Virus record (IMG/VR): IMGVR_UViG_3300017970_000002
Location: 1 to 59,885 of that record
Source: a virus
Reading direction: 5' to 3' (one strand)
Length of the DNA: 59,885 bases
Part shown: in pieces, positions 1 to 59,885 of the stretch
Position numbering within the stretch: position 1 is the first letter of the stretch
Layout of the letters: each line of letters opens with the position of its first letter
Notes under the pieces: model-generated
Databases searched by the model: none
The model's input: the letters and a program-made list of their open reading frames with translations, nothing else
What the model was told of the DNA's origin: nothing
Made by a program: the position numbers and the translations under genes

Positions 1-123
1 ACGAGAATCAGAACTTGCGTAACGACCAGGAGCCACAGCATCTACCCTCGCTTCGACCGGCCACGCTTCCCTTGGCGCTTAAACGGGATCTTCGCACCGG
101 CTTTACGTGCCTGAGAGAGTGCG
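1..123. repeat. direct terminal repeat, left copy
   Basis: Bases 1-123 are identical to 59763-59885 at the other end of the window. An exact overlap of this length at contig ends is what a circular assembly leaves behind, so the molecule is either circularly permuted or circular. It could also be a short true terminal repeat, but the repeat cuts through two genes, which favours an assembly overlap. Confidence 0.9.
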
Positions 124-251
124 ATCGCCACAGCCTGCTTCTGAGATGATACTTTCGGCCCGCGCTTCGAGCCGGAGTGAAGCGTGCCATGCTTCCACTC
201 GTGCATCGTCTTAGCGATCTTGCCCTGACCCTTGGACTTGCGCTTCTTCAT
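42..251 (-). CDS. small basic protein, DUF6496-like
   Basis: This 69-residue Lys/Arg-rich protein has the central segment KQAVAIALSQARKAGAKIP, which resembles the DUF6496 type of small basic protein found in phages and bacteria. Its function is unknown; the charge suggests nucleic-acid binding. I chose the inner ATG at 251 because AGGA lies about 7 bases upstream; the longer reading would add MPHHHPSEDD without a ribosome site. Its stop is followed directly by the ATG of the membrane-anchored virion-locus protein (59282-59803 across the circle junction), so the two are cotranslated. The 3' part is repeated at 59804-59885 because of the assembly overlap. Confidence 0.8.
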   Translation of the reverse strand: MKKRKSKGQGKIAKTMHEWKHGTLHSGSKRGPKVSSQKQAVAIALSQARKAGAKIPFKRQGKRGRSKRG

Positions 252-258
252 GTCATCC

Positions 259-441
259 TCACTTGGGTGGTGGTGTGGCATTGTTACCGGCTCTTTGCAA
301 GATGACCTGGTACCCGGCGAGCACAGACGAGAATATCAACGCCGCAGCCGCGTTCTTCGTGATGACCGCAAATTGCGCGTTGATAAGCTGCAACGTCACG
401 CCGAGCCCTTGAAGCACCAGCAGCCATGTGGTCTTGCTCAT
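259..441 (-). CDS. small membrane protein
   Basis: The 60-residue product has a hydrophobic stretch at about residues 4-20 and a second weakly hydrophobic segment at about 28-45. The tail is short and polar. The ATG at 441 follows AAGGGGGAATCT, a good ribosome site; the ORF extends to 495 but that part lacks one. It lies between a lipoprotein and a small basic protein at the end of the head module. A small one- or two-TM protein here could be a holin or an accessory lysis protein, but nothing in the sequence decides this. Confidence 0.6.
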   Translation of the reverse strand: MSKTTWLLVLQGLGVTLQLINAQFAVITKNAAAALIFSSVLAGYQVILQRAGNNATPPPK

Positions 442-491
442 AGATTCCCCCTTTCGCCAGCCCGAGATAGCTGCAGCCAGCAGGTAACTGC

Positions 492-1052
492 TCATTTGTG
501 CTTCTGCGCCGCGACTCGCGCGATCGTCGCCTTCGCCGTGGCTACTGCCTTTGAGATCGCGCGCTTGTCGCTCATCGATGGCTTCCAGCCTTTGGCCTTT
601 GGCACGAATCCATTCGCCATGAGCGCACGATGCTCGGCGGAAGCGGTGACCGGCTGGCCGAGTGTCGATTCGAGCTGCGTGATGAAGGTCTTGACAGCGG
701 ACGCGAGGCCAGTCACCAGTGCACCGGCAGTCGGCGGCACACCAGGGATATCAGGCACCACAACCGAGGCGAAGTCGGCAATAATCGTCGATACCTTGAT
801 CGCGTCGGTGTCGGAACTGTTCAGCTCGGTCTCGACCTTCACGACAGAGCTAGACACCTGCGAGGCGTAGTTTGTGATGAGATCTACGGTCGGTACCGGG
901 ATCACACCAGCAGCGCCAAGGATCGGCGCGGTAATCGAGGCGAGCGAGGCTGTATCAGCGACAACATTGAGAGCAGTAGTAAGTTCCGAGGTCGTACAAG
1001 CTGTGAAGCTGATAAGCGACATGAGCACAGTCACGATTAGAAACTTTCGCAT
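492..1052 (-). CDS. putative lipoprotein
   Basis: The 186-residue protein begins with a lysine/arginine n-region, a hydrophobic core and a lipobox-like LISFTAC, so Cys19 is the likely lipidated residue. The mature part is rich in Ala, Val, Thr and Ser, with a basic C-terminus (about residues 150-186). A strong ribosome site (AGGAGG) precedes the ATG. Phage lipoproteins are often involved in lysis (o-spanins) or superinfection exclusion. This one is longer than typical o-spanins and has no matching inner-membrane partner in an overlapping frame, so its role is open. Confidence 0.75.
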   Translation of the reverse strand: MRKFLIVTVLMSLISFTACTTSELTTALNVVADTASLASITAPILGAAGVIPVPTVDLITNYASQVSSSVVKVETELNSSDTDAIKVSTIIADFASVVVPDIPGVPPTAGALVTGLASAVKTFITQLESTLGQPVTASAEHRALMANGFVPKAKGWKPSMSDKRAISKAVATAKATIARVAAQKHK

Positions 1053-1064
1053 ACCGTTTTCCTC

Positions 1065-2093
1065 CTAACCAATATCCATGAACATCAAGTCAACGTCATG
1101 CGATTGGATAAATGCCGCGTCCACCGGGAACCCGAGATACTGACCCTTCGGGAGTATCCACGTGTTCTTGAAAATCTCCATGTCCTGTCGCCGCTGTTTC
1201 ACCAGCTCGACCGTGTACTGTGCCAGAGCGTCCTTTCGCACTTGGAACCAGTTTACCCCTTTGAGGTCTGGATAGCGATTGACGTTTTTCATCGCCCAGA
1301 GCGAGGTCTGGTACTCGGCGCGGGACATCAGCAGCGATGGGGAGAGAGTCGGCGGGATGTCCACGACGGGCGTCACCCCGGCTGGCGTCATCGGCTGTCC
1401 ACGCCGCTGGTAAATGCGCATGTAGGTCGAGCCATCGGTCGGGCCAGGCCAGAGTTCGTGTACGGGGTTGAACGTCGTCGGGTCCACTTTGTACGAGCCG
1501 AGAATGTAGGCGTCGCCGAATGAGCCCCGCTGCGGGTCCATCCGGTCGAGCTGCTCGCGGTTGAAACTAAGGAACTTACCTACGATCGAGTATGCGTAGT
1601 TGACGTTTGTGATCGAGAAGTAGCGCAGGAAATCGGTCACCCCATTGAATTGAGGCACCGCGTAGTAAACCTTGTAGATCTGGTAGGTTTGGCCAGCACC
1701 GACATTCGCGGCTTCGGTATAGTTCCGGTCGAGCGTGATCGTATTCGTGCCGTTGTAGGCGATGATGTTGTAGATCGGCTGCCCGGCGCCGACGCGGAAT
1801 TGGCGGCCTACTCCGAGTGTTGGGAAAGCCAACGGAGGATTGGCAAGCGCGAGCGGCGTCCACGCGGCTGTGGCGTTTACGTCGCCGACTACGAGCGGGC
1901 TGCCAAGAGTTGTGGTTACAGTACCTGCGGTAACTGCGGCTGGCGCGACAACTGCGTCCTCAGCCGTCAGCCATGACCACAGACCTTCGTCGCGGATGTC
2001 CTGCCACGCCCGGTTAACAAGAATCCGGGCGGGCAGGAGCGAGAGGCCAGGATAGAGGCCGATCAGTTCTTGAGCGAATTGGTCGAGCGGCAT
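1065..2093 (-). CDS. putative head-tail adaptor / structural protein
   Basis: The 342-residue protein has an N-terminal helical segment of the form LxxARILVNRAWQDIRDEGLW (about residues 20-40), which is typical of podovirus adaptor-like proteins that sit below the portal. A beta-rich middle and a helical C-terminal part follow (about residues 255-310). It lies directly downstream of the capsid and decoration genes. A GAAGG site precedes the ATG. A second protein with a similar general make-up is at 52653-54017. The adaptor assignment comes from pattern resemblance and position. Confidence 0.55.
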   Translation of the reverse strand: MPLDQFAQELIGLYPGLSLLPARILVNRAWQDIRDEGLWSWLTAEDAVVAPAAVTAGTVTTTLGSPLVVGDVNATAAWTPLALANPPLAFPTLGVGRQFRVGAGQPIYNIIAYNGTNTITLDRNYTEAANVGAGQTYQIYKVYYAVPQFNGVTDFLRYFSITNVNYAYSIVGKFLSFNREQLDRMDPQRGSFGDAYILGSYKVDPTTFNPVHELWPGPTDGSTYMRIYQRRGQPMTPAGVTPVVDIPPTLSPSLLMSRAEYQTSLWAMKNVNRYPDLKGVNWFQVRKDALAQYTVELVKQRRQDMEIFKNTWILPKGQYLGFPVDAAFIQSHDVDLMFMDIG

Positions 2094-2108
2094 GGTGCCT
2101 TCACCAGA

Positions 2109-2465
2109 TTACCGCCCGAATGCCACACAATGCACCGTGTAGGTGGAGAGATTGGTCGTCGCCGCGACTTGTGCCCCGGTAGTCGCAACCCTCCACATGA
2201 AAAGCGCCGAATTGGGGAACTCGGAACCGGAGGCGGGCGCTAGTTTAGTCGCGACCACCTCGTAGGTACCGGTTTCGTCCATGCCCGCCAGGACAACCTC
2301 GACATCCTTCAGGCCGAACGCCTGCGCGGAGATGATGAGACCGCCTGTCGGGGGAGTCCCCGGAGTGACTTGCGTGTAGCTCGTGGGGCCTGTGATATTG
2401 AACAGCACCATGATGCGGTCGCCCACACCCATGACGCTTACACGCCCGCTTACGTTCGATGCCAT
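2109..2465 (-). CDS. putative small virion protein
   Basis: The 118-residue product is mostly beta-strand-like and Gly/Thr/Val-rich, with no membrane segment or signal. A GGAGG site lies about 10 bases before the ATG. It is the second gene after the major capsid protein, a position that often holds decoration or head-completion proteins. I do not recognise a family. Confidence 0.6.
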   Translation of the reverse strand: MASNVSGRVSVMGVGDRIMVLFNITGPTSYTQVTPGTPPTGGLIISAQAFGLKDVEVVLAGMDETGTYEVVATKLAPASGSEFPNSALFMWRVATTGAQVAATTNLSTYTVHCVAFGR

Positions 2466-2480
2466 CTGGTTCCGTCCTCC

Positions 2481-3101
2481 TTAGAGATTCTGGAACATGG
2501 CCTTCGGCCACAGTTGGACCAATGAGGTCGCGCCGCCGACAGGAGCCGACTGCGCCACGCCAAGTACTGATTTGAGCGTCGTGTAAGTCGGATTGCCGGT
2601 TTGAGTCGGGTCATCCGCCTTGTCGGACGGAGCCTGATCCACAATGACGAGATCGCCGATGGCTGGGGTCGTAGCGGTGAGCGATGCCTTAAACGCAACG
2701 TTCGCTACGCCTGCGATCTGAATCCAGCCGTAGTAGCCCTTGGAGACGGCACCGAGAGTAACACCAGCCCATTGGCCGATGGTCGTCGCGGTAACGTCCG
2801 GGTCCACAATGTAGGCCGCCCGATTCGCCGCTGTAGCCCAGAACACGATCTGGCCTGCGGCGTTCGTGGCGGTTGAGGTCGAGAGAAACTGCACGTAATT
2901 GTAGAGACCAGCGTGCAGAGTAATCGCCGATCCACGTAGCCCGGCCTCGGCTTCGGACAAGGCGATGACGCCGCCGAGCTGGCCAGGGTATGGGTTAGCG
3001 CCAGTTCCGGTCGAGCTGCCCGAGCCAATGAACTGGTCATTGATAAGGTCGAGGTAGAACCGCGACCAATGGGTGATGTCGGTCAGTAGGTTAGTCGGCA
3101 T
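2481..3101 (-). CDS. putative capsid decoration / head protein
   Basis: This 206-residue protein is encoded just after the major capsid gene (7-base gap). It has an N-terminal helical segment that mentions no known motif, then a beta-rich body with GYYGWIQIAG (about residues 122-131) and TPAIGDLVIV (about residues 145-154), a style common in small head decoration proteins. GGAGG lies about 10 bases upstream of the ATG. Decoration protein is the best guess; a head-fibre base is an alternative. Confidence 0.55.
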   Translation of the reverse strand: MPTNLLTDITHWSRFYLDLINDQFIGSGSSTGTGANPYPGQLGGVIALSEAEAGLRGSAITLHAGLYNYVQFLSTSTATNAAGQIVFWATAANRAAYIVDPDVTATTIGQWAGVTLGAVSKGYYGWIQIAGVANVAFKASLTATTPAIGDLVIVDQAPSDKADDPTQTGNPTYTTLKSVLGVAQSAPVGGATSLVQLWPKAMFQNL

Positions 3102-3107
3102 GGTCGA

Positions 3108-4229
3108 TTAGCCTCCAATCCCGTAGATCTGCGTGTTCAATCGAGGAGCAATGCACTCCAGGTTGATCGCAGCCTTGATTTGCCCGGCGACGCGGGTGTT
3201 ATCTTGCGCCGGGACGAAGCCGGAGAAGCCGAGACCAAATTCAGGATCGTCGGCCAAGCGAAGGAGAAACTTGCGCGTGTTGAACCACACGAATACTTCA
3301 CCGACCGTGAGAGTCTGCGAGGTCGTCGGGAAGCCATTGACTACCGTGGTAGGCGGCGTGTAGGGGACCGTCGAGGTAGCAAACGAACCGAGGCCGCTCG
3401 TTGCGTAGTAGGAGCCGTACTTGGCGGACGGGAAGTAGTCATCCTTGAGGATCAGCGCATTGTTCATGCGCATGCCCATGGCACCCCAGTACGGATCGCG
3501 CTCCTGGGCGAAGCGTTGCTGCGGCTGGATACGCTCCTTGATAAAAGCATAGGCAGCCTTGTTGGTCACGCCGAGGTCTGGCTCATCACGACCGATAGCG
3601 GCGAGTTGGTAGGTTTCCTCCATCAATTGGTAGGTCACCGGGCCAGTGTTGCCGCCCGAGTCACCAGCCCAATAGACATTGCCGTTCAGGGTCGTGGAAA
3701 CTGCGCCATTGCGAAGCTGCGTCCCGTAGGTGCCGTAGATATTACCGTCCCACGAGGGGTTATTGCCGTCATTGATCGCCTCGGACCACCCATTGATGTT
3801 GGGCAAGCGAGGCGCGATCTGGCCATTCTGCTGGAGATCGAGCGCGATGATCGCGGAGATGGTTTGGATACCATTCTGCATATCGATGTCGATCAGCCGG
3901 AAAATGGAGAGATCCCCTCGGTTGAGCACTTGGATGTCTTCCTTGTACTCAACCACCGACACCTCGTAGTACTTCGGATCAAACTCGGTGCCAGCCAGGG
4001 TCTGCGGCTTGTTGATGTTGAAGTTCTGGCCGCGCGTATATGCACCACCGATAAGTGGAGCATAGATGAACACGGTCTGCATGAAGGCGCCGCCAGTGAA
4101 CGGCACCATCGCCTTCTTACGCATGTGCGCGAGGAAAGGCGAGTCCAGGAAGAAGTTGTCCTCTACCGCATCCGGGTAGATCTCCTTCAAGGTCGTTAGG
4201 TTAATTTCATCGAGAATCGGGTCCGGCAA
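3108..4229 (-). CDS. major capsid protein
   Basis: The 373-residue product opens with a DPILDxINLTTLKEIYP-type N-terminus followed by DNFFLDSPFLAHMRKK. This pattern is characteristic of HK97-fold major capsid proteins of many podo- and siphoviruses. It lies directly after the scaffold gene, as expected. The initiation codon is TTG at 4229, preceded by GGAGG with a spacing of about 8 bases. No ATG or GTG nearby would preserve the conserved N-terminus. A rare start codon on the most abundant virion protein is unusual. The size is normal for the family and there is no protease-type delta domain. Confidence 0.9.
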   Translation of the reverse strand: MPDPILDEINLTTLKEIYPDAVEDNFFLDSPFLAHMRKKAMVPFTGGAFMQTVFIYAPLIGGAYTRGQNFNINKPQTLAGTEFDPKYYEVSVVEYKEDIQVLNRGDLSIFRLIDIDMQNGIQTISAIIALDLQQNGQIAPRLPNINGWSEAINDGNNPSWDGNIYGTYGTQLRNGAVSTTLNGNVYWAGDSGGNTGPVTYQLMEETYQLAAIGRDEPDLGVTNKAAYAFIKERIQPQQRFAQERDPYWGAMGMRMNNALILKDDYFPSAKYGSYYATSGLGSFATSTVPYTPPTTVVNGFPTTSQTLTVGEVFVWFNTRKFLLRLADDPEFGLGFSGFVPAQDNTRVAGQIKAAINLECIAPRLNTQIYGIGG

Positions 4230-4302
4230 GGGTAGACCCTCCGGGCCATGTCACGATCTCGCGTAGGCGGTCCCTGGGGGATTGTCGCAGCGCGCGTTCG
4301 AG

Positions 4303-5439
4303 CTAGGCTGTCTTTGCCGTAGGCGTATCCGGCTGGCCCATGGGAATTCCCTTGGCGCGCCGGTCCAGATAACTGTGAGCGGCCTTTTCAAAGCGACGCT
4401 CACGGCCCATGGCAGAATCGGTTGAGGGCGGCAATTTGCCGTTGTCCGCGTATCGATCCTGACCATTAGCAGCGGCTGCGATTGCGTCTTTCTCAGCAGG
4501 AGTTTTCATATCCCGCTTGAAAATAAGCGACCCTTCGCGCGACTGCTGCCCACCTGGTTGATTACCTCCGTTCAGAGCGGCTTCGGTGGCTTTCTGCCGG
4601 TATTCGCCTTCCAACTCCCCACGGATCTTGCTGGTGAGCTGCTCCGTGCGGATCTCTTCGCGGCGCTTGGGAACCTCGAACGTGCGCTCCCAAATCGTAC
4701 GGAGATCCTGAGTCGGTCGCCCTTGGCGGCCTAACTGGGCATTGGTTTCTAGCGCCTTCGCGAGGAGAGCGTTCCGTCCACGTAGGACGTTGCCCTCAGC
4801 ATCAGTAAACTCGAAGCTGCGAAGGGACTTACCGAAGAGTTCCTGATGTTCCTCGGCAATATCCGGGAACTCGGCCAGGAGACGAAGCATCTGGCGATCG
4901 CGTTGCGTCGCGAGCTTCATAATGTCCTCTTCGGTCATGTACTTAGGCTGATTGCCGTTACCGTTACCATTCGCCGGTTGCGATGACGGTGATCCGTTCC
5001 CGTTGCCAGATCCAGCGGCGGGTGTCGCAATCCCTTCGAAAAGGGACGCTTCGTCCGCGCCGTAGGTGGCCGCGAGAGTTTTCATCCGAGCGCGATACTG
5101 GCCTTCGGTAATGCGCGCGGCTTCAAGATCGGCGACGATTTTGTTGTACTTCTCGTCGAGACCCTGCTTCCACGTGGCCAGGTTCTGGCGCTCGGTGAGC
5201 ACCGACTGCACATCGTTATCGAGCGAACGCCTCTGGTCCGCGAGTTCCATCGTCTTCCGCGAATAGTCGCCTCGCATCAGAACGCCGTCACGTACGCGGG
5301 CAGAGACTTTCTCTTTACCGAGGATCGTTTGCAGGTTATTGATCTCGTCCTGCGAGAGTGCGCCGTCAGCGGCGATGCTGGCGACCCACTGGCGAAGGTC
5401 GAAATCGTCTTGGGCTTGCTGGTTATTGCCTGTTGGCAT
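4303..5439 (-). CDS. putative capsid scaffolding protein
   Basis: The 378-residue protein is highly charged and helical, with coiled-coil-like stretches at about residues 60-130, a Gly/Asn/Ser-rich linker (about 145-175) and a charged, basic C-terminal part (about 270-378). This composition and the position just upstream of the major capsid gene are those of a phage scaffold. The ATG at 5439 has GGAG upstream; the ORF extends to 5496 but that extension lacks a ribosome site. A gap of about 70 bases separates it from the capsid gene. Confidence 0.75.
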   Translation of the reverse strand: MPTGNNQQAQDDFDLRQWVASIAADGALSQDEINNLQTILGKEKVSARVRDGVLMRGDYSRKTMELADQRRSLDNDVQSVLTERQNLATWKQGLDEKYNKIVADLEAARITEGQYRARMKTLAATYGADEASLFEGIATPAAGSGNGNGSPSSQPANGNGNGNQPKYMTEEDIMKLATQRDRQMLRLLAEFPDIAEEHQELFGKSLRSFEFTDAEGNVLRGRNALLAKALETNAQLGRQGRPTQDLRTIWERTFEVPKRREEIRTEQLTSKIRGELEGEYRQKATEAALNGGNQPGGQQSREGSLIFKRDMKTPAEKDAIAAAANGQDRYADNGKLPPSTDSAMGRERRFEKAAHSYLDRRAKGIPMGQPDTPTAKTA

Positions 5440-5535
5440 GGTTAGCTCCGTCCGATTGCTCGGATTGTGGATTGGTCTCGCAACGGGAGTTATCACTCAC
5501 GCGAATGGCTCCTTGCTGCGGCTGGAAACTTATGG

Positions 5536-5883
5536 TCACGCCATCCCCCGCGGCGCAGGCGGCTCCTGCGCCATATTCGGCTGGGACACAGACCTCGACA
5601 TCGCTGACCGGATGGCATTCACGGCCTGACGGAGATCTTTAGCGGCTTCTGGGAACTCTTGCGCCATGGCATTGATCTGGTTCTCTATCTGGCGATATTT
5701 CATCATGATAGAGCGGAGGCGCTCTTGCGGATCGGGCGCCGTTTGCTGCGGCATCGGGCCGGTCAGGGCATCGAGGGGAGGTGGTTGCTGCGGCGGAACC
5801 GGTCGTTGATTAGGGGATTCGGGAGAGCCAGGCGCGCCAGGCGGGATAAAGCCAGGAGTGAACGGACTAGCGATCGACGCCAC
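5536..5883 (-). CDS. unknown protein, Pro-rich N-terminus with helical C-terminus
   Basis: The 115-residue product has a Pro/Gly/Gln-rich first half and a helical second half with PDPQERLRSIMMKYRQIE (about residues 50-67). It starts at GTG 5883, three bases after the stop of the 32-residue ORF upstream. It lies between the scaffold and metallopeptidase-like genes. A small head-assembly partner is possible, but no family is recognised. Confidence 0.6.
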   Translation of the reverse strand: MASIASPFTPGFIPPGAPGSPESPNQRPVPPQQPPPLDALTGPMPQQTAPDPQERLRSIMMKYRQIENQINAMAQEFPEAAKDLRQAVNAIRSAMSRSVSQPNMAQEPPAPRGMA

Positions 5884-5886
5884 CTG

Positions 5887-5985
5887 TCATCTCTTTGCGG
5901 ACATTCGGCGCATGAATGGGGTCGCCACCTTACCGGGGGATTTGGTCTTGCTCGTACCCTTCTTCATGCCACGCATTCGTTTCAT
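5887..5985 (-). CDS. short basic peptide, 32 residues
   Basis: This ORF encodes a 32-residue Lys/Arg/Met-rich peptide beginning MKRMRGMKKGTSKTKSPGK. A GAGG site precedes the ATG, and the stop lies three bases before the GTG of the next gene. Short basic peptides of this type recur in this genome (see 55735-55812 and 6091-6153) and may bind packaged DNA or RNA. The start context supports translation, but the length makes the call tentative. Confidence 0.5.
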   Translation of the reverse strand: MKRMRGMKKGTSKTKSPGKVATPFMRRMSAKR

Positions 5986-6090
5986 TCGGCCTCACGATCG
6001 CCCGGACGCCCGGATTCGGGAGAACCACTCAGCGCTTCCGCTTGTGCGGGCGCCTTTTTCCACGACGCGCCATGTAACGACGCGACGGAA

Positions 6091-6153
6091 CTACCGCTTT
6101 TTGCGCCGACGATGCCGGTCAGCAACTTCGTACTTCGAGAGCTGAGTAACCAT
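6091..6153 (-). CDS. very short basic peptide, 20 residues
   Basis: A 20-codon ORF ends in HRRRKKR and has a strong GGAGG site 5 bases before its ATG. A 14-codon ORF at 6029-6073 (start MARRGKRRP, also Arg/Lys-rich) follows it without a clear ribosome site. Both are basic and sit in a stretch (5986-6292) with no larger gene. They could be real micro-genes like their neighbour at 5887-5985, or chance ORFs in a leader. Confidence 0.35.
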   Translation of the reverse strand: MVTQLSKYEVADRHRRRKKR

Positions 6154-6259
6154 CGCTTCCTCCTTCCCCGACCGCGCGTTTTATAACGCTATCGGTACAC
6201 AGAGTTTGAAATCAGGTACTACAGATGAACCCTCGGCGTCCGGGCATCATCTGAGGGAG

Positions 6260-6289
6260 ATGGTAGTACCGGGACGTATAGGCTGTCAA
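6260..6289 (-). promoter_or_regulatory. candidate sigma70-type promoter, minus strand
   Basis: Read on the minus strand, TTGACA (6284-6289) is followed after 18 bases by TACCAT (6260-6265). The -35 box is perfect and the -10 box is weak. It lies just after the stop of the metallopeptidase-like gene and would reinforce transcription of scaffold and capsid genes. A second possible -10, TATAAA (6180-6185), lies closer to the genes but lacks a good -35. Confidence 0.45.
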
Positions 6290-6292
6290 GTA

Positions 6293-7036
6293 CTATTGTG
6301 AGGGCTGATTGCGTTTGGCCAGGGATGCGACGTACTGGGTACCGGATTTGGTGCCGAATGGCGTCGAGGAGCCGGATGTGTAAGAAGCAAGCCGGGCCGC
6401 TTTCTTCGGGTCCTGCTTGGCAAGGAGCTTCAGATAGGTTTCACGGACCAGCTTCGCCTCAGCTGGGTCTGTAAGACCGATAGTTGCACCTTGCGACTTC
6501 ATGAAGTCCGCGCCTTGAGTTACGGCACCGGATGACAGAACACGTGCAGCAAGCTCTCCGGGGATATTGCCTGCGCTGTAACCGGCCTTATCGCTGAGGT
6601 TCTTGAGGCCAGTGCGCAGCCGGTCGGCAGTCTCTTTAGGGAGCGCTTTGAGCAATACTTCCGGAGATACAGCCTCCTCACCCAAATATTGGTGCATGGA
6701 CTCGTGGGTCGGCACGCCTTCTTTGCCTTCGGACAGCAAAGCCGGATTGAGGACAGTCACTGGTCCAGATGGCAACTGCTCGCGTACCAATTCGGCCAAC
6801 GGGCCACCGCCCATCCCCACATCACCGGGATGCAGGAACGTAGAGCCATAATTTCCCGGGCCGATGCGCTCGGCCTGCTGTTCGCTACCTGCCATATACA
6901 TCGGGCGGCGTGTCAGCCGAGAATAGGCTTCGTGCGCACCGGCAGTACCAGGCTGGCCCCCGAATAGCTCCTGCACACGGTTCTTGAGGAGCGCAAGGAA
7001 TGACGGGGACGGCTCCGGCATGGATTGGTCAGGCAT
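6293..7036 (-). CDS. putative zinc metallopeptidase-like head-module protein
   Basis: The 247-residue protein contains THESMH with a HExxH zinc-binding/catalytic motif (H111, E112, H115). A glutamate 46 residues further on (E161 in PGELAAR) could be the third ligand, as in gluzincins. There is no signal peptide. The gene lies between portal and scaffold, the usual site of a prohead maturation protease, although those are normally serine proteases. It may instead be an internal virion enzyme. Peptidase activity is inferred from the motif alone; HExxH can occur by chance, but the helix around it and the downstream Glu make it credible. Confidence 0.55.
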   Translation of the reverse strand: MPDQSMPEPSPSFLALLKNRVQELFGGQPGTAGAHEAYSRLTRRPMYMAGSEQQAERIGPGNYGSTFLHPGDVGMGGGPLAELVREQLPSGPVTVLNPALLSEGKEGVPTHESMHQYLGEEAVSPEVLLKALPKETADRLRTGLKNLSDKAGYSAGNIPGELAARVLSSGAVTQGADFMKSQGATIGLTDPAEAKLVRETYLKLLAKQDPKKAARLASYTSGSSTPFGTKSGTQYVASLAKRNQPSQ

Positions 7037-7232
7037 CCCAGACCTCGTGCATGAATCGCTCAGACCAACGATTCCACTCGAAGTTCGGCTGATGGATCAT
7101 GCCACAGGAGCCACACATCCACGCAGTGACCTGGCCCGCAGCGATCGCAACCGGATTCATTACTGCGTGGCACTTCAGGCACGATGCAGCGGTCAATTCT
7201 CTGGTGACTGCGGCGGTGGGAGCCGTCGCCAT
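7029..7232 (-). CDS. small zinc-ribbon protein
   Basis: The 67-residue product has two CxxC pairs (C18/C21 and C40/C43) separated by 18 residues, a zinc-ribbon arrangement. It has AGGATCT just before the ATG. Its end overlaps the metallopeptidase-like gene by 8 bases and its start overlaps the other small Cys protein by 40 bases. Role unknown; such ribbons often bind nucleic acid or stabilise small assembly proteins. Confidence 0.6.
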   Translation of the reverse strand: MATAPTAAVTRELTAASCLKCHAVMNPVAIAAGQVTAWMCGSCGMIHQPNFEWNRWSERFMHEVWDA

Positions 7233-7390
7233 AGATCCTGTACCTTCCCCTTCCAGTTACAGGATACATGAAAGGCGGCCCCATCCGGGTAGAAGATTAT
7301 GCCGGATAGCGTCAGGCAGTGCGGGCAGCCTACCAGGAAGTAGGAATGATCTCGATCGGGGAGTGTGTTCATTACATCTTCGGTGGTCAT
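7193..7390 (-). CDS. small Cys-containing protein
   Basis: This 65-residue protein has a CxxC (C22/C25) and a further Cys at 44, so it may bind zinc incompletely or as a dimer. Its ATG overlaps the portal stop in an ATGA arrangement, which indicates translational coupling to the portal gene. The 40-base overlap with the next ribbon protein is in a different frame. No family is recognised. Confidence 0.55.
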   Translation of the reverse strand: MTTEDVMNTLPDRDHSYFLVGCPHCLTLSGIIFYPDGAAFHVSCNWKGKVQDLWRRLPPPQSPEN

Positions 7391-9435
7391 CGAGATTCAG
7401 CCACGGTCTGGCGGCCTCCTTTTTGTACGAGATGCGGCGCCGTGCCACCAGATGGTTTGCGCCCGGCCTGACCCGGCTGCGGCTGCGGCATCATCTGCTG
7501 TAGTATTTTACGCCACTCGATCCAGCGCTGCATGATATTCTTCGTCGCGGGCGGCTCCTCGCCGATCGTGATATCTAGTTCTTTTGCCAGTGTCCACGGA
7601 TCCATCGGGAAGGCTGGCGCGCCGGACATTCGGTAGAGCTGGAGATAGAGCATCTTCCGCGACATTTGCGTGATTTGGTGCAGGGATTGTGGCGTCACGT
7701 GGAAGACGAAATTGTCCATGTGCCAGCGCGCACGCTGCCAGAGAGCTGTGGGAGAAGCAGAGTCGGTCGGCTCACCAAGAACGTGCGAAGGGATCATCGA
7801 GGCTGGCTCATAGTCGAAGTCCTCTTCGACAATGCCATCCTGGAATCCGAGGAGCTGGACGCGACGCGGCGCGTTGTAGAACTGGAAGAACAGGCACTTG
7901 ACCATTTCTCCCAAATCGCGTAGCCCAGCTTCCATGCCTCGTGATATGTCCTGGACGAGCGGCCCCATCATCTCGAAGAGCTTGTCGAGGGATTCGGATG
8001 CGGGGATCTGACGGGCTTTGGCGAGCGCGGTCATGTTAGTCACGCCCGAGACGTGATCCATCTGCTCGTAGAGGAACTTGATGAATTCGGGGATGGAGGA
8101 ATCGACTTGGTACCAGCGTGGATCGAGGATGGCTTTGATCGGCTCGCCTGTTACGCCGATGGGCGCGGGCACGGACTGGCCACCTTGGCGGAAGTCGAGA
8201 TCGTCCATCACGGATTTCGCGAGCACGTTGTTGTCGTACCAGACGTTGGGGCGCAGACGGGCGTTTGACGCGTCGTCGATTGCACGCATCAGGGAGTTCG
8301 CGGAGGATTGCATTGGTGCCATGTCGCGCATCGCCGAGTATCCGCAGACCTCCCAGGGCCAGTCATCGGGGGTGAAGCCAACGACGGGGACCTTGCGATG
8401 CCACCACGGAGACGGGCCGTCCTCGATTTCGAGGTTGCATTCCGGGCACGCGATCAGGCGGCGGCGCGCGGGATAGAGCATCGATTCCTCGCGGCCCACT
8501 TTGCGCATCAGCTTTTTGCCAGTGTCCCGGTCGTATTGCGTGGTCTCCATCAGGGCTTCGTAGACGGGCACGGTGTACGAGAAGTTCGTGTCGGCATCGC
8601 CCATCACGATTGGATCGGGGCCGAGGTTGATCGACGGGTCCATGATGTAGGTGTGGAATATGTCGAGCATCGGGAACGGGGTGTCGTCTTCCTCGCGGCG
8701 TTGCTGGCCACCACCTAGACGACGGAGGATGGGAGTAACAAATCCGGTGACTCGGCCCATTCCACGGCGTAAGGCACCACTGGCGACGTAGGTTGGGGCG
8801 AACTTATCGGCGAGGGTCGGCCACACGGCGCAGGCGACGTGAATGGGAGTGCGGACCCGGATGATGACGGCGTAGCAGCCTTGGATATTGTGATCCGATG
8901 GCATTTGAACGAAAAGAACGTCGCGCGGGCCATAAACGTTGAGGTAGATATCCCCACGTCCAGCGTTCCAAAAGTCTCGCTTCCAGATCGGCGAAACGTA
9001 ACCTGTGCCCATAACCATCGCATACTGAAGCGCTTGACGAACACGCCGGTCTGCGAACGTGTTTTGCCACCATCCGGTAACAAGTTTGTTGAGGACGACG
9101 GCGTGCTTGTCGAAGTCGTGGTTGTCATTCTTGTAACCCCACATCGGGCGAAGATTCGAGAGGGACGAGACGATCTCGCGCACGTTGCGTTTCGCGCGGT
9201 TGATACGGAGACCGGAGAGCGAGCGGGCCTGGCGCTGGTCGGAGGGAGATACGCCACCGATCACGTCGAGTGCGCGGTCCATGTCCATGAAGGCGCGCTG
9301 GGTTTTCAGGAATTGCTCAGCCTCGCCAATGGCTTCGCGGAGCCAGCCAAGCTTCTGATCGGAGGGGACGCGATCACCAGCGGCGGTGTAGGCTGGGGGA
9401 CAGCGCCAGTCGGAGTCGCGATAGCTGGCCATCAA
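7387..9435 (-). CDS. portal protein
   Basis: The 682-residue size, position (after large terminase, before scaffold and capsid) and features fit a phage portal. There is an N-terminal charged helical part with LRINRAKRNVREIVSSLSNL, a central region with DPRWYQVDSSIPEFIKFLYE (about residues 440-460) and VSGVTNMTALAKARQIPAS, and a Pro/Gln-rich C-terminal tail. The SGVTxxxALAK... segment is typical of portal stem/wing regions. The dodecameric portal is the packaging channel and head-tail connector. It is coupled by ATGA overlaps to genes on both sides. A CPEC pair (about residues 322-325) is an uncommon addition. Confidence 0.88.
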   Translation of the reverse strand: MMASYRDSDWRCPPAYTAAGDRVPSDQKLGWLREAIGEAEQFLKTQRAFMDMDRALDVIGGVSPSDQRQARSLSGLRINRAKRNVREIVSSLSNLRPMWGYKNDNHDFDKHAVVLNKLVTGWWQNTFADRRVRQALQYAMVMGTGYVSPIWKRDFWNAGRGDIYLNVYGPRDVLFVQMPSDHNIQGCYAVIIRVRTPIHVACAVWPTLADKFAPTYVASGALRRGMGRVTGFVTPILRRLGGGQQRREEDDTPFPMLDIFHTYIMDPSINLGPDPIVMGDADTNFSYTVPVYEALMETTQYDRDTGKKLMRKVGREESMLYPARRRLIACPECNLEIEDGPSPWWHRKVPVVGFTPDDWPWEVCGYSAMRDMAPMQSSANSLMRAIDDASNARLRPNVWYDNNVLAKSVMDDLDFRQGGQSVPAPIGVTGEPIKAILDPRWYQVDSSIPEFIKFLYEQMDHVSGVTNMTALAKARQIPASESLDKLFEMMGPLVQDISRGMEAGLRDLGEMVKCLFFQFYNAPRRVQLLGFQDGIVEEDFDYEPASMIPSHVLGEPTDSASPTALWQRARWHMDNFVFHVTPQSLHQITQMSRKMLYLQLYRMSGAPAFPMDPWTLAKELDITIGEEPPATKNIMQRWIEWRKILQQMMPQPQPGQAGRKPSGGTAPHLVQKGGRQTVAESR

Positions 9436-9983
9436 CCCTTCCGTGACTTCCAGTTAGTACGCGCGTCGGCATGCGCTTCGCGGTTCGAAGAGTCATTCGC
9501 AAACACATCGATATGGAAATTCGCCGAGCCTGGACGAGTACGTGGCTTCGAGTCAACATACTCACGCATGCGCGCGGCGAATTCGCGGCCCTCCGCCGAC
9601 ATGCCATGACGCACTTGGCCCTCGCGGTTCTTCCACATGCCACCAGCCATCAATCGATCGAGATCCGCGCGGTTCCGCCGACGATTTTGATCGCGATTGG
9701 ATTGCTCGTGAGCGTGTTGCTCGCGTATTTGGGAATCTTCGCGGGCGTTGACTTCGCGAGTAATCCGATCGGCTTCCCTGAGAGTTCGGATCTCAACTTT
9801 CTCACACCCTGCGCGTACAGGCGCGTCATGTGACGCCGGAAAACTGTACGATCCATCCGGGTTACGATGGACCACGATGGGGTCGAACTTCTGTGCGTTC
9901 TGTTCATAAATCGATCCGTGGGGGCAAAATGGGTAGTCGCCGATTTCAAGCGCCGCGCCGCATTCCATGCAGACGGTCTTCAC
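9432..9983 (-). CDS. CxxC-containing protein with charged helix
   Basis: The 183-residue product has an N-terminal CxxC (C5/C8) plus C20 and H22, which could form a zinc knuckle. A highly charged helix rich in Arg, Asp, Asn and Gln follows at about residues 65-115. Similar CxxCG...FCPHG proteins occur beside portal genes in many phages, but their role is not known to me. Its start and stop overlap its neighbours by 4 bases, placing it firmly in the packaging operon. Confidence 0.6.
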   Translation of the reverse strand: MKTVCMECGAALEIGDYPFCPHGSIYEQNAQKFDPIVVHRNPDGSYSFPASHDAPVRAGCEKVEIRTLREADRITREVNAREDSQIREQHAHEQSNRDQNRRRNRADLDRLMAGGMWKNREGQVRHGMSAEGREFAARMREYVDSKPRTRPGSANFHIDVFANDSSNREAHADARTNWKSRKG

Positions 9984-10420
9984 GAGACGATCTCCACGAC
10001 TTCCGCGTCCAACGCAGCCTGATCCTCAGCATCAAGCTCAATAGGCGGGCGATAGTGAAAGGCGCATGGCTTGCCCACCACGCAGTCACAGTTCAAGAAC
10101 GAGTCCAATGTCATCTTGGCGTTCTCCCTGTCCAGCAGCATCATACGACGTACCTGTTCCCTTGGCCCCCTTAGGTCCTCAAGGCGCTGGAACACGTATA
10201 TGTAAAAGTACTGCCCATCAGAACGCTGCGCGCATATATGCATGCTACGCACGAAACCATCATGGTGGTTTACCCAATCCGATCCGTTGATCCACAACCA
10301 TCTGCGCTTCCCCGGAAGAGTATCCGGTACGGCTGGAATAACAGCTTTGATCGGGCACGCGATCAACGCAGCCAAGCCAGTGAGGAAACTACGGCGCGAC
10401 GTTCTCATCGGCTCTATCAT
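9980..10420 (-). CDS. putative exported protein with twin-arginine-type signal
   Basis: The 146-residue product starts with a TSRRSFLTGLAAL segment, a twin-arginine (Tat) signal motif followed by a hydrophobic core and an Ala-containing region. The mature part has NHHDGFVRSMHICAQ and a CDC...C cluster (about residues 111-119). The true start may be the second Met (10405). A Tat-type signal on a protein encoded between terminase and portal is unexpected. Export suggests host-envelope action, for example superinfection exclusion, but no domain is recognised. Confidence 0.5.
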   Translation of the reverse strand: MIEPMRTSRRSFLTGLAALIACPIKAVIPAVPDTLPGKRRWLWINGSDWVNHHDGFVRSMHICAQRSDGQYFYIYVFQRLEDLRGPREQVRRMMLLDRENAKMTLDSFLNCDCVVGKPCAFHYRPPIELDAEDQAALDAEVVEIVS

Positions 10421-12693
10421 AGGTCAAACTCGCCTGAATACTCAAACCTTTCCTCGGGATCGTCCGCTCGCCCGTACTTGAACATACGCGAGATGACGGA
10501 CTCCTGGTCCTCTGGCTTGTACATGTAGGACTGCATCGGCGAGTCAGCAGGAATATCCATGGCCTGGAAGCCAGGGGAGTAGATTGGGTGTTCTAGACGC
10601 CCGCCGATCCGTTCACGCACGTCAGAGAGACCGCGCATCCCTTGATGGATCTCGGTGTCGTAGAGTGAGAGCAGGATGAAGCCGAGGGACATTATCCGGT
10701 CGTCATGGCCGCCGTAGGCTGCTTTCATGTCCTGCGAATCCCAGTCGCGCTCCCAGTCTTCCATCTCCTCGACGAACCACGGCGAGTTGATGTCTATCCA
10801 GCCATCGCGGAGGGCTTTGGTTACCCAATCTACGAGCATGCAGCGGAACCAGTAGACGGTGACGATCCCGAGCTTATGGGCTTTGTGCTTCTGGATGCGT
10901 GCGGAATCGTAGCGCACCCAGGGGTGGAAGTTCACCCAGCCGCGTTTGCGTAGTTCGTTCTGGACGACTTCGCCGTTGCCTTTGCATTCGATCGCCGCGC
11001 GGACTTGACGGCGCATGCCTTCTCGGTAGACCGAGTAATAAGTTCCGACCGCCATGGCGAACGGCCAGAGGTCGAAGGCGTTAGTGTAATCGTAAGCATA
11101 CTCGGCGACTTGCGCGTCATTGCGATAAGTATCTCCTTTCCGCATAAACTCCAGGACTGAACGATCTTGTCCAAGACCGTCAGAGGTATCGCATCCGTAG
11201 CCATAAAGCGCAGTTTCTTCAGGGTGCTCCCAGATGTAGAGTTTGCCGAGTCCATCGTCACTTGAGTAACCCTCCCATTTCACAGGTTGAAAGCAGTAGT
11301 CTAGCGGGAGCCCCGTGCCCCACGTGCAGCGGACGTTGATTGGCGCGATATTACGGTCCCAGCGAGGTTCCGGTACACGAAGGCGGTCTGGGATATCGGG
11401 ACCAAGGATTGTATAAACGCCGAGAGGGTTTCGTGCGGAAGTAGCAGAATGGTAGGCTGCAATCGTCTCGGCGTCGAATACGCTGATATTTGAAGATTGG
11501 AACGCTTCGAGATCATCGGCGGGCATCTCCTGGAAGAACTTGTTCAGCTCCTGCTTGGCTTTGTGCTCCTCGTACTCGACCTCGTAGAACCACATCTGCT
11601 CGCGCGGCATCTGCCAGCCTTCGCCCAGGAATCGGCGCAGGAGCGCATTCACCTTCACGTAGGATCGGGCGCGCTCGGCATGAGCGGTCACCATTGCGTT
11701 CGGCGACCAGTCATGAGGCATCGGACGGGCGCGCAGCCAGGTCTCGGACGGGTAGAGGTCGGTCCCGACGAACCACGGAAGGAAGATGGGGCGCAGGCGC
11801 GAGCGCCCGGAGTCCCAGTTCTCCTTCGCGTACTGCCAGGAGCGGTGCCACCAGTTTCGGCGCCCCATGGCGGTGGATTCGAGGACCAGGAACATCCACG
11901 GGGAATCGTGCATTGCACGCATGAGAGAGGCGTCTACGAGATCCTCGGCGTTTTTGTAGTCCGAGAGTTCGGAGAGATGCGCAACGGTCGGGGTGGTGCC
12001 ACGCGCGATCCCGGTGAACTGCGCACCGTGCTGGATCGAGATCGCAGAGTCCTGGCCGGGGAATTCCATCAGTTCGCCCACAACCTGGCGGATCTCGGGC
12101 TGGAGGTAGAACGGCTGCTCGTCGAAGGCCAGCTCCATCATTCCGGCCATCTTCGTGGACTTATCGGGGTCCGAGGACGAGACTACCGCGTTCACGTGGG
12201 AATAGAATTGCGCGCGGTGGAGCACGCGGAGTTCGGTGTCGGTCGAGACGCCGAGCTGGCGGGCCTTGAGTTCGATGAAGGCGATGGCGATCTGCTGGAG
12301 TTCGTTCTCGGAATCGAGGGTGTGAAGGATACGTTGCGCGACGTTCGGGGAGTAGTGGATCAGGGTGCCATCGCGGGAGCGGATACGTGCGTAGCGGGTC
12401 GCCCAATAATTGAAGTCACAACGACAGACCTGGCGTTCATTGCGTTTCCACTGTTCCTCGTCAGCATGAAGATCCCTCTTCAACTTTCCGGTCTCGGGGT
12501 CAATGAGATCACGGAAGTACCGCGCGGCGCTATCGACTTCGGAAACCGAGTGATACTTTAGCTCGAAGTCGAAGCGCGGTTTGCCCTGAGCGTCACGCGC
12601 TGCTTGCACCTTGGCGAGATTGCGGTCGATTACGGCGCGGTGGTAGATGGCAGAAACTCCTCGATGGCCTGTAGGATAGCGGGCACATCCCAC
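10417..12693 (-). CDS. terL: terminase large subunit
   Basis: This 758-residue packaging motor carries the expected landmarks. There is a Walker-A-like ELKARQLGVST (about 141-151), a Walker B with catalytic Glu in LVLEST (about 269-274), and nuclease acidic residues in GCDTSDGLGQDRS (about 500-512) and HDDR (about 663-666). It hydrolyses ATP to pump DNA through the portal and cuts concatemers. The start is uncertain: the open frame begins at a GTG (12693) with no ribosome site and overlaps the upstream gene by 64 bases. A later GTG near residue 29 is possible. Confidence 0.92.
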   Translation of the reverse strand: MGCARYPTGHRGVSAIYHRAVIDRNLAKVQAARDAQGKPRFDFELKYHSVSEVDSAARYFRDLIDPETGKLKRDLHADEEQWKRNERQVCRCDFNYWATRYARIRSRDGTLIHYSPNVAQRILHTLDSENELQQIAIAFIELKARQLGVSTDTELRVLHRAQFYSHVNAVVSSSDPDKSTKMAGMMELAFDEQPFYLQPEIRQVVGELMEFPGQDSAISIQHGAQFTGIARGTTPTVAHLSELSDYKNAEDLVDASLMRAMHDSPWMFLVLESTAMGRRNWWHRSWQYAKENWDSGRSRLRPIFLPWFVGTDLYPSETWLRARPMPHDWSPNAMVTAHAERARSYVKVNALLRRFLGEGWQMPREQMWFYEVEYEEHKAKQELNKFFQEMPADDLEAFQSSNISVFDAETIAAYHSATSARNPLGVYTILGPDIPDRLRVPEPRWDRNIAPINVRCTWGTGLPLDYCFQPVKWEGYSSDDGLGKLYIWEHPEETALYGYGCDTSDGLGQDRSVLEFMRKGDTYRNDAQVAEYAYDYTNAFDLWPFAMAVGTYYSVYREGMRRQVRAAIECKGNGEVVQNELRKRGWVNFHPWVRYDSARIQKHKAHKLGIVTVYWFRCMLVDWVTKALRDGWIDINSPWFVEEMEDWERDWDSQDMKAAYGGHDDRIMSLGFILLSLYDTEIHQGMRGLSDVRERIGGRLEHPIYSPGFQAMDIPADSPMQSYMYKPEDQESVISRMFKYGRADDPEERFEYSGEFDL

Positions 12694-13862
12694 TTGAACG
12701 GATCGCGGTTACGGAAATAGCGCACATGCGGCCCGTACCATTCGTCAACTAGGGTATCGCGGAACCATTGCCAGCCGGAGTGGCAGGGGAGCAGGATCAG
12801 GGTTGGGACGCCACAGAGCGCGGAGAGATGAGCTACGGCGGTGTCGGCGGTGACTACGTAATCACAGCATTGCACCAAAGCCGTTGTGTCCGTCCAAGTT
12901 GCATCAGGTGCGAGCGTGTAGCAGTACACCTTGTAACCTTTCGCGCCCGGAGACGCGCCAGGAACTAGAGACTCTAATCGACCGCGCGATTGCAAATTAC
13001 AAGCTATGTCACGTGCTGACAGATCGTCTAGCATCTTCGTCTTGCGCATATCGCCGAGTTGCGCAGCGGTCCAACAGAATCCGATGCGTGGTGTCTTATT
13101 ACGTGGCGGCAGGGGTCTATAACACATCTGCGTCCACGCATTCGGCCAAGGCACATCCCCCATCGACCTCATCCCACTCAACGCAGGCAAACTCATCCAG
13201 CTCGTCGAGTAATCGTACTCAAGCTGCAAATCCGCGTCTTTTGAGATAACGCGATCCACGCCGAGTTTCGTCCAATCCGTCCAGTCCTTGAGGCAGTCCC
13301 AGATCATCAACGTGACCTTTGTCGCCCCGGATGCTTTGACAAAGGGTAGCCAGCGCGAGAACAGGAATGCGTCGCCGTATCCGCCTTCGCAGACAACGAG
13401 CACGCGACCGGGCTTGAAGGACGGGTGCCAGGGCGGGGCGACCGGGAACACGTGCCAGGAGTAGTTGATCCGGCCCATTTCCCAGAGCGGCCACGCACGG
13501 GAGAATTCGCGCTCGCGGAGGAGGCATTGCGCGTAGCCAAGTGCGATACGGGTGTTGGAAGGGTCGAGCGAGAAGGCTTTGTCGTAGAGGGATAGAGATT
13601 GCGAGAAATTGCCGAGATCGGATTCCAGGTTCGCGAGGTTGAAATAGGCAACCGGGGAGCGTGGCGAGAAAGTCACGGCTTTGAGGAGGTGATCGCGCGC
13701 GGAGAAGAGGTGGCCTGCGGCGCGTTCGGCGACTGCGAGATTGCAGTAGGTCTTGTAGGATGGGTCGCGCCAGGCGAGTTCGCGCAGGGTTGCGAGCGCG
13801 GATTGCACGTTGCCTTCGGCGAGGGCGGACAGACCAGGCGCATTGGCGAGATGCTCAGACAT
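12630..13862 (-). CDS. TPR protein with GT9-like glycosyltransferase domain
   Basis: The 410-residue protein starts with tetratricopeptide repeats (about residues 15-130, with AYFNLANLESDLGNFSQSL as one clear unit). A Rossmann-like domain follows, containing VVCEGGYGDAFLFSRWLP (about 155-173) and ending in VVTADTAVAHLSALCGVPTLIL. That last segment is the nucleotide-sugar-binding signature of GT-B glycosyltransferases of family 9 (heptosyltransferase-like). Such TPR-GT9 proteins are known in bacteria. Its place in the packaging operon, just before large terminase, is unusual and suggests late expression, perhaps to glycosylate virion proteins. Confidence 0.78.
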   Translation of the reverse strand: MSEHLANAPGLSALAEGNVQSALATLRELAWRDPSYKTYCNLAVAERAAGHLFSARDHLLKAVTFSPRSPVAYFNLANLESDLGNFSQSLSLYDKAFSLDPSNTRIALGYAQCLLREREFSRAWPLWEMGRINYSWHVFPVAPPWHPSFKPGRVLVVCEGGYGDAFLFSRWLPFVKASGATKVTLMIWDCLKDWTDWTKLGVDRVISKDADLQLEYDYSTSWMSLPALSGMRSMGDVPWPNAWTQMCYRPLPPRNKTPRIGFCWTAAQLGDMRKTKMLDDLSARDIACNLQSRGRLESLVPGASPGAKGYKVYCYTLAPDATWTDTTALVQCCDYVVTADTAVAHLSALCGVPTLILLPCHSGWQWFRDTLVDEWYGPHVRYFRNRDPFKWDVPAILQAIEEFLPSTTAP

Positions 13863-13871
13863 CTAGGTATC
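13854..13871. repeat. 18-base stop/start junction repeat, copy 1
   Basis: CTCAGACATCTAGGTATC occurs exactly here and at 14088-14105. In both places it spans the stop codon of one minus-strand gene and the ATG of the next (reading GATACCTAGATGTCTGAG). This could be a remnant of gene duplication or a favoured reinitiation signal. Confidence 0.8.
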
Positions 13872-14096
13872 CATGTCCACGGGCATGTTCATCTCAAAGC
13901 GTAGAAACTCGCCACCGTATATGTTGATGCGAAGGTTGCAGTGCAGCGCGGCATCAACGGGAGCAAATTCGGCGCGCATCTCATTCACCATGTGGGCCAC
14001 AATGAAGCCGGGATCTACAGCTTGCTCCAGGGTTGTCATAGTCAGTAACCGCACTAGGCACCAACCACGAGCCGCCCATTGCATAGACTCAGACAT
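13863..14096 (-). CDS. small unknown protein
   Basis: The 77-residue product has no recognised domain. The ATG is at 14096, immediately after the stop of the previous gene (TAGATG), implying reinitiation. An alternative start is the Met at 14039 (MTTLEQAVDP). An 18-base sequence around its start is duplicated at the start of the TPR-GT gene, described separately. Confidence 0.5.
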   Translation of the reverse strand: MSESMQWAARGWCLVRLLTMTTLEQAVDPGFIVAHMVNEMRAEFAPVDAALHCNLRINIYGGEFLRFEMNMPVDMDT

Positions 14097-14105
14097 CTAG
14101 GTATC
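14088..14105. repeat. 18-base stop/start junction repeat, copy 2
   Basis: Second exact copy of the sequence at 13854-13871, again at a TAGATG junction between genes. The flanking bases differ. Confidence 0.8.
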
Positions 14106-14330
14106 GGCCTCGTGTGCCATTTTCTCAACTTCGTCAGGTGTGAAATTAGCGTAGCCACCCTGCTCCTCGATCGGAGTTTCCCACTTCCAGCAATGAAACC
14201 ACCAACGTTGCCAAGAATATGGTCGCCACAGTGCCAACTGCAATATCGGGTCACCTGAGGCGCGTGGCTTGTAGAAAAATGTCAGCCAGAACCACGGCGT
14301 GTTCCAGTCAAAGATGCGTAGTCGTCTCAT
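14097..14330 (-). CDS. small Trp-rich protein
   Basis: The 77-residue protein is strikingly rich in tryptophan (about ten, including the run WQRWWFHCWKW) and starts with basic residues. It may be a membrane-associated protein. It is coupled by a 4-base ATGA overlap to the candidate small terminase gene upstream and by TAGATG to the next gene. I do not recognise a family. Confidence 0.5.
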   Translation of the reverse strand: MRRLRIFDWNTPWFWLTFFYKPRASGDPILQLALWRPYSWQRWWFHCWKWETPIEEQGGYANFTPDEVEKMAHEADT

Positions 14331-15136
14331 ACATCGGCCCCCTCGCCAGATCTCACATGACCACTTCGGATCACCTCGGTAAATTCAAGCGTGTCATCCT
14401 CCATCGACTCTAGGCCATCGTCCAGCCTACCCGCCTTAGCCATAGACCGGGCGCTCGCCATCGCCGCAGCCTTCACATTGATGGATGTCCCGGCAGGCGT
14501 CGGCAGGAATCCGCTCGATTTCAGCAGCGCCTCCCTATCCTTGAACCCGTCCTTCTTCTTCGCGAACTTGACCATGTGCTGGATCACCTCGGTCTGGTTG
14601 ATCGAGCGCACGAAGGACGCGGATACACTATCGACCTCGACAGCAGTCTGGCAGGCGAGGCCGAACATTTTGCCGGGCGTGACGCCGACCGCATCGCAGA
14701 AGTCATGGAGGCCGATGGCTTTGCGGCGCTGCCCGCTCATATCGTTCCAGGCAAGGATCATGATCATGCGCGGGTCCTCGGGACCGAGATCGAGGCAGGC
14801 GAACAGGCGGAATACGTTCTTCCAACCACCGGGGACGATCTTCTGGAATAGGACCGATACAGACTCCTCGTAGCCTCGCGGGGCTTCGATGCGGGGTAGG
14901 GATTCATCGGGATCAGGAACCAACGTAATTGCCGGGATCTCCGGTGCCGTCCTCGTCGAGCCAGGCGGGAACGTCGAGGGGGTCGTCGCGGTCGTAGACG
15001 CCGGTCCGAGTGATTTGAGAGCGGTCCTCCAGTTTTCCACTTTCTTGCGCGTCCGCTTGACGCTCTCCCATGACTGGTGCGGCGGTTGTGGTTTCGCGCC
15101 CGATGGTTGATCCTTCGTGTCCTGATCCATAGCCAT
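14327..15136 (-). CDS. candidate terminase small subunit
   Basis: The 269-residue product has a disordered Pro/Thr/Ser-rich N-terminus (about 1-85) and a helical core. The core has ...AIGLHDFCDAVGVTPGKMFGLACQ (about 140-165) and a region with INQTEVIQHMVKFAKKK. A mostly helical protein of this size upstream of large terminase in the same operon fits a small terminase that recognises pac DNA. No diagnostic motif is visible, so the call rests on context. The start has GGAG 5-6 bases upstream. Its first 75 codons overlap another gene in a different frame. Confidence 0.5.
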   Translation of the reverse strand: MAMDQDTKDQPSGAKPQPPHQSWESVKRTRKKVENWRTALKSLGPASTTATTPSTFPPGSTRTAPEIPAITLVPDPDESLPRIEAPRGYEESVSVLFQKIVPGGWKNVFRLFACLDLGPEDPRMIMILAWNDMSGQRRKAIGLHDFCDAVGVTPGKMFGLACQTAVEVDSVSASFVRSINQTEVIQHMVKFAKKKDGFKDREALLKSSGFLPTPAGTSINVKAAAMASARSMAKAGRLDDGLESMEDDTLEFTEVIRSGHVRSGEGADV

Positions 15137-15356
15137 AGCGTCTCCAGACGTTGTGGTCTATCCCGATTTTGTCACGTTCGCGCTCACGGCGGTCGAGGTC
15201 GGAGGGGCGGGATATGGATTCCACACCAATCTTAGGACCTGTGTATGGTTGCTGTGGGTTTCCAACAGGAGGGGCAAGCCGGTCGAGTGCATCGGCAATT
15301 CGTCGCAGAATCGGGATGATTTCTGAGAATGAGGCATGGAACTCGAAGAAACCCAC
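14913..15356 (-). CDS. small protein with IADALDRLAPP helix
   Basis: The 147-residue product begins with a helix containing ILRRIADALDRLAPP, a pattern seen in many short phage proteins of unknown role. The rest is charged and probably disordered. It starts at a GTG (15356) six bases after the previous stop. Its 3' 224 bases overlap the candidate small terminase gene in another frame. Because both starts have supporting signals, dual coding is likely rather than an annotation error. Confidence 0.5.
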   Translation of the reverse strand: MGFFEFHASFSEIIPILRRIADALDRLAPPVGNPQQPYTGPKIGVESISRPSDLDRRERERDKIGIDHNVWRRYGYGSGHEGSTIGRETTTAAPVMGERQADAQESGKLEDRSQITRTGVYDRDDPLDVPAWLDEDGTGDPGNYVGS

Positions 15357-15359
15357 ACG

Positions 15360-15863
15360 CTACCTGACACGGTTTCCGAAGGGCACAGGCAAGGGGTTCT
15401 TGGCACCAGCGCCGACCTCTCCACGTCTCGCGAAGGTGATCTGCGGCGGCGCCGTTTTGGTCGAGATTCCCATTTCTTCGCGGAGTGCATCCGGGGGCAG
15501 ATGCTCGCCGACCTCGGGGGACGGATCGCTGGTCAGGGTTTCTGATAGCGGCTTCTCGGCGGTCTCGACTGGCTGAGCGGCGGCGACGTTATCCGGCTGC
15601 TCGGGCACCGGGATGACCTGCTCGACGAACCCTTCGACCTCGACTTTCTTGTCCTCGGGCGTGCGTGGGTAGATTTTGAGGTCGATCGTGACGCGCCAGG
15701 AGACTTTCGGGAAGGTCAGGTGGCGCTGGAGCTCCTGATCCTGGCTGAGGACGCGTTGCACATCGCGCAGCAGGACCTGGCGCAGCTCGTCGCCATTCAA
15801 TGCGTTGAACACTCTCATCTTCGGTTTGCCTCCAATCCAGTTACCTGCGAAGTCTCGGGCCAT
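15360..15863 (-). CDS. unknown protein of early left arm
   Basis: The 167-residue protein has a folded-looking N-terminal half with helical VLLRDVQRVLSQDQEL and a beta-rich WRVTIDLKIYPRTPED. Its C-terminal half is Pro/Glu-rich and probably flexible. The ribosome site is weak. It lies between the XRE regulator and the packaging genes. No family recognised; a phage DNA-binding or packaging accessory is possible. Confidence 0.55.
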   Translation of the reverse strand: MARDFAGNWIGGKPKMRVFNALNGDELRQVLLRDVQRVLSQDQELQRHLTFPKVSWRVTIDLKIYPRTPEDKKVEVEGFVEQVIPVPEQPDNVAAAQPVETAEKPLSETLTSDPSPEVGEHLPPDALREEMGISTKTAPPQITFARRGEVGAGAKNPLPVPFGNRVR

Positions 15864-15875
15864 CGTTCAGCCATG

Positions 15876-16283
15876 TCAGTGCGGACGCCGTGGTTCACGC
15901 GCGTTATATCCAGGGACGTACTCCTCGATCTTATGCCACTCGACGCCATTGACCTTGGCGAGGTAGGCCATTTTGAGTGCGTGCTGGCGAAGCGGCACGT
16001 ACCGACCGATCTCCCACGAGCGGATGGTGTTCTCTTTCAGACCAAGCTGCTCGGCGAACTTGGTCTGGGTCATGTGGAGGGCGCCTTTACGAAGCGCGCG
16101 GATGTCATCGCCGGACGGCGGGTAGTAGACCGGCTTGCGCCGCAGCATCTTGTCGCGAAGGGTTTTGACGCGTTTGCGGCGGGCGGCGACGCGTTTGACT
16201 CGCTTTCGCTCAGTGGCCTTATAGATGTCCCATTTGTAGGCCTCAGATAGCTCAGCATCCACGTCATCCACGAGCCACAGCAT
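15876..16283 (-). CDS. XRE-family helix-turn-helix regulator
   Basis: The 135-residue protein has a very basic helical N-terminus (about 20-50) and a Cro/CI-type helix-turn-helix at about residues 60-110 (MTQTKFAEQLGLKENTIRSWEIGR). The Q-x3-A-x3-G-x7-W-E-x-G layout matches the XRE/HTH_3 pattern. It is the first gene of the leftward late unit and faces the divergent plus-strand promoter. Operator-like inverted repeats at 16286-16304 touch its start and recur before the promoter at 18179. It probably controls the early/late switch. No integrase was seen, so a lysogeny role is not supported. Confidence 0.78.
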   Translation of the reverse strand: MLWLVDDVDAELSEAYKWDIYKATERKRVKRVAARRKRVKTLRDKMLRRKPVYYPPSGDDIRALRKGALHMTQTKFAEQLGLKENTIRSWEIGRYVPLRQHALKMAYLAKVNGVEWHKIEEYVPGYNAREPRRPH

Positions 16284-16285
16284 AG

Positions 16286-16304
16286 CTCACCGTACCGCAG
16301 TGAG
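16286..16304. promoter_or_regulatory. operator-like inverted repeat O1
   Basis: CTCACCG-TACCG-CAGTGAG is an inverted repeat with 7-base arms (one mismatch) and a 5-base spacer. It starts three bases upstream of the XRE regulator ATG. The same geometry and nearly the same sequence occur at 18152-18170. It is a likely binding site for a dimeric phage regulator. Confidence 0.6.
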
Positions 16305-16311
16305 TCAAGAC

Positions 16312-16350
16312 CAAAATTTTGTTGCAATCAGGTTGCGGCGGGTGTATATT
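16312..16350 (+). promoter_or_regulatory. promoter for RepA-like gene, with palindrome
   Basis: TTGCAA (16322-16327), a 17-base spacer and TATATT (16345-16350) form a good sigma70-type promoter pointing to the RepA-like gene at 16463. The palindrome CAAAATTTTG (16312-16321) directly abuts the -35 box and could bind a regulator. The spacer shares the pattern AGGTTGCG...GGTGTAT with the promoter at 24888-24916. The leader to the gene is about 105 bases. Confidence 0.65.
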
Positions 16351-16462
16351 CGCTCGGTCGGCTATCCCCCGGCGTTCTGACTCTGCGGCCCGGACCTACC
16401 TTTTTGCCGGGCCATTTTCTTGGTCAGCGTTTAGAAGGGAATAGCCAGACTGGGGATACGAC

Positions 16463-17377
16463 ATGGGAACGACCGCCGACCGTGACATCATTGAGGGAAT
16501 ACTTCCACGTGACCGGCTGCATTTAATTGCGGGGCCATCGGGAGTCGGCAAGAGCACGCTGATCTTCCAGATGGTCGAGGCGATCAGGGCAGGCACGCCA
16601 TTCTTTGGGTTCCCGGCCACGCCAGTACCGATTCTCTACATCACCGCCGACCGCACGCGTAAGGAGCACGAGGAGACCTGCGTGAGAGTTGGGGTCGATT
16701 TCGCAGGCATCAAGGTCGTGACGATGGGCGACTACCTGAGCCTGCCATTGCTGGTAGAGATCCTCGACAAGCATGCACACAAAGACTATCTAGTTATCGT
16801 AGAGCCACTTCCGTTCTTTATTGTAGACGCATTGAACCGGCCCGGGAACATAAACGACAACACTCAGGTGTCCAGGTTTCTGTCGATGCTGAAGGTGCGT
16901 TGTGAGAAAGAAAAGTACACAATGCTCGGCAGTTGCCACGCTCCTAAATCCAAAGAGGGCAACAACTACCAGATGATGCGCGAACGGATCGCCGGTACCA
17001 ATGCATGGGGCGCATACACAGCGACGAACATCTGCCTAGAGTTACAAGATCCCAGTGATGTAGCGAGCCCATTCCGGGCGATCCATTTCATCCTCAGAAA
17101 CACCAAGAGCTTCTCTAAGCAGTTCCAGTTCACCGATACGGGAAGGCTGGAGATTTGCCAACCCGGTAAGTCGAATGCATGGGCTGCTCTTGACAAAGAA
17201 CTCAACAACTGGCCCCCGGATCAAACGATTACTACCGATGACCTGGAGATGTGGAGTGGGTTGGTAAACTGCTCCCGCAAGACGCTTTACCGCTGGGTAG
17301 ACGCCAAGATCATGGAGGTCGAGATGATGAGGATCGACCGAGGCTTGTACAAGAAGCTGAACCGGGCGGCAAACTGA
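16463..17377 (+). CDS. RepA-like AAA ATPase / replicative helicase
   Basis: This 304-residue P-loop ATPase has Walker A GPSGVGKS (24-31), a Walker-B-like hydrophobic strand ending in VIVEPLPFF (about 111-119) and a histidine strand GSCHAP. It resembles the RSF1010 RepA / phage AAA_25 group of RecA-fold hexameric helicases. The C-terminus (about 255-304) looks like a winged helix or helix-turn-helix (SRKTLYRWVDAKIME) and could bind DNA. It is transcribed alone from its own promoter. An iteron cluster starts inside its stop codon, so it may load onto that origin. The helicase assignment is from family resemblance. Confidence 0.75.
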   Translation: MGTTADRDIIEGILPRDRLHLIAGPSGVGKSTLIFQMVEAIRAGTPFFGFPATPVPILYITADRTRKEHEETCVRVGVDFAGIKVVTMGDYLSLPLLVEILDKHAHKDYLVIVEPLPFFIVDALNRPGNINDNTQVSRFLSMLKVRCEKEKYTMLGSCHAPKSKEGNNYQMMRERIAGTNAWGAYTATNICLELQDPSDVASPFRAIHFILRNTKSFSKQFQFTDTGRLEICQPGKSNAWAALDKELNNWPPDQTITTDDLEMWSGLVNCSRKTLYRWVDAKIMEVEMMRIDRGLYKKLNRAAN

Positions 17378-17683
17378 CACAAGCCAGCATTCCTTTAATT
17401 TCAACGACTTAGCCTACCCCCTTATTGTCTCTGTGTATTCGTGACACAAGCAGGTTAACTCCTTGCTAATCATGCATATGCATTTGTGTCACCCTTTTTG
17501 GATGACACTGACACAAGTGACATATTACCCGACTCGTGTCACTTGTGTCATCCTCTTTCTCTCTCTCATGACACTATATATATATATATATATAAAGGAG
17601 TTAAGTAGGTTTGTGTCACGTTTTCCCCGGTGTACATAGGCAAAAGCTAAGTCATTGAAAACACGTGGCTGTGATTTGTGTCA
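17375..17683. other. putative replication origin with TGACACAAG iterons
   Basis: Eleven full or partial copies of TGACACAAG occur in 309 bases, in both orientations. Direct copies lie at 17375, 17442, 17503 (partial), 17509, 17518 (partial) and 17569 (partial). Inverted copies lie at 17483-17491, 17534-17541 (partial), 17542-17550, 17610-17618 and 17675-17683. Copies at 17509-17522 and 17537-17550 form a perfect 14-base inverted repeat with a 14-base spacer. A (TA)10 tract lies between copies and the region is much more AT-rich than the genome. This is the architecture of plasmid-type iteron origins, next to a RepA-like gene. Confidence 0.65.
17575..17594. repeat. (TA)10 tract, candidate DNA unwinding element
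   Basis: Ten uninterrupted TA dinucleotides lie between iterons. Such a tract melts easily and would suit a DNA unwinding element. It is the only such run I noticed in the window. Confidence 0.75.
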
Positions 17684-18107
17684 ACTGAAAATAAATAATA
17701 GGCCGAGAGACCAAGCCGCACTCACCGCCCCCTCCTCCCCCCTCCCCTTGGACAATCGACGGCGGAATATGTGGCATTCGGGCGGGTTGGGCGGGTGCGA
17801 GATTACCGAGCGCTGGGGACCTGGGCACTGGTGGCCACACTACCTTATATGCGCATGGGCGGATGGGACCTAGGTCCGGCGCCCACCAGGGGTCGAATTC
17901 GGCGCGCGGACAATGGGACGCGATGGGCCAATGGGACAAGCTGGGCGGCCGACTACGTGTGTACGTACCTGCGCGCCTCGCACTCAACGTACCTGCGCCT
18001 GTGTGTAGCCCACTTGTGCCACGTGGCGCGCGTGCTGGCCAGATGGCTAGCCCCTTTTGTGTGTCCTGCTCACCCTTACGGGTGTGACCAGTGCGCGACG
18101 AAGTGTA
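17684..18107. other. non-coding repeat-bearing spacer
   Basis: This stretch of about 420 bases has no convincing gene: the short ORFs have odd composition and no ribosome sites. It holds short direct repeats: CAATGGGAC at 17911-17919 and 17929-17937 (with GATGGGAC at 17862-17869), and ACGTACCTGCGC at 17963-17974 and 17987-17998. A small hairpin CACCC-TTAC-GGGTG lies at 18071-18084. It probably belongs to the origin/control region. Confidence 0.6.
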
Positions 18108-18121
18108 CGGTAACGTTACCG
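18108..18121. promoter_or_regulatory. perfect 14-base palindrome
   Basis: CGGTAACGTTACCG is a perfect palindrome about 60 bases upstream of the early promoter. It may be an operator or a binding site for a replication or transcription protein. Confidence 0.5.
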
Positions 18122-18151
18122 GACAGGGTATGAGGGATTTTTACGGTTACG

Positions 18152-18170
18152 CTCACTGCGAAACAGTGAG
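18152..18170. promoter_or_regulatory. operator-like inverted repeat O2
   Basis: CTCACTG-CGAAA-CAGTGAG has perfect 7-base arms and a 5-base spacer, and ends 8 bases before the -35 box of the early promoter. It matches O1 (16286-16304) in geometry and in 13 of 14 arm positions. A shared regulator, probably the XRE protein at 15876-16283, is the simplest explanation. It could form a hairpin in RNA but has no following U-run. Confidence 0.65.
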
Positions 18171-18178
18171 AATAGATG

Positions 18179-18207
18179 TTGACAGCGGATTGGGAGTGGG
18201 GCATACT
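18179..18207 (+). promoter_or_regulatory. strong early promoter
   Basis: TTGACA (18179-18184), a 17-base spacer and CATACT (18202-18207) form a near-consensus sigma70 promoter. It fires into the plus-strand early operon, whose first ATG is at 18232, giving a leader of about 18 bases with GAGGAG in it. O2 lies immediately upstream. Confidence 0.75.
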
Positions 18208-18231
18208 GAGAGAGTCAGTTGAGGAGCTGAC

Positions 18232-18723
18232 ATGGACATGGCAAAGAGGCAACAGTTATCCGCAATGCACCGCGTGACTTGGTGCAAGAACTTCGTTTCG
18301 GGTCCGCTCACGGGCCTGCAGGTTCGCTGCTCGATCACAGTCGATTCACAGCGCTGCGCTGAAGTCCAAGCGGGCTTGAGTGACCACACGCCCGATAATC
18401 CTGGTGAGGATTGCCTGACTGGCACGCAATATTGGTGCTCTGGCGTCGGTTGCGAAGAGATCGCCACTGAAATGCCGTCCACAACCTTGCCCAAGCTCGC
18501 CGATGGTCGCTTGGAATCCTACGCATGGCCGGGAGGATATCCGATTTACTATCTGGACGGTGAAAGCTCGGTCCTTTGCCCAGGATGTGCGCAACACTCG
18601 CTGGAGGATTCGATTCCACACTTCCAGCCTCAAGCCTTTGGTGTCCTGTATGAAGCCGAATCGCTGCTCTGCGATCAGTGCAGCAAGGAAATCAATGACC
18701 GGTTCGACGCGGGCAAGGGTTAA
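18232..18723 (+). CDS. two-module Cys-rich early protein
   Basis: The 163-residue product has an N-terminal module of about 50 residues with WCKNFVSGPLTGLQV, then a C-terminal module with YAWPGGYPIYYLDGES, CPGC and CDQC. The latter resembles a small zinc-binding domain common in phage and bacterial hypothetical proteins. The two CxxC pairs are likely zinc ligands. It is the first gene of the early operon, right after the promoter. First early genes often act on host functions, but no role can be assigned. Confidence 0.7.
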   Translation: MDMAKRQQLSAMHRVTWCKNFVSGPLTGLQVRCSITVDSQRCAEVQAGLSDHTPDNPGEDCLTGTQYWCSGVGCEEIATEMPSTTLPKLADGRLESYAWPGGYPIYYLDGESSVLCPGCAQHSLEDSIPHFQPQAFGVLYEAESLLCDQCSKEINDRFDAGKG

Positions 18724-18804
18724 GAGCAGTGATCCCCACGCGTGCGGCTCGCTCACTCGATCGAGCCAATCGCGGGCGGATTGACGCTCAGAGGAGATTT
18801 TGAC

Positions 18805-19005
18805 ATGGCATACAACAAACGCACGCGGTACCAAATACGTGCAATCCTGTACTTTGCAATCGCTTGTGTGTTCCTTTTCATCGCAGCACGCCGCGAATTC
18901 GAGATCTACGCATGCCAAGCAGGAGCCGACCGTGGTCCGTACGCTGGCCGATTGAGCGATGTAGACCGCGCGGTGCTAATCCACGATTGCATCGAGGGAA
19001 AATAA
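18805..19005 (+). CDS. small single-TM protein
   Basis: The 66-residue protein has a basic N-terminus (MAYNKRTRYQIRA) followed by one strong hydrophobic segment at about residues 14-30, and then a polar tail with two Cys. A clear AGAGGAG site precedes the ATG at 18805; the upstream extension of the frame has none. It is probably an inner-membrane protein with an N-in topology. Function unknown. Confidence 0.6.
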   Translation: MAYNKRTRYQIRAILYFAIACVFLFIAARREFEIYACQAGADRGPYAGRLSDVDRAVLIHDCIEGK

Positions 19006-19006
19006 A

Positions 19007-19288
19007 ATGGAACGCACAATCGACCAACGTCTAGACGCCCTCACTGCGTCCGTGGAGCTCCTAGCCTCGATCTACAGCGACCGTGAACGCGTGTTCTACG
19101 ATTCGATGCGCGAACAACACGAGTTTAACAAGCTGATCGTTGCTGAGCTGAAGGCTACGGGCGCCGCGCTCACGTTAATGGCATCGAGCCAGGCGAAGTT
19201 AACGGATATTGCTGAGTATCACGAAGGCTTGTTCCGGAAACAGAACAAGATCGATGGGGATACGCCGATTTCGGAGCTGAGACCATGA
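19007..19288 (+). CDS. small helical protein
   Basis: The 93-residue protein is almost wholly helical and charged (RLDALTASVELLASIYSDR), with a coiled-coil-like pattern. It begins one base after the preceding stop and ends in an ATGA overlap with the next gene. No domain recognised. Confidence 0.6.
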   Translation: MERTIDQRLDALTASVELLASIYSDRERVFYDSMREQHEFNKLIVAELKATGAALTLMASSQAKLTDIAEYHEGLFRKQNKIDGDTPISELRP

Positions 19289-19497
19289 AGCGGACAGCAA
19301 CGCTAGTTAAAATACCCATTACATGTGAAATCGCCCGCGCCATTGCTATGGATTATGCTGACAGAGCCATGCGCCACGCAAATCGAAAAAGCTGGAATCT
19401 GAGCGATTACAACCTGGCTGCACGCAAGTTTAAAGAGTTGTGGCCGCAATCGCTTAACGACTTCCCTACGGCTGATCTCGCCATGTCACAACCGTAG
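19285..19497 (+). CDS. small unknown early protein
   Basis: This 70-residue protein is basic and mixed in character, with two tyrosines in short helical segments. It is coupled to the gene before it by ATGA. It is the last gene before the structured spacer at 19501-19650. No family recognised. Confidence 0.55.
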   Translation: MKRTATLVKIPITCEIARAIAMDYADRAMRHANRKSWNLSDYNLAARKFKELWPQSLNDFPTADLAMSQP

Positions 19498-19500
19498 GTG

Positions 19501-19650
19501 AAAAGAGAGGCAGCCTGATACATCCGCTCTCCTCGACGGGTTATCTGATGTCGGCTGCCTCTCGTTTGAGCGAGATTTCTTGCACCAGATCCGGCTGGAT
19601 CGTATGCCAGTCGTAGGCTGGAAACCGCTGGACAGGGAATCTCGCTGAAA
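19501..19650 (+). ncRNA. candidate structured RNA element 1
   Basis: The spacer between two early genes can fold into two strong neighbouring domains. Domain A pairs GAGAGGCAGCC (19505-19515) perfectly with GGCTGCCTCTC (19553-19563), with ACATC/GATGT as a likely inner extension. Domain B is a 14-base-pair stem (19569-19582 with 19633-19646, two G-U pairs). It encloses GATCC-GGCT-GGATC and a CCAG...CTGG hairpin, giving a three-way junction. No ORF or U-run is present, so it is not a simple terminator. It could be an antisense or decoy RNA, an attenuator or a processing site. Confidence 0.45.
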
Positions 19651-19666
19651 GTGAGGATAACGAACA

Positions 19667-20011
19667 ATGGAAGCTATCGACACTGATCCCATTAGCCCGA
19701 CGATCACATTGCACTACGGCGGGTTTGAGCATTGGTGTGATCAAAAACTTGAGGTGTGTGTGTCACATCGCGAGAGCTATGTATATCTGGAAATCGGATG
19801 TGTGCGCCTGTTCATTTCGGCTGAGCAGTACGAAAAGTTTCGCTCGGATGTCGCTTCGCTACCTGAGTATCGCATCGCGGGAGGTGGTCCATTCAGACCG
19901 GTACATACCAGCACCGAAGCTGATATCGAGCCGCCAATCGCAATCCCCGATCACGACCAAGAGCGCGACGCACGCTTGCAACTCCCTTCTCAGGAGGTGC
20001 GCAATGGCTAG
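19667..20011 (+). CDS. small unknown early protein
   Basis: This 114-residue protein has a beta-rich first half (TITLHYGGFEHW..., VYLEIGCVRLFIS) and a flexible charged C-terminus. A GTGAGGA sequence lies upstream of the ATG but at long spacing. It overlaps the next gene by 8 bases. Function unknown. Confidence 0.55.
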   Translation: MEAIDTDPISPTITLHYGGFEHWCDQKLEVCVSHRESYVYLEIGCVRLFISAEQYEKFRSDVASLPEYRIAGGGPFRPVHTSTEADIEPPIAIPDHDQERDARLQLPSQEVRNG

Positions 20012-20234
20012 TGCGTGGGCAGAGCAACAAGTCGCGGCGTTCTGGAAGCGCTATCGCATGTACATTCCCGATGACGCAATTGCTGACGCGCTTGACCGAG
20101 CGCGCGAATTGGGCCATTGGGAGGGTGAAATAGAAATGGCCGAAGATCTGGGTACAGCAGATAGCAGTTGCGTAGAGCGCTTGAAAGCACAGCGTAACAT
20201 GCGGCTACAACCCCCTTCTCCGGAGGCCAGGTAG
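20004..20234 (+). CDS. small acidic helical protein
   Basis: The 76-residue product is helical and acidic in the middle (ELGHWEGEIEMAEDLG). I chose the ATG at 20004 because AGGAGGTG lies just upstream; the frame runs back to 19725 but that part shadows the preceding gene. No domain recognised. Confidence 0.6.
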   Translation: MASAWAEQQVAAFWKRYRMYIPDDAIADALDRARELGHWEGEIEMAEDLGTADSSCVERLKAQRNMRLQPPSPEAR

Positions 20235-20236
20235 CC

Positions 20237-20416
20237 ATGTCTCTCGTATGGATGCCGCCTGGCTCGAATCGGGATACGAAGGCCCTATATGTAACCTCGC
20301 GTGAGGAGTCGATTGAAAAAGTTACGGTCATCAGCAGAAAATTGCGAGGCTCGGATGTTGGGTGGGCATGGAGAGTGATCGGATGGTTGTGGATGAGGAT
20401 CGAGGGGGTGAGGTGA
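20237..20416 (+). CDS. small Trp-rich protein, 59 residues
   Basis: A 59-codon ORF starts two bases after the previous stop with GGAGG in the preceding gene's end as ribosome site. It ends three bases before the next ATG. The peptide has five tryptophans, three of them near the C-terminus (WAWRVIGWLW). The tight fit between neighbours makes it likely to be real despite its length. Confidence 0.6.
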   Translation: MSLVWMPPGSNRDTKALYVTSREESIEKVTVISRKLRGSDVGWAWRVIGWLWMRIEGVR

Positions 20417-20419
20417 GCG

Positions 20420-20695
20420 ATGGCGAGTAACTGGCGCGTCGGACGAAAGATACCACTGAACGTCTACGAAGGTGCCAGGCCAGTGTGTCAGTGCCATGAC
20501 ACGGAGGATGCAGCGAAGATCGTCGCGGCCGTGAACGTGCATAGCAATGCTCTCGACCGCGCGAAGCTCGACGGGAAGATTGAGGTGCTGACGAACATGG
20601 TGCGTATTGCGAAAGAAGGTAAATGTAGAGATGCTATACAGTCAGCACGCGCTAAATTGACCAGCCTGCGCGCGGAGAGTGAGAAACTGGGATGA
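20420..20695 (+). CDS. small helical protein
   Basis: The 91-residue product has a short N-terminal beta part and a long charged helical region (about 30-90, IEVLTNMVRIAKEGK...). GAGGTGAGCG precedes its ATG. It is joined to the next gene by ATGA. Function unknown. Confidence 0.6.
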   Translation: MASNWRVGRKIPLNVYEGARPVCQCHDTEDAAKIVAAVNVHSNALDRAKLDGKIEVLTNMVRIAKEGKCRDAIQSARAKLTSLRAESEKLG

Positions 20696-20898
20696 CCGAG
20701 ATCCAAATCCGGCGTGCTTGCAAAAAGCCAAAGCCTCGTTCAAGTAATCAGCTAGGCCACTTCAAGGCCATAGAGTGCCCCGACTGTGGCGCACCTGCTT
20801 ATGAAGGCAATAAGATACAACACGTACGCGTGTATGAATGGGTACCGCTCACATCTCTGGCTAAGCTGACGGCGGGGAAAGGTGAGGTGGAGGGATGA
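20692..20898 (+). CDS. small protein with CxxC
   Basis: The 68-residue product has a basic N-terminus and one CPDC pair (about residues 29-32). It may be a one-knuckle zinc protein or a metal-binding dimer. It is linked by ATGA overlaps on both sides, directly before the first glycosyltransferase gene. Confidence 0.55.
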   Translation: MTEIQIRRACKKPKPRSSNQLGHFKAIECPDCGAPAYEGNKIQHVRVYEWVPLTSLAKLTAGKGEVEG

Positions 20899-21650
20899 GC
20901 GAACTCACGATCGCGATCACATGTTATAAGCGCCCGGAGCTGCTCAAAGGGTTGCTGGAGTCGATTGCGCAAGCTGATCTGACACATGTCGTGCGGTTCG
21001 TCGTAAGTGTAGACTGGCACTCGGATGAGATGTTCATGCGCATGTGCGACGTGTTTAGGCAGTCAGTCGGGGACCTCGGCGCGCGTGGTTGCCGTTTGTG
21101 CAAACAGGCGTATCGGCTCGGTATACATAACCACAATCGCTGGTTGATAAATGAAGCCTTCAACGCGCATAAGGCCGAGGCCGTGGTCATGTTGGAGGAG
21201 GACTGCGTAGTCGCGCCTGATGCGTTAAACTTTGCGTGGTGGGCGTTGCAGCAGAATGGCGCGATCGTAAACCTAGGTGGCAAATGGTCCGATGGCGTCA
21301 GACATGCCGTACGTGGTACGCACCTTATCGAATCCGCAGGCTGGGCGGTCACTCGCGAGAACTGGCAACAGATCGAGCCTTACTGGAATGGCAAGATGCG
21401 CATGCCTGTCGGCTGGGACTGGTCACTCTCGTACCTCTGCTACGTGCGCGGATGGGACACAATCGATCCACTAGTCGCGCGAGTGAAGAACGTCGGTCGA
21501 ACGAATGGTACGTATCAGACAGCAGCGGATTATGACCTGGATCGCGCGAATGTCGTACTGGCGACCGGGATACCGAAGGAGTACACGCTGCTGGAGGGCG
21601 AACCGGATCGGACTTGGCCTGAGTGGGTGAAAGAGGAGGCACGGCTGTGA
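20895..21650 (+). CDS. GT-A type glycosyltransferase
   Basis: The 251-residue protein opens with the nucleotide-sugar-binding strand LTIAITCYKRPELLKGLLES. It carries an acidic metal-binding motif LEEDCVVAPD (about 97-106), the equivalent of the DxD motif, followed by a WWAL helix. The layout resembles GT2/GT13-type (N-acetylglucosaminyltransferase I-like) GT-A enzymes. It would transfer a sugar from a nucleotide donor; the acceptor is unknown. It is joined by a 4-base overlap to a second glycosyltransferase, so the two probably act in sequence. Confidence 0.75.
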   Translation: MSELTIAITCYKRPELLKGLLESIAQADLTHVVRFVVSVDWHSDEMFMRMCDVFRQSVGDLGARGCRLCKQAYRLGIHNHNRWLINEAFNAHKAEAVVMLEEDCVVAPDALNFAWWALQQNGAIVNLGGKWSDGVRHAVRGTHLIESAGWAVTRENWQQIEPYWNGKMRMPVGWDWSLSYLCYVRGWDTIDPLVARVKNVGRTNGTYQTAADYDLDRANVVLATGIPKEYTLLEGEPDRTWPEWVKEEARL

Positions 21651-22384
21651 AACTTGTTGTGCTGTCCTCGTGCTATCAACGTCCAGATCTCCTCGCGACA
21701 CTCGCCGAGTCCTGCCAGCTATTCAGGCATGATCTGATCCTGGTCGAAAAGCCCGGAGCCGCATGGACCAACTGCCGCGAAGGGAAACTCATCGCCGCGC
21801 GCGACAAGCTGAAGGAGCTGGCGACGGCTGGTGTCTATACGCACGCGCTGTGGACCGATGGCTTTGACTCGTTCATGTGCCAGCCACTACATGCGATTGC
21901 ACGTGAGCACGCTGCGATGGGTAGCCCAGAGATCATCCTGTCAGCCGAGAAGAACTGCTTTCCTGACGCCACACTAGCCAAGCTCTACCCACTGCAAGAC
22001 TCGCCTTGGGAGTTCGTATGCGCTGGCGGCTGGCTGGTCGAGATATCAGCGCGCGTCTGTGGTGTCTTCGATCAACTCTGCGCTGAGGAGTCGCCGGAAG
22101 ATCAGCTTACCTGGGCGCGCGCGTATGTCAATGGATTCGTCGGCGGAATGGCAACGCTCGATGTAGGATGCAGGATATTCCAGACGATGTGGGGGACCTC
22201 GGAGTTCGACGAGGTGACCGTTACGCCAAAAATCAACGGTGATGTGGTGAATCACGTCACGGGAAGTCATCCTTGCGTCATTCACTTCAATGGCTCAGGC
22301 CCAGATCATCCGACTCAGCGTTATTTGAGCATGTGGCAGCGTTTGTGGTTCGCAAAGCAGCTTCCAGGATCACTGCAAGCATGA
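21647..22384 (+). CDS. PLOD/GT25-like glycosyltransferase
   Basis: The 245-residue protein has a GT-A pattern reminiscent of procollagen galactosyl/glucosyltransferase-like domains. There is a start VVLSSCYQRPDLL, a donor motif WTDGFDSFM, then SAEKNCFPD, a CAGGWLVEI segment (about 128-136) and a late HFNG. I chose GTG at 21647 because it overlaps the previous stop (GTGA) and has GAGG upstream; an ATG at 21623 is possible. The conserved D-x-D, Cys-Phe-Pro and Gly-Gly motifs support activity. It is the last gene of a two-gene glycosylation unit. Confidence 0.72.
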   Translation: MKLVVLSSCYQRPDLLATLAESCQLFRHDLILVEKPGAAWTNCREGKLIAARDKLKELATAGVYTHALWTDGFDSFMCQPLHAIAREHAAMGSPEIILSAEKNCFPDATLAKLYPLQDSPWEFVCAGGWLVEISARVCGVFDQLCAEESPEDQLTWARAYVNGFVGGMATLDVGCRIFQTMWGTSEFDEVTVTPKINGDVVNHVTGSHPCVIHFNGSGPDHPTQRYLSMWQRLWFAKQLPGSLQA

Positions 22385-22389
22385 CCGTT

Positions 22390-22407
22390 TGTTCTGAATT
22401 TAGAACA
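22390..22407. promoter_or_regulatory. operator-like palindrome
   Basis: TGTTCT-GAATTT-AGAACA has perfect 6-base arms around an AT-rich centre. It lies just before the secreted-protein gene and could bind a dimeric repressor, supporting separate control of that gene. Confidence 0.4.
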
Positions 22408-22440
22408 TTTTCAAGGGATTTCACCAGAGAAGAGCCTTTT

Positions 22441-24114
22441 ATGTTATACAGCGCTACATTGACTCTGCTTTTCCATATCCTGATCCGGGCTGCCATGCCG
22501 CCGCTCCCGTGGAGGTCTACAGCAGCCCGATTTTTTCACTGCATAGGCTTGTTGATTCTATTGACTGGGCTCTCAATTCCCTCACCTGCACAACAGCAGG
22601 TATCCATAAACTCAGCTTCGCCGCTCTCGGGCAGTGGTCCTACACTCACCTTTAGCGCGGCATTCGAAGGCGGGTTGACTCAAGTTACTAACATGTGGGC
22701 TGTCTTGTACATATCGCCTCAGTCAAGTGGTGCAATACCAGTCAGCGGAACGGCAAATGTCTGTCAGATAGCCCTTCTGACTATCAACTCTGATCCGTCT
22801 GTGGATTCCGCATCGACAACCGGACAGTGGAGCCTTGCCAATGATGCAGGAACAGCTTCTATAACGTCCACGAACGGCGCGAACGTAGGGAACAGCCAGT
22901 GTATGCTCGATGTCTCAGCCAGTTCTTGGCGCATTGAGGACGAAATCAGCTACAGCATGCTCTATGTGACTTACACCGTTCAGTTTACAAGCGCATGGGT
23001 CGGTCTGTTGTCGAACACGTGGCTGTACGGAGACGAGCGCACAGGTGTTGAATGCTCAGGATACGGCCCCTCTACCAACAATTGTACTGGGTGGCAGCAT
23101 TTGGGCACCTGGACCCCCGAAGCGCCATCGCTCACGATCGGTACGCCACCTGGCCCCGGCGCATTCCCCCCGATTGATTGGGTTCCTACTGTTCCCTCTA
23201 ACATCAATGACTTCAACGTCGTAGATCAGCTAGAGATTAATCCGGGCTACTCCGGCAATATGATTGTCATTGCGACCGATGACGAGACCGGACTGCCAAT
23301 CGCGGGAGCGTCGATAATCTGTGGAAACCAGGCACCCACTACGGGCTCAGGCTGGCATCCCCACGACACCGGCTACGGACGCCCGAACATAGAGATTGCG
23401 CCTGGCCCCTACGTGACAAACGCGAACGGGGAGGCACAGTTTCCCGTAAACGTGCCACCGTTCGCCGGGATCTATTGGATATCGTGCGCGGGCTCTACGG
23501 CGAACGACGCGCAAACCGTGGCGCTCCTGGAGAATGTGATCGTAGCGGACCCCGGCGCGCCGTTCTACAGCTTCCCGGCTGCTGGCTGGCTCGGAACCTA
23601 CGGTACGAGTGTCGTTATAGACAGCCAACACGCCGGGCAGATATTCTTCAGCACACTGTTCTTCCAAGAGAAGATGCTGCTGATCGGCTCCAATTTCTAC
23701 CTGATCGGGTGGCCTTGGACAGTTAGTCCCGTCACTAACCCGTACATTCCAGTGAGCATTTACACCATACCTGACTCCCAGTACATCGTTACAGCCGCGC
23801 CAATTACAGGATTTGCGAGGATACTGCCGTTCCGCATGTCGCTCCCGTGGGGTGGCTGGCTGGATGACGATGGTAGCGGGAGCCAGTTCTGGAGCCTGTT
23901 CAACACCGATGGGCATACGGATGGGCTGGAGGCCGATGTGGCGGGGCTGTACCACATAACGCCAGGGACCCTGTTCATTGGCAACGCACTCGTGTACGCG
24001 ATCAAGGATGCAGGTTGTCAGGTGGCACCGGCGCCTTGGGAAAATGGGACGATCAATCAGTCCAGCCTGCAAGCGGCTCAGGTTTGGCATATTTACGGTT
24101 GCGGAATTACCTAG
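22441..24114 (+). CDS. large secreted beta-domain protein, possible moron
   Basis: The product (557 residues from 22441) has a signal peptide: basic n-region, LLILLTGLSI core and a SPAQQQ cleavage site. The long beta-rich body contains Cys-bearing motifs (about 80-250) and later GWP and GGWLDDDG segments. The first domain resembles secreted domains I associate with Acidobacteriota. Start is uncertain: ATG 22381 overlaps the previous stop, 22441 has a purine-rich site, 22495 gives the best signal peptide. A terminator-like hairpin lies inside the 5' end and a palindrome precedes it, as in moron cassettes. It may modify the host surface. Confidence 0.65.
   Translation: MLYSATLTLLFHILIRAAMPPLPWRSTAARFFHCIGLLILLTGLSIPSPAQQQVSINSASPLSGSGPTLTFSAAFEGGLTQVTNMWAVLYISPQSSGAIPVSGTANVCQIALLTINSDPSVDSASTTGQWSLANDAGTASITSTNGANVGNSQCMLDVSASSWRIEDEISYSMLYVTYTVQFTSAWVGLLSNTWLYGDERTGVECSGYGPSTNNCTGWQHLGTWTPEAPSLTIGTPPGPGAFPPIDWVPTVPSNINDFNVVDQLEINPGYSGNMIVIATDDETGLPIAGASIICGNQAPTTGSGWHPHDTGYGRPNIEIAPGPYVTNANGEAQFPVNVPPFAGIYWISCAGSTANDAQTVALLENVIVADPGAPFYSFPAAGWLGTYGTSVVIDSQHAGQIFFSTLFFQEKMLLIGSNFYLIGWPWTVSPVTNPYIPVSIYTIPDSQYIVTAAPITGFARILPFRMSLPWGGWLDDDGSGSQFWSLFNTDGHTDGLEADVAGLYHITPGTLFIGNALVYAIKDAGCQVAPAPWENGTINQSSLQAAQVWHIYGCGIT
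22486..22536 (+). terminator. terminator-like hairpin inside an ORF start
   Basis: CGGGCTGC (22486-22493) pairs with GCAGCCCG (22522-22529), followed by A and six Ts (22531-22536). The loop is 28 bases and contains one candidate ATG (22495) of the secreted-protein gene. It may terminate transcription from the glycosyltransferase genes, leaving the cassette to its own promoter. Confidence 0.5.
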
Positions 24115-24124
24115 GAGGTCATAC

Positions 24125-24481
24125 ATGGACATTACGATGATGCTGGCAGCGGCGGCTCTGGCGAAGGCTACTACGCGCGCGCCTCGTCTGCATGCTCGCT
24201 TCGAGAAGGTAGAACAAGCCGAGCCGTTCATGGGGGCCTATCAGTTCCATGAACACACGGTCGAGATCTGGTCGGCTGATGGGACGATTCATATCGAGCT
24301 GCCACGCCTCGGGCCGGAGCACCCGATGGAGCCTGTGGAGGTAACGGCGACCCGAAAGTGGCCCACCGATAACCCCGCATACACGCCGCAGTTCCTGAGA
24401 TGGACGGCTAGGGTCCAGCGTGCGCATGAGTGGGGGCCGTTGCCGCCAGAACAAAAGACCCTACCGGGGGAAGGGAGGTGA
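24125..24481 (+). CDS. unknown protein downstream of secreted gene
   Basis: The 118-residue protein starts at ATG 24125 with AGGAGG upstream; the frame extends further back but shadows the previous gene. It has a short hydrophobic N-terminus, a beta-hairpin region (VEIWSADGTIHIELP, about 40-54) and a Pro/Trp-rich C-terminus. Function unknown. Confidence 0.6.
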   Translation: MDITMMLAAAALAKATTRAPRLHARFEKVEQAEPFMGAYQFHEHTVEIWSADGTIHIELPRLGPEHPMEPVEVTATRKWPTDNPAYTPQFLRWTARVQRAHEWGPLPPEQKTLPGEGR

Positions 24482-24488
24482 TTCAGCT

Positions 24489-24560
24489 GTGCTTGTGATC
24501 TGCGTTGTAATCTGGGTAGCTTGGGGAGTCGCATTACTCGTGGCGTCTCATAGCAGCTAG
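24489..24560 (+). CDS. 23-residue membrane peptide
   Basis: A GTG-started ORF encodes an almost wholly hydrophobic peptide of Val, Leu, Ile, Ala and Trp that spans a membrane once. GGGAGG lies about 11 bases upstream, and the ORF fills the space between two genes. Micro-proteins of this type exist in phages, but proof of translation is needed. Confidence 0.4.
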   Translation: MLVICVVIWVAWGVALLVASHSS

Positions 24561-24576
24561 GAAAGGATGTGTACCG

Positions 24577-24891
24577 TTGACCCACCATCGGCCCCTGCCA
24601 TCTGACCTCATTCGCCGCACTAATGCCCTCCCGCAAGCTCGGCGAGCGGTGACCGATCTGCTTGGTGCCAAATCCGACTGGGGAAGGCCGCCTTTGGTGC
24701 GCAAGCTGGAGACGTATCCGCTCGCCGACTACCTCTATGACCGGTCTCGGGCTAGTGATGATCTTAAGAAGGCCGAATTAGGTTGGTTATGGTACATTCA
24801 TCGGCAGCCCGAGGACGTACAGGAGGCGGTCAGGAAGGTATCACGCCTGTTCGGGAAAAAACCCGACATTTTTGCACCAATTTATGCTTGA
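24577..24891 (+). CDS. small unknown protein, TTG start
   Basis: The 104-residue protein is basic and helical with KLETYPLADYLYDRSRA (about 43-59) and a basic C-terminus. The frame opens at a TTG (24577) about 10 bases after an AGGA. Its last codons overlap the -35 box of the next promoter. No family recognised. Confidence 0.5.
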   Translation: MTHHRPLPSDLIRRTNALPQARRAVTDLLGAKSDWGRPPLVRKLETYPLADYLYDRSRASDDLKKAELGWLWYIHRQPEDVQEAVRKVSRLFGKKPDIFAPIYA

Positions 24892-24916
24892 CAGGTTGCG
24901 CGCCGAGGTGTATTCT
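24888..24916 (+). promoter_or_regulatory. second early promoter
   Basis: TTGACA (24888-24893), 17 bases and TATTCT (24911-24916) form a strong sigma70 promoter pointing to the nuclease/recombination block. The spacer AGGTTGCG...GGTGTAT resembles that of the promoter at 16322, suggesting a common origin or a shared regulator. The leader to the ATG at 24972 is about 48 bases. Confidence 0.75.
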
Positions 24917-24971
24917 ACCGACTTAGATTGATTGCGAACTGATCGCGGATTTTAGATAGGAGATACGACCG

Positions 24972-25190
24972 ATGCAGGACCCAGACGTTAGGGCGTCTGT
25001 TGACGAAAGTAAGCCATCGCCGTTTCGATTCCAAGTCAACGTTTATAACGAGTGGTGCGGACAGAGGGTCAGAGTACACCGCGAGACGCTACCTGATCTG
25101 AGCTTCGTCCAAGGCAAGTTACTTCCGCTCATGTGTCACATGCTCTGCGAAGAGCACAACGCCCGCTTCGTGGAGGTTCTATGCCTGTGA
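24972..25190 (+). CDS. small unknown protein
   Basis: The 72-residue protein is the first gene after the second early promoter. GGAG precedes its ATG. It has mixed beta/helical character (FRFQVNVYNEWCGQRVRVH) and three Cys, with no domain I recognise. Confidence 0.55.
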   Translation: MQDPDVRASVDESKPSPFRFQVNVYNEWCGQRVRVHRETLPDLSFVQGKLLPLMCHMLCEEHNARFVEVLCL

Positions 25191-25384
25191 TCATCGCGAA
25201 CACTTGCCGCCTGTGCCTCCGCGAGACCAAGAAAGCGCACCGCTGTAGGCATGGTAACGTCTGCCGGGCGAATGAGTGGGGCTACCCTGAGTGCGTGTAT
25301 TGCCGCGTGGAGTATGGGGATCGGTGGAAGCGCTGGGCGGATGAGCGGAGGGAAAGAGGGATCGGGAATGCCATCGACGCCTGA
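25181..25384 (+). CDS. small zinc-finger-like protein
   Basis: The 67-residue protein has CRLC (about 8-11), HRC and HGNVC (about 19-27), and CVYC (about 37-40), which is enough for a zinc finger or binuclear zinc site. It starts at ATG 25181 after GGAGGTTCT, inside the end of the previous gene. It may bind nucleic acid or a host protein. Confidence 0.6.
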   Translation: MPVIIANTCRLCLRETKKAHRCRHGNVCRANEWGYPECVYCRVEYGDRWKRWADERRERGIGNAIDA

Positions 25385-25394
25385 GGAAGTCATC

Positions 25395-25577
25395 ATGGCG
25401 CGTAAGATGACGTTGGAATTGACAATCGGCGAAATTACCGCCATCGAAGCGGGGATGGTGGTGTTGCGCGCCTCTGGAGAATCAGACCCTGCAATGGAGT
25501 CCGTTCTTCTTAAGGTGCGTGAAGCCATTAAGGCCGATGCAATGGATTACAAGGCGGAAAAGCGGAGGCCCTGCTGA
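25395..25577 (+). CDS. small helical protein
   Basis: The 60-residue product is helical and charged (MARKMTLELTIGEITAIEAG). GAGGAAGTCATC gives a good site for ATG 25395; an in-frame ATG at 25368 would add nine residues starting MPSTPEE. ATGCCATCGACGC occurs both there and at the next gene start. Its stop touches the nuclease ATG. Role unknown. Confidence 0.55.
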   Translation: MARKMTLELTIGEITAIEAGMVVLRASGESDPAMESVLLKVREAIKADAMDYKAEKRRPC

Positions 25578-26956
25578 TGCCATCGACGCTTGGTGACCTC
25601 CAAACTTTCGTGGCCCAGTCCGAGGCAGCGGGCAAGCGTGTGTTCTTCACCTCGCGTTCAGCGATCATCACGCGGCAGAAGTGCCCACGCCTGCGCTGGT
25701 TGCGCCATCACTTCGACGGGCGCGGCCTGACCAAGATCCGGCTGAACATTCCGATGACGACCGGGACGTATACGCACTTGGGTGCCAAGCTCCTGCTCAC
25801 AGGAACCGCGCCGCTCGCCGCCGCTGAGCAAGTCTTGGCAGCCTACGACGAGGAAGTCCTGAAGCGCGGCCTCGACATCGAGGCGTCCGAGAATCTGGAG
25901 TTCGTGGCGAATGAGCAGCGCGCACTCTGCGAGGCGTTCGTGTGGCTGATGCACCTGCGCGTGCTGCCGGAGCTGCTGCGGGACTACGAGGTCGTCGCGG
26001 TCGAGCAGGATGACTGGTTCCTGCTGTATGAGGACGCGCAGATGGTGGTTATTGTTGAGACCAGAGGGGACGCCATTTTGCGGGAGAGTGGCGTCATTCA
26101 GCCGGAGTCTATGCAATTGGGTCCAGACGGGATGAAGCACATTGGTTCAGACCTACCTGGAACTGGTGATCTCTACATCCTCTCCTGGAAAACCGCCAAG
26201 CAATGGGACAAGCGCAAGCTCCGCGACGCTCGCGTGGACATGCAAGGCCTCTCCGAAGCCTACTCGGCCGAGTTGCGTATGAACGCGCCAGTCCTCGGCG
26301 TCAAGATGATCCATCTCCTCAAGGGCAAGCGCTACGAGGACGACTACCGCCCTGGAACCTGGATCACCCGCTCGCCACTCATTCGCCCGTGGTACAACGA
26401 ATCCGGCCCAACACCCGAGTTCGCCTGGTCCTACGAATGGTCAAATCCCGAGGAGATCAACGATCGCACGGGCCGCGCTGTAAAACATCGCCTGGGCAAA
26501 GGCTGGCGCCCGGCATTCATCCCCGACATCATGCCGATGCGCGAGTGGATGGAGATGCTCCACGAGAAGGCGGTGCAGCCCGAGGCCGGGGATTGCCTGG
26601 CCAAGCAGTACGTGACCCCGATGCCCGAGACGCGCAGTGACGAGACGAAACGGCGCTGGTTAAGGCAGATCACCGGACAGGAGATCGAAGTCGCCCAGCA
26701 ATTGGTCGCGTTCGATGGCGTCACGAAACAAGGTGACGAATCTGCTACCGAGGAAGCCCTAGACCTGATGTTCCCGCAGTACACACATTCGTGCACATAC
26801 CCGTCCGAATGCGAGATGTTCCAGATCTGTCATGGGAATGAGGATGCACAGGAGGAAGCTGAGGTCGCTGGCGAGCCGGTCGTGAATCCGTTGAGTCTGT
26901 ATAAGCCGCGAGACCCGCATCACGTTGGTGAGATGGGGCAGTTTGAGGAGGAGTGA
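25577..26956 (+). CDS. PD-(D/E)XK nuclease, Cas4/AddB-like Fe-S type
   Basis: The 459-residue protein has the layout of RecB/Cas4-family nucleases. An N-terminal Cys (C36 in RQKCPRLRW) is followed by a helical part, an acidic residue (D165 in RGDAI), a strand ending in ILSWKTAK (K205) and a helix MQGLSEAYSAEL. The C-terminus ends in SCTYPSECEMFQICHG, whose three Cys with C36 could bind a 4Fe-4S cluster. The usual second acidic residue before x-K is Ser203, so the exact catalytic set is unclear. It lies before the Sak4-like gene, as expected of a recombination exonuclease. Confidence 0.72.
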   Translation: MPSTLGDLQTFVAQSEAAGKRVFFTSRSAIITRQKCPRLRWLRHHFDGRGLTKIRLNIPMTTGTYTHLGAKLLLTGTAPLAAAEQVLAAYDEEVLKRGLDIEASENLEFVANEQRALCEAFVWLMHLRVLPELLRDYEVVAVEQDDWFLLYEDAQMVVIVETRGDAILRESGVIQPESMQLGPDGMKHIGSDLPGTGDLYILSWKTAKQWDKRKLRDARVDMQGLSEAYSAELRMNAPVLGVKMIHLLKGKRYEDDYRPGTWITRSPLIRPWYNESGPTPEFAWSYEWSNPEEINDRTGRAVKHRLGKGWRPAFIPDIMPMREWMEMLHEKAVQPEAGDCLAKQYVTPMPETRSDETKRRWLRQITGQEIEVAQQLVAFDGVTKQGDESATEEALDLMFPQYTHSCTYPSECEMFQICHGNEDAQEEAEVAGEPVVNPLSLYKPRDPHHVGEMGQFEEE

Positions 26957-27111
26957 TGTCGGACGCGGATATCGTGAACGCTCTCGACAACATTCGGCGG
27001 GCCATCATCGACGGGGCTGCTAAGACGCTGGATGATGTGATGGCGCTGTTGGCCCCACTGTTCTACGAGTTGCAATGGCGCGCTGACAACAACGTGAGGA
27101 GTTGGCAATGA
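26956..27111 (+). CDS. 51-residue helical protein
   Basis: A 51-codon ORF begins in a TGATG overlap with the nuclease stop and ends in an ATGA overlap with the next gene. The peptide is helical (IVNALDNIRRAIIDGAAKTL). The double coupling strongly supports that it is translated. No function assigned. Confidence 0.65.
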   Translation: MSDADIVNALDNIRRAIIDGAAKTLDDVMALLAPLFYELQWRADNNVRSWQ

Positions 27112-27305
27112 CCGAAACCTGGAAAGTAACACTCGATACGCCACAGCAGATCGTCAACGTGGATGTTCACGTAGTCGTCTACAAAGGCCAAGACGTGCGA
27201 ACGATCGTGCAAGGGATATTCGCGACGCCGGTCGAGTACAAAGGCGTCTGGTATCCGTCGCGCATGATCTCGTCGGTACGGAGGGCTGAAGTCGATGGCA
27301 ACTGA
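27108..27305 (+). CDS. small beta-rich protein
   Basis: The 65-residue protein is beta-strand-rich (IVNVDVHVVVYKGQDV) and starts at ATG 27108, coupled by ATGA; a TTG two codons earlier is a less likely start. It may fold like a small OB or SH3-like barrel, but nothing fixes this. It overlaps the next gene by 11 bases. Confidence 0.6.
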   Translation: MTETWKVTLDTPQQIVNVDVHVVVYKGQDVRTIVQGIFATPVEYKGVWYPSRMISSVRRAEVDGN

Positions 27306-27504
27306 GGTTAGTGCTAAGGTTAGGACGCCCGAGCAGGTGGACATATCGGTGACTGCCACGTTTCAGCTCTGCGAGTGGGAGCAAATACTTGAGGCCACGA
27401 ATGGCGTTCCGTACTACTTCGCACTTGATGACCTGCGCCGCGCCGTTGCTGACGTAATAAGAAAGTGCAAGAGCACGCTGAAAGGGAGTTCCGATGCCAA
27501 GTAG
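27295..27504 (+). CDS. small unknown protein
   Basis: The 69-residue product has an N-terminal beta region (VSAKVRTPEQVDISVTATF) and a helical C-terminus with basic residues. Its end overlaps the Sak4-like gene start by 11 bases. With its neighbour it forms a pair of short genes inserted in the recombination block. Confidence 0.6.
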   Translation: MATEVSAKVRTPEQVDISVTATFQLCEWEQILEATNGVPYYFALDDLRRAVADVIRKCKSTLKGSSDAK

Positions 27505-28672
27505 CCGCGCCTCCTGTGGCCTGATCTACGGCGCAATGAACACGCTCAAGACGACGAATCTCGGGCGCATTGCGCGCTACCTGTTCGAGACGCATGGCTT
27601 GCGCTCGCGGTTGATCTCGGCTGACAACGAGTGGGATTCGCTAACCCAGGAGATCGACGACGGTATCATCATCCCGCTGACTATTGTCGCCGCGCCTCGC
27701 CCGTTCCCACTACTCACGAAGCTCTCGAAGGGCATGTGGCCGGGTCCTGATCCGCGTCAAAAGGGCAAGCTGGTGATGCTCCCTACTCCCCCCGAGGAGC
27801 TGGCGAAGTATTGCTACCTGATCGAGGGTATTAAGACGATCTCCGAGCTGTTGATGCAGGACCATGTTAACAAGGCGCGCGTGATCGGCCAGGACGTGGT
27901 GGGCAAGTTCGAGGAGGCGCTAGTCCCCGGCGACGAAGCCTATACCTACGCGAACCCGGCGCAGTCCCACCATTACAACGTGCAGACAGTCGTCACAATG
28001 TCGCTGATTCCGGACTTCATGTCGCTGCCTGTGCGCTGGGTCTGGTGGACAGGCCACGAGTACAAGGGCGAGGACGAAGCTACTGGGCAGCGCATGCTCG
28101 GGCCGGGCGTCACAGGCAAGGCCGCGACCACGATCGTCCCACGCAAGGTCGGCAACTGCCTGCACTCGGATTCTACCGAGACTACCGAACTCGATCCGAA
28201 GACCAAGAAGAACACACGTACGATCGAGTATCGCGCCTACTACGAGCGCCACGCAGACCTGGAGTCTCCGTCACTCAAGTGGCCCGCCGCGCTCAAAATG
28301 CCCGCGAAGTGGGTCCCGGTCTGGCGCGAACGCCACCCAGGCGGCTACATCAAATTGACCTTCGACGAAGGAATCGAGGATTACCTGCGATTCCACGACG
28401 AGATGGCGGTCAAGGCTCCGACGGCGTTTGCTGGACAGGCGGGCGTTGGGGCTGAGTTCGCCGCGCAACTGGCGGCAGGCGCTGAATCCTCGGAGGAGGT
28501 ATCCACGGCGCCTGCTCTGGTTGTGCAAGCAAGCCCGACGACTGCGGTACCCGTGGACACAAGCTCGAAGCCCGAGCCTCTGTGGAAGCAGCGCATCCGC
28601 GAACGTGAGGAGCAGCAGAGACAGCAGGCAGTGAACGAGTCTAAATCAACAAAGGAAGAGGTGACAAAGTAA
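27494..28672 (+). CDS. Sak4-like RecA-fold recombinase (AAA ATPase)
   Basis: The 392-residue protein matches the layout of Sak4/AAA_24-type phage recombinases. It has an N-terminal LIYGAMNTLKTTNLGRI, a strand with RWVWWTGHEYKGEDE (about 180-195) and MLGPGVTGKAAT (about 201-212), then a charged coiled tail. The P-loop reads GAMNTLKT, lacking the Gly usually before the Lys, so it is degenerate. It probably promotes strand annealing or exchange with the SSB encoded two bases downstream and the Fe-S nuclease upstream. The Pro/Thr/Ser/Gln-rich tail (about 315-392) may contact SSB. Confidence 0.72.
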   Translation: MPSSRASCGLIYGAMNTLKTTNLGRIARYLFETHGLRSRLISADNEWDSLTQEIDDGIIIPLTIVAAPRPFPLLTKLSKGMWPGPDPRQKGKLVMLPTPPEELAKYCYLIEGIKTISELLMQDHVNKARVIGQDVVGKFEEALVPGDEAYTYANPAQSHHYNVQTVVTMSLIPDFMSLPVRWVWWTGHEYKGEDEATGQRMLGPGVTGKAATTIVPRKVGNCLHSDSTETTELDPKTKKNTRTIEYRAYYERHADLESPSLKWPAALKMPAKWVPVWRERHPGGYIKLTFDEGIEDYLRFHDEMAVKAPTAFAGQAGVGAEFAAQLAAGAESSEEVSTAPALVVQASPTTAVPVDTSSKPEPLWKQRIREREEQQRQQAVNESKSTKEEVTK

Positions 28673-28673
28673 C

Positions 28674-29303
28674 ATGCCAGACGTAGATACGATCGACATA
28701 AACGACCCAGCATTACAGCAGGAGATGGTGGAGGCTGATCCGGAAGCAAATTTCTTCGAGGCGCCGCCGCCGCCGCCAGACGATCGGGAGTATGAAGTGC
28801 GCATCGTGTGTGAGGAAGCGCCGAAGATTGCAAGGCAGGCTAAGAAGGGCGAGCAGAAGGGCAAAGGAACCGGGCCGTTGTACGCCAACTTCTCACTGAC
28901 ACTGCGCATCGTGGCACCGAACGAGCCATGGGACAACCAGCCGGTGTTCGACAAAGCGACGAGCATGGTCATGGAAAATTCAGGCACGAGCAGGCTGCAC
29001 TCGATCCTGCGCGCGGTGCGGGCACCAGCCTTGGGTAGGATGACGCTGCGCGAGCTGATCGACCACGCGACGAATGTGTTCGCGACCGAGCCGACTGCGT
29101 TCATCGAGGGTGAGTGGGAATCGAGCATCGAGGCTCCGGGGAACAAGCGCGCGGATAAGGGTGGGTACGTGCGCGCCCGGCGTGGTATGCAGAACTTTGT
29201 GAAAGACGACACGAAGCCTAGCGGTTACAACCACGTGTGGGATGATCCCGAGCTTGGGCCTGCGCCTGCGAAGTTTCGTGTTACCAACTACATCATTCGG
29301 TAG
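28674..29303 (+). CDS. candidate single-stranded DNA-binding protein
   Basis: The 209-residue protein has an acidic, Pro-rich N-terminus (about 1-40) and a beta-rich body with YEVRIVCEEAPK and FSLTLRIVAPNE. It ends in a short FRVTNYIIR tail. Position directly after the Sak4-like recombinase and these features fit the phage SSB-like proteins of the DUF669/DUF2815 kind. The acidic segment is at the N- rather than the C-terminus, which is unusual for an SSB. It is the last gene before the structured spacer at 29304. Confidence 0.55.
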   Translation: MPDVDTIDINDPALQQEMVEADPEANFFEAPPPPPDDREYEVRIVCEEAPKIARQAKKGEQKGKGTGPLYANFSLTLRIVAPNEPWDNQPVFDKATSMVMENSGTSRLHSILRAVRAPALGRMTLRELIDHATNVFATEPTAFIEGEWESSIEAPGNKRADKGGYVRARRGMQNFVKDDTKPSGYNHVWDDPELGPAPAKFRVTNYIIR

Positions 29304-29525
29304 AGTTTGCCGCCCGAGTCCGGTAGGTCCGGGTCCCGTAGTCAGTCACTGGTTGACGGCGGGCGGTATGAATTGGCGGCCAAGTTGTGCAGGTAAGGTC
29401 GGGTGGGTCTAGCTCGAAAGAGGGCCATGTCATCCCGGCGCCGCCAAATAGATCCTGGGGACGGCGAGCTAGAAGTGGACCTGCGAGGGCTGCTGACTGG
29501 GCGATGACCCGTCCCTGGGTGATTT
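29304..29525 (+). ncRNA. candidate structured RNA element 2 (three domains)
   Basis: The 239-base gap holds no gene but three strong helices in a row. Domain 1: 9 base pairs, 29308-29316 with 29360-29368 (one G-U), enclosing CCGG-TAGGT-CCGG and a second hairpin. Domain 2: TTGGCGGC (29373-29380) with GCCGCCAA (29440-29447), containing GGTC-CTC-GAAA-GAG-GGCC with a GNRA tetraloop at 29416-29419. Domain 3: 11 pairs, 29454-29464 with 29509-29519. TCTAGCTCG (29408-29416) and CGAGCTAGA (29465-29473) are exact complements between domains 2 and 3. A stable phage RNA, riboregulator or processing element is likely. Confidence 0.5.
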
Positions 29526-29542
29526 ACGACTAGGTGGATTGA

Positions 29543-29773
29543 ATGCCACGACGATCAAGTGAAGGTGCCAAGATTCTGCGGTTCTTCGACACGGAGCCGC
29601 TCGACAAGGTTCGGTTCGTATTCGACATGGTGCGGGATGTGGTCGCAGCGCGGGTCAAGGCTGCGAATCCGCAGCCGATCAAGAAGGCAGCCACGCGGCG
29701 CAAGAAGCCGAACGCGAACCTGCCGCAGGCCACGGCTGAGCAGAAGGCCGCAACGAGTCCCGAGGCTGACTGA
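29543..29773 (+). CDS. small basic protein
   Basis: The 76-residue protein has a folded-looking first part (ILRFFDTEPLDKVRFVFDMV) and a Lys/Arg/Ala-rich C-terminus (about 45-76) suited to nucleic-acid binding. AGGTGG lies about 6 bases before the ATG. It is the first gene after the structured RNA and is joined to the next by TGATG. Role unknown. Confidence 0.6.
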   Translation: MPRRSSEGAKILRFFDTEPLDKVRFVFDMVRDVVAARVKAANPQPIKKAATRRKKPNANLPQATAEQKAATSPEAD

Positions 29774-30021
29774 TGGACAAAGACCTCGAACGCGAGCTCG
29801 ACTCAACCCCCGCGATCCCGCCGATCACGGTAGATCAGCGCAAGTATCTGACGGGCCTGCTCGACGAACTCGATATCACGCTAGAGGAAGCCATGCGCGA
29901 TTCCTGCGTGAATGGCGATTTCATGTGGGACCCGGAGGAGATCGAGGACGTGGGGGAGCTGAGCAAGCGGCAGGCGAGTGTGTTGATCGATTATCTGAAG
30001 CAACTTAGGCATGAACGATAG
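29773..30021 (+). CDS. small acidic protein
   Basis: The 82-residue protein is acidic and helical (TVDQRKYLTGLLDELDITLEEA), with a helix near its end (SKRQASVLIDYLKQL). The ITVDQRKYLTGLLDEL segment resembles small domains found beside phage helicases and nucleases. It precedes the helicase gene by 12 bases. Function unknown. Confidence 0.6.
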   Translation: MDKDLERELDSTPAIPPITVDQRKYLTGLLDELDITLEEAMRDSCVNGDFMWDPEEIEDVGELSKRQASVLIDYLKQLRHER

Positions 30022-30033
30022 GGAGTGGATTAT

Positions 30034-31317
30034 ATGGAAGACCGCAACGTGGAAGTCGAATTTGTGTCGGGCGCGGCTGGCTCGGGCAAAACCTTCGAGA
30101 TGAAACGCCGCATCGCCGAGGACCCGCATTTCGGCATCCTGACCTCGACGACCGGCGTATCCGCGATCAACCTCGACACGGTGACCGTTCACAGCAAATT
30201 GGGCTTCTACGACACGGACAGCCTGCTCGATGCCTACACCTCTGGTAAGCTCCAGCGCCGACTCCGCGCGCTCCATTCCGAGGGCTACCGACGCCTCGTG
30301 ATCGATGAAGTCTCGATGCTTCACGCGCGGCAGCTAGACACACTCTACCTCGCGATCAACGAGGTCAATGTAGGGTCTACGTTCGCCGCGCTCGACCCAC
30401 CGCTCGGGTTGGTCCTGACCGGCGACTTCTGCCAGCTCCCCCCAGTCAAAGGCGAATGGGCATTCAAGGCGCAGTGCTGGCCGGATTTCGCCGCGCACAC
30501 AACGAGGTTGACGAAGATCTGGCGCCAGGCCGATGTCGGGTTTCTGGAGGCGTTGAATCTCGCGCGGTCAGGTGATGGTGTGGAGACCGCTGCGTGCCTC
30601 AAGCACCTGAACTGCAACTTCTCGCTCGGCCTCGACCTGAACTTCGATGGGACCACGATCGTCGCGAAGAACGCCGAAGTCGATCGCTACAACAATATCC
30701 GCATGGCCGCGATCAAGGAAGAGCCGATCAAGCTCGTGAACACGCGATGGGGGCTGCAACTGAGTGACTGGAAGAACATCCCCGAGACGCTGACGGTGAA
30801 GCCTACGGCGCTGGTGATGCTGCTGGCCAATAATAAGGACGAGGCTGGTGGATTTGTGTACGTGAACGGGGACCTCGCGCATGTGTCAGCCGTAGAGGAC
30901 TTCGGTGAGTTCAAGCTGATCGCTATGACCCTGTTGCGTGGCGACAAGAAGGTCGCGGTAGGGCAGATTACACGTCAGAACCTTTCAAAGCAGGAGCCAT
31001 CCGAATCCATGATCGCGCAGGCGCGCCTCAACGGAGACCGCGATCCTTACTTCGACGAGCAACGCAACCGCTGGGTCCTAGGCGAAGTCTGCTACTGGCC
31101 CATGCGGCTCGGGTACGCTTCCACCGTTCATAAATCGCAAGGGTTGTCGCTCGACCGCGTACAGATCGACTGCCGCGATGGGTTCTTCGGCGCGAACAAT
31201 TTGGCGTATGTGGCATTGAGCCGCGCACGGACGGTAGCAGGCATGCGCGTCGTTGGCTCGCCTGAGATATTGGCAAGACGGATCAATCTTGACTCGGAGG
31301 TGAAGGATTGGCTATGA
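30034..31317 (+). CDS. SF1 helicase, Pif1/RecD/Dda-like
   Basis: The 427-residue helicase shows Walker A GAAGSGKT (13-20), Walker B VIDEVSML, motif III GDFCQLPPV, motif V-like STVHKSQGLSLD and motif VI YVALSRART. It unwinds DNA 5'-3' in replication or recombination, as T4 Dda does. I chose ATG 30034 (GGGAG 8 bases before it) over the GTG at 30025. There is no exonuclease domain. It is coupled by ATGA to the next gene. Confidence 0.88.
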   Translation: MEDRNVEVEFVSGAAGSGKTFEMKRRIAEDPHFGILTSTTGVSAINLDTVTVHSKLGFYDTDSLLDAYTSGKLQRRLRALHSEGYRRLVIDEVSMLHARQLDTLYLAINEVNVGSTFAALDPPLGLVLTGDFCQLPPVKGEWAFKAQCWPDFAAHTTRLTKIWRQADVGFLEALNLARSGDGVETAACLKHLNCNFSLGLDLNFDGTTIVAKNAEVDRYNNIRMAAIKEEPIKLVNTRWGLQLSDWKNIPETLTVKPTALVMLLANNKDEAGGFVYVNGDLAHVSAVEDFGEFKLIAMTLLRGDKKVAVGQITRQNLSKQEPSESMIAQARLNGDRDPYFDEQRNRWVLGEVCYWPMRLGYASTVHKSQGLSLDRVQIDCRDGFFGANNLAYVALSRARTVAGMRVVGSPEILARRINLDSEVKDWL

Positions 31318-31529
31318 ATGAGCACCTAGAGGTAAGACTCGTGGAGGCGCTGGAGAGCATCGCGTCATCGTTCGCGAAGATTGCCTATGTAATCAACAGC
31401 GAGAGCATACGCTTATTCGTGAGCTTTGGTGATGGCGCCAACGAGGATGCGCCATTCTGTGTAGAAGCGAACCTGTACACCGGCGAGCATACGCGGCCTG
31501 TTAAGGTGGCCAAGGACATCATCAAATGA
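31314..31529 (+). CDS. small unknown protein
   Basis: The 71-residue protein has a helical N-terminus (LEVRLVEALESIASSFAKI) and a beta-rich C-terminal part. It starts at ATG 31314 in an ATGA overlap with the helicase stop and overlaps the glycosyltransferase-sulfotransferase gene by 4 bases. No domain recognised. Confidence 0.55.
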   Translation: MNEHLEVRLVEALESIASSFAKIAYVINSESIRLFVSFGDGANEDAPFCVEANLYTGEHTRPVKVAKDIIK

Positions 31530-32974
31530 ACAGTCAGCCTAGGATCGCATTCTGCACGACCTGCAAAGGCCGCGCGCAACACGTCGAGGAGACGCTGCCG
31601 AAGAACCTGCTCGACAACTGCGGATATCAGAACGCCGTGTTCATTATCCTCGATTACAACTCGCAGGATCACCTGCTGGAGTTCGTGAAGACGCGGCATT
31701 CCAAGGCACTCAGCAGCTGGCGACTGGTTGTCTATAGCTACCGCGTGGACACTTCATTCCACTTGTCCCACGCGAAGAACATGGCGGCCCGGCTCGGTAT
31801 CCTCGAAGGCGCCGATATCCTCGTGACCATGGATGCCGACAACTTCACTGGCCCAGGATTCGCCCAATTCATTGCCGAGAAGTTCAAAGCCGCGCCACAG
31901 ACGCAGCCAGGGATGTTCCTGTCGCCCAACTTCCCGCTGATCCATTCCCTCCCCTACGGCCCGAGCCGCCCGCTGCGGGGCTTCGCCGGGCGCCTCGCAA
32001 TCCGCGCGCAGGACTTCGTGAAGATGGGCGGCTATGACGAGACCTTCGATACCTGGCGTGGCGAAGACATCGACATGATCTCGCGGCTTGAGAAGGTGGG
32101 ATACCGTGCGCAATTCATTGATAACAGCTATCTTATCGTCATCCCTCACAACGCCGCCGTCCGCTTCAAGGAGTACCCACACGCGCGGGAGTTGTTTGAG
32201 AATAAAGGTCAACTGAAGGTCATCGACAAGCGCACTGTAACGGTCGTCAATTACGGGCGCTGGGGCGTTGGCACTGTGTACAACAGCTTCACGAACAAGG
32301 AGGTTAAGCTGCTCCCATTACCTACGCGCATCTTCGGAATCGGACTACACAAGACCGGCACGACTTCGCTCGATGCTGCATTCAAGATCCTTGGGTACGA
32401 TAGTTTGCATTGGGGCACCGGCGAGGCTCCTAAGATCTGGAATGAGATGCACTCGACCGGTCACTCGAAGACGCTTGAAGCCTGGTACGCGTTCTCGGAT
32501 CTCCCTATCCCAGTGCTCTACCGCGAGCTGGATAAGGCATACCCTGGATCGAAGTTCATCCTCACGATTCGCAATGAGCAGGCTTGGGTCAAGAGTGTCG
32601 AGAAGCTCTGGGACCCGAGGTACAACCCAACCCGTTGGATGTGGGACGTTTACCCATTCAGCAACCGGGTGCACAAAGCACTCTACGGGCGCGAGGATTT
32701 CGATCGAGACACGTTTCTTGCGCGATACCGCAGGCACAATCAAGAGGTCCAGGGGTACTTCAAGAGTCGGCCAGATGACCTATACGTCATGGACATTGAC
32801 AAGGAAGACAAGTGGCCGGGATTATGCGCTTTCCTCGGTGTCCCTGAGCCATCTGTTCCGTATCCGGCCAGTAACGTAACAACCAAAGCGCCGGTTGAAG
32901 TTCCAGCGGCGCGCATGGCATGTCAGCAGCACATCGTGAAAAGCATGCAGGGCGTGTACGGAGATGGCATATGA
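31526..32974 (+). CDS. glycosyltransferase-sulfotransferase fusion
   Basis: The 482-residue protein joins two enzymes. Residues about 1-255 form a GT2-like fold with a DAD metal motif (103-105) and a family 7 C-terminal-like signature GGYDETFDTWRGEDIDM (about 168-184). Residues about 265-440 match sulfotransferases: the PAPS 5'-phosphosulfate loop GLHKTGTTSL (273-282) and the 3'-phosphate strand FILTIRNEQAW (344-354). A single phage protein would add a sugar and then a sulfate, using host nucleotide-sugar and PAPS. The substrate is unknown. It lies between helicase and polymerase, and ATGA overlaps link it on both sides. Confidence 0.8.
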   Translation: MNSQPRIAFCTTCKGRAQHVEETLPKNLLDNCGYQNAVFIILDYNSQDHLLEFVKTRHSKALSSWRLVVYSYRVDTSFHLSHAKNMAARLGILEGADILVTMDADNFTGPGFAQFIAEKFKAAPQTQPGMFLSPNFPLIHSLPYGPSRPLRGFAGRLAIRAQDFVKMGGYDETFDTWRGEDIDMISRLEKVGYRAQFIDNSYLIVIPHNAAVRFKEYPHARELFENKGQLKVIDKRTVTVVNYGRWGVGTVYNSFTNKEVKLLPLPTRIFGIGLHKTGTTSLDAAFKILGYDSLHWGTGEAPKIWNEMHSTGHSKTLEAWYAFSDLPIPVLYRELDKAYPGSKFILTIRNEQAWVKSVEKLWDPRYNPTRWMWDVYPFSNRVHKALYGREDFDRDTFLARYRRHNQEVQGYFKSRPDDLYVMDIDKEDKWPGLCAFLGVPEPSVPYPASNVTTKAPVEVPAARMACQQHIVKSMQGVYGDGI

Positions 32975-33243
32975 GATTCCGCGCGCACATTTACGACCCT
33001 GATACGAAGCCCGCGCCCGACTCATTCGGCACACCGGTAGTGAAGGCTGATCCTGTGTGCTCGGGTAACTGCATTGACGAGGTAATCAAATGGGCCATGG
33101 AGATGCTCAAAAATGCTGGGCCGCGCGCCTATTGCAATATCTACGAGATGAAGGAAAAGAGGCTGGAGTCGATCATCAAGAAGGAGGACGGCAAGCTGGA
33201 TGTTGTATACGGGAGCCTGACGTTGCCAGAACAGAATCCATGA
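32971..33243 (+). CDS. small unknown protein
   Basis: The 90-residue product starts at ATG 32971 within an ATGA overlap. It has a beta-rich start (MRFRAHIYDPDTK) and a helical middle with two Cys (CSGNCIDEVIKWAMEML), then a basic C-terminus. It may be a small partner of the fusion enzyme before it, but there is no direct evidence. Confidence 0.55.
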   Translation: MRFRAHIYDPDTKPAPDSFGTPVVKADPVCSGNCIDEVIKWAMEMLKNAGPRAYCNIYEMKEKRLESIIKKEDGKLDVVYGSLTLPEQNP

Positions 33244-33428
33244 CGCCGAAGCGTTACCTACTCGTATACAATCCTGGACTCATCAGCGCGGCTGATATTG
33301 GCAAAGCGCAGGAAGCTCTTGTTGAGGCAAGTGTCCAACTTATTCCACTCCCCCTCGATCCCAACTCTGGTAAGTCGGCCTATAAGCTGATCGATCTCGA
33401 CAACGTAGAGAAGAACTTCTCGGAATGA
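33240..33428 (+). CDS. small unknown protein
   Basis: This 62-residue protein starts at ATG 33240 and is coupled by ATGA on both sides, to the gene before and to the polymerase. It begins KRYLLVYNPG and has a helix followed by a strand. Function unknown; the coupling suggests a role with the polymerase. Confidence 0.6.
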   Translation: MTPKRYLLVYNPGLISAADIGKAQEALVEASVQLIPLPLDPNSGKSAYKLIDLDNVEKNFSE

Positions 33429-36340
33429 AATCCATCCCAGGCTACCCACTCGATCAAGACGTTCGTATCATTGAGCCATCCGGTACTGGCTCCCTGCGCG
33501 TTCTGGCCATGGGCGAGGCTGGTGGTCGTCACGAAGCGCGTCTCGGTCACCCGTTCGTCAAGCACGCTGAAGCCGGGTCAGTGCTCGAACGCGCGCTGCG
33601 CTTTGCTGGGATTGATCGCGACCAGCTCACCATCACGAATGCAGTCTGGTGGCAACCCCCTAACGACTACCTCGATGGCGCCTGGTACGAGCACAAAGCC
33701 ATCAGCATGTGCCGCGAGTGGAATGATGCGCTGATCGAGGAGCGCCAGCCGAAGTGTCTCCTAGCCCTAGGCGGCATCCCAATGCGCGAACTGAGCGGCA
33801 TGTCGGGCTACCGGGAGGGGATTCTCATGCTACGTGGCTACCCGATCAAGTCGCCGCGTTATGGCATCCCCGTCCTCGGTACTTACCACCCGTCCTATCT
33901 GCGGCGCGGCGAGAAGCAGGAGTCCGAGGAAGGCGCAGACGTAGAGTCAGCAGCCGGACGTGGCATGGATCTCATGGGCGTGCTCATCCACGATATCCAG
34001 TACGCTGTGAAGCTCGCGCGGGATGGGATGCCAGTGCGCCCGGAGCCTCCGCGTCATGTCCTATTCGGCACGCACGAGACCTTGCTGCGGTTCTACGAGG
34101 ACGCCCTCGCGCACCCGGAGCTGCCGATCGCATGGGACATCGAAACCGACCAGTTACTGGCGGCTGAGGACGAGAGCGAAATGGAGCGCTTAGTCCTGAC
34201 CGACGCCGTGACTCAGATCCAGTTCAGCCTGCGCCCGTCCGATGCATGCGTGTTCCGCTGGACCGATGACTTAGCCGACCTCGTGGTCAAGCTCATGCGC
34301 CTGCCTAACCCGAAGCTCGACTTCAACGGCAGATTGAGTGACCGCCCGATCCTGCGCCAGTTCCTTCGCGACAAGGGCCACGAAATCCGTTACTGCGGCG
34401 ACAACCACGATCTGATGGACATGTGGCACCATGCGCAGCCGGATTACCCCAAGGGCTTGCAGCATGTGACGAGTTACTTCGCCAGTTTCCTCGGGCCGTG
34501 GAAGCACTTGAACATCGCGGATCGTGGGTTGTATGGCGCACTCGACGCCGAGAGCCTGCAATGGATCTACAGGAAGTTGCCGGGGGATCTCAGGAAGCTC
34601 GGGATCTGGGATGGGTACGAGCGGCACGTGCTGAAGCTGTCACGCACGCTGGATAAGGTGACGGCGATTGGTATCCCGATCAATGATGAGAAGCGCGTCG
34701 AGTTTGGCAAGGATCTGGATATCGAGAAAGCCGCACTCGAACGGGAATTGCAGAAGCTCGTGCCTGAGGATATCAGGCCGGTACATCCGAAGGAGGGTTG
34801 GAAGAAACTGCCGGGTGCCGTCAAAGCCGACCTGCTTACGTGGAACCTGTATCACAACCCGCAGTCGTGTTTGATGGCACTGGACGCGCTGCCGGATCGT
34901 ATCGAGACAGCCATAGGCACCGTGTACGTCCGTCGCGAATTTGGCGAGATCGACCAGACCGCAATCTGCGAGAACCGCGTGTGCCGCTGGTGCCGACTCG
35001 AACCATTCAACCCGAATTCGCCCGATCAGATCAAGCTGTACATCGAGTTCAAACGCAAGGAGGAAATCGATGCGCTCATCCGGAAAGGATGGGACCGCAA
35101 AAGGGCCGAAGCCAAAGCGAAGTACAAGGTCCCGCGCAACTTCAAAACGGATAAGGAGACCACGGGCAAACGAGAGCTGCTACGACTTGCGAAAGCCACT
35201 GGAGATCAGCTTTTTCCCAGTACCGTCCACATACGTGAATTTGGGAAGCTCAAAGGTACATACGTTGACGGTTGGGCGCCTACTGATGATAAGAGGGCGC
35301 ATTCAACTTTCGGATTTGCCCCAGCCACTTCTCAGTTGTCTAGCGAAAATCCAAACAGCCAAAACGTCCCGAGTGAGAAGTCAAGAGGGGCTGCGATTTC
35401 TCCAACTATTGTTAAGCTGGCTGAGAGGTTCAGAGGGATTATCGAAGCCCCAAGTGGCTTCACTCTCATTGAGTTCGATTGGAGAGCTTTCCACGCCCTA
35501 ATGCTCGGCTTCGTCGCGCAGGACCCGACCTACATGCGCCTCGCGCGCCTCGATATCCACTCCTACTTCGCCGCGTGTGGTATCCTCAAGATCGCGAATG
35601 GTGACAAGCTGCTTGTGATGCCAGACGCCGAGCTAGCCTCCTACCTCGCATGGGTCAAGAAGACGCACCCCGTGGTCCGCGACGGCCAAGCGAAACCCGC
35701 GATCCTCGGCTACGGTCTCGGGATGCGCGGCTATACGCTCTGGCAGCACAACCTAGAATCGTTCTCGGGCCGCGTCGAAGCCGACCGCGTGCTCGACCAG
35801 CTCGATGGCGAGTTCCCGGTGACCGCCAAATTCCGCCGCGCTGCGCTAGAGGAAGCGAATTATGGCAACGAGCATCACGGGCCGAACTGCCTCGTCCTCA
35901 AGCCCTGGTCGATCCGGCGCTTCTGGTCAGTCTACGAGAACAAGCCCGTGACCGATGCCTACCGGCCCAAGAAGGGCGAGAAGGTCTTCGTAGACTCACA
36001 GAAGCAGTACTGGAAGGTAGGCCACGGGTCCGACGCCGAAGCCGCGATCTCCTTCTACGTGCAGAATTCAGCGCACGGCCACATGAAGGAGAACATGCTG
36101 GCGATCGACGACGCGGGCTGGCTCGAACGCTATGGTATGTGCAACACGGTGCATGACGCGTTCTGGTTCTGCTGCCCGAAGGAACTGGCCGAGGAGTGCT
36201 ACGTGAACGTGAAACCGCAGATGGAGGCACCATCGACCGTGCTCAAGAATCCGGTGATGCCCGAGGGGTTCTGGTGCGCTGTGGATGCGACGATTGGGCC
36301 GACGATGAGATCAGCCGACCGGCGGAAGTTCCGTGTCTAG
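33425..36340 (+). CDS. family A DNA polymerase with N-terminal UDG-like domain
   Basis: The 971-residue replicase has three parts. Residues about 20-165 look like a family 4/5 uracil-DNA glycosylase (GEAGGRHE, ITNAVWWQPPND, TYHPSYLRR). Residues about 230-390 are a 3'-5' exonuclease (D238-x-E240, later YCGDNHDLMD and LYGALDAE). From about 630 comes a Pol I palm: SSENPNSQNVP, motif A IEFDW with D685, motif B R752/K757/YG, and motif C VHDAF (H910, D911). In motif C the usual Glu after Asp is Ala912. A CxxxxCxxC (515-523) is extra. A similar UDG-Pol fusion is known in SPO1-type phages. Confidence 0.88.
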   Translation: MKSIPGYPLDQDVRIIEPSGTGSLRVLAMGEAGGRHEARLGHPFVKHAEAGSVLERALRFAGIDRDQLTITNAVWWQPPNDYLDGAWYEHKAISMCREWNDALIEERQPKCLLALGGIPMRELSGMSGYREGILMLRGYPIKSPRYGIPVLGTYHPSYLRRGEKQESEEGADVESAAGRGMDLMGVLIHDIQYAVKLARDGMPVRPEPPRHVLFGTHETLLRFYEDALAHPELPIAWDIETDQLLAAEDESEMERLVLTDAVTQIQFSLRPSDACVFRWTDDLADLVVKLMRLPNPKLDFNGRLSDRPILRQFLRDKGHEIRYCGDNHDLMDMWHHAQPDYPKGLQHVTSYFASFLGPWKHLNIADRGLYGALDAESLQWIYRKLPGDLRKLGIWDGYERHVLKLSRTLDKVTAIGIPINDEKRVEFGKDLDIEKAALERELQKLVPEDIRPVHPKEGWKKLPGAVKADLLTWNLYHNPQSCLMALDALPDRIETAIGTVYVRREFGEIDQTAICENRVCRWCRLEPFNPNSPDQIKLYIEFKRKEEIDALIRKGWDRKRAEAKAKYKVPRNFKTDKETTGKRELLRLAKATGDQLFPSTVHIREFGKLKGTYVDGWAPTDDKRAHSTFGFAPATSQLSSENPNSQNVPSEKSRGAAISPTIVKLAERFRGIIEAPSGFTLIEFDWRAFHALMLGFVAQDPTYMRLARLDIHSYFAACGILKIANGDKLLVMPDAELASYLAWVKKTHPVVRDGQAKPAILGYGLGMRGYTLWQHNLESFSGRVEADRVLDQLDGEFPVTAKFRRAALEEANYGNEHHGPNCLVLKPWSIRRFWSVYENKPVTDAYRPKKGEKVFVDSQKQYWKVGHGSDAEAAISFYVQNSAHGHMKENMLAIDDAGWLERYGMCNTVHDAFWFCCPKELAEECYVNVKPQMEAPSTVLKNPVMPEGFWCAVDATIGPTMRSADRRKFRV

Positions 36341-36759
36341 AAAGACAACAGAGACTTCAGCAGCGCCACGAGATCCGGGTAGTTCGTGATCGGCGGGATC
36401 GGATTCGCGATTACCTGCGCCTGAGGCTGCCACGACCACGTAAGGAACCAGTTACTAACTTGCGACTGGTAATCCGCTAGCTCGCGCTGCAACTGATTGG
36501 TCTGAAGCAGTGTCTTATTCGCTGCCGCGAGTTGGCCGCCCGCTGATATCGCATCCGCAGGATTACCATCCGTCGCGAGTTTGTCCAGCGCAGCCTCATT
36601 CGCCTCAGCCACGAGATCCTGGATCGTCAGCGCCATCGACAGGAACTGGATAATGTTCGACGCCGCCGCATATGACGGAGCCGCGTAATTCGGCGCGCCG
36701 CCCGTAGGTGCCCCGAACAGTTTCTGAAGGGCGGTCACGTTCGATAGTGTGGGAAACAT
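36337..36759 (-). CDS. putative virion-associated helical protein
   Basis: The 140-residue protein is mostly helical and Ala/Gln-rich (AGGQLAAANKTLLQTNQLQRELAD, a coiled-coil-like stretch), with a Pro-rich C-terminus. I chose the Met at 36759, with AGGAGG about 11 bases upstream. It is the last gene of the minus-strand tail operon. Its stop codon overlaps that of the polymerase gene in a shared CTAG (36337-36340). Confidence 0.55.
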   Translation of the reverse strand: MFPTLSNVTALQKLFGAPTGGAPNYAAPSYAAASNIIQFLSMALTIQDLVAEANEAALDKLATDGNPADAISAGGQLAAANKTLLQTNQLQRELADYQSQVSNWFLTWSWQPQAQVIANPIPPITNYPDLVALLKSLLSF

Positions 36760-36827
36760 TACTGGTCTCGCCTCCTGTGTGAGTTTAGCACGCTTCCTGC
36801 GCCTGAGTCGCCTATGATGACGAGTAC

Positions 36828-37241
36828 TCAAAACTTACCCGTTGCGAGCACGTTACCCGTCACGACGATCTGGTAGCTGATAGTCCCTTGCGTGCCTGGA
36901 GGTACCGCTGCAACTGGTAGAAACAGGCCGGTTATGCTCCCTCCGTAGGCATTGAAGCTCCACTCAACAGCCTGTAACCCAATAGCGCCAGGTAATGGGA
37001 TGCTCTCACTCCGCACGAGGCCCCTGCCAATGTAACATGCTGTTTCGAGTGACTTAACCTTGGTCGATGTGGTCTTGTTGAACGTCGGCGTGATGAAGCA
37101 TATGACACGCGCCTGCACCGGAGAGCTGGCGATCGCCGTAGCCGTAATGACCTCGGTGCCAGGTGCGACCGTGATTGTGCCATTCGGCAGCGTCTGTGCA
37201 GCAATCGCCGTGATCGTCAGAATGACCAGCAGCATGCGCAT
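36828..37241 (-). CDS. small exported protein
   Basis: The 137-residue product has a short signal peptide (MRMLLVILTITAIAA then Gln-Thr-Leu) and a beta-sandwich-like body with two Cys (about 48, 68). It resembles in style the larger exported protein two genes upstream. It may go to the host periplasm or surface during infection. A gap of about 70 bases separates it from the next gene. Confidence 0.55.
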   Translation of the reverse strand: MRMLLVILTITAIAAQTLPNGTITVAPGTEVITATAIASSPVQARVICFITPTFNKTTSTKVKSLETACYIGRGLVRSESIPLPGAIGLQAVEWSFNAYGGSITGLFLPVAAVPPGTQGTISYQIVVTGNVLATGKF

Positions 37242-37465
37242 CTGTCGTTGTTCTCCCCTCTAGCCGCGTCAAGGCGCTCCTTCCAGTACTTGATGATCAA
37301 CTCCTCACGCCCGCCGACGTTCAGTTCCTTGTAGCACTGGTGCGCGTACGCCTTGAATGTGTCCTGGCTGATGCCCAAGGCTGGCGCAAGTAGCTTGTAC
37401 GGGGACGGATCGGTAGCCAGCGTCTGTGCAATCTGCCTGAGACGCGGGGGCAGTCTGTCAATCAT
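37217..37465 (-). CDS. LuxR/GerE-like helix-turn-helix protein
   Basis: The 82-residue protein carries a helix-turn-helix resembling GerE or sigma region 4 domains: RLRQIAQTLATDPSPYKLLAPALGISQDTFKAYAHQCYKEL is the full stretch, from residue 7 to 47, with LGISQDTFKAY as the recognition part. I chose the Met at 37465, after GGGAC. It is the only visible transcription-factor-like gene inside the right-arm late operon, between two exported proteins, and may tune late expression. Confidence 0.55.
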   Translation of the reverse strand: MIDRLPPRLRQIAQTLATDPSPYKLLAPALGISQDTFKAYAHQCYKELNVGGREELIIKYWKERLDAARGENNDRCACCWSF

Positions 37466-38160
37466 CCGGGTCCCGTTCTGCACATGCCCGCGCCTGACGT
37501 AGTAAGCCCCGAATTGAGAGGCAACGCCGCCAGTATCTCGTACATGACATTCACTACGTTGCATGCCTGGTTCCCACAGATAGGCTCTGGCGTCGCTGCC
37601 AATGCGTACTCGATCATGGTCATCACATCCGACATCCCCACAGTGTCACTGCCGCTTAGAGAGCACGGCGACACAACAGGGAATGTCCCTACCACCGGGT
37701 TGAGCTGCGTCATCATGGCAGAGCCAGGCGGCGTTACGCCCAACTGGTTGAGTATCGCAATGGGCTCGCTGACGTACACAGGGTTCTGCCCAACTGTGAG
37801 GCTTAGTAACGCCACAGGTCCGTTCCCTATGAGGTTCCCATTGAGCCCGTAAACGATGCAGGTGATGGTGCCCGTCGTTGTGGAGGTAACCGCCGGTTGA
37901 AACGTGCTGCAAGCTATCTGCTTGACTGCTGCTGTTGCAGCACTACCTACCGCACCCGTTATGTTCGTGATGTCAGAAGTCGTCGTGAATGTGAACTGCA
38001 ACGCGGCGGGCCCCTGTGGAAAGGCAACTCCCGTGAGTACGATTTGCTCGATGCCGCTTGTGCCAGGAGGGACGGCTGCAACTGGCGGCCCTAATGAAAG
38101 CGTCACCTGTGCAGCACAGGCACAGACGAATATCAGCGCGGCAGCAGTAGCTCTCAGCAA
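37462..38160 (-). CDS. exported protein with cohesin-like and dockerin-like regions
   Basis: The 232-residue protein has a signal peptide (about 1-18). A beta-sandwich region of about 130 residues has TLSLGPPVAAVPPGTSGIEQ and a GLNGNLIGNG loop, in the style of cohesin domains. The C-terminus has two helix-loop-helix units, SDTVGMSDVMTMIEYALAA and GNQACNVVNVMYEILAAL, like degenerate dockerin repeats (Ca-binding Asp largely lost). Such tandem units are a type I associate with Acidobacteriota. The gene is coupled to the HTH gene by ATGA. It is probably host-derived and may bind cell-surface structures. Confidence 0.55.
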   Translation of the reverse strand: MLRATAAALIFVCACAAQVTLSLGPPVAAVPPGTSGIEQIVLTGVAFPQGPAALQFTFTTTSDITNITGAVGSAATAAVKQIACSTFQPAVTSTTTGTITCIVYGLNGNLIGNGPVALLSLTVGQNPVYVSEPIAILNQLGVTPPGSAMMTQLNPVVGTFPVVSPCSLSGSDTVGMSDVMTMIEYALAATPEPICGNQACNVVNVMYEILAALPLNSGLTTSGAGMCRTGPG

Positions 38161-38162
38161 GG

Positions 38163-38465
38163 CTATTTCCTCCGTGGGCGCTCCTCACGCAGCCACTCGT
38201 CGTCTCGCTTCTCGATCCGCTCCTTGAATTTCTCAAGCTGTGCGACCCTCCACCAGAGTAGTGCGAGGATCGCCGTGTTGACTGGCTGTAAAACGTCGGG
38301 GACGTTAAGCGCCTCAGCCCTGAGCAAAGGCATGAACACCGCCGCTGCCTGCATGACCGTGATTGCGACTAGGCCAATCGTGATCGGCCACCGGGCGAAC
38401 CATACGAAATGGTGTATCACAGTCTCTATCCTAGAGCACGTACGCTCCTGCTGCTGCGCCTGCAT
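38163..38465 (-). CDS. holin candidate (two TM segments)
   Basis: The 100-residue protein has two hydrophobic segments, about residues 28-48 (TIGLVAITVMQAAAVFMPLL) and 62-74, separated by a short polar loop. It has a charged helical N-terminus and a highly charged C-terminal tail (KFKERIEKRDDEWLREERPRRK split into two parts). This is class II holin topology. GAGGAG lies before the ATG. The SleB-type hydrolase is far away (56009-56434), so the pair is not adjacent. Holin is likely but not proven. Confidence 0.5.
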   Translation of the reverse strand: MQAQQQERTCSRIETVIHHFVWFARWPITIGLVAITVMQAAAVFMPLLRAEALNVPDVLQPVNTAILALLWWRVAQLEKFKERIEKRDDEWLREERPRRK

Positions 38466-38539
38466 TTCGGATCTCCTCTCAACCCTAAGGATCTACCTGG
38501 AAGCGGCGCCCGTGCCGACATTTCGGTTCATTTTAGCAC

Positions 38540-39586
38540 TTAATGGGCGCGCAATTTGTCTAGAACTTCACGGAAAGTCGCGTCGGACATCGAGTCGTAT
38601 CCTGCGGCTTTTGCTAACATGGCACGCTGCTCCGCATTGGCACTTTCGAGCAGGTTGGCATCCACCCCCGAGCTGTGGGCTAAGTCGGCTATTTTGGTGG
38701 CTTTAGCTGAGCGCGCGGCGGACTCTGGGGTAGGATATTTCGACGCGGCTGGTAGCTTTGACTCAGGCATCGAGGGAAGGGATTCCGAGGGGCGTGACTT
38801 TGGTGCAGGGCGCGGGCGTGCATATGATTTCCCTGTGCCCGGTTCCTCACCCGGCGTGAATCTCAACTGTCGTGAAATCCCCGGTTTAACCTGAAATGCG
38901 GGCTTGTATTCTGCCGCCGCTTCCTCGGCCTGAGGTACCATCCCGAATATCTTGCGTACTCGGTTGACCAAGCTCAGTGCGTGAGCCGCTTGAGGAAATG
39001 CAACGCCAGCGATGTCCTGGACTACGCCGCCAGTTGGTAGCTTTGACACCGCAGCACCGACGCCGCGCGCTGCTGCGCCAGCCCCGCGCATGAGTGGCTC
39101 CCGCGCGAACGGTGCCGCGAGTTCCATCGCGTGTGCAGTTGCCTGACCCGGTTTCCCTTCGCCGTACTCCTCGCCGATCTGCGCGGCTGCTGGACCGACG
39201 AACGGAATCATACCCGCAAGCCCATGTCCAGCAGCCTCTACGTACTCCTTACGCCCGAATGCCTCTTTGGCCTTCTGCTGCTCTGCGCGCCGGGCTGCTG
39301 TAGCGTCTGCCAGCGTATCCAACGGATGCAGCCCAGCGCGGATCACAGTAGCCGGTAGTCCAATTACGTCATTGACAAGCGTTCGTCCGAACCCTTGATC
39401 CTGCTGACTGGTGTCCTTAGCCTGTGGACGCTCCCCCACAACCTTCAACTGGTCGTATCCATGCAGACCTGCGAAGTTCGGGTCCACAGTACGCATGACT
39501 TTGACCCTTTCAGGAACAGGTAAGGACCAGAAGTTGTCGTCCTTGAGTACTTCGGCAGGCGTTGGCACGCTACTGCCCCATGCCAA
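38540..39586 (-). CDS. putative internal virion / DNA-ejection protein
   Basis: The 348-residue protein is helical and Ala-rich, with charged segments (TLADATAARRAEQQKAKEAF) and a Pro/Lys-rich linker (about 245-285). It overlaps the larger Gln-rich protein upstream by 17 bases. Position and composition fit an internal core or ejection protein of podoviruses. No motif decides this. Confidence 0.5.
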   Translation of the reverse strand: MAWGSSVPTPAEVLKDDNFWSLPVPERVKVMRTVDPNFAGLHGYDQLKVVGERPQAKDTSQQDQGFGRTLVNDVIGLPATVIRAGLHPLDTLADATAARRAEQQKAKEAFGRKEYVEAAGHGLAGMIPFVGPAAAQIGEEYGEGKPGQATAHAMELAAPFAREPLMRGAGAAARGVGAAVSKLPTGGVVQDIAGVAFPQAAHALSLVNRVRKIFGMVPQAEEAAAEYKPAFQVKPGISRQLRFTPGEEPGTGKSYARPRPAPKSRPSESLPSMPESKLPAASKYPTPESAARSAKATKIADLAHSSGVDANLLESANAEQRAMLAKAAGYDSMSDATFREVLDKLRAH

Positions 39587-41585
39587 TGGATTTCAGGTAA
39601 TCAGCGGCGTTTGTGGGCTTAGGGCCGCCGCCTGTGGCAGGAGGTGGAGATGTACGCTGCGGAGCACCTGTTGCTTGACCAGCAGGTCCGGAGATCATCT
39701 GCTGTTGGAGATCCTGCACTGTCTTGTTCATAGCCTGCAATTCAGCCTTGGCACCGACACCAATCTGCTGGACTTCGGCAGCCATCTCGGGTAGCGTCGA
39801 GTCCAGTGACAGGATCTTGTCCATGCTCTCGGAGGTGTGAACAGGTAGCATCGCGCGGGATTGGGCACCACCTGCTGTCAAGTAGGCGTACTCGCGCTGG
39901 ATTTCGTTCAGCGCGACCTGTGCGCGTTTGAAATCCGGGTCACTTACCGCGAGCCGTGACCACTCGCGGACGGGACGATTCAGCAGCGGCGATCCGGTAT
40001 CCTTGAGCTTCTGTGCCACATCGAGCAGGATCTTGCCATGCGTGTCGATCGTGTTATTGAGTCGCTGGATCGCGCCGGAGCGCTGCACAGTCTCGCCGAT
40101 CTGTTTCGCCAGCGCCGGAGTCTCGGTCAACCGCGCAGTGAGCGTCATCGGATCGAGGCCCGTCTGCTTTGCAATGATCCGTAACCCTTCCTGCGCGCGT
40201 ACCTGCCCAGCCTTGCCACCTCCGCGCCCACCGGAGGTCCCAGTGAGCGTGCTGAGGTAATAGAGCACGTCGTCGGATTGCTGCTGCGTCAGCTTGCCGA
40301 ATGGCGTCTGCACAGTAGAGGCTTGTGCGGGCTGGCGTGGAATCGCTGAAGGTGCAGGCGTTGTAGGCCGCGTCGATCCACCACCAGTGCCTGGCAGCGT
40401 GGACGGCGGCATATTCGGGAGCGCGGACTTCGGCACGCCGCTCCCGGCGCCGATCCCGGATAGTGTGCGGTCGATCGCAATCTGCTGCTCCTGCCGACCG
40501 ATCTGCACGCCATAATGCTTGTAGACCATATCACCAGCAGCTTTGCGCGCCTGTTCGTCTGACAATCCTTGGCCGCGCGCCGCTTGGTAATACCGCCCGA
40601 ACTCTCCCCAGTACTTCGCACGCTCCTCAGCACCGGCTAACGACTTGTCCACGAGCGTGAATTGACCTTGTTCGAGTGCTGTTCCAGTCGCGGCGTCAAA
40701 GACCTTACCAGGATCGCGCGGGTCCGCCCAGCCGACGTTTAACTCCTCTGATCCAGGCTTCTTGTAGAGGACCTGCGTCATGTTGTGCGCGCCTTGCGCC
40801 GGGAGAGGCTGCCTGCCAAATACGGAGACGAATGCAGCCTCGCGTGCCGACTTCGGGTCCATTCCGCCACCCTCAGGTGACTGAAAGAACTTGGTGCGCT
40901 CTCCCAGTTGAGTCATCGTCTCCTTCTCTGACTCGGCAGACTCAGCGCGCTTACGCGTCTGACCTAGTTGATACGTGCGCTCCTCGGCAGCTTGATTGGC
41001 TCCCTGAATGTCCTTGCCCATCTGCGCAAGATACGCGAACCTCGGGTTCATCGCGGGCGGCGGCGCTGCCCCCGGTACACCACCAGCAGGCACAGGAGTT
41101 GCAGGCGCAGGAGCCGCAGGTGTAGCAGCTCTGGCCTTTTGTGCAGCAGGATCGAATTGCATCAGATTCGGCTGCGTTGGCTGCGCTTGTCCAGGAGCTG
41201 CGCCAGGAGCCGTAGCCGCATACGCCTTGTTGATCGCCTGCTGCTGAGCCTGCTGCTTCTGCTGTTGCTGACGCTGCTTCAGGAGCTGCGAAACCTTGCT
41301 ACCGATCTCGCCGATGTTGCCGAGCTGCCCTTCCTTGACCGCTTTCTTCGCGCCGGGAAACGAGCTCTCGGTCGTCTCCTGCATCTGACCGAAGATGTTG
41401 CTTACGTCATCCCAGAGCCGGGGATCGCCAGTCTTCTCAGCCGCGTCGATTGCGCCCTTCAACGCAAACTCGTGCATGCGCATGTCGTTCTTGTACTCGG
41501 CGAACTTCTTCATCATGTCGATCTGGCCAGCCTGCTGCGACTTGCCTACGAAGTGACCGACGAGTGGACCGAGGAGCGCTGCCAT
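39570..41585 (-). CDS. large Gln/Ala-rich internal virion protein
   Basis: The 671-residue protein has a charged helical N-terminal part. It has a Gln-rich run at about 103-118, Pro/Ala/Thr-rich linkers (about 125-175 and 395-430) and a helical C-terminal region with coiled-coil character (about 510-640). Size, gene order and low complexity match internal core/ejection proteins of podoviruses rather than a tape measure. There is no visible lysozyme motif. It lies between a small virion protein and another ejection-type gene. Confidence 0.6.
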   Translation of the reverse strand: MAALLGPLVGHFVGKSQQAGQIDMMKKFAEYKNDMRMHEFALKGAIDAAEKTGDPRLWDDVSNIFGQMQETTESSFPGAKKAVKEGQLGNIGEIGSKVSQLLKQRQQQQKQQAQQQAINKAYAATAPGAAPGQAQPTQPNLMQFDPAAQKARAATPAAPAPATPVPAGGVPGAAPPPAMNPRFAYLAQMGKDIQGANQAAEERTYQLGQTRKRAESAESEKETMTQLGERTKFFQSPEGGGMDPKSAREAAFVSVFGRQPLPAQGAHNMTQVLYKKPGSEELNVGWADPRDPGKVFDAATGTALEQGQFTLVDKSLAGAEERAKYWGEFGRYYQAARGQGLSDEQARKAAGDMVYKHYGVQIGRQEQQIAIDRTLSGIGAGSGVPKSALPNMPPSTLPGTGGGSTRPTTPAPSAIPRQPAQASTVQTPFGKLTQQQSDDVLYYLSTLTGTSGGRGGGKAGQVRAQEGLRIIAKQTGLDPMTLTARLTETPALAKQIGETVQRSGAIQRLNNTIDTHGKILLDVAQKLKDTGSPLLNRPVREWSRLAVSDPDFKRAQVALNEIQREYAYLTAGGAQSRAMLPVHTSESMDKILSLDSTLPEMAAEVQQIGVGAKAELQAMNKTVQDLQQQMISGPAGQATGAPQRTSPPPATGGGPKPTNAADYLKSIGMGQ

Positions 41586-41588
41586 AGA

Positions 41589-42161
41589 TTACGCCATAGC
41601 GGCCAGCATAGCCGGGTCCATTCCGCCAGAAGCTGCTAGACCAAGCTCGGCACCGCCCATTTGGCCTTGGGTCGCCTGCGATTGTTTGCCTAGCAGACCT
41701 TGAAGCGCTTGGCTGAAAGCACCCGCCGAGAGGTTGCCGAGTCCTGTGACAGCGTTCAGCTCCTCGCCCGCTAGTCCGGCCATTCCCTGCGCCGCGCCCT
41801 GCTGCGCCTGCGAGATCAAATTCGTCTCTTGGCCGGACGTGGTGAATGGTATCTGACTGAGCGCTTGCGTTTGCCCGCCACCTTGTGGTGTGAACTCAGC
41901 CAAGTTCTTGGCCTGCTGCGCGCCCTGCTGTTGAATGGTAGAGATCTCAGGCGCCATTGCCTTGGTGATATCCGATAGGTTGCCGCTGAGGATGCCTGAG
42001 TAATAGTTCTGCGCCTGTCCTAATCCCTGCTGAGCCATTGGCGCAAACGTTCCGAATCCGTACTCCTGCGCCAAGTTGCCAGTGTTCAGGAGGTCATTGA
42101 CTTCAGACTGAATCGGCGCGCCTTCAATGGACCCCATTAGGCTGCTGAACAACCCCGGCAT
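41589..42161 (-). CDS. putative internal virion protein
   Basis: The 190-residue protein is helical and Gln/Gly/Ala-rich throughout (EISTIQQQGAQQAKNLAEF, AQQGAAQGMAGLAGEEL), like its larger neighbour. It overlaps the GNAT-like gene by 38 bases. With 39570-41585 and 38540-39586 it probably forms the internal core or ejection set. Confidence 0.55.
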   Translation of the reverse strand: MPGLFSSLMGSIEGAPIQSEVNDLLNTGNLAQEYGFGTFAPMAQQGLGQAQNYYSGILSGNLSDITKAMAPEISTIQQQGAQQAKNLAEFTPQGGGQTQALSQIPFTTSGQETNLISQAQQGAAQGMAGLAGEELNAVTGLGNLSAGAFSQALQGLLGKQSQATQGQMGGAELGLAASGGMDPAMLAAMA

Positions 42162-42597
42162 TCACGGCCTCCTTTCTCATGTCAGCGCCCGATGCGAATG
42201 ACTCCTTGATGCCCTTGCACATGATCGCTACGCCTGTGAGCTCGTCCAGCCCACAGACCTCGGCGATCCGCTTCGTATGTGATGTATCAACGAACGAGAA
42301 CATCGGCAGGCTGGCGAATACGGACGTGCGCTTGGCTTCCTCGACTTGCTTGAAGAGCGACTTGAGATACACCCGCCCGGCGTGTCTTCCGTCAATCACG
42401 AGTGGCTCAATGTGAATCGCTACCTGCATGAACCAGCACGCAATGATCTCCCCCTCGAACTCAGCCACCGCCGCGCGTGCGAATCTCCAGCTAGGGATAA
42501 TGTCTCGACGAATGCCAACGCGTCCGAAGAACTCGACGATCTTAGGCCACTCAGCTTCTCCCGAGATGATCCGGTAGGTTACCCGAGGTGCTTCCAT
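42124..42597 (-). CDS. possible GNAT-like protein
   Basis: The 157-residue protein has a GNAT-like order: an N-terminal helix, a beta-hairpin (AVAEFEGEIIACWFMQVAIH) and a strand-turn with EPLVIDGRHAGRVYLKSLF. Unlike standard acetyltransferases it lacks a clear Q/RxxGxG/A loop, so any enzyme activity is doubtful. Similar proteins occur near internal virion genes in podoviruses. I chose Met 42597; the ribosome site is poor. Confidence 0.4.
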   Translation of the reverse strand: MEAPRVTYRIISGEAEWPKIVEFFGRVGIRRDIIPSWRFARAAVAEFEGEIIACWFMQVAIHIEPLVIDGRHAGRVYLKSLFKQVEEAKRTSVFASLPMFSFVDTSHTKRIAEVCGLDELTGVAIMCKGIKESFASGADMRKEAVNAGVVQQPNGVH

Positions 42598-42772
42598 TGC
42601 GCTGATTATACTCCCGTTCCGACGCGCGGGCCATAGCCTGCTTGAACTTACGGTCGTATCTAGCGAGCATGGCACCGAACCGGCCTCTGGTGCGTTCGCG
42701 TTGGGCAGCTACCATGCGGCTGCGCCCAGAGCACATTCCCGCCTCAGCAACGGATCGCGCTAGTTCCCGCAC
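42551..42772 (-). CDS. small basic protein, GTG start
   Basis: The 73-residue Arg-rich product (REREYNQR, AAQRERTRGRFGAM) starts at a GTG overlapping the previous gene's stop by 13 bases. It overlaps the next gene by 47. It fills a gap between genes that would otherwise be empty. The overlaps and lack of a strong ribosome site leave it uncertain. Confidence 0.4.
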   Translation of the reverse strand: MRELARSVAEAGMCSGRSRMVAAQRERTRGRFGAMLARYDRKFKQAMARASEREYNQRNGSTSGNLPDHLGRS

Positions 42773-43338
42773 CAGATCCCCGCTATTGATGAATTCGCGC
42801 AGTCAGCGACGCTGGTCAACGTAGCGTCCGCCCCGGTCCCCTTCTGCACCTGCAACTGCGCGGTGCCATTGGCCGTAACGGTGAATTGCCAGACCCCAGC
42901 GACGGTGAACCTCGATGGCTGCGACTCGACCTTTACCTGCGGATTACCAGCCTGACCGGCATTTGGATTAACGATGGTCGTCGAGACTGTAGCGGCGGCC
43001 AATCCCGTGACCATGCACTGCACCAGGAACGGGTATCCAAGGTCCGCTGCGTCCTTGATATCGAACGTAACGGCGCCGAATACCGTCCAGAGGCCAGGCC
43101 GCGCGAACGTAATCATGCAATTGGTCAATGTGCCCCAACTCGGCGCCACCGGGACCATGACCGTACCGCTCCCAATAGCGAACACTCCAGCCGGGGATAA
43201 CTGCCCTTGAATCTGATAGATGTCGTCGAATGCGCGGCGGAACGCCTGCTGCATCCATTGCGGGGTGTTTGGTGGATAAGTAGGGTACCAGAGGCCTGAG
43301 CCTGGCGCGAGCGGCGCGAAGATCGGATTCGTCGCCAT
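42760..43338 (-). CDS. putative virion structural protein
   Basis: The 192-residue protein has a short helical N-terminus (TPQWMQQAFRRAFDDIYQIQ) and then a beta-sandwich-like domain. The domain ends with Cys-bearing ADCANSSIAGIWCGN. It resembles small head/tail fibre domains with an N-terminal attachment helix. Its start overlaps the next protein's stop by one base. Confidence 0.55.
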   Translation of the reverse strand: MATNPIFAPLAPGSGLWYPTYPPNTPQWMQQAFRRAFDDIYQIQGQLSPAGVFAIGSGTVMVPVAPSWGTLTNCMITFARPGLWTVFGAVTFDIKDAADLGYPFLVQCMVTGLAAATVSTTIVNPNAGQAGNPQVKVESQPSRFTVAGVWQFTVTANGTAQLQVQKGTGADATLTSVADCANSSIAGIWCGN

Positions 43339-43679
43339 CAGCAGAACGCGAAGACGTTGACCTTCATCGCAGCGGTCGAGAACACCCAGAACGCCATAAG
43401 CGGGACGTTCTGCTCGCCGGAGCCAGTGCCAAAGCCTTGGATCGGCGCCACTGACGATGTTGAGGTAAGCGCTAGGCCATACCGTGACGCGCCGATCTTC
43501 GCATCACCAATCAGCAGCGTACCGGTTACCGAGCTATCAGCTTGGATATACAGCTCCTTGACGGTTTGGGGAACGGTAGGCTCGATTGCCTGCAATAGCG
43601 CAATCAATTGCTGCGCCGTGCTTGTCGTGAGTGTCACCTGAATTCCAAACCAATTGTGTGCTGAACCCGCTGCTGGCAT
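43338..43679 (-). CDS. small virion protein
   Basis: The 113-residue protein is Ala/Thr/Gly-rich with beta character and a short helix (QLIALLQAIEPTVPQTVKEL). It is similar in style to small fibre or tail decoration proteins. No family recognised. Confidence 0.55.
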   Translation of the reverse strand: MPAAGSAHNWFGIQVTLTTSTAQQLIALLQAIEPTVPQTVKELYIQADSSVTGTLLIGDAKIGASRYGLALTSTSSVAPIQGFGTGSGEQNVPLMAFWVFSTAAMKVNVFAFC

Positions 43680-43688
43680 CGCGTCCTC

Positions 43689-45095
43689 CTAACTCCCTGT
43701 ATTCTCGCACGTTTCCACGTGGCTGATCGATGGAACAATCGTTGGACATGTAACCGGCGTAGGCACTGGCGGAATCGGTTGTGTCTCGACGATCAGCGTC
43801 AGTTTACCCTGCTTCTGAGCCGCTGTGGCATCGAACTGCACGGCGACCTCAACTTCCAACGAGCCTTCCTTTTGAGCTGCCGTCGCATCAAATGTCTTGC
43901 CTGAGCCAACGAGGGTTGCTGATAATACTCCAGCCTTCTGTGCTGCTACAGCGTGAATCGTATCAAACACTTCAATGGCCAGCGCACCGGCGCGTTGCAA
44001 CATCTGCGCCGCAAGCTGCTTGGTCTTGGTTATCGAAACGGTGAGCACTCCCTGCTTCTCGGCGGCGGTTGCATCGAATGCTGTAGCAACCGCCCGATTA
44101 AGTGCCCCTTGCTTCGTGCTCGCTGTAGCGTCAAGCTGCGTAAAGACTTTGCGACCGAGCGTTGCCGACTTCGTGTGCGCTGTCGCTGTCAAGTCCGCTG
44201 TAATTACGAATGACTTCGTGACAAGGAGTCGGCGCTTCGGTAGGACCAGCCCGTACGGGTAATTCGACAGCTCCGCGATCTCGTCGCCACCGAGCGCGCG
44301 CTTCCAGATCGCAAACATCTGCGCGGTGCCTTGGCAGTAGCGCGAATCCGAGTAGTTCGGCGTGTACATGAAACGCGCGACTGTCGCTGTGTTTGTGACG
44401 CTCCACGAGCTGGCCGACCCGTAGAGCATTCCGTTCATCCAGATCTGTTGAATCGAGCGCTTCGTTGACGCCACGCAGAAGATGATGACGTAGCTGCCGT
44501 GCAACTTGGCTTGGCCTTCATTGCCAGCCGTGATGCTGTCCAGTGCTGTATAAGATCCTGACGGCGAACCCTCGGGGAAGAACGATGGGTACCCGAAGTA
44601 CACACCCTCGCCAGTGCCCGCCACGTACATGCCGAATCCATTCGATGACCCATCGCCGATCGCCATGACCGTCGAGTACCCGCCTGAGACGCCTGGCTGC
44701 GAGGCCGAGAACCCGACGATCGCCATCATCGTGAACTCGCCCATCGAGAAGCTGAGATTTGAGAGCGTGCCCACGTACTGGGAATCGGCATTCAGGCAGA
44801 CGAGACCAGAACCATCCGGGTCCCACGCCGGGGAGCCAGAGGTTGAGAAAGTAGACGGGACACCGGCGCCAGCCTGTGCCGCGATCTGATGGATCGTCGA
44901 GCCGATGCCTTCGTTCAATGGGATGAGCGCAACTAGGCCGGTCGCGGATGGATGCGCGGAATTGAATAGCGCATTAGGCCCTGGACGCCAGCCACCTGCG
45001 GATGGAGACGGCGTATCGGCTGGAGAAAGCCCCGGTACGTACCACTGCGGCGATCGCGGCGGATTTACACGCTGGAATACGAGCGGCCCAGGCAT
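43689..45095 (-). CDS. LamG-like fibre protein with C-terminal repeats
   Basis: The 468-residue protein has a LamG/concanavalin-like jelly roll at about residues 50-270 (GLVALIPLNEG..., EFTMMAIVGFS, QIWMNGMLYGSA), a carbohydrate-binding fold. From about 301 to 438 come seven repeats of about 20 residues around FDATAAQKQG. The protein ends with a Cys-containing Pro-rich tail. It is probably a receptor-binding or tail-fibre protein, with the repeats as a shaft. The repeats are recorded separately at 43782-44195. Confidence 0.7.
   Translation of the reverse strand: MPGPLVFQRVNPPRSPQWYVPGLSPADTPSPSAGGWRPGPNALFNSAHPSATGLVALIPLNEGIGSTIHQIAAQAGAGVPSTFSTSGSPAWDPDGSGLVCLNADSQYVGTLSNLSFSMGEFTMMAIVGFSASQPGVSGGYSTVMAIGDGSSNGFGMYVAGTGEGVYFGYPSFFPEGSPSGSYTALDSITAGNEGQAKLHGSYVIIFCVASTKRSIQQIWMNGMLYGSASSWSVTNTATVARFMYTPNYSDSRYCQGTAQMFAIWKRALGGDEIAELSNYPYGLVLPKRRLLVTKSFVITADLTATAHTKSATLGRKVFTQLDATASTKQGALNRAVATAFDATAAEKQGVLTVSITKTKQLAAQMLQRAGALAIEVFDTIHAVAAQKAGVLSATLVGSGKTFDATAAQKEGSLEVEVAVQFDATAAQKQGKLTLIVETQPIPPVPTPVTCPTIVPSISHVETCENTGS
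43782..44195 (-). repeat. tandem protein repeats, about 20 residues x 7
   Basis: Codons 301-438 of the fibre gene encode seven degenerate units, best seen in LDATASTKQG, FDATAAEKQG, FDATAAQKEG and FDATAAQKQG. The units have an A-A-x-K-x-G core. Repeat number may vary between strains. Confidence 0.75.
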
Positions 45096-45098
45096 CGA

Positions 45099-45578
45099 TC
45101 ACACCTGAGCGTACACTCCCTGGTACTCTGCGCTACAACCGGAGGAAGCAAATGCCGCGCCGGAATTGTTGACGACTACGATGCCCCAGTAGGACGGGAG
45201 CACGCCACCGAATGCCGAGGCGACCGACAGGGGTTCGCTGACGTAAGTCGTGGAATCCACGTTGACGAATAGGGTGCCAATCCGGCGCAGGTTCGTCGGG
45301 TTGTTCAGCGTGATCGAGCCGTTCGTGCCCGTGATCCCCTCGGGATAGTTCGCACCGTCATCCACCGATCCGTAGGCGTAGATATCTGCGGTGCCATTGG
45401 CGCTGACGCCCGACGCAGCCGCTACAATAATAACAACAACCAACGCCTCAAGGAATAGATTGGTCGTGTTCTCAATGACAGTGGAGGCTTGCGCGTCTGA
45501 CTGGCCAAGTGAGTTGAGTGTAATGGTGATCGACTGCGCGTCGGAGCCGTACGCGATGTTGATCGGGGTTGAGGCCAT
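45099..45578 (-). CDS. putative virion structural protein
   Basis: The 159-residue product is beta-rich (SITITLNSLGQSDAQASTVI) with a helical hydrophobic stretch (FLEALVVVIIVAAASG, about 43-58). Such proteins with a YGSVDDGANYPEG-like region are common among phage virion genes. It starts a small block of related beta proteins. Specific role unknown. Confidence 0.6.
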   Translation of the reverse strand: MASTPINIAYGSDAQSITITLNSLGQSDAQASTVIENTTNLFLEALVVVIIVAAASGVSANGTADIYAYGSVDDGANYPEGITGTNGSITLNNPTNLRRIGTLFVNVDSTTYVSEPLSVASAFGGVLPSYWGIVVVNNSGAAFASSGCSAEYQGVYAQV

Positions 45579-45581
45579 CGG

Positions 45582-46181
45582 TTAAGAGCCGCCAGATGGG
45601 AATGTAACCTGGTATGTAAACTGGATCGAGTTCCCGCTTACTACGTTATATGCGCTGAACACCCGGTGATCCCAGAGCGTGCCTGACGTGCTCGCACTGA
45701 ACAAACCCCACTCGGTGATTGCAAACGACGACGTGTACGAGAGCGTCGCCACGGTCTGATAGACGTTGGTCGAGCCTGGCGTCGATTGCGTTCCTGCTAC
45801 ACGCGAGTTCCCGGTCGGCGTCTGAAGCGCGGTATCCGTTACGGCAGCGGCAGTGGTCCCCGTTCCCGAGTCATGATAGTTGAAGTCCGAGGTCGAGGCG
45901 CCACCGGCGAAGGTCGCGGCTTCGTACGCTACACCAACATTCGTCACGAGCCCGAAGACGATGACGAACGCCAACGCCGCCGTGTACCAACCAAGCCAGA
46001 AGCCCAGAGCGCACAGTGCAGCGAGGATCAGGAGTTTGGCCCAAAGCGGGACCTGGGGCTGCTCGATGATGTTGACAGGCCCCTCAGAGATCACCCCAAG
46101 GTCCTCGATTACCGCTCCATCAGGCCCCAGTACCTTAGCCGATAATTTCGCGTACCGAGACCGAGAAGCAGCTTCCATCAC
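45582..46181 (-). CDS. fused membrane-anchored fibre-like protein (paralogue A)
   Basis: The 199-residue protein has an N-terminal module with YAKLSAKVLGPDGAVIEDLG. One or two hydrophobic segments follow (about 48-82), then a C-terminal domain with YHDSGTGTT, TEWGLFSA and LWDHRVFSA. The C-terminal domain is closely related to that of 46188-46610, and its N-terminus matches the separate ORF 46597-46767. It is thus a single-chain version of a protein that the neighbours split. The real start may be the second Met (46178). Confidence 0.65.
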   Translation of the reverse strand: MMEAASRSRYAKLSAKVLGPDGAVIEDLGVISEGPVNIIEQPQVPLWAKLLILAALCALGFWLGWYTAALAFVIVFGLVTNVGVAYEAATFAGGASTSDFNYHDSGTGTTAAAVTDTALQTPTGNSRVAGTQSTPGSTNVYQTVATLSYTSSFAITEWGLFSASTSGTLWDHRVFSAYNVVSGNSIQFTYQVTFPSGGS

Positions 46182-46187
46182 AGTGGA

Positions 46188-46610
46188 TTATAGGCCACCA
46201 GAGGGGAACACGCAACTATACGTGAACTCGATCGTGTTCCCACTGATCACGTTGATGGCATCGAAGATGCGGTGATCCCAGAGGGTGCCACCGGTAGGCG
46301 CGCTGAATAGACCCCACTCCGTGATCGGGCCAGCGGCACCATAGGATATCGTCGCAACCGTCTGGTAGACGTTCGTGCTCGGGCCAGGCGTGGACTGGGT
46401 GCCTAAGACACGCGCTGGCCCAGCCGGGTCCTCCAATGCCGTATCGGTAACGGCGGCAGGAGTCGTTCCGGTGCCAGAGTCATGATAGTTGATTGCCGAG
46501 ACCTGAGGACCGCCAGCGAAGGCATTCACTTCGTACTGGACACCAGCGTTGGTCACAAGACCGACAACGAAGCAGCCCAAGACGAGCAGTGCCACGCTAA
46601 GTAGAATCAT
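46188..46610 (-). CDS. membrane/fibre-like protein (paralogue B, C-terminal part)
   Basis: The 140-residue protein starts with a hydrophobic segment (ILLSVALLVLGCFVVGLVT) and continues with the domain shared with paralogue A (YHDSGTGTT, TEWGLFSA, LWDHRIFDA). I chose Met 46610 with AAGG upstream; the frame runs on to 46688. It overlaps ORF 46597-46767 in another frame, so the fused gene of paralogue A is split here. Confidence 0.6.
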   Translation of the reverse strand: MILLSVALLVLGCFVVGLVTNAGVQYEVNAFAGGPQVSAINYHDSGTGTTPAAVTDTALEDPAGPARVLGTQSTPGPSTNVYQTVATISYGAAGPITEWGLFSAPTGGTLWDHRIFDAINVISGNTIEFTYSCVFPSGGL

Positions 46611-46767
46611 CTGCCTTACCGCCAGGCTCTTCCTGCTGCGCGTTATCCTCAGCCTTTTCAACAGGCTCAACCTCTGAAACCACGCCATAATCGCGGATCA
46701 AGTTGCCATCCTTGTCCAAAAGTTTAGCCGAGAGGGTCCCTCTGCGAGGGGGCACTTTAGCTTCCAT
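46597..46767 (-). CDS. N-terminal module of paralogue B, separate ORF
   Basis: The 56-residue product contains LSAKLLDKDGNLIRDYG, which matches the N-terminal module of paralogue A (LSAKVLGPDGAVIEDLG). A Glu/Lys-rich tail follows. It overlaps the start of paralogue B's second ORF by 14 bases in another frame. The ribosome site is weak. It is probably the partner half of a two-chain version of paralogue A. Confidence 0.55.
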   Translation of the reverse strand: MEAKVPPRRGTLSAKLLDKDGNLIRDYGVVSEVEPVEKAEDNAQQEEPGGKADDST

Positions 46768-46805
46768 ATAAACGGATTATGCCACGGATGTGTCAGAAAT
46801 TGGAA

Positions 46806-46847
46806 GGGCTTGGACGACTTGTTAGGGCAAGTCTGCGGTGCAAGCCC
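46806..46847 (-). ncRNA. nested leader hairpin
   Basis: In the leader between the minus promoter and the next gene, GGGCTTG (46806-46812) pairs with CAAGCCC (46841-46847), and GACTTG (46816-46821) with CAAGTC (46828-46833), with a 6-base loop. The two stems nest. It may protect the transcript or act as an attenuator; no U-run follows. Confidence 0.4.
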
Positions 46848-46877
46848 CTCCGCTCACAAGGGATACGATCTGCACAC

Positions 46878-46907
46878 AGCATATGGTATGAGGACGCTAA
46901 TTGTCAA
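46878..46907 (-). promoter_or_regulatory. minus-strand late promoter candidate
   Basis: Read leftward, TTGACA (46902-46907), 18 bases and TATGCT (46878-46883) form a good sigma70 promoter. It would transcribe the fibre and internal-protein genes from 46767 down to 36337. The leader is about 100 bases. Confidence 0.55.
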
Positions 46908-46911
46908 CTAG

Positions 46912-47229
46912 TTACGAGCCTAGGGCCTCGCAGGACTCGTCGGTCGAGATCAAAGCAGGCGTCGTGACGCACTCGCTTGTCGGCGGAAGTGAGCATTCGG
47001 CTGGTGGTGTGTTGCCTTGTGTTGGCGTCGGCGGTGTAGAAGGCGTGGGTGGTGGCGTCGTGCTGGTGAACGGGAACTCGATCGCGATCTGGGTGACCCG
47101 CATCTCGGCTTGGGCGGAGAAACCAGGCTGATTGGCGATCTCGATAGCGGCTTGGGTCACGCGCATCTGCTGCGCGTTGCCGCCCTGACGGAGGGTCTCG
47201 GTGCGGATCTGGCATATGCGAATAGGCAT
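46912..47229 (-). CDS. small repeat-bearing virion-locus protein
   Basis: The 105-residue protein has three related units near its N-terminus (IRICQIRTETL, MRVTQAAIEIA, MRVTQIAIEFP). A Pro/Thr-rich linker and a Cys-containing C-terminus (about 80-105) follow. The RVTQ-x-x-IE unit is common in short phage virion proteins. The start is just downstream of a hairpin-rich spacer (47234-47318). Confidence 0.55.
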   Translation of the reverse strand: MPIRICQIRTETLRQGGNAQQMRVTQAAIEIANQPGFSAQAEMRVTQIAIEFPFTSTTPPPTPSTPPTPTQGNTPPAECSLPPTSECVTTPALISTDESCEALGS

Positions 47230-47233
47230 TCTA

Positions 47234-47318
47234 GTGGCGCGATTTCAGCATCGACATCCGGTGGTTAATAGACAGACGCCCAATTCCCATACCCTCACCG
47301 GAGTTACCTGCGCGCCAC
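47234..47318 (-). ncRNA. nested intergenic hairpin
   Basis: GTGGCGCG (47234-47241) pairs with CGCGCCAC (47311-47318), and TCCGGTG (47257-47263) with CACCGGA (47296-47302). The arms are perfect and nested. The 120-base gap has no gene. It may be the 5' leader structure of the gene at 46912-47229 or a 3' stabiliser of the LamG gene. Confidence 0.4.
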
Positions 47319-47349
47319 CTCGCACAACAACCAAGCTCAGGATAGCATG

Positions 47350-48387
47350 TCAGTCAATAAGCTGATAGCCCCACTGAGTCGCATTGCAGACCGCAGGTGT
47401 CCATGCGTCGGTCGTCAGCGGGTTGACATCGAAGCAGTTCCGGTAATCGATGTAAGTCTCGTTCACATAGCGACCAGATGAGTCGGCAACGCTGTCTACG
47501 CCTCCATACCGCGTAACAAGGGATAGTGCGCGGTTCCCGGTATCTGACTTGCGCGCCAGAATGTTCGTCTGGATCGCAATGACGTTCCGATTCGGATTAA
47601 CCGTCTGGAAGTAGTACGTATCGATCGGATAGGGACCGGACGACGGCGCGACTGACCACACGTAGGACGCGTCGCCGAGTGGCGGGTTGTTATTGACCTC
47701 GCTCCAGTTCGATCCGCTCAACGGAGTCCATTGCGTATAGTCACCAGCCGACGCCGAGTAGATCACGCCGATTGCCACGTCGCCGAGGAAGCCATTGAGC
47801 ACTGGATTCCCATCGGTCACGTACACGTCGTCAACGAATACTAGCGCGCTGCCACCAGGTCCGTATATGGAGAACGCGTCTCCTACGTTATCGCCATTCG
47901 GGCTTGTGTCACCGGACACGCTCAAGACCACCTGCCCATTGATCCGCAGGATCACCGAGCCTCCGGTCTTGTTGACCACGAACATGCACTCTACGTAGTA
48001 GTAACGCCCGAGCGTAATCGCTACGGATGGGTCGGTAGTACCAAGCAACGCACCGGGGTTGAAGCCGCTCGGGCCGCCGAACACCGAGATCGTCCCGTCC
48101 GCGTTAATGAGCCACTGGACTTGGATCGTGCCGAGGTGCTGGATCGTCACGCCGCCGCCGTACGCCTGCCAGTTGAATGCGCCGCCCACCGTCCATGTCG
48201 ATGAGTTCTCAATCGTGACGAATGCGCCAAGTCCAGTGAATTGACCACATTGCGGACCGGTGCGTGCCTGCGTGTTGTTCAGGACCAGACCTTGTAGCGA
48301 GTTGCCAAAATTCGAGACCGATGTCCATTTCGACTGGAGATAGGCATTGTCGTAATGGTCGAACGAATCCGCAAAAATGAGCGCCAT
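47350..48387 (-). CDS. LamG-like fibre protein (paralogue 1)
   Basis: The 345-residue protein begins MALIFADSFDHY, typical of phage jelly-roll fibre proteins. It has a LamG-like domain with GSVILRINGQVVLSV (about 143-157) and VFVDDVYV (about 184-191). The C-terminal half is another beta-rich domain with DYTQWTPLSGSNWSEVNN (about 218-235). It is a clear paralogue of the next gene (48389-49510), with the same order of motifs. Likely a receptor-binding fibre component that contacts host glycans. Confidence 0.65.
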   Translation of the reverse strand: MALIFADSFDHYDNAYLQSKWTSVSNFGNSLQGLVLNNTQARTGPQCGQFTGLGAFVTIENSSTWTVGGAFNWQAYGGGVTIQHLGTIQVQWLINADGTISVFGGPSGFNPGALLGTTDPSVAITLGRYYYVECMFVVNKTGGSVILRINGQVVLSVSGDTSPNGDNVGDAFSIYGPGGSALVFVDDVYVTDGNPVLNGFLGDVAIGVIYSASAGDYTQWTPLSGSNWSEVNNNPPLGDASYVWSVAPSSGPYPIDTYYFQTVNPNRNVIAIQTNILARKSDTGNRALSLVTRYGGVDSVADSSGRYVNETYIDYRNCFDVNPLTTDAWTPAVCNATQWGYQLID

Positions 48388-48388
48388 A

Positions 48389-49510
48389 TCAGCTCAGTGT
48401 CCCGACGATCTCGCCATTGTGGGTATTGTGCACCCCGTATAGCCTGACAAAGAACGCAGTTGGGTGCGCTACCTGGCCGATACCCCAGTACGATGCGTCA
48501 AAGATCGGCCCAGTCCACGGATGGTTTGTCAGTGGATTCAGCTCGTAGATGAAGAACCACGGGCTATAGGCAGTATTCGGCTCGTACGTATCCGCGTTGT
48601 CGTCGTAAGGCGTGCCATCGATCGAGATGTAGGGCTGCGCCCATTCATCGCCCACTGTCGAGCGCGTCTGGTGCACAAGCAGAATAGCGAGGATGTCATC
48701 AGTCGTGGCTAAAGTCGGCGAGAGTGTGTAGTCGTCTACGTTCCCGATACCTGGCGACTGGTTGTACGCGGTATCGTCGGATGCTGGTATCTGATGCACG
48801 TTCTGCCAGTTCTCGTTTGTGGCCGGGAACGGAGACCATTCGTCCACGTCACCTTCGGCGCTTGTAATCGAGCAGATCACCGAGGAGTCTCCAGCGGCGG
48901 TAGTCAACCCATTTCCGTCGTCTGGATTCACGAGATAGAAGTCGTCAAACAGGTTAATCGAGCCACCAGGTGCACCCATGAGATAGACCCATTCGGCACC
49001 CGGCAACGGCTGACCCTGCGTCGCCAGATACCCGCTGTACACGAGCACCCCGTCGATCCAGATCTCATTGAGTGCGCCACCCTCGTTGAACCCTGTGCGC
49101 CACTCGATGTAATGATAGACCTCGGGCTGAATCAGCGGACCATTTGGGCTCGTCGTCGCTAGGATCGCCCCGTTGGTCGTTTGCTGAATACTCAGCGTGC
49201 CATCGAGTAACGCGTTCAACTGGCACTGATACTGGCTGCCAAGGACTTGAGCGAACGCGCAGATCGGCGTATCCGGTGGCCCAGTGTTGGTCCAGAACGC
49301 GAACCCTACGATCACGTCAACAAGGATCGCTCCCATGCTCCGCGCCACACCGCCAGGGCGAGGTGCCATGGCACCAGGCCCAGTACGCGCAGGCGCATTT
49401 GGCAGATTGGTAGCGATATTGGCGTTGCCGACGATCGACTGGTCCTGCCAGTACTCAGTAAGCTCGCTGGTCACGTAGCCATCGAATGAGTCGATCAGGA
49501 GGATGCTCAT
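48389..49510 (-). CDS. LamG-like fibre protein (paralogue 2)
   Basis: The 373-residue protein starts MSILLIDSFDGY and has NEIWIDGVLVYSG (about 147-159), FDDFYLV and DVDEWSPFPATNENWQNVHQ (about 218-237). These line up with paralogue 1. It overlaps the nozzle protein gene by 4 bases. The pair probably arose by tandem duplication, then diverged. Role as in paralogue 1. Confidence 0.65.
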   Translation of the reverse strand: MSILLIDSFDGYVTSELTEYWQDQSIVGNANIATNLPNAPARTGPGAMAPRPGGVARSMGAILVDVIVGFAFWTNTGPPDTPICAFAQVLGSQYQCQLNALLDGTLSIQQTTNGAILATTSPNGPLIQPEVYHYIEWRTGFNEGGALNEIWIDGVLVYSGYLATQGQPLPGAEWVYLMGAPGGSINLFDDFYLVNPDDGNGLTTAAGDSSVICSITSAEGDVDEWSPFPATNENWQNVHQIPASDDTAYNQSPGIGNVDDYTLSPTLATTDDILAILLVHQTRSTVGDEWAQPYISIDGTPYDDNADTYEPNTAYSPWFFIYELNPLTNHPWTGPIFDASYWGIGQVAHPTAFFVRLYGVHNTHNGEIVGTLS

Positions 49511-52443
49511 ATGATCGCCCCCATACGCCGGGATTGGTCGCCGAACGGCTGCACGATCTTATACGGATCACGCCGCCCCCATGGCCCTACGCGCAACGAG
49601 CAGTCCTTGTGGAACAGTCGGAACGGGATCGTGGAGGTTAGTGCGTAATTCACGATCTTGCCCTTCATCGGCTGAAGGACTTGATAGAGCTTCTGCTGGA
49701 ATACCGCGCCTTGTGTCGTCGCCGGGAAGGTGTAGTTAAACACCGCGCCGTCGTCGTAGCGCGTCACTCCAAGATTCACGGCTGCGGAGGCGATTAGCGC
49801 GAGATATGCGTCCCGATGATGGAAGAACTCGGTGAAGTCGTGCGTTGTCGGCTGCGTAATCCAGTTGAGTGCGAGGTCCGGCGCAGGCTCCCAGATCCAA
49901 CGGATCTTGAACAAGCGCCACATGTCAGGATCGGTGGGAAGGATGCGGATCAGGCGCGAGATGAACGGAGAGGTGAACGAGAACGGCTGCTCTTGCCGGT
50001 TGGTAGCAGTGAACGCAAAGGTCTGCGCGAGGATACCACCACCGTCGAATTGTACCTGAAGCGAACGTGTGATCCCGAGCGTGTCCCCCTCGATGTAAAA
50101 GCCTTGGAAGAACTTCGCGCCAGGGTAGCCATCGTCGGTCCAGTTCGATGCGCGCAGAATCGTCAGCTCGGGCATCGGCTCGTAGCTTGGTTCCCATGTG
50201 AAGAATGCAGGCCGTCCAATAGAAGTCGTCCACGAGATGTCGAGGCCAATCGACATCGCGTACTGGCCCTCGCCGTTATTGATGTCGATGATCGACTGAC
50301 GCCGCCCGTTGAGGTTCGTGCCCGCGAGCGTCTCAACCGAAAAGTAGAGATACTGATCGAAGCCACAATCGATCATGAGCGTCTCGCACTGTGAGTCGTA
50401 ATCCAGCCAGACATCACCCCAGAGCTTGCGTGGACGCGGGTCCTTGGCGCTCACGGCGATCGTGCGGATGTGCCCGAATATCCCGACGCCGTTGTCGGTC
50501 ACGTTCGCCGAGTACTGGTAGGACATGCCATTGGCTGCGCCCATGTAGCACTCGTGGATGCCTTCGCCTGTGACAATTGAGTCGCCGCCTTCGCCCGCGT
50601 AGTGCATCGTTATCGGTGGGGTGTAAGTATCGCGCGAGACCCAAGCACCAGTTTGTGTGTTGTGGACCAGAGTACGCCGCGTGCCGGACTGATCGATATA
50701 GTCGTAGTAGAGAAAGCCGTCCACATACTCCAGCCGCTGTGCCGTCTCCATCGTGTCATCTGGCGGTGAGAACGGCCCGCCGACACCGTAAGGAGTCGCC
50801 TGCTGACCATCTGCTACGAATACCTGGCCTTCGCCCAGCCCGGACTCGTGCGGGAATATTGAGTACATGCTCGCGTCGGTGATTGAGGTCGGCGCGCCGC
50901 CATTCGTCAGGTAGATCCCATCGCGCGCACGGAAATAGATCCCAAGTGGCCCAACAGCGATCGCCCATCGCATGTAGAGCCCCTTCGAGTTAGGGATCTC
51001 GATCGCGATGAAGTCCGTCGCTGAGCCGAAGGTCGGGTAGATCTGGAAGCAGCGCTCGGATGAGAACACGTAGGGATTACCACCCCACATGCAACCGTTC
51101 TGAAGCGGTTCGGACGGCTGCGTGATATCGAGGACGTTCGAGTCGGGCGCGCACTCAGGCCGGTTGCCCTTGGTCCAGTGGAGCGCGCCAAGGCGGTAGA
51201 TATCGCCCACCGCGAACACGAAGGTACCGGACTCGCCACCGCCATATGGCCCCCAGATGAACGGGAGCGGTACGTGCCATATCTCAGGGGATGGCATCAG
51301 GAAGGTGCCAGAGGTCGCGCCTGCCGGTGTCTCGACGAGTTCGACGGTCGTCGCAGAGGTCGGCGCGCGGTAGAACGTGTACGCTTGGCCCCCCACGAAG
51401 ATCGCATTACCGTAACCAAAGTAGGGCTGATCGAGGTCGGCTGGGTTGTACCATTTGAACTGCGCAGCGGAAGTGATTGTGAGGATCGCGCCGCCTTGGG
51501 CCTGTGGGGCAAGCGTACACGTGCCCGTGAGTCCTTGGTCAAAGGTTGGGAATGGCTGGAAATCGTCTGTATCCATCAACGGCTGGTTCGCGGCTACTGC
51601 ATCGTTGAAGGTGTCAGTCACGGTCGAGCCAGCATAGTTCGAGCATGAGCCGATGTAGACCCAGTTAGTGAGGGAGCCGCCGAATCGGAACACATCGAGG
51701 TAGACCACGGCAGGATCAGGATGCGCTGTGACGATGGTGACCACAACGTTCGCGCCCATGGGGGATACACCGGTCGGAGTGCCTGTCGCGGACAGATTGC
51801 GCATCGACGGGCCGGTGTTCCCATATTCGCCGGTTTGGATGTCGCCCGCCTTGCGCCCACGGTAGCGATAGACGTAGGGGACGCCAGTCGTGCCAACGTT
51901 CGGCCCGTTAGCGTTAGCGGCGCCGATCGCGGCGGTAGGTGGATCGTTAGGAGGCGACACCCCATACTGGAACGGCTGCACGTTTGAGGACGTAATCCGC
52001 ATCTTCGCCGAGTCGCCGATAATCATCCACGGACGCGGGCCGAACGACGGCTTGAAGATCAGGAGCGCGAGGGGATTGCCACTGTAGCCGTTGTCCACCA
52101 GATTGCTACACGAGGGAGGGTTGCCCGAGGTGTAGTTGCCAGAGCGGAGTTCGCTGCCATCACCCTTGAACAACACCTGCTCGGCGAATGCAGCCGGAAA
52201 CTGAGGAGGCGGCGGAATCGGATCGTTCAGCAGCTTCATCGAAGTGATCGGATTCGCCGCTGCGTAGGTATCCGCAGGCATGATCGACGGGCGGCCTAGA
52301 ATCTGCTCTTCGCCGTACGGGCGCACGTTTTCGAGCATCCTGTACATGCCCGCGCCCATGCGATCGACTGGAGCTGAGAGGTTGATGCCATGGCAGACGA
52401 ACGGCTGAAGATCCCGTTTCCATTTGGAGGTGTCAACCGGCAT
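49507..52443 (-). CDS. large nozzle / tail hub-like structural protein
   Basis: The 978-residue protein is beta-rich throughout with Gly/Asn/Tyr-rich loops. It has an N-terminal ENVRPYGEEQILGRPSIM and a RKAGDIQTGEYGNTGPSMRN segment (about 196-215). LWGDVWLDYDSQCETLMID lies later (about 690-708). Size, composition and position between adaptor and fibre genes fit the large tail-nozzle/stabilizer protein (P22 gp10 or T7 gp12-like) found in podoviruses. No enzymatic domain was seen. This is a class-level assignment. Confidence 0.62.
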   Translation of the reverse strand: MPVDTSKWKRDLQPFVCHGINLSAPVDRMGAGMYRMLENVRPYGEEQILGRPSIMPADTYAAANPITSMKLLNDPIPPPPQFPAAFAEQVLFKGDGSELRSGNYTSGNPPSCSNLVDNGYSGNPLALLIFKPSFGPRPWMIIGDSAKMRITSSNVQPFQYGVSPPNDPPTAAIGAANANGPNVGTTGVPYVYRYRGRKAGDIQTGEYGNTGPSMRNLSATGTPTGVSPMGANVVVTIVTAHPDPAVVYLDVFRFGGSLTNWVYIGSCSNYAGSTVTDTFNDAVAANQPLMDTDDFQPFPTFDQGLTGTCTLAPQAQGGAILTITSAAQFKWYNPADLDQPYFGYGNAIFVGGQAYTFYRAPTSATTVELVETPAGATSGTFLMPSPEIWHVPLPFIWGPYGGGESGTFVFAVGDIYRLGALHWTKGNRPECAPDSNVLDITQPSEPLQNGCMWGGNPYVFSSERCFQIYPTFGSATDFIAIEIPNSKGLYMRWAIAVGPLGIYFRARDGIYLTNGGAPTSITDASMYSIFPHESGLGEGQVFVADGQQATPYGVGGPFSPPDDTMETAQRLEYVDGFLYYDYIDQSGTRRTLVHNTQTGAWVSRDTYTPPITMHYAGEGGDSIVTGEGIHECYMGAANGMSYQYSANVTDNGVGIFGHIRTIAVSAKDPRPRKLWGDVWLDYDSQCETLMIDCGFDQYLYFSVETLAGTNLNGRRQSIIDINNGEGQYAMSIGLDISWTTSIGRPAFFTWEPSYEPMPELTILRASNWTDDGYPGAKFFQGFYIEGDTLGITRSLQVQFDGGGILAQTFAFTATNRQEQPFSFTSPFISRLIRILPTDPDMWRLFKIRWIWEPAPDLALNWITQPTTHDFTEFFHHRDAYLALIASAAVNLGVTRYDDGAVFNYTFPATTQGAVFQQKLYQVLQPMKGKIVNYALTSTIPFRLFHKDCSLRVGPWGRRDPYKIVQPFGDQSRRMGAII

Positions 52444-52651
52444 CCGACATAGCCTCCAGCTTCAGGGTACGTTCAACTGCGCGTTTAGCTGAATCAATGT
52501 CACGGAACCGCCCACAGGTGAACGCGGAAGTACCCACGTAAGCCAGCCAGCAGCACCCCTTCTTTACGATGCGCCCGACGATCTGATTCGCGCCGTCATA
52601 ATAGACGAACTCAGTCATGTAATTGACCCAGCGCGGCTTGCCGTCTCGCAT
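52433..52651 (-). CDS. small unknown tail-locus protein
   Basis: The 72-residue product (start Met 52651, GAAGG upstream) is beta-rich with EFVYYDGANQIVGRIVKKGC and a helical C-terminal part. It overlaps the nozzle gene by 11 bases. No family recognised. Confidence 0.5.
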   Translation of the reverse strand: MRDGKPRWVNYMTEFVYYDGANQIVGRIVKKGCCWLAYVGTSAFTCGRFRDIDSAKRAVERTLKLEAMSDAG

Positions 52652-52652
52652 G

Positions 52653-54017
52653 TTACCTTCGCCTCGGCCCATCGCTGACGGCCCCTTCCATCTCCGCTGA
52701 CAAATGCTCCTTCTCGGTCATGACCTCGCGCTTGACCTGCTTCATCTCGCGGCGGCCCCGGTCATGCTCGTCCTCGGGGAATCGCGAGAAGGCGCGCCAC
52801 CGCTCATTCTGCTTGCGGGCCAAGGCCACCATCCGCTCGTAGGCGGGGAGGGTTGCCAAGAACTCCGCTCCCCCCATCTTAAACGCAGCGAGGTGCTCAG
52901 CGTAGTCGGTGATTACGTCCAGTTCCTCGCGACCGACTTGGATGAGGTCAGTGGCGAGGACGGGCACCGGCATGTTGCGCAGGAGATCGAGCTGGATCGA
53001 GTGCGCGGCGGTGTTCGGAGGATCAGCTACCGCGAGCATGTTCATCCCAGCGAGGCCAAGGATCGAGGGCGGCGCCGGGGTGTTGTTCTGCCAGCCGGAG
53101 TAGGCCGTGTCCATGTCGAAGACCGAGTTGATTGGGACGTTATTCCCATCGATTGCGCCGGTGATCGCCGTTGTCGAGAGCTTCGCGAGGCGCACACCTT
53201 CGATCCAGCGCTGTTGGCAGTATTTTGCCCGCGTAGGGTCAGAAGCTTGGCCATCACGGGTCAGCAGATCGGCCAGCGCGCCCCATTTGACGACCCACGA
53301 GAAGTCATCCGGGACGCCAAGGACCACACCGACTGAGGGATTGAGCGCCGCACCAGCGTTGATTGACAGCAAATCTAGTGAACCAGGCAGGACCGGCGTC
53401 GGTATCATCTGGGTCACGACCGGCGCAGGCTCGACCACGGAATAGCCACTCGGCGAGCCGGGTGCCGTCCACCAGCCGTAATCGAACGAATTCGCCTCGG
53501 ATTCAGAGCTACGCCACATGAGTGTATACGTACCTGTCGAGTCTAGGTAGGCCATGCGCCGTACATCTATCACGTAATCAGGTAGTTGCAGGCGGTTGGT
53601 CTGCGCGCCAGGGACCATTTGCTGTGTAACGACCGAGCCGGTTTCGAGCAGGAACTGATCGCGGCGCTTCTGGAGCGCGTTCACCAGGTCCTGGTTCGTG
53701 AACATCTCGGAACCGGAGTAGGTCGCGGTCGGCGGTTCGAGCAGGTGATACTCGATCTCCTCGAACAGGTAGGTATCGGTTACGGTGTAGGGGACGAGCG
53801 TACCGGTTTGCGTGCTGAGGTTATACCAAACGACGTTATCAGTCGTGTTGAACGAGAACCGGTCACGGTACCATGCTGCCATGGCATTCCAGGTGCGAAG
53901 GGCATCCTGGATGTACACGGTAAGTTCGGCGCTAGCCCAGAAAACATTGTTAGGGTCCTGGAGACGGAGAGCGAGATCGGTAAGGAGCTGGGACAGGGGG
54001 TAATATGCATAAGGCAC
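52653..54017 (-). CDS. adaptor / tail-tube-like structural protein
   Basis: The 454-residue protein has an N-terminal helical region with LLTDLALRLQDPNNVFW. A beta-rich middle and charged C-terminal helices follow (about 380-454, with EHDRGRREMKQVKREVMTEK). It resembles the N-terminal style of the protein at 1065-2093, and it precedes the nozzle gene. The start is a GTG at 54017, two bases after the preceding stop. It probably forms a tail-tube adaptor between portal and nozzle. Confidence 0.5.
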   Translation of the reverse strand: MPYAYYPLSQLLTDLALRLQDPNNVFWASAELTVYIQDALRTWNAMAAWYRDRFSFNTTDNVVWYNLSTQTGTLVPYTVTDTYLFEEIEYHLLEPPTATYSGSEMFTNQDLVNALQKRRDQFLLETGSVVTQQMVPGAQTNRLQLPDYVIDVRRMAYLDSTGTYTLMWRSSESEANSFDYGWWTAPGSPSGYSVVEPAPVVTQMIPTPVLPGSLDLLSINAGAALNPSVGVVLGVPDDFSWVVKWGALADLLTRDGQASDPTRAKYCQQRWIEGVRLAKLSTTAITGAIDGNNVPINSVFDMDTAYSGWQNNTPAPPSILGLAGMNMLAVADPPNTAAHSIQLDLLRNMPVPVLATDLIQVGREELDVITDYAEHLAAFKMGGAEFLATLPAYERMVALARKQNERWRAFSRFPEDEHDRGRREMKQVKREVMTEKEHLSAEMEGAVSDGPRRR

Positions 54018-54018
54018 A

Positions 54019-55437
54019 CTACCTAATCTCCTTGGTCGAAACCACGTAGATGTAGTTCATTGCCGTGGCCCCGGACGACGCGTAGGTGAACGTGAACGTG
54101 ATCGCCTGAGACGCAGCCGAGGCGATGGTCACGCAGCCATTGAGCACCGCGCCAGACGAGTTCCCGGTGTATGCCTGGAAGTTAGGAACGTTCGCCGCGA
54201 TCAGGCCTGTGGTTGAGCGCGCCGAGCCATCGTTCCACGAGAAGGTCGGTGTGAGCGAGGACGAGGAGGTCGCTGCCTGGGTGACCACGGCGTAGTAGCA
54301 CAGCTCGAAGATCCCGGCTGAGGCGGGCGTGAACATTGTCGTCGGCCCGACCGTCGCGGATTGGGATGAAGACAGCGCCGGGGAGTAGAGGATCGGCGGC
54401 ATCCCTTGGCCGGTTAGGGTCAAGGAGTTGTAGGCACTGAACGGGCCGGTCGTTCCGGGGCACACACCAGAGCCACCACCGATAAGTGGGTTGCCAGAGA
54501 CCAGCAGCGACGAACTTGCAACTGTAGTCGCGCCTGTGTAACAAGGTACGCCGCCTGAGGTACCAGACGACAGGCCAGTCCCGCCGTTCGCGACCGAAAT
54601 TGGCGTCGTCACCGAACAAATCGAGCAGGCAGTCCACGAGATGCCGACACCTGAAGAGGTGTTTCGCGTCAGGAAGTAACCATTCGTGCCACCAGCGAGG
54701 CGAACCGGCACAGTCCCATTGAACACGATCAAATCGCCTACGGTAGTCAGCGGTGATAGTGCGGCGAATGCGGCTGAGGCTGTAGTCTGCCCAGTGCCAC
54801 CGAGCAGGATGCCGACCGTGCCCAAACTGACCGTGCCACTGGAGTTAGCCAATGGAGAGCTGAAAGTCAATGCCGACTGCTTGCTGTTGAACGTCGTCCA
54901 ATCCGAGGAGGCGAGGAACCCATTAGTCGAGCCATTCGCCTGCGGCAGGTTGATCTGGACAGTGTTCGACGAGGGTGTGGTCACTGTGATCGGCTGCCCA
55001 GACGCGCCTTGGATCGTAATCGACGGCCCAGTCTGCGAGTTGATTGACGTGATCCCCGAGACCCCGCCATTATCAAACAGCAGGATATCCGGGAACGACA
55101 GGCTCACAGTCGGGCTGGAGTTCGTGCAGGTTACGTCGTACCGGCCATTTGCTGCATAGAAGAACCACGAGCCATCCGAGCCTGCCGTGAACGGATTCGC
55201 CTTCGACGTGCCAGTGTTGTTCGAGTAGATCGTCGAGAGGGTAAGGGTTGCATGGTTGTAGACCGATACAGTGACCGAGGGGAAGGTCTGCTGCCAGTAA
55301 TTCGAGGACGAGATCCCGGCCGTTGTGACCGTATTCCCGCCCTGCTGACACCAGCCAGTCGCCTGCTCATTCGCATCGACGCGGAGAGACACGAGGAGGG
55401 CGACTGGCAGTAACCACAGTTTAGCAGACCGGAACAC
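54019..55437 (-). CDS. tail-fibre-like protein with signal-like N-terminus
   Basis: The 472-residue protein starts at GTG with KLWLLPVALLVSLRVDA, a signal-like stretch. It continues with Gly/Ser/Thr-rich segments such as VNLPQANG-type and GGTGQTTASAAFAALSPLTT (about 215-234), a motif widespread in tail fibres. Such proteins usually trimerise into a fibre shaft. The hydrophobic N-terminus is odd for a tail fibre and may instead anchor it in a structure or reflect export. Confidence 0.6.
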   Translation of the reverse strand: MFRSAKLWLLPVALLVSLRVDANEQATGWCQQGGNTVTTAGISSSNYWQQTFPSVTVSVYNHATLTLSTIYSNNTGTSKANPFTAGSDGSWFFYAANGRYDVTCTNSSPTVSLSFPDILLFDNGGVSGITSINSQTGPSITIQGASGQPITVTTPSSNTVQINLPQANGSTNGFLASSDWTTFNSKQSALTFSSPLANSSGTVSLGTVGILLGGTGQTTASAAFAALSPLTTVGDLIVFNGTVPVRLAGGTNGYFLTRNTSSGVGISWTACSICSVTTPISVANGGTGLSSGTSGGVPCYTGATTVASSSLLVSGNPLIGGGSGVCPGTTGPFSAYNSLTLTGQGMPPILYSPALSSSQSATVGPTTMFTPASAGIFELCYYAVVTQAATSSSSLTPTFSWNDGSARSTTGLIAANVPNFQAYTGNSSGAVLNGCVTIASAASQAITFTFTYASSGATAMNYIYVVSTKEIR

Positions 55438-55439
55438 GT

Positions 55440-55724
55440 TTAGTTGCCGCTCGGACGGTTCCTGCGATTAACAGCTCCCTTCGCCACAAGGGTGTTGCCA
55501 AATGGTGTCTCGAACTTCTCGGGATTCGGCGTCAGTGGCCCGACCTGCTTTCCCTCGCCCTCGAAGAACTTGCACGGGATGGTATCCTTGCCCATCGAGT
55601 GCGGCTTTTCAAACGGCGGACGATTCTTGTCGAACCCGCCAGTCACGCCCTTCGTACCGGGGGTCTTTGCAAAAACACCCTCGCACGAGCCAAAGGGCGT
55701 ATTGATTGGTGTACGCTGCGACAT
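55440..55724 (-). CDS. small Gly/Pro-rich protein
   Basis: The 94-residue product starts at ATG 55724 after AAGGAGG. It is rich in Lys, Pro, Gly and Asn (GVTGGFDKNRPPFEKPHS) and looks disordered. It lies between a short basic peptide and the fibre-like gene; function unknown. Confidence 0.55.
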   Translation of the reverse strand: MSQRTPINTPFGSCEGVFAKTPGTKGVTGGFDKNRPPFEKPHSMGKDTIPCKFFEGEGKQVGPLTPNPEKFETPFGNTLVAKGAVNRRNRPSGN

Positions 55725-55734
55725 GTTTGCCTCC

Positions 55735-55812
55735 TTAACGCTTCTTGCCACCTCGGCCCTTGCCGTAGGCGCGCTTCTCGCTCATCATTCCCTTCAACGA
55801 ACCTTTTGCCAT
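55735..55812 (-). CDS. 25-residue basic peptide
   Basis: A 25-codon ORF with AGGAGG 5 bases before its ATG ends 10 bases before the next ATG and its own ribosome site. The peptide (MAKGSLKGMMSEKRAYGKG...) is strongly basic. It is similar in style to the peptide at 5887-5985. The strong ribosome site supports translation. Confidence 0.55.
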   Translation of the reverse strand: MAKGSLKGMMSEKRAYGKGRGGKKR

Positions 55813-55821
55813 TGTAGCCTC

Positions 55822-55998
55822 CTAGGGCAGCACCGCTGGATGCAACCCACTGATCTGCACGTCAACGTCGTAGGCGATCATGCGCGCGTAGTTATCGGAT
55901 ACCGAGCGCGCGTAAGCCTTCCCCGTACCCTGTTCAATCAGGTAATCGTACAGCCCCTGTCGCGTTTCCTCGATGAGATGCTTCGCCTCTTTATGCAT
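55822..55998 (-). CDS. 58-residue helical protein
   Basis: A 58-codon ORF has GAGGAGG before its ATG and lies in an otherwise empty gap. The peptide is helical with KEAKHLIEETRQGLYDYLIE (about 3-22) and ends with VDVQISGLHPAVLP. Role unknown. Confidence 0.6.
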   Translation of the reverse strand: MHKEAKHLIEETRQGLYDYLIEQGTGKAYARSVSDNYARMIAYDVDVQISGLHPAVLP

Positions 55999-56008
55999 GC
56001 ATCCTCCT

Positions 56009-56434
56009 CTACAGATGATAGAACCTTACGGCGTCGATCTGCACGGTCATTTTGTCCGCCGCGAACCACGAATCCTTCCCTCGAATCGCATCCAGTTCTG
56101 CCGGATCGAAGCTCTCATAATATACCGCGCCATCGGTCGGGTCATCCCCCGGCGACTCGGCTATGGCTAGGATCTCCTGCCACGCCTGCCAGTCAAGCGC
56201 GGTCGCGGGATTTGGAAACTTCGTAACATTCGGATCTGTGGCATTGAACGACGAGAACTGCCACGGTTGGAGCACGACGCCGATGAGGGTAGGACGGAAA
56301 ATAGGCCTACCGACACGGTTTTGCAGGACCCACCAGATCCCGCGCCGCGCGTCAATGGACTGGTTACGTGCCTCGCGCCAGACGCACAGCGCCGCGAGGA
56401 AGTATGGATAGTAGTCATCGAGGATTGTGGACAC
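56009..56434 (-). CDS. SleB-type cell-wall hydrolase (endolysin candidate)
   Basis: The 141-residue protein matches the Hydrolase_2/SleB family of peptidoglycan lytic enzymes. The catalytic glutamate region is CVWREARNQS (Glu21), followed by GIWWVLQNRV, a GVVLQPWQFSSFN segment and DGAVYYESF. SleB proteins break glycan strands, so this is the likely endolysin. It has no signal peptide and so would need a holin (see 38163-38465). Its start overlaps the next gene's stop by one base. Confidence 0.78.
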   Translation of the reverse strand: MSTILDDYYPYFLAALCVWREARNQSIDARRGIWWVLQNRVGRPIFRPTLIGVVLQPWQFSSFNATDPNVTKFPNPATALDWQAWQEILAIAESPGDDPTDGAVYYESFDPAELDAIRGKDSWFAADKMTVQIDAVRFYHL

Positions 56435-56769
56435 TAGCTTCCAACTCCCAGTATAGGCAGGTACCGGGCGGCGCCACTAGTCGGAGGCGGCGGCACGGAA
56501 CCTGCGAAAAGCACACCGATGGGCCGTTGCACATAGATCTCAGCCGGTTCCTGTTCGTACATCCGCTTCAGCTTCAACCACGACACATCGACAGGCGCAT
56601 ACGTCCAAGGCAGTAGCACTCGCCGCTGCACAATGTCATCGAGTGCAGGCTCATCCAAGCCACGCCGCACCCGTTGCCACGGAAGCGCGTCAGCCTCGGA
56701 CCCCGGTATCCAAGCACTCTTGCACCTACCGACGTTCTCTTGAATGACGAACTTGTACTTCTGGATCAC
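56434..56769 (-). CDS. unknown protein
   Basis: The 111-residue product has a Trp-containing first half (WIPGSEADALPWQRVRRG) and a Pro-rich C-terminus. It lies between the lysin and a beta-rich structural protein. No domain recognised. Confidence 0.5.
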   Translation of the reverse strand: MIQKYKFVIQENVGRCKSAWIPGSEADALPWQRVRRGLDEPALDDIVQRRVLLPWTYAPVDVSWLKLKRMYEQEPAEIYVQRPIGVLFAGSVPPPPTSGAARYLPILGVGS

Positions 56770-56772
56770 TGG

Positions 56773-57249
56773 CTACCCGCCGACCTCCTCGACCGTCACG
56801 CCACCTGATAGGTTTACGGTGCCGGAGACCGTGCTCAGCAGCTCGAACACGAATCCCTCGGACGGGCCAATGGTCGGGCGGGCGTCGGCGGGCCACGTAT
56901 AGTCGTAACCTGCATAGGCGTGGACGCCTGTTTCCTCGATAACCGTGAACGAGCCAGTAGTAGTCGATTTGGTCGTTAGATTGGCACCTGCGGTTACGGT
57001 CGCCGCAGCATCGCCGATGTCAAGCGGGCGAGGAGTGGGAGTCGAGCCGCCAGACCCGACCGAGAACGTCGCCGATGCCAAGCGACAGCGGATCTCCAGC
57101 ATCTGCGCCGTGGGGATTGAGGTATTCGTGCACCCAACACGCGCCCGTTTGATCCTAGCTACACGCGCACCAGTAGGGCCGAGCACGGCCACGAGGTCCT
57201 GCGCGGCAGATACTGAAACGCCTTCAAAGCTGATATCGTAAGTACGCAT
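56773..57249 (-). CDS. putative virion structural protein
   Basis: The 158-residue protein begins MRTYDISFEGVSVSAAQDL, a style common to small phage virion proteins. It is beta-rich with a YAGYDYTWPADARPTIGPS segment (about 112-130). Likely a decoration or fibre-associated protein. Confidence 0.6.
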   Translation of the reverse strand: MRTYDISFEGVSVSAAQDLVAVLGPTGARVARIKRARVGCTNTSIPTAQMLEIRCRLASATFSVGSGGSTPTPRPLDIGDAAATVTAGANLTTKSTTTGSFTVIEETGVHAYAGYDYTWPADARPTIGPSEGFVFELLSTVSGTVNLSGGVTVEEVGG

Positions 57250-57266
57250 GCCCGTTTACCCTCCTG

Positions 57267-58508
57267 TTAATTAAGCCACAAAACGTCCTCATATACAACT
57301 GGCGGAATGAACACAGGCGCATTGTCAAGTGTCATCAGATGCGAGAAGCCGGTCCAGGTAATACTAGTCCCAGTGGCGCCCAAAACTATCTGATAGTCAG
57401 TCTCAGCAGATAAAGGCACAGCATCCGTATCAACCGTATCCTCAAAGAAGCCTGTGGAAGACGAACCTATGGAAATGGTCTGGTTCCCATTGGCACCATT
57501 AACCCTGAAGTAACCTGTCGATGCAGCCGTGACCGAATTCGCTGTCAGGTGCAGGAGCAAGTTACTGGCGTTGTACGTAACCTGAGACTTGCATTGCACG
57601 TTAGCCTCTGTCGCAGTACTTGCTGCCGCGGTCCCTGCTACAGACCAGTTCTGCGTGGTATTGGCAGCCGCTGTTATGCCACTTGAGCCACATACTGACT
57701 CAGCCAGACTGTTTGGTGATGTCAACTCACAAGAAACAGGGCCGACGACAAGATTACCAGACCCACTACCCGTAGTCACAGCATAGTCGATCAAAGACCC
57801 AGATGATACCGCGTCAGTGTCCAAAGTGTCCTCAAATATACCCGTGGTATCACTAAGTACAGATATGCCCTCATTCCCATTGGAACCACCTACTCGCATG
57901 GCGATCGTACAGGTGTCAGTCCTAGTGTTGGATATAACATTTATCTGCAAGTCACTAAGTGTACCTGACATGCGCATCTTGTGCTGCTGCTGCGACTCAT
58001 TTGAACCAGCGGTACCTGCACCTACAATGTTGAGATACGTGGTAGTTGAAGTAGATGTGTATCCAGTACCTGACGAGGAAATGGAGTTTATGAGCTTGGC
58101 ACAAGTACCATAAGTTGCAGAAAACAGCGCCGCTACAATACTAAAGCTCATGCTGGTACTTGAGCCACTGCCGACCGTCAGCAGGTAACCTATCTTATTG
58201 CCAGCCGAAATCACATCTGTGTGCGTTGTATCCTGAAACTCACCCGTTGTGCCCGCAGTTATAGACACGACCTCGTTGCCGGACGCACCATTTATGCGCA
58301 AGTGCAGACTGCCATTTCCGGTCGTGGTATTGGCAGTGACGCGGCAGTACAAACCACTGAACACACCGGCTGTGCGATACGTAACTTGAGTCTGACTTTC
58401 AGTGGTGTATATCCCCAGATTCACATGGCCAATGGACCCATACGCACTTACAGCATCATTCTCGCTCCGCGCCGATGGGTAACACGCAATCAAGGTGACA
58501 CCAGACAT
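57267..58508 (-). CDS. fibre-like protein with three internal repeats
   Basis: The 413-residue beta-rich protein contains three copies of a long unit. The best-conserved core is in LRINGASGNEVVSI...GEFQDTTHTD, RVGGSNGNEGISV...GIFEDTLDTD and RVNGANGNQTISI...GFFEDTVDTD. The spacing is about 125-140 residues. This looks like a three-domain beta shaft or a head fibre. Codon use appears more AT-rich than in the neighbours. No enzymatic motif seen. Confidence 0.6.
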   Translation of the reverse strand: MSGVTLIACYPSARSENDAVSAYGSIGHVNLGIYTTESQTQVTYRTAGVFSGLYCRVTANTTTGNGSLHLRINGASGNEVVSITAGTTGEFQDTTHTDVISAGNKIGYLLTVGSGSSTSMSFSIVAALFSATYGTCAKLINSISSSGTGYTSTSTTTYLNIVGAGTAGSNESQQQHKMRMSGTLSDLQINVISNTRTDTCTIAMRVGGSNGNEGISVLSDTTGIFEDTLDTDAVSSGSLIDYAVTTGSGSGNLVVGPVSCELTSPNSLAESVCGSSGITAAANTTQNWSVAGTAAASTATEANVQCKSQVTYNASNLLLHLTANSVTAASTGYFRVNGANGNQTISIGSSSTGFFEDTVDTDAVPLSAETDYQIVLGATGTSITWTGFSHLMTLDNAPVFIPPVVYEDVLWLN

Positions 58509-58509
58509 A

Positions 58510-58920
58510 TCAGGGTATGGCTACTCCGGCTGTGACTACAACTGTACCTGATCCAAAGGTCGAGTTACAGTAATTCTGCAAGCTGGTTACATTAGCAGCC
58601 GTGGCCCCCGGAAAAGTCACGTTCAACACGCGACTGGCTCCTGTACCAGAGTAACTCCACGGAATTGTCAGAGGGTCCACGGTAGCAAGTACGGACACCA
58701 TCTGCGCACAGACTAGGTTCTTGCGCGTGTTCTCAGACACAAGAACCGCATACAACGCTGAGGGTGATGTCGCAATGCTCGTGTGAGCTGAGCACACCTG
58801 CTCGATGTTGGACGGAGTATGCACCCTAGAGGTAGCCGCAACCGTCGTGTTCCACTGATAGTCGATCACACAGTAGGGCGGCACACAGGTATCGGGAGTC
58901 CAACGCGTCGTCGTTATCAT
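58510..58920 (-). CDS. unknown Cys/Thr-rich virion-locus protein
   Basis: The 136-residue product has Cys at about residues 12, 17, 43, 71 and 117 and a beta-rich body. It starts in an ATGA overlap with the previous gene and resembles no family I know. It lies within the fibre cluster. Confidence 0.5.
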   Translation of the reverse strand: MITTTRWTPDTCVPPYCVIDYQWNTTVAATSRVHTPSNIEQVCSAHTSIATSPSALYAVLVSENTRKNLVCAQMVSVLATVDPLTIPWSYSGTGASRVLNVTFPGATAANVTSLQNYCNSTFGSGTVVVTAGVAIP

Positions 58921-59282
58921 TTATAGTCCAAGTCCACCACGACCTCGTTCGCGTTGATCGCTGTTGTGTCTGAGTCGGCAATTCCGCCTGTTATTGCAAA
59001 GGCTATTCCGTTCACGAACGCCTTGCCATAGGTGAAGGTGTAATTAGAGCCTGCGCCAGCCGTGTTGCCAGGGATGATATAAGTCTGAACAGGAACGCTC
59101 GTACCTACAGAAGGCGCGGTCGCACTATCATATAGCTTAAGGTATCGCGGACTGGCATTTATGTTGCCTGCGGCCAAACCATATAAGATACCAGCGGACG
59201 CCTTGACCGAGGTCGCATTAGTACCTGCCGCGCTGATTAAGTGATACGGGATTGCGCCGACGACGCCACGGAACGCACTCAT
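58917..59282 (-). CDS. common phage virion-type protein
   Basis: The 121-residue protein has ILYGLAAGNINASPRYLKLY (about 32-51) and a C-terminus with ANEVVVDLDYK. Proteins of this kind occur in very many tailed phages, mostly without a known role, and are probably virion structural. It is coupled by one base with the next gene. Confidence 0.6.
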   Translation of the reverse strand: MSAFRGVVGAIPYHLISAAGTNATSVKASAGILYGLAAGNINASPRYLKLYDSATAPSVGTSVPVQTYIIPGNTAGAGSNYTFTYGKAFVNGIAFAITGGIADSDTTAINANEVVVDLDYK

Positions 59283-59803
59283 TACATCACCATGACCTCG
59301 ACCCCGAGTTGTTGACCGGCTGCGGTAGACATCGCACTTAGGTAGCCAAACGGAATGTTCTGATAGGTTGACTCGTATTCGTGCATGTCATCCGGGTTTA
59401 GGCTATAGGCGTAACTCGTTGCTGTCATCGCACTGGAGCCAACGAGGACCTGCGCGGTGTTCGCGTGAGTCGCGTACAAGTTGAAGGAGCGCGCGGCGCC
59501 TGGGCAGTTCGCGTCAAGCTGCGCGCGAACGAGTGCGAGGATGTTGTAGACTTGATTCGCGTTCGCGAGCGTGATTGTACCAGCTACGTAAGCTGACGAC
59601 ACGTGCTGCCTCCTGAACTCATCGGCCCTCTGCTCCTTTATCAGACTGACGAGGGTGCCCAACGCGCCGACCACATCGTCCCATTGGCGCACCAAGCCGG
59701 TGAAGGCCATCAGGTACCGATCCCGATTGCGCCACAGGTACACCGGCACGCCAACGATAACCACGAGAATCAGAACTTGCGTAACGACCAGGAGCCACAG
59801 CAT
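59282..59803 (-). CDS. membrane-anchored virion-locus protein
   Basis: The 173-residue protein starts with a hydrophobic helix (LWLLVVTQVLILVVIVGVPV) and a charged segment. A beta-rich domain follows from about residue 65 (SSAYVAGTITLANANQVY). It may be a fusion of an N-terminal membrane anchor with a virion-type domain. On the circle its ATG follows directly after the stop of the small basic protein at 42-251; the first 13 codons also appear at 3-41. Confidence 0.55.
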   Translation of the reverse strand: MLWLLVVTQVLILVVIVGVPVYLWRNRDRYLMAFTGLVRQWDDVVGALGTLVSLIKEQRADEFRRQHVSSAYVAGTITLANANQVYNILALVRAQLDANCPGAARSFNLYATHANTAQVLVGSSAMTATSYAYSLNPDDMHEYESTYQNIPFGYLSAMSTAAGQQLGVEVMVM

Positions 59804-59885
59804 CTACCCTCGCTTCGACCGGCCACGCTTCCCTTGGCGCTTAAACGGGATCTTCGCACCGGCTTTACGTGCCTGAGAGAGTGCG
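59763..59885. repeat. direct terminal repeat, right copy
   Basis: Identical to bases 1-123, covering the start of the membrane-anchored protein gene and the 3' part of the small basic protein gene. See the left copy. Confidence 0.9.

Follow-up and report, generated by a model that had tools for sequence, protein, structure and literature searches.

A predicted glycosyltransferase-sulfotransferase fusion protein in environmental phages and its partial linkage to APS kinase

Sulfotransferase genes have been reported in phages with their function stated to be unclear (PMC10580990), and viral cysC has been interpreted as a gene of assimilatory sulfate reduction (PMC10127799). A sequence-only reading of the virus record studied here had held that sulfation is rarely reported for phages; this has to be qualified, as the genes themselves are on record, with a function stated as unclear (PMC10580990). 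It turned out that a phage fusion of glycosyltransferase and sulfotransferase (GT-ST) has no description in the open-access literature searched, outside which lie most subscription papers and all preprints. Within the literature searched, what is new is a phage-borne fusion of known enzyme families together with a linked PAPS supply in some carriers. The sequence that carries it, called the window below, is the whole of the 59,885-base virus record IMGVR_UViG_3300017970_000002, whose genes include those for terminase, portal and major head protein as well as a replication block. The conserved sugar-plus-sulfate protein, with a PAPS-making enzyme linked to it in some phages, leads to a concrete hypothesis that phages make sulfated glycans.

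The fusion gene and its two domains

The fusion gene (31526-32974, + strand) is a single intact frame of 482 aa, whose ATG at 31526 overlaps the stop of the upstream gene as ATGA and whose own stop ends at 32974. These are exactly the coordinates and the frame given in the sequence-only reading, which had also placed a sugar-transfer domain and a sulfotransferase in this one frame. Both domains are confirmed by Pfam and by the AlphaFold2 folds, and the motifs quoted at that time are all found (DAD at residues 103-105, GGYDETFDTWRGEDIDM at 168-184, HKTGTTSL at 275-282 and ILTIRNEQAW at 345-354). In Pfam, Sulfotransfer_4 (PF17784) matches residues 268-453 with E=6.2e-37 and 127.9 bits against a cut-off of 22.8, covering profile positions 1-213 of 215. 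The N-terminal half matches Glyco_transf_7C (5e-9) and Glyco_tranf_2_2 (1.1e-6) (PF02709/PF10111), the GT7 profile being matched partially, at positions 20-67 of 78 only. The GT-A glycosyltransferase domain is placed at about residues 1-255 (31526..32290, +) and the PAPS sulfotransferase domain at about residues 266-452 (32321..32881, +). Like Pfam, phmmer supported both halves; a PDB sequence search returned Cpz8, SgdX2 and Schistosoma sulfotransferases, and PHROGs gave only a weak galactosyl-transferase match for the fusion (E=0.003).

For the AlphaFold2 model of the whole protein, 47 sequences were used, namely the window together with viral contigs and a single MAG contig. The model has a mean pLDDT of 91.5 and a pTM of 0.89, with both folds at high confidence and the sulfotransferase part mostly above 90 in pLDDT. 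The sulfotransferase fold is present in the C-terminal half: in a Foldseek search of the PDB sulfotransferases rank first, including Cpz8 with PAP, Schistosoma SULT (E 6e-12) and SgdX2 (TMt 0.76). Low whole-query TM-scores are expected here, because each sulfotransferase target spans one domain. For the GT half, Foldseek returned heparosan synthase 2, K4 chondroitin polymerase, CHSY3-CHPF1, beta4GalT1 and ppGalNAc-T2, with bacterial glycosaminoglycan (GAG) synthases as the best fold matches. A GAG synthase proper, in which two GT domains make an alternating polymer, was rejected as a candidate because the protein has one GT domain in both Pfam and the model.

Conservation was counted in an alignment of 51 sequences, the window protein plus 50 relatives. 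D103, D105, D181, H208, T277, T279, H295, D325, W354 and H383 are invariant (51 of 51), and with 82 positions kept at a level of at least 96% the fusion gene is, on this alignment, far above chance. In the GT domain, the predicted metal/NDP-sugar DxD motif is DAD (residues 103-105; 31832..31840, +), in which both aspartates are kept in 51 of 51 sequences and A104 in 50. The GT2/GT7-type acidic motif WRGEDID (residues 177-183; 32054..32074, +), a putative acceptor/catalytic site, has D181 and an E or D at position 180 in all 51 sequences and D183 in 50 of 51; the other subfamily reads WxPDDKD at this place. In the sulfotransferase domain, the PAPS-binding residues are conserved in the relatives, both in the predicted 5'-phosphosulfate loop HKTGTTSL (residues 275-282; 32348..32371, +; T277 and T279 in 51 of 51, S281 in 49) and in the 3'-phosphate-binding signature from R349 to S357 (32570..32596, +; R349 in 50 of 51, W354 in 51, S357 in 49), but 39 of the 51 sequences have Ala in place of the loop glycine G278 and so deviate from the usual loop. 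The sequence-only reading had named a missing sulfotransferase fold, or PAPS-loop residues that vary in close relatives, as grounds to refute it; both points were checked, and the reading withstood them. D325 (32498..32500, +), kept in 51 of 51, is aligned with the Asp of the Schistosoma sulfotransferase. In SmSULT both oxamniquine enantiomers place the accepting hydroxyl to hydrogen-bond with Asp91 (PMC4618941), and the alignment suggests that D325 is the equivalent of Asp91 and the probable catalytic base.

A chance ORF or a frameshift fusion is ruled out, as the same two-domain architecture recurs in 48 additional viral contigs and in 2 MAG contigs, nearly always uninterrupted. The exceptions are L060/G043, with a broken ST half, and G045 (L062), listed with one stop within the match. 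In the one suitably close pair, L028 and L029, both domains are under purifying selection (GT: dN 0.016, dS 0.353; ST: dN 0.026, dS 0.232). Besides, the pairwise distances of the GT and ST domains covary (Mantel r=0.68; 0 of 2000 permutations), which indicates that the two domains travel together.

Distribution among phages and genomic context

The relatives were collected by iterative search: the window protein alone found one (L001), an alignment of these two sequences brought nine loci, eight with the fusion, and a nine-sequence alignment 59 loci, mostly fused. Beyond the window, the fusion is carried by 48 viral contigs of up to 265 kb, at 42-63% identity, and by 2 MAG contigs (L077 and L078). 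The carriers are mostly uncultured contigs whose viral label comes from IMG/VR, backed by nearby phage structural genes in some. L077 is nearly identical to the viral contig L047 (0.995), and L078, where bacterial genes flank the fusion on one side, may mark the edge of a prophage in an alphaproteobacterium, which is a guess. The remaining viral and cellular GT relatives found have no ST domain within their loci. One ORF of a Chitinophagaceae MAG (L079:8297-11845) contains several tandem copies of the GT domain. In tblastn against 50,697 phage records, only a single partial match to the GT was obtained, and none with the ST domain as the sole query.

Recent gain from one host is unsupported: a first genome scan confirmed no relative, and a second returned 2 fused MAG contigs and otherwise GT-only relatives, both scans using conserved-peptide patterns (GT motifs only in the second) that diverged cellular fusions or ST-only relatives could escape. 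When the first ten records were compared, one of them read in part and some of them short, the fusion was the only gene that the window has in common with the others, with the exception of L005, in which the helicase and polymerase of the window recur in the same order. The presence of the fusion in genomes with little else in common implies horizontal movement between phages. In the tree, the window falls in a nine-member clade (support 98/91) with L032 as its sister. The best reading of these sequence comparisons is a mobile phage-borne family that is widespread in environmental phages.

In the window, the fusion gene belongs to a forward gene run, outside the structural block, between a Dda-like helicase (30025..31317, +; phrog_325, E=1e-52) and a protein that combines UDG and family A DNA polymerase (33425..36340, +; PF03167, PF00476), both in synteny with L005. 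At the same place L005 encodes a protein 54% identical to the UDG-polymerase of the window. Tunturiibacter phage Tunturi_1, which infects Tunturiibacter psychrotolerans (Acidobacteriota), has morphogenesis proteins with about 27-35% identity to those encoded in the window at 1065-12693 and 49507-55437; the values include 32% for the terminase, 29% for the portal and 31% for the head protein. This likeness suggests an Acidobacteriota host for the window phage.

The other sugar genes named from the sequence are real according to Pfam. They are a TPR protein with GT9 (12630-13862), in which GT9 is barely above the cut-off (22.4 against 22 bits), and a pair of adjoining genes at 20895-22384, for a GT2-type protein (20895-21650; 4.7e-12) with weak GNT-I/MGAT2 similarity and a PLOD-type GT (21623-22384; 2.6e-19). 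The TPR-GT9 gene and the terminase gene (10417-12693) have 64 bases in common.

APS kinase and other linked genes

APS kinase makes PAPS, the sulfate donor. An APS kinase gene follows the fusion directly downstream on the same strand in 6 of the 49 viral records, with gaps from -7 to +989 bp, and its P-loop, DGD and FTG motifs are all kept in the six carriers. The count leaves out a weak APS-kinase match (1.8e-5) far from the fusion on the 265-kb contig L003; in the window no APS kinase was found. All six kinase genes are less than 1 kb from the fusion, for which the chance under random placement is about 9e-9, a rough value that assumes such placement and should be read with five independent cases, as L028 and L029 are close relatives. 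Five of the six carriers are in the clade of the window (98/91), including its sister L032, and L006 is in the other main clade; the APS-kinase label shows no clustering in the tree beyond chance. With one carrier APS kinase as query, tblastn matched 5 of 50,697 phage records.

For the reciprocal test, 50 other viral records with APS kinase were searched, of which 18 have a Sulfotransfer_3/4 match, 11 of the 50 within 5 kb, while 32 have no Sulfotransfer_3 match at E<=0.001. The counts of 18 and 11 mean that the link between sulfotransferase and APS kinase is partial, not universal. The 32 records without a match, and the published interpretation of viral cysC (PMC10127799), would suit an APS kinase that serves assimilatory sulfate reduction in the linked loci too and adjoins the sulfotransferase by accident. 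The 11 records with a match within 5 kb, and the rough chance of 9e-9 for six carrier kinases all within 1 kb on the same strand, argue against it, and we regard such an accident as quite improbable. The linkage to APS kinase gives indirect support to the PAPS-dependent sulfuryl transfer predicted for the fusion.

In L108 (G065:1134-3643), about three Sulfotransfer_3 genes stand in a row behind a viral APS kinase, and in G060, G062, G069, G082 and G092 APS kinase and Sulfotransfer_3 are also within 1 kb of each other.

A papain-fold protein is the other recurrent neighbour. It is adjacent to the fusion in 16 of 51 loci, which include every one of the six APS-kinase loci (Fisher p=4e-4, an optimistic value with related loci counted separately), for instance at L006:12341-13150, L027:12049-13035 and L031:12102-12929; none was found in the window. 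The family corresponds to phrog_19005, of unknown function in PHROGs, and xylellain, a cysteine protease, is the closest match to its model (pLDDT 88.4). A relative in phage MW202816 adjoins an amidase gene. Comparison of Pfam domains near to and far from the fusion placed APS kinase and epimerases near it and ordinary phage genes farther away, in small counts. In L008 an NDP-sugar epimerase/dehydratase and a DegT aminotransferase are on opposite sides of the fusion. Near the fusion in L001, a large ORF (12828-14432) has, by eye, the look of an FkbM-type methyltransferase with GT2.

We tentatively propose that the GT-ST fusion, the APS kinase and the papain-fold protein form a dedicated mobile sulfoglycosylation module, which would move between unrelated phages, some of them larger than 200 kb, and coat virions or infected cells with sulfated sugar. 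If this is true, part of the viral cysC genes assigned to assimilatory sulfate reduction would be PAPS supply for sulfation. In this way an alternative reading is offered for some viral cysC genes that are now counted as sulfur assimilation.

Predicted function, target and comparison with known systems

Taking sequence and model together, we regard the fusion as a likely bifunctional enzyme, which would attach a sugar and sulfate it, with its product either on a virion protein or at the surface of the host. The GT-A domain would move a sugar onto an acceptor through its DxD and (E/D)D motifs; this sugar is probably a hexose or an N-acetylhexosamine, with a UDP-sugar as the probable donor. The ST domain would then pass the sulfuryl group of PAPS to a hydroxyl, most simply one on the newly attached sugar; D325 would be the base, and the loop 275-282 together with R349 and S357 would hold PAPS. 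PAPS would come from the host in the window phage and from the phage APS kinase in some relatives, and the product would be a sulfated glycoconjugate. The catalysis, its order, the donor sugar, the position of the sulfate on the same sugar and the acceptor are all points that we infer.

Several points run counter to this bifunctional reading: the window has no APS kinase, the loop glycine is replaced by Ala in most relatives, and the two domains could use different substrates. The tethered domains might even act on small molecules and yield, for example, a sulfated metabolite, as Cpz8 (caprazamycin) and SgdX2 do in natural-product pathways, and these two are the bacterial sulfotransferases among the matching solved structures. 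We think this unlikely, as the window shows no recognisable biosynthetic cluster, the fusion is kept across phages without any other common gene, and the GT and ST distances covary.

As the target of the predicted bifunctional enzyme, the virion and the host surface are given equal weight, and DNA very little. If the target is the host surface, the enzyme would sulfate LPS, capsule or exopolysaccharide and block superinfection by rival phages. This possibility, which we hold with some doubt, agrees with the gene's place in the window and L005, where it is part of the replication block and away from the structural genes, with the epimerase and aminotransferase flanks in L008, and with the interpretation of phage epimerase/GT clusters as modifying capsule or O-antigen against rivals (PMC7824862). 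However, the Pfam and PHROGs scans of the window recognised neither a membrane flippase nor a GtrA-like gene, and the TPR-GT9 gene overlapping the terminase gene hints at glycosylation near the morphogenesis genes.

That overlap, together with the three further GT genes of the window, would rather fit a sulfated sugar on capsid or tail proteins, which would give the virion a charged coat and influence its stability or adsorption. For mycobacteriophage Maravista, GT genes have been taken to suggest capsid glycosylation (PMC11256854), and the papain-fold neighbour in 16 of 51 loci, with its relative beside the amidase gene in MW202816, fits late functions. The location of the window gene outside the structural block speaks against a virion target, and no acceptor protein was identified; we hold it to be possible in the same doubtful degree as the host surface.

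The sequence-only reading had preferred protein or cell-surface glycans to DNA. In its favour, no DNA-hypermodification enzyme was found by Pfam among the window proteins scanned; the preference is reasonable, although the gene lies between helicase and DNA polymerase in both the window and L005. This location would suit a GT that decorates a hydroxymethylated base to which the ST adds sulfate. Such a role is highly improbable in our view: the window proteins scanned include no base-hydroxylating or hydroxymethylase gene recognised by Pfam, which diverged enzymes could escape, the nearest folds are glycan synthases and glycan/protein GTs, and in other phages the fusion has other neighbours.

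Compared with described systems, the fusion and the phage Sulfotransfer_3 genes of OM43 phage genomes and Synechococcus phage S-SRM01 (PMC10580990) are both phage-borne PAPS sulfotransferases, but the latter belong to a different Pfam family (PF13469) and no GT fusion is mentioned for them. The polysaccharide-modification clusters of jumbo phages and cyanophages (PMC7824862) likewise encode GTs and NDP-sugar enzymes, while the review mentions no sulfotransferase, PAPS or APS kinase. The viral cysC auxiliary genes (PMC10127799) are of the same enzyme family as the APS kinase found here, which differs in adjoining a sulfotransferase. With Cpz8 (9kf1/9kf2), SgdX2 (8y9p) and Schistosoma SULT (4mua, 5tiv), the ST domain has in common the fold, the PAPS loop, the R...S 3'-phosphate site and the acceptor-site Asp; these enzymes stand alone in their solved structures, whereas the phage domain is fused to a GT. 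The GT domain shares the GT-A fold, the DxD and the acidic (E/D)D motif with Pasteurella heparosan synthase 2, K4 chondroitin polymerase, beta4GalT1 and ppGalNAc-T2, at an identity of 13-15%, and differs in being without a second GT domain of the polymerase type.
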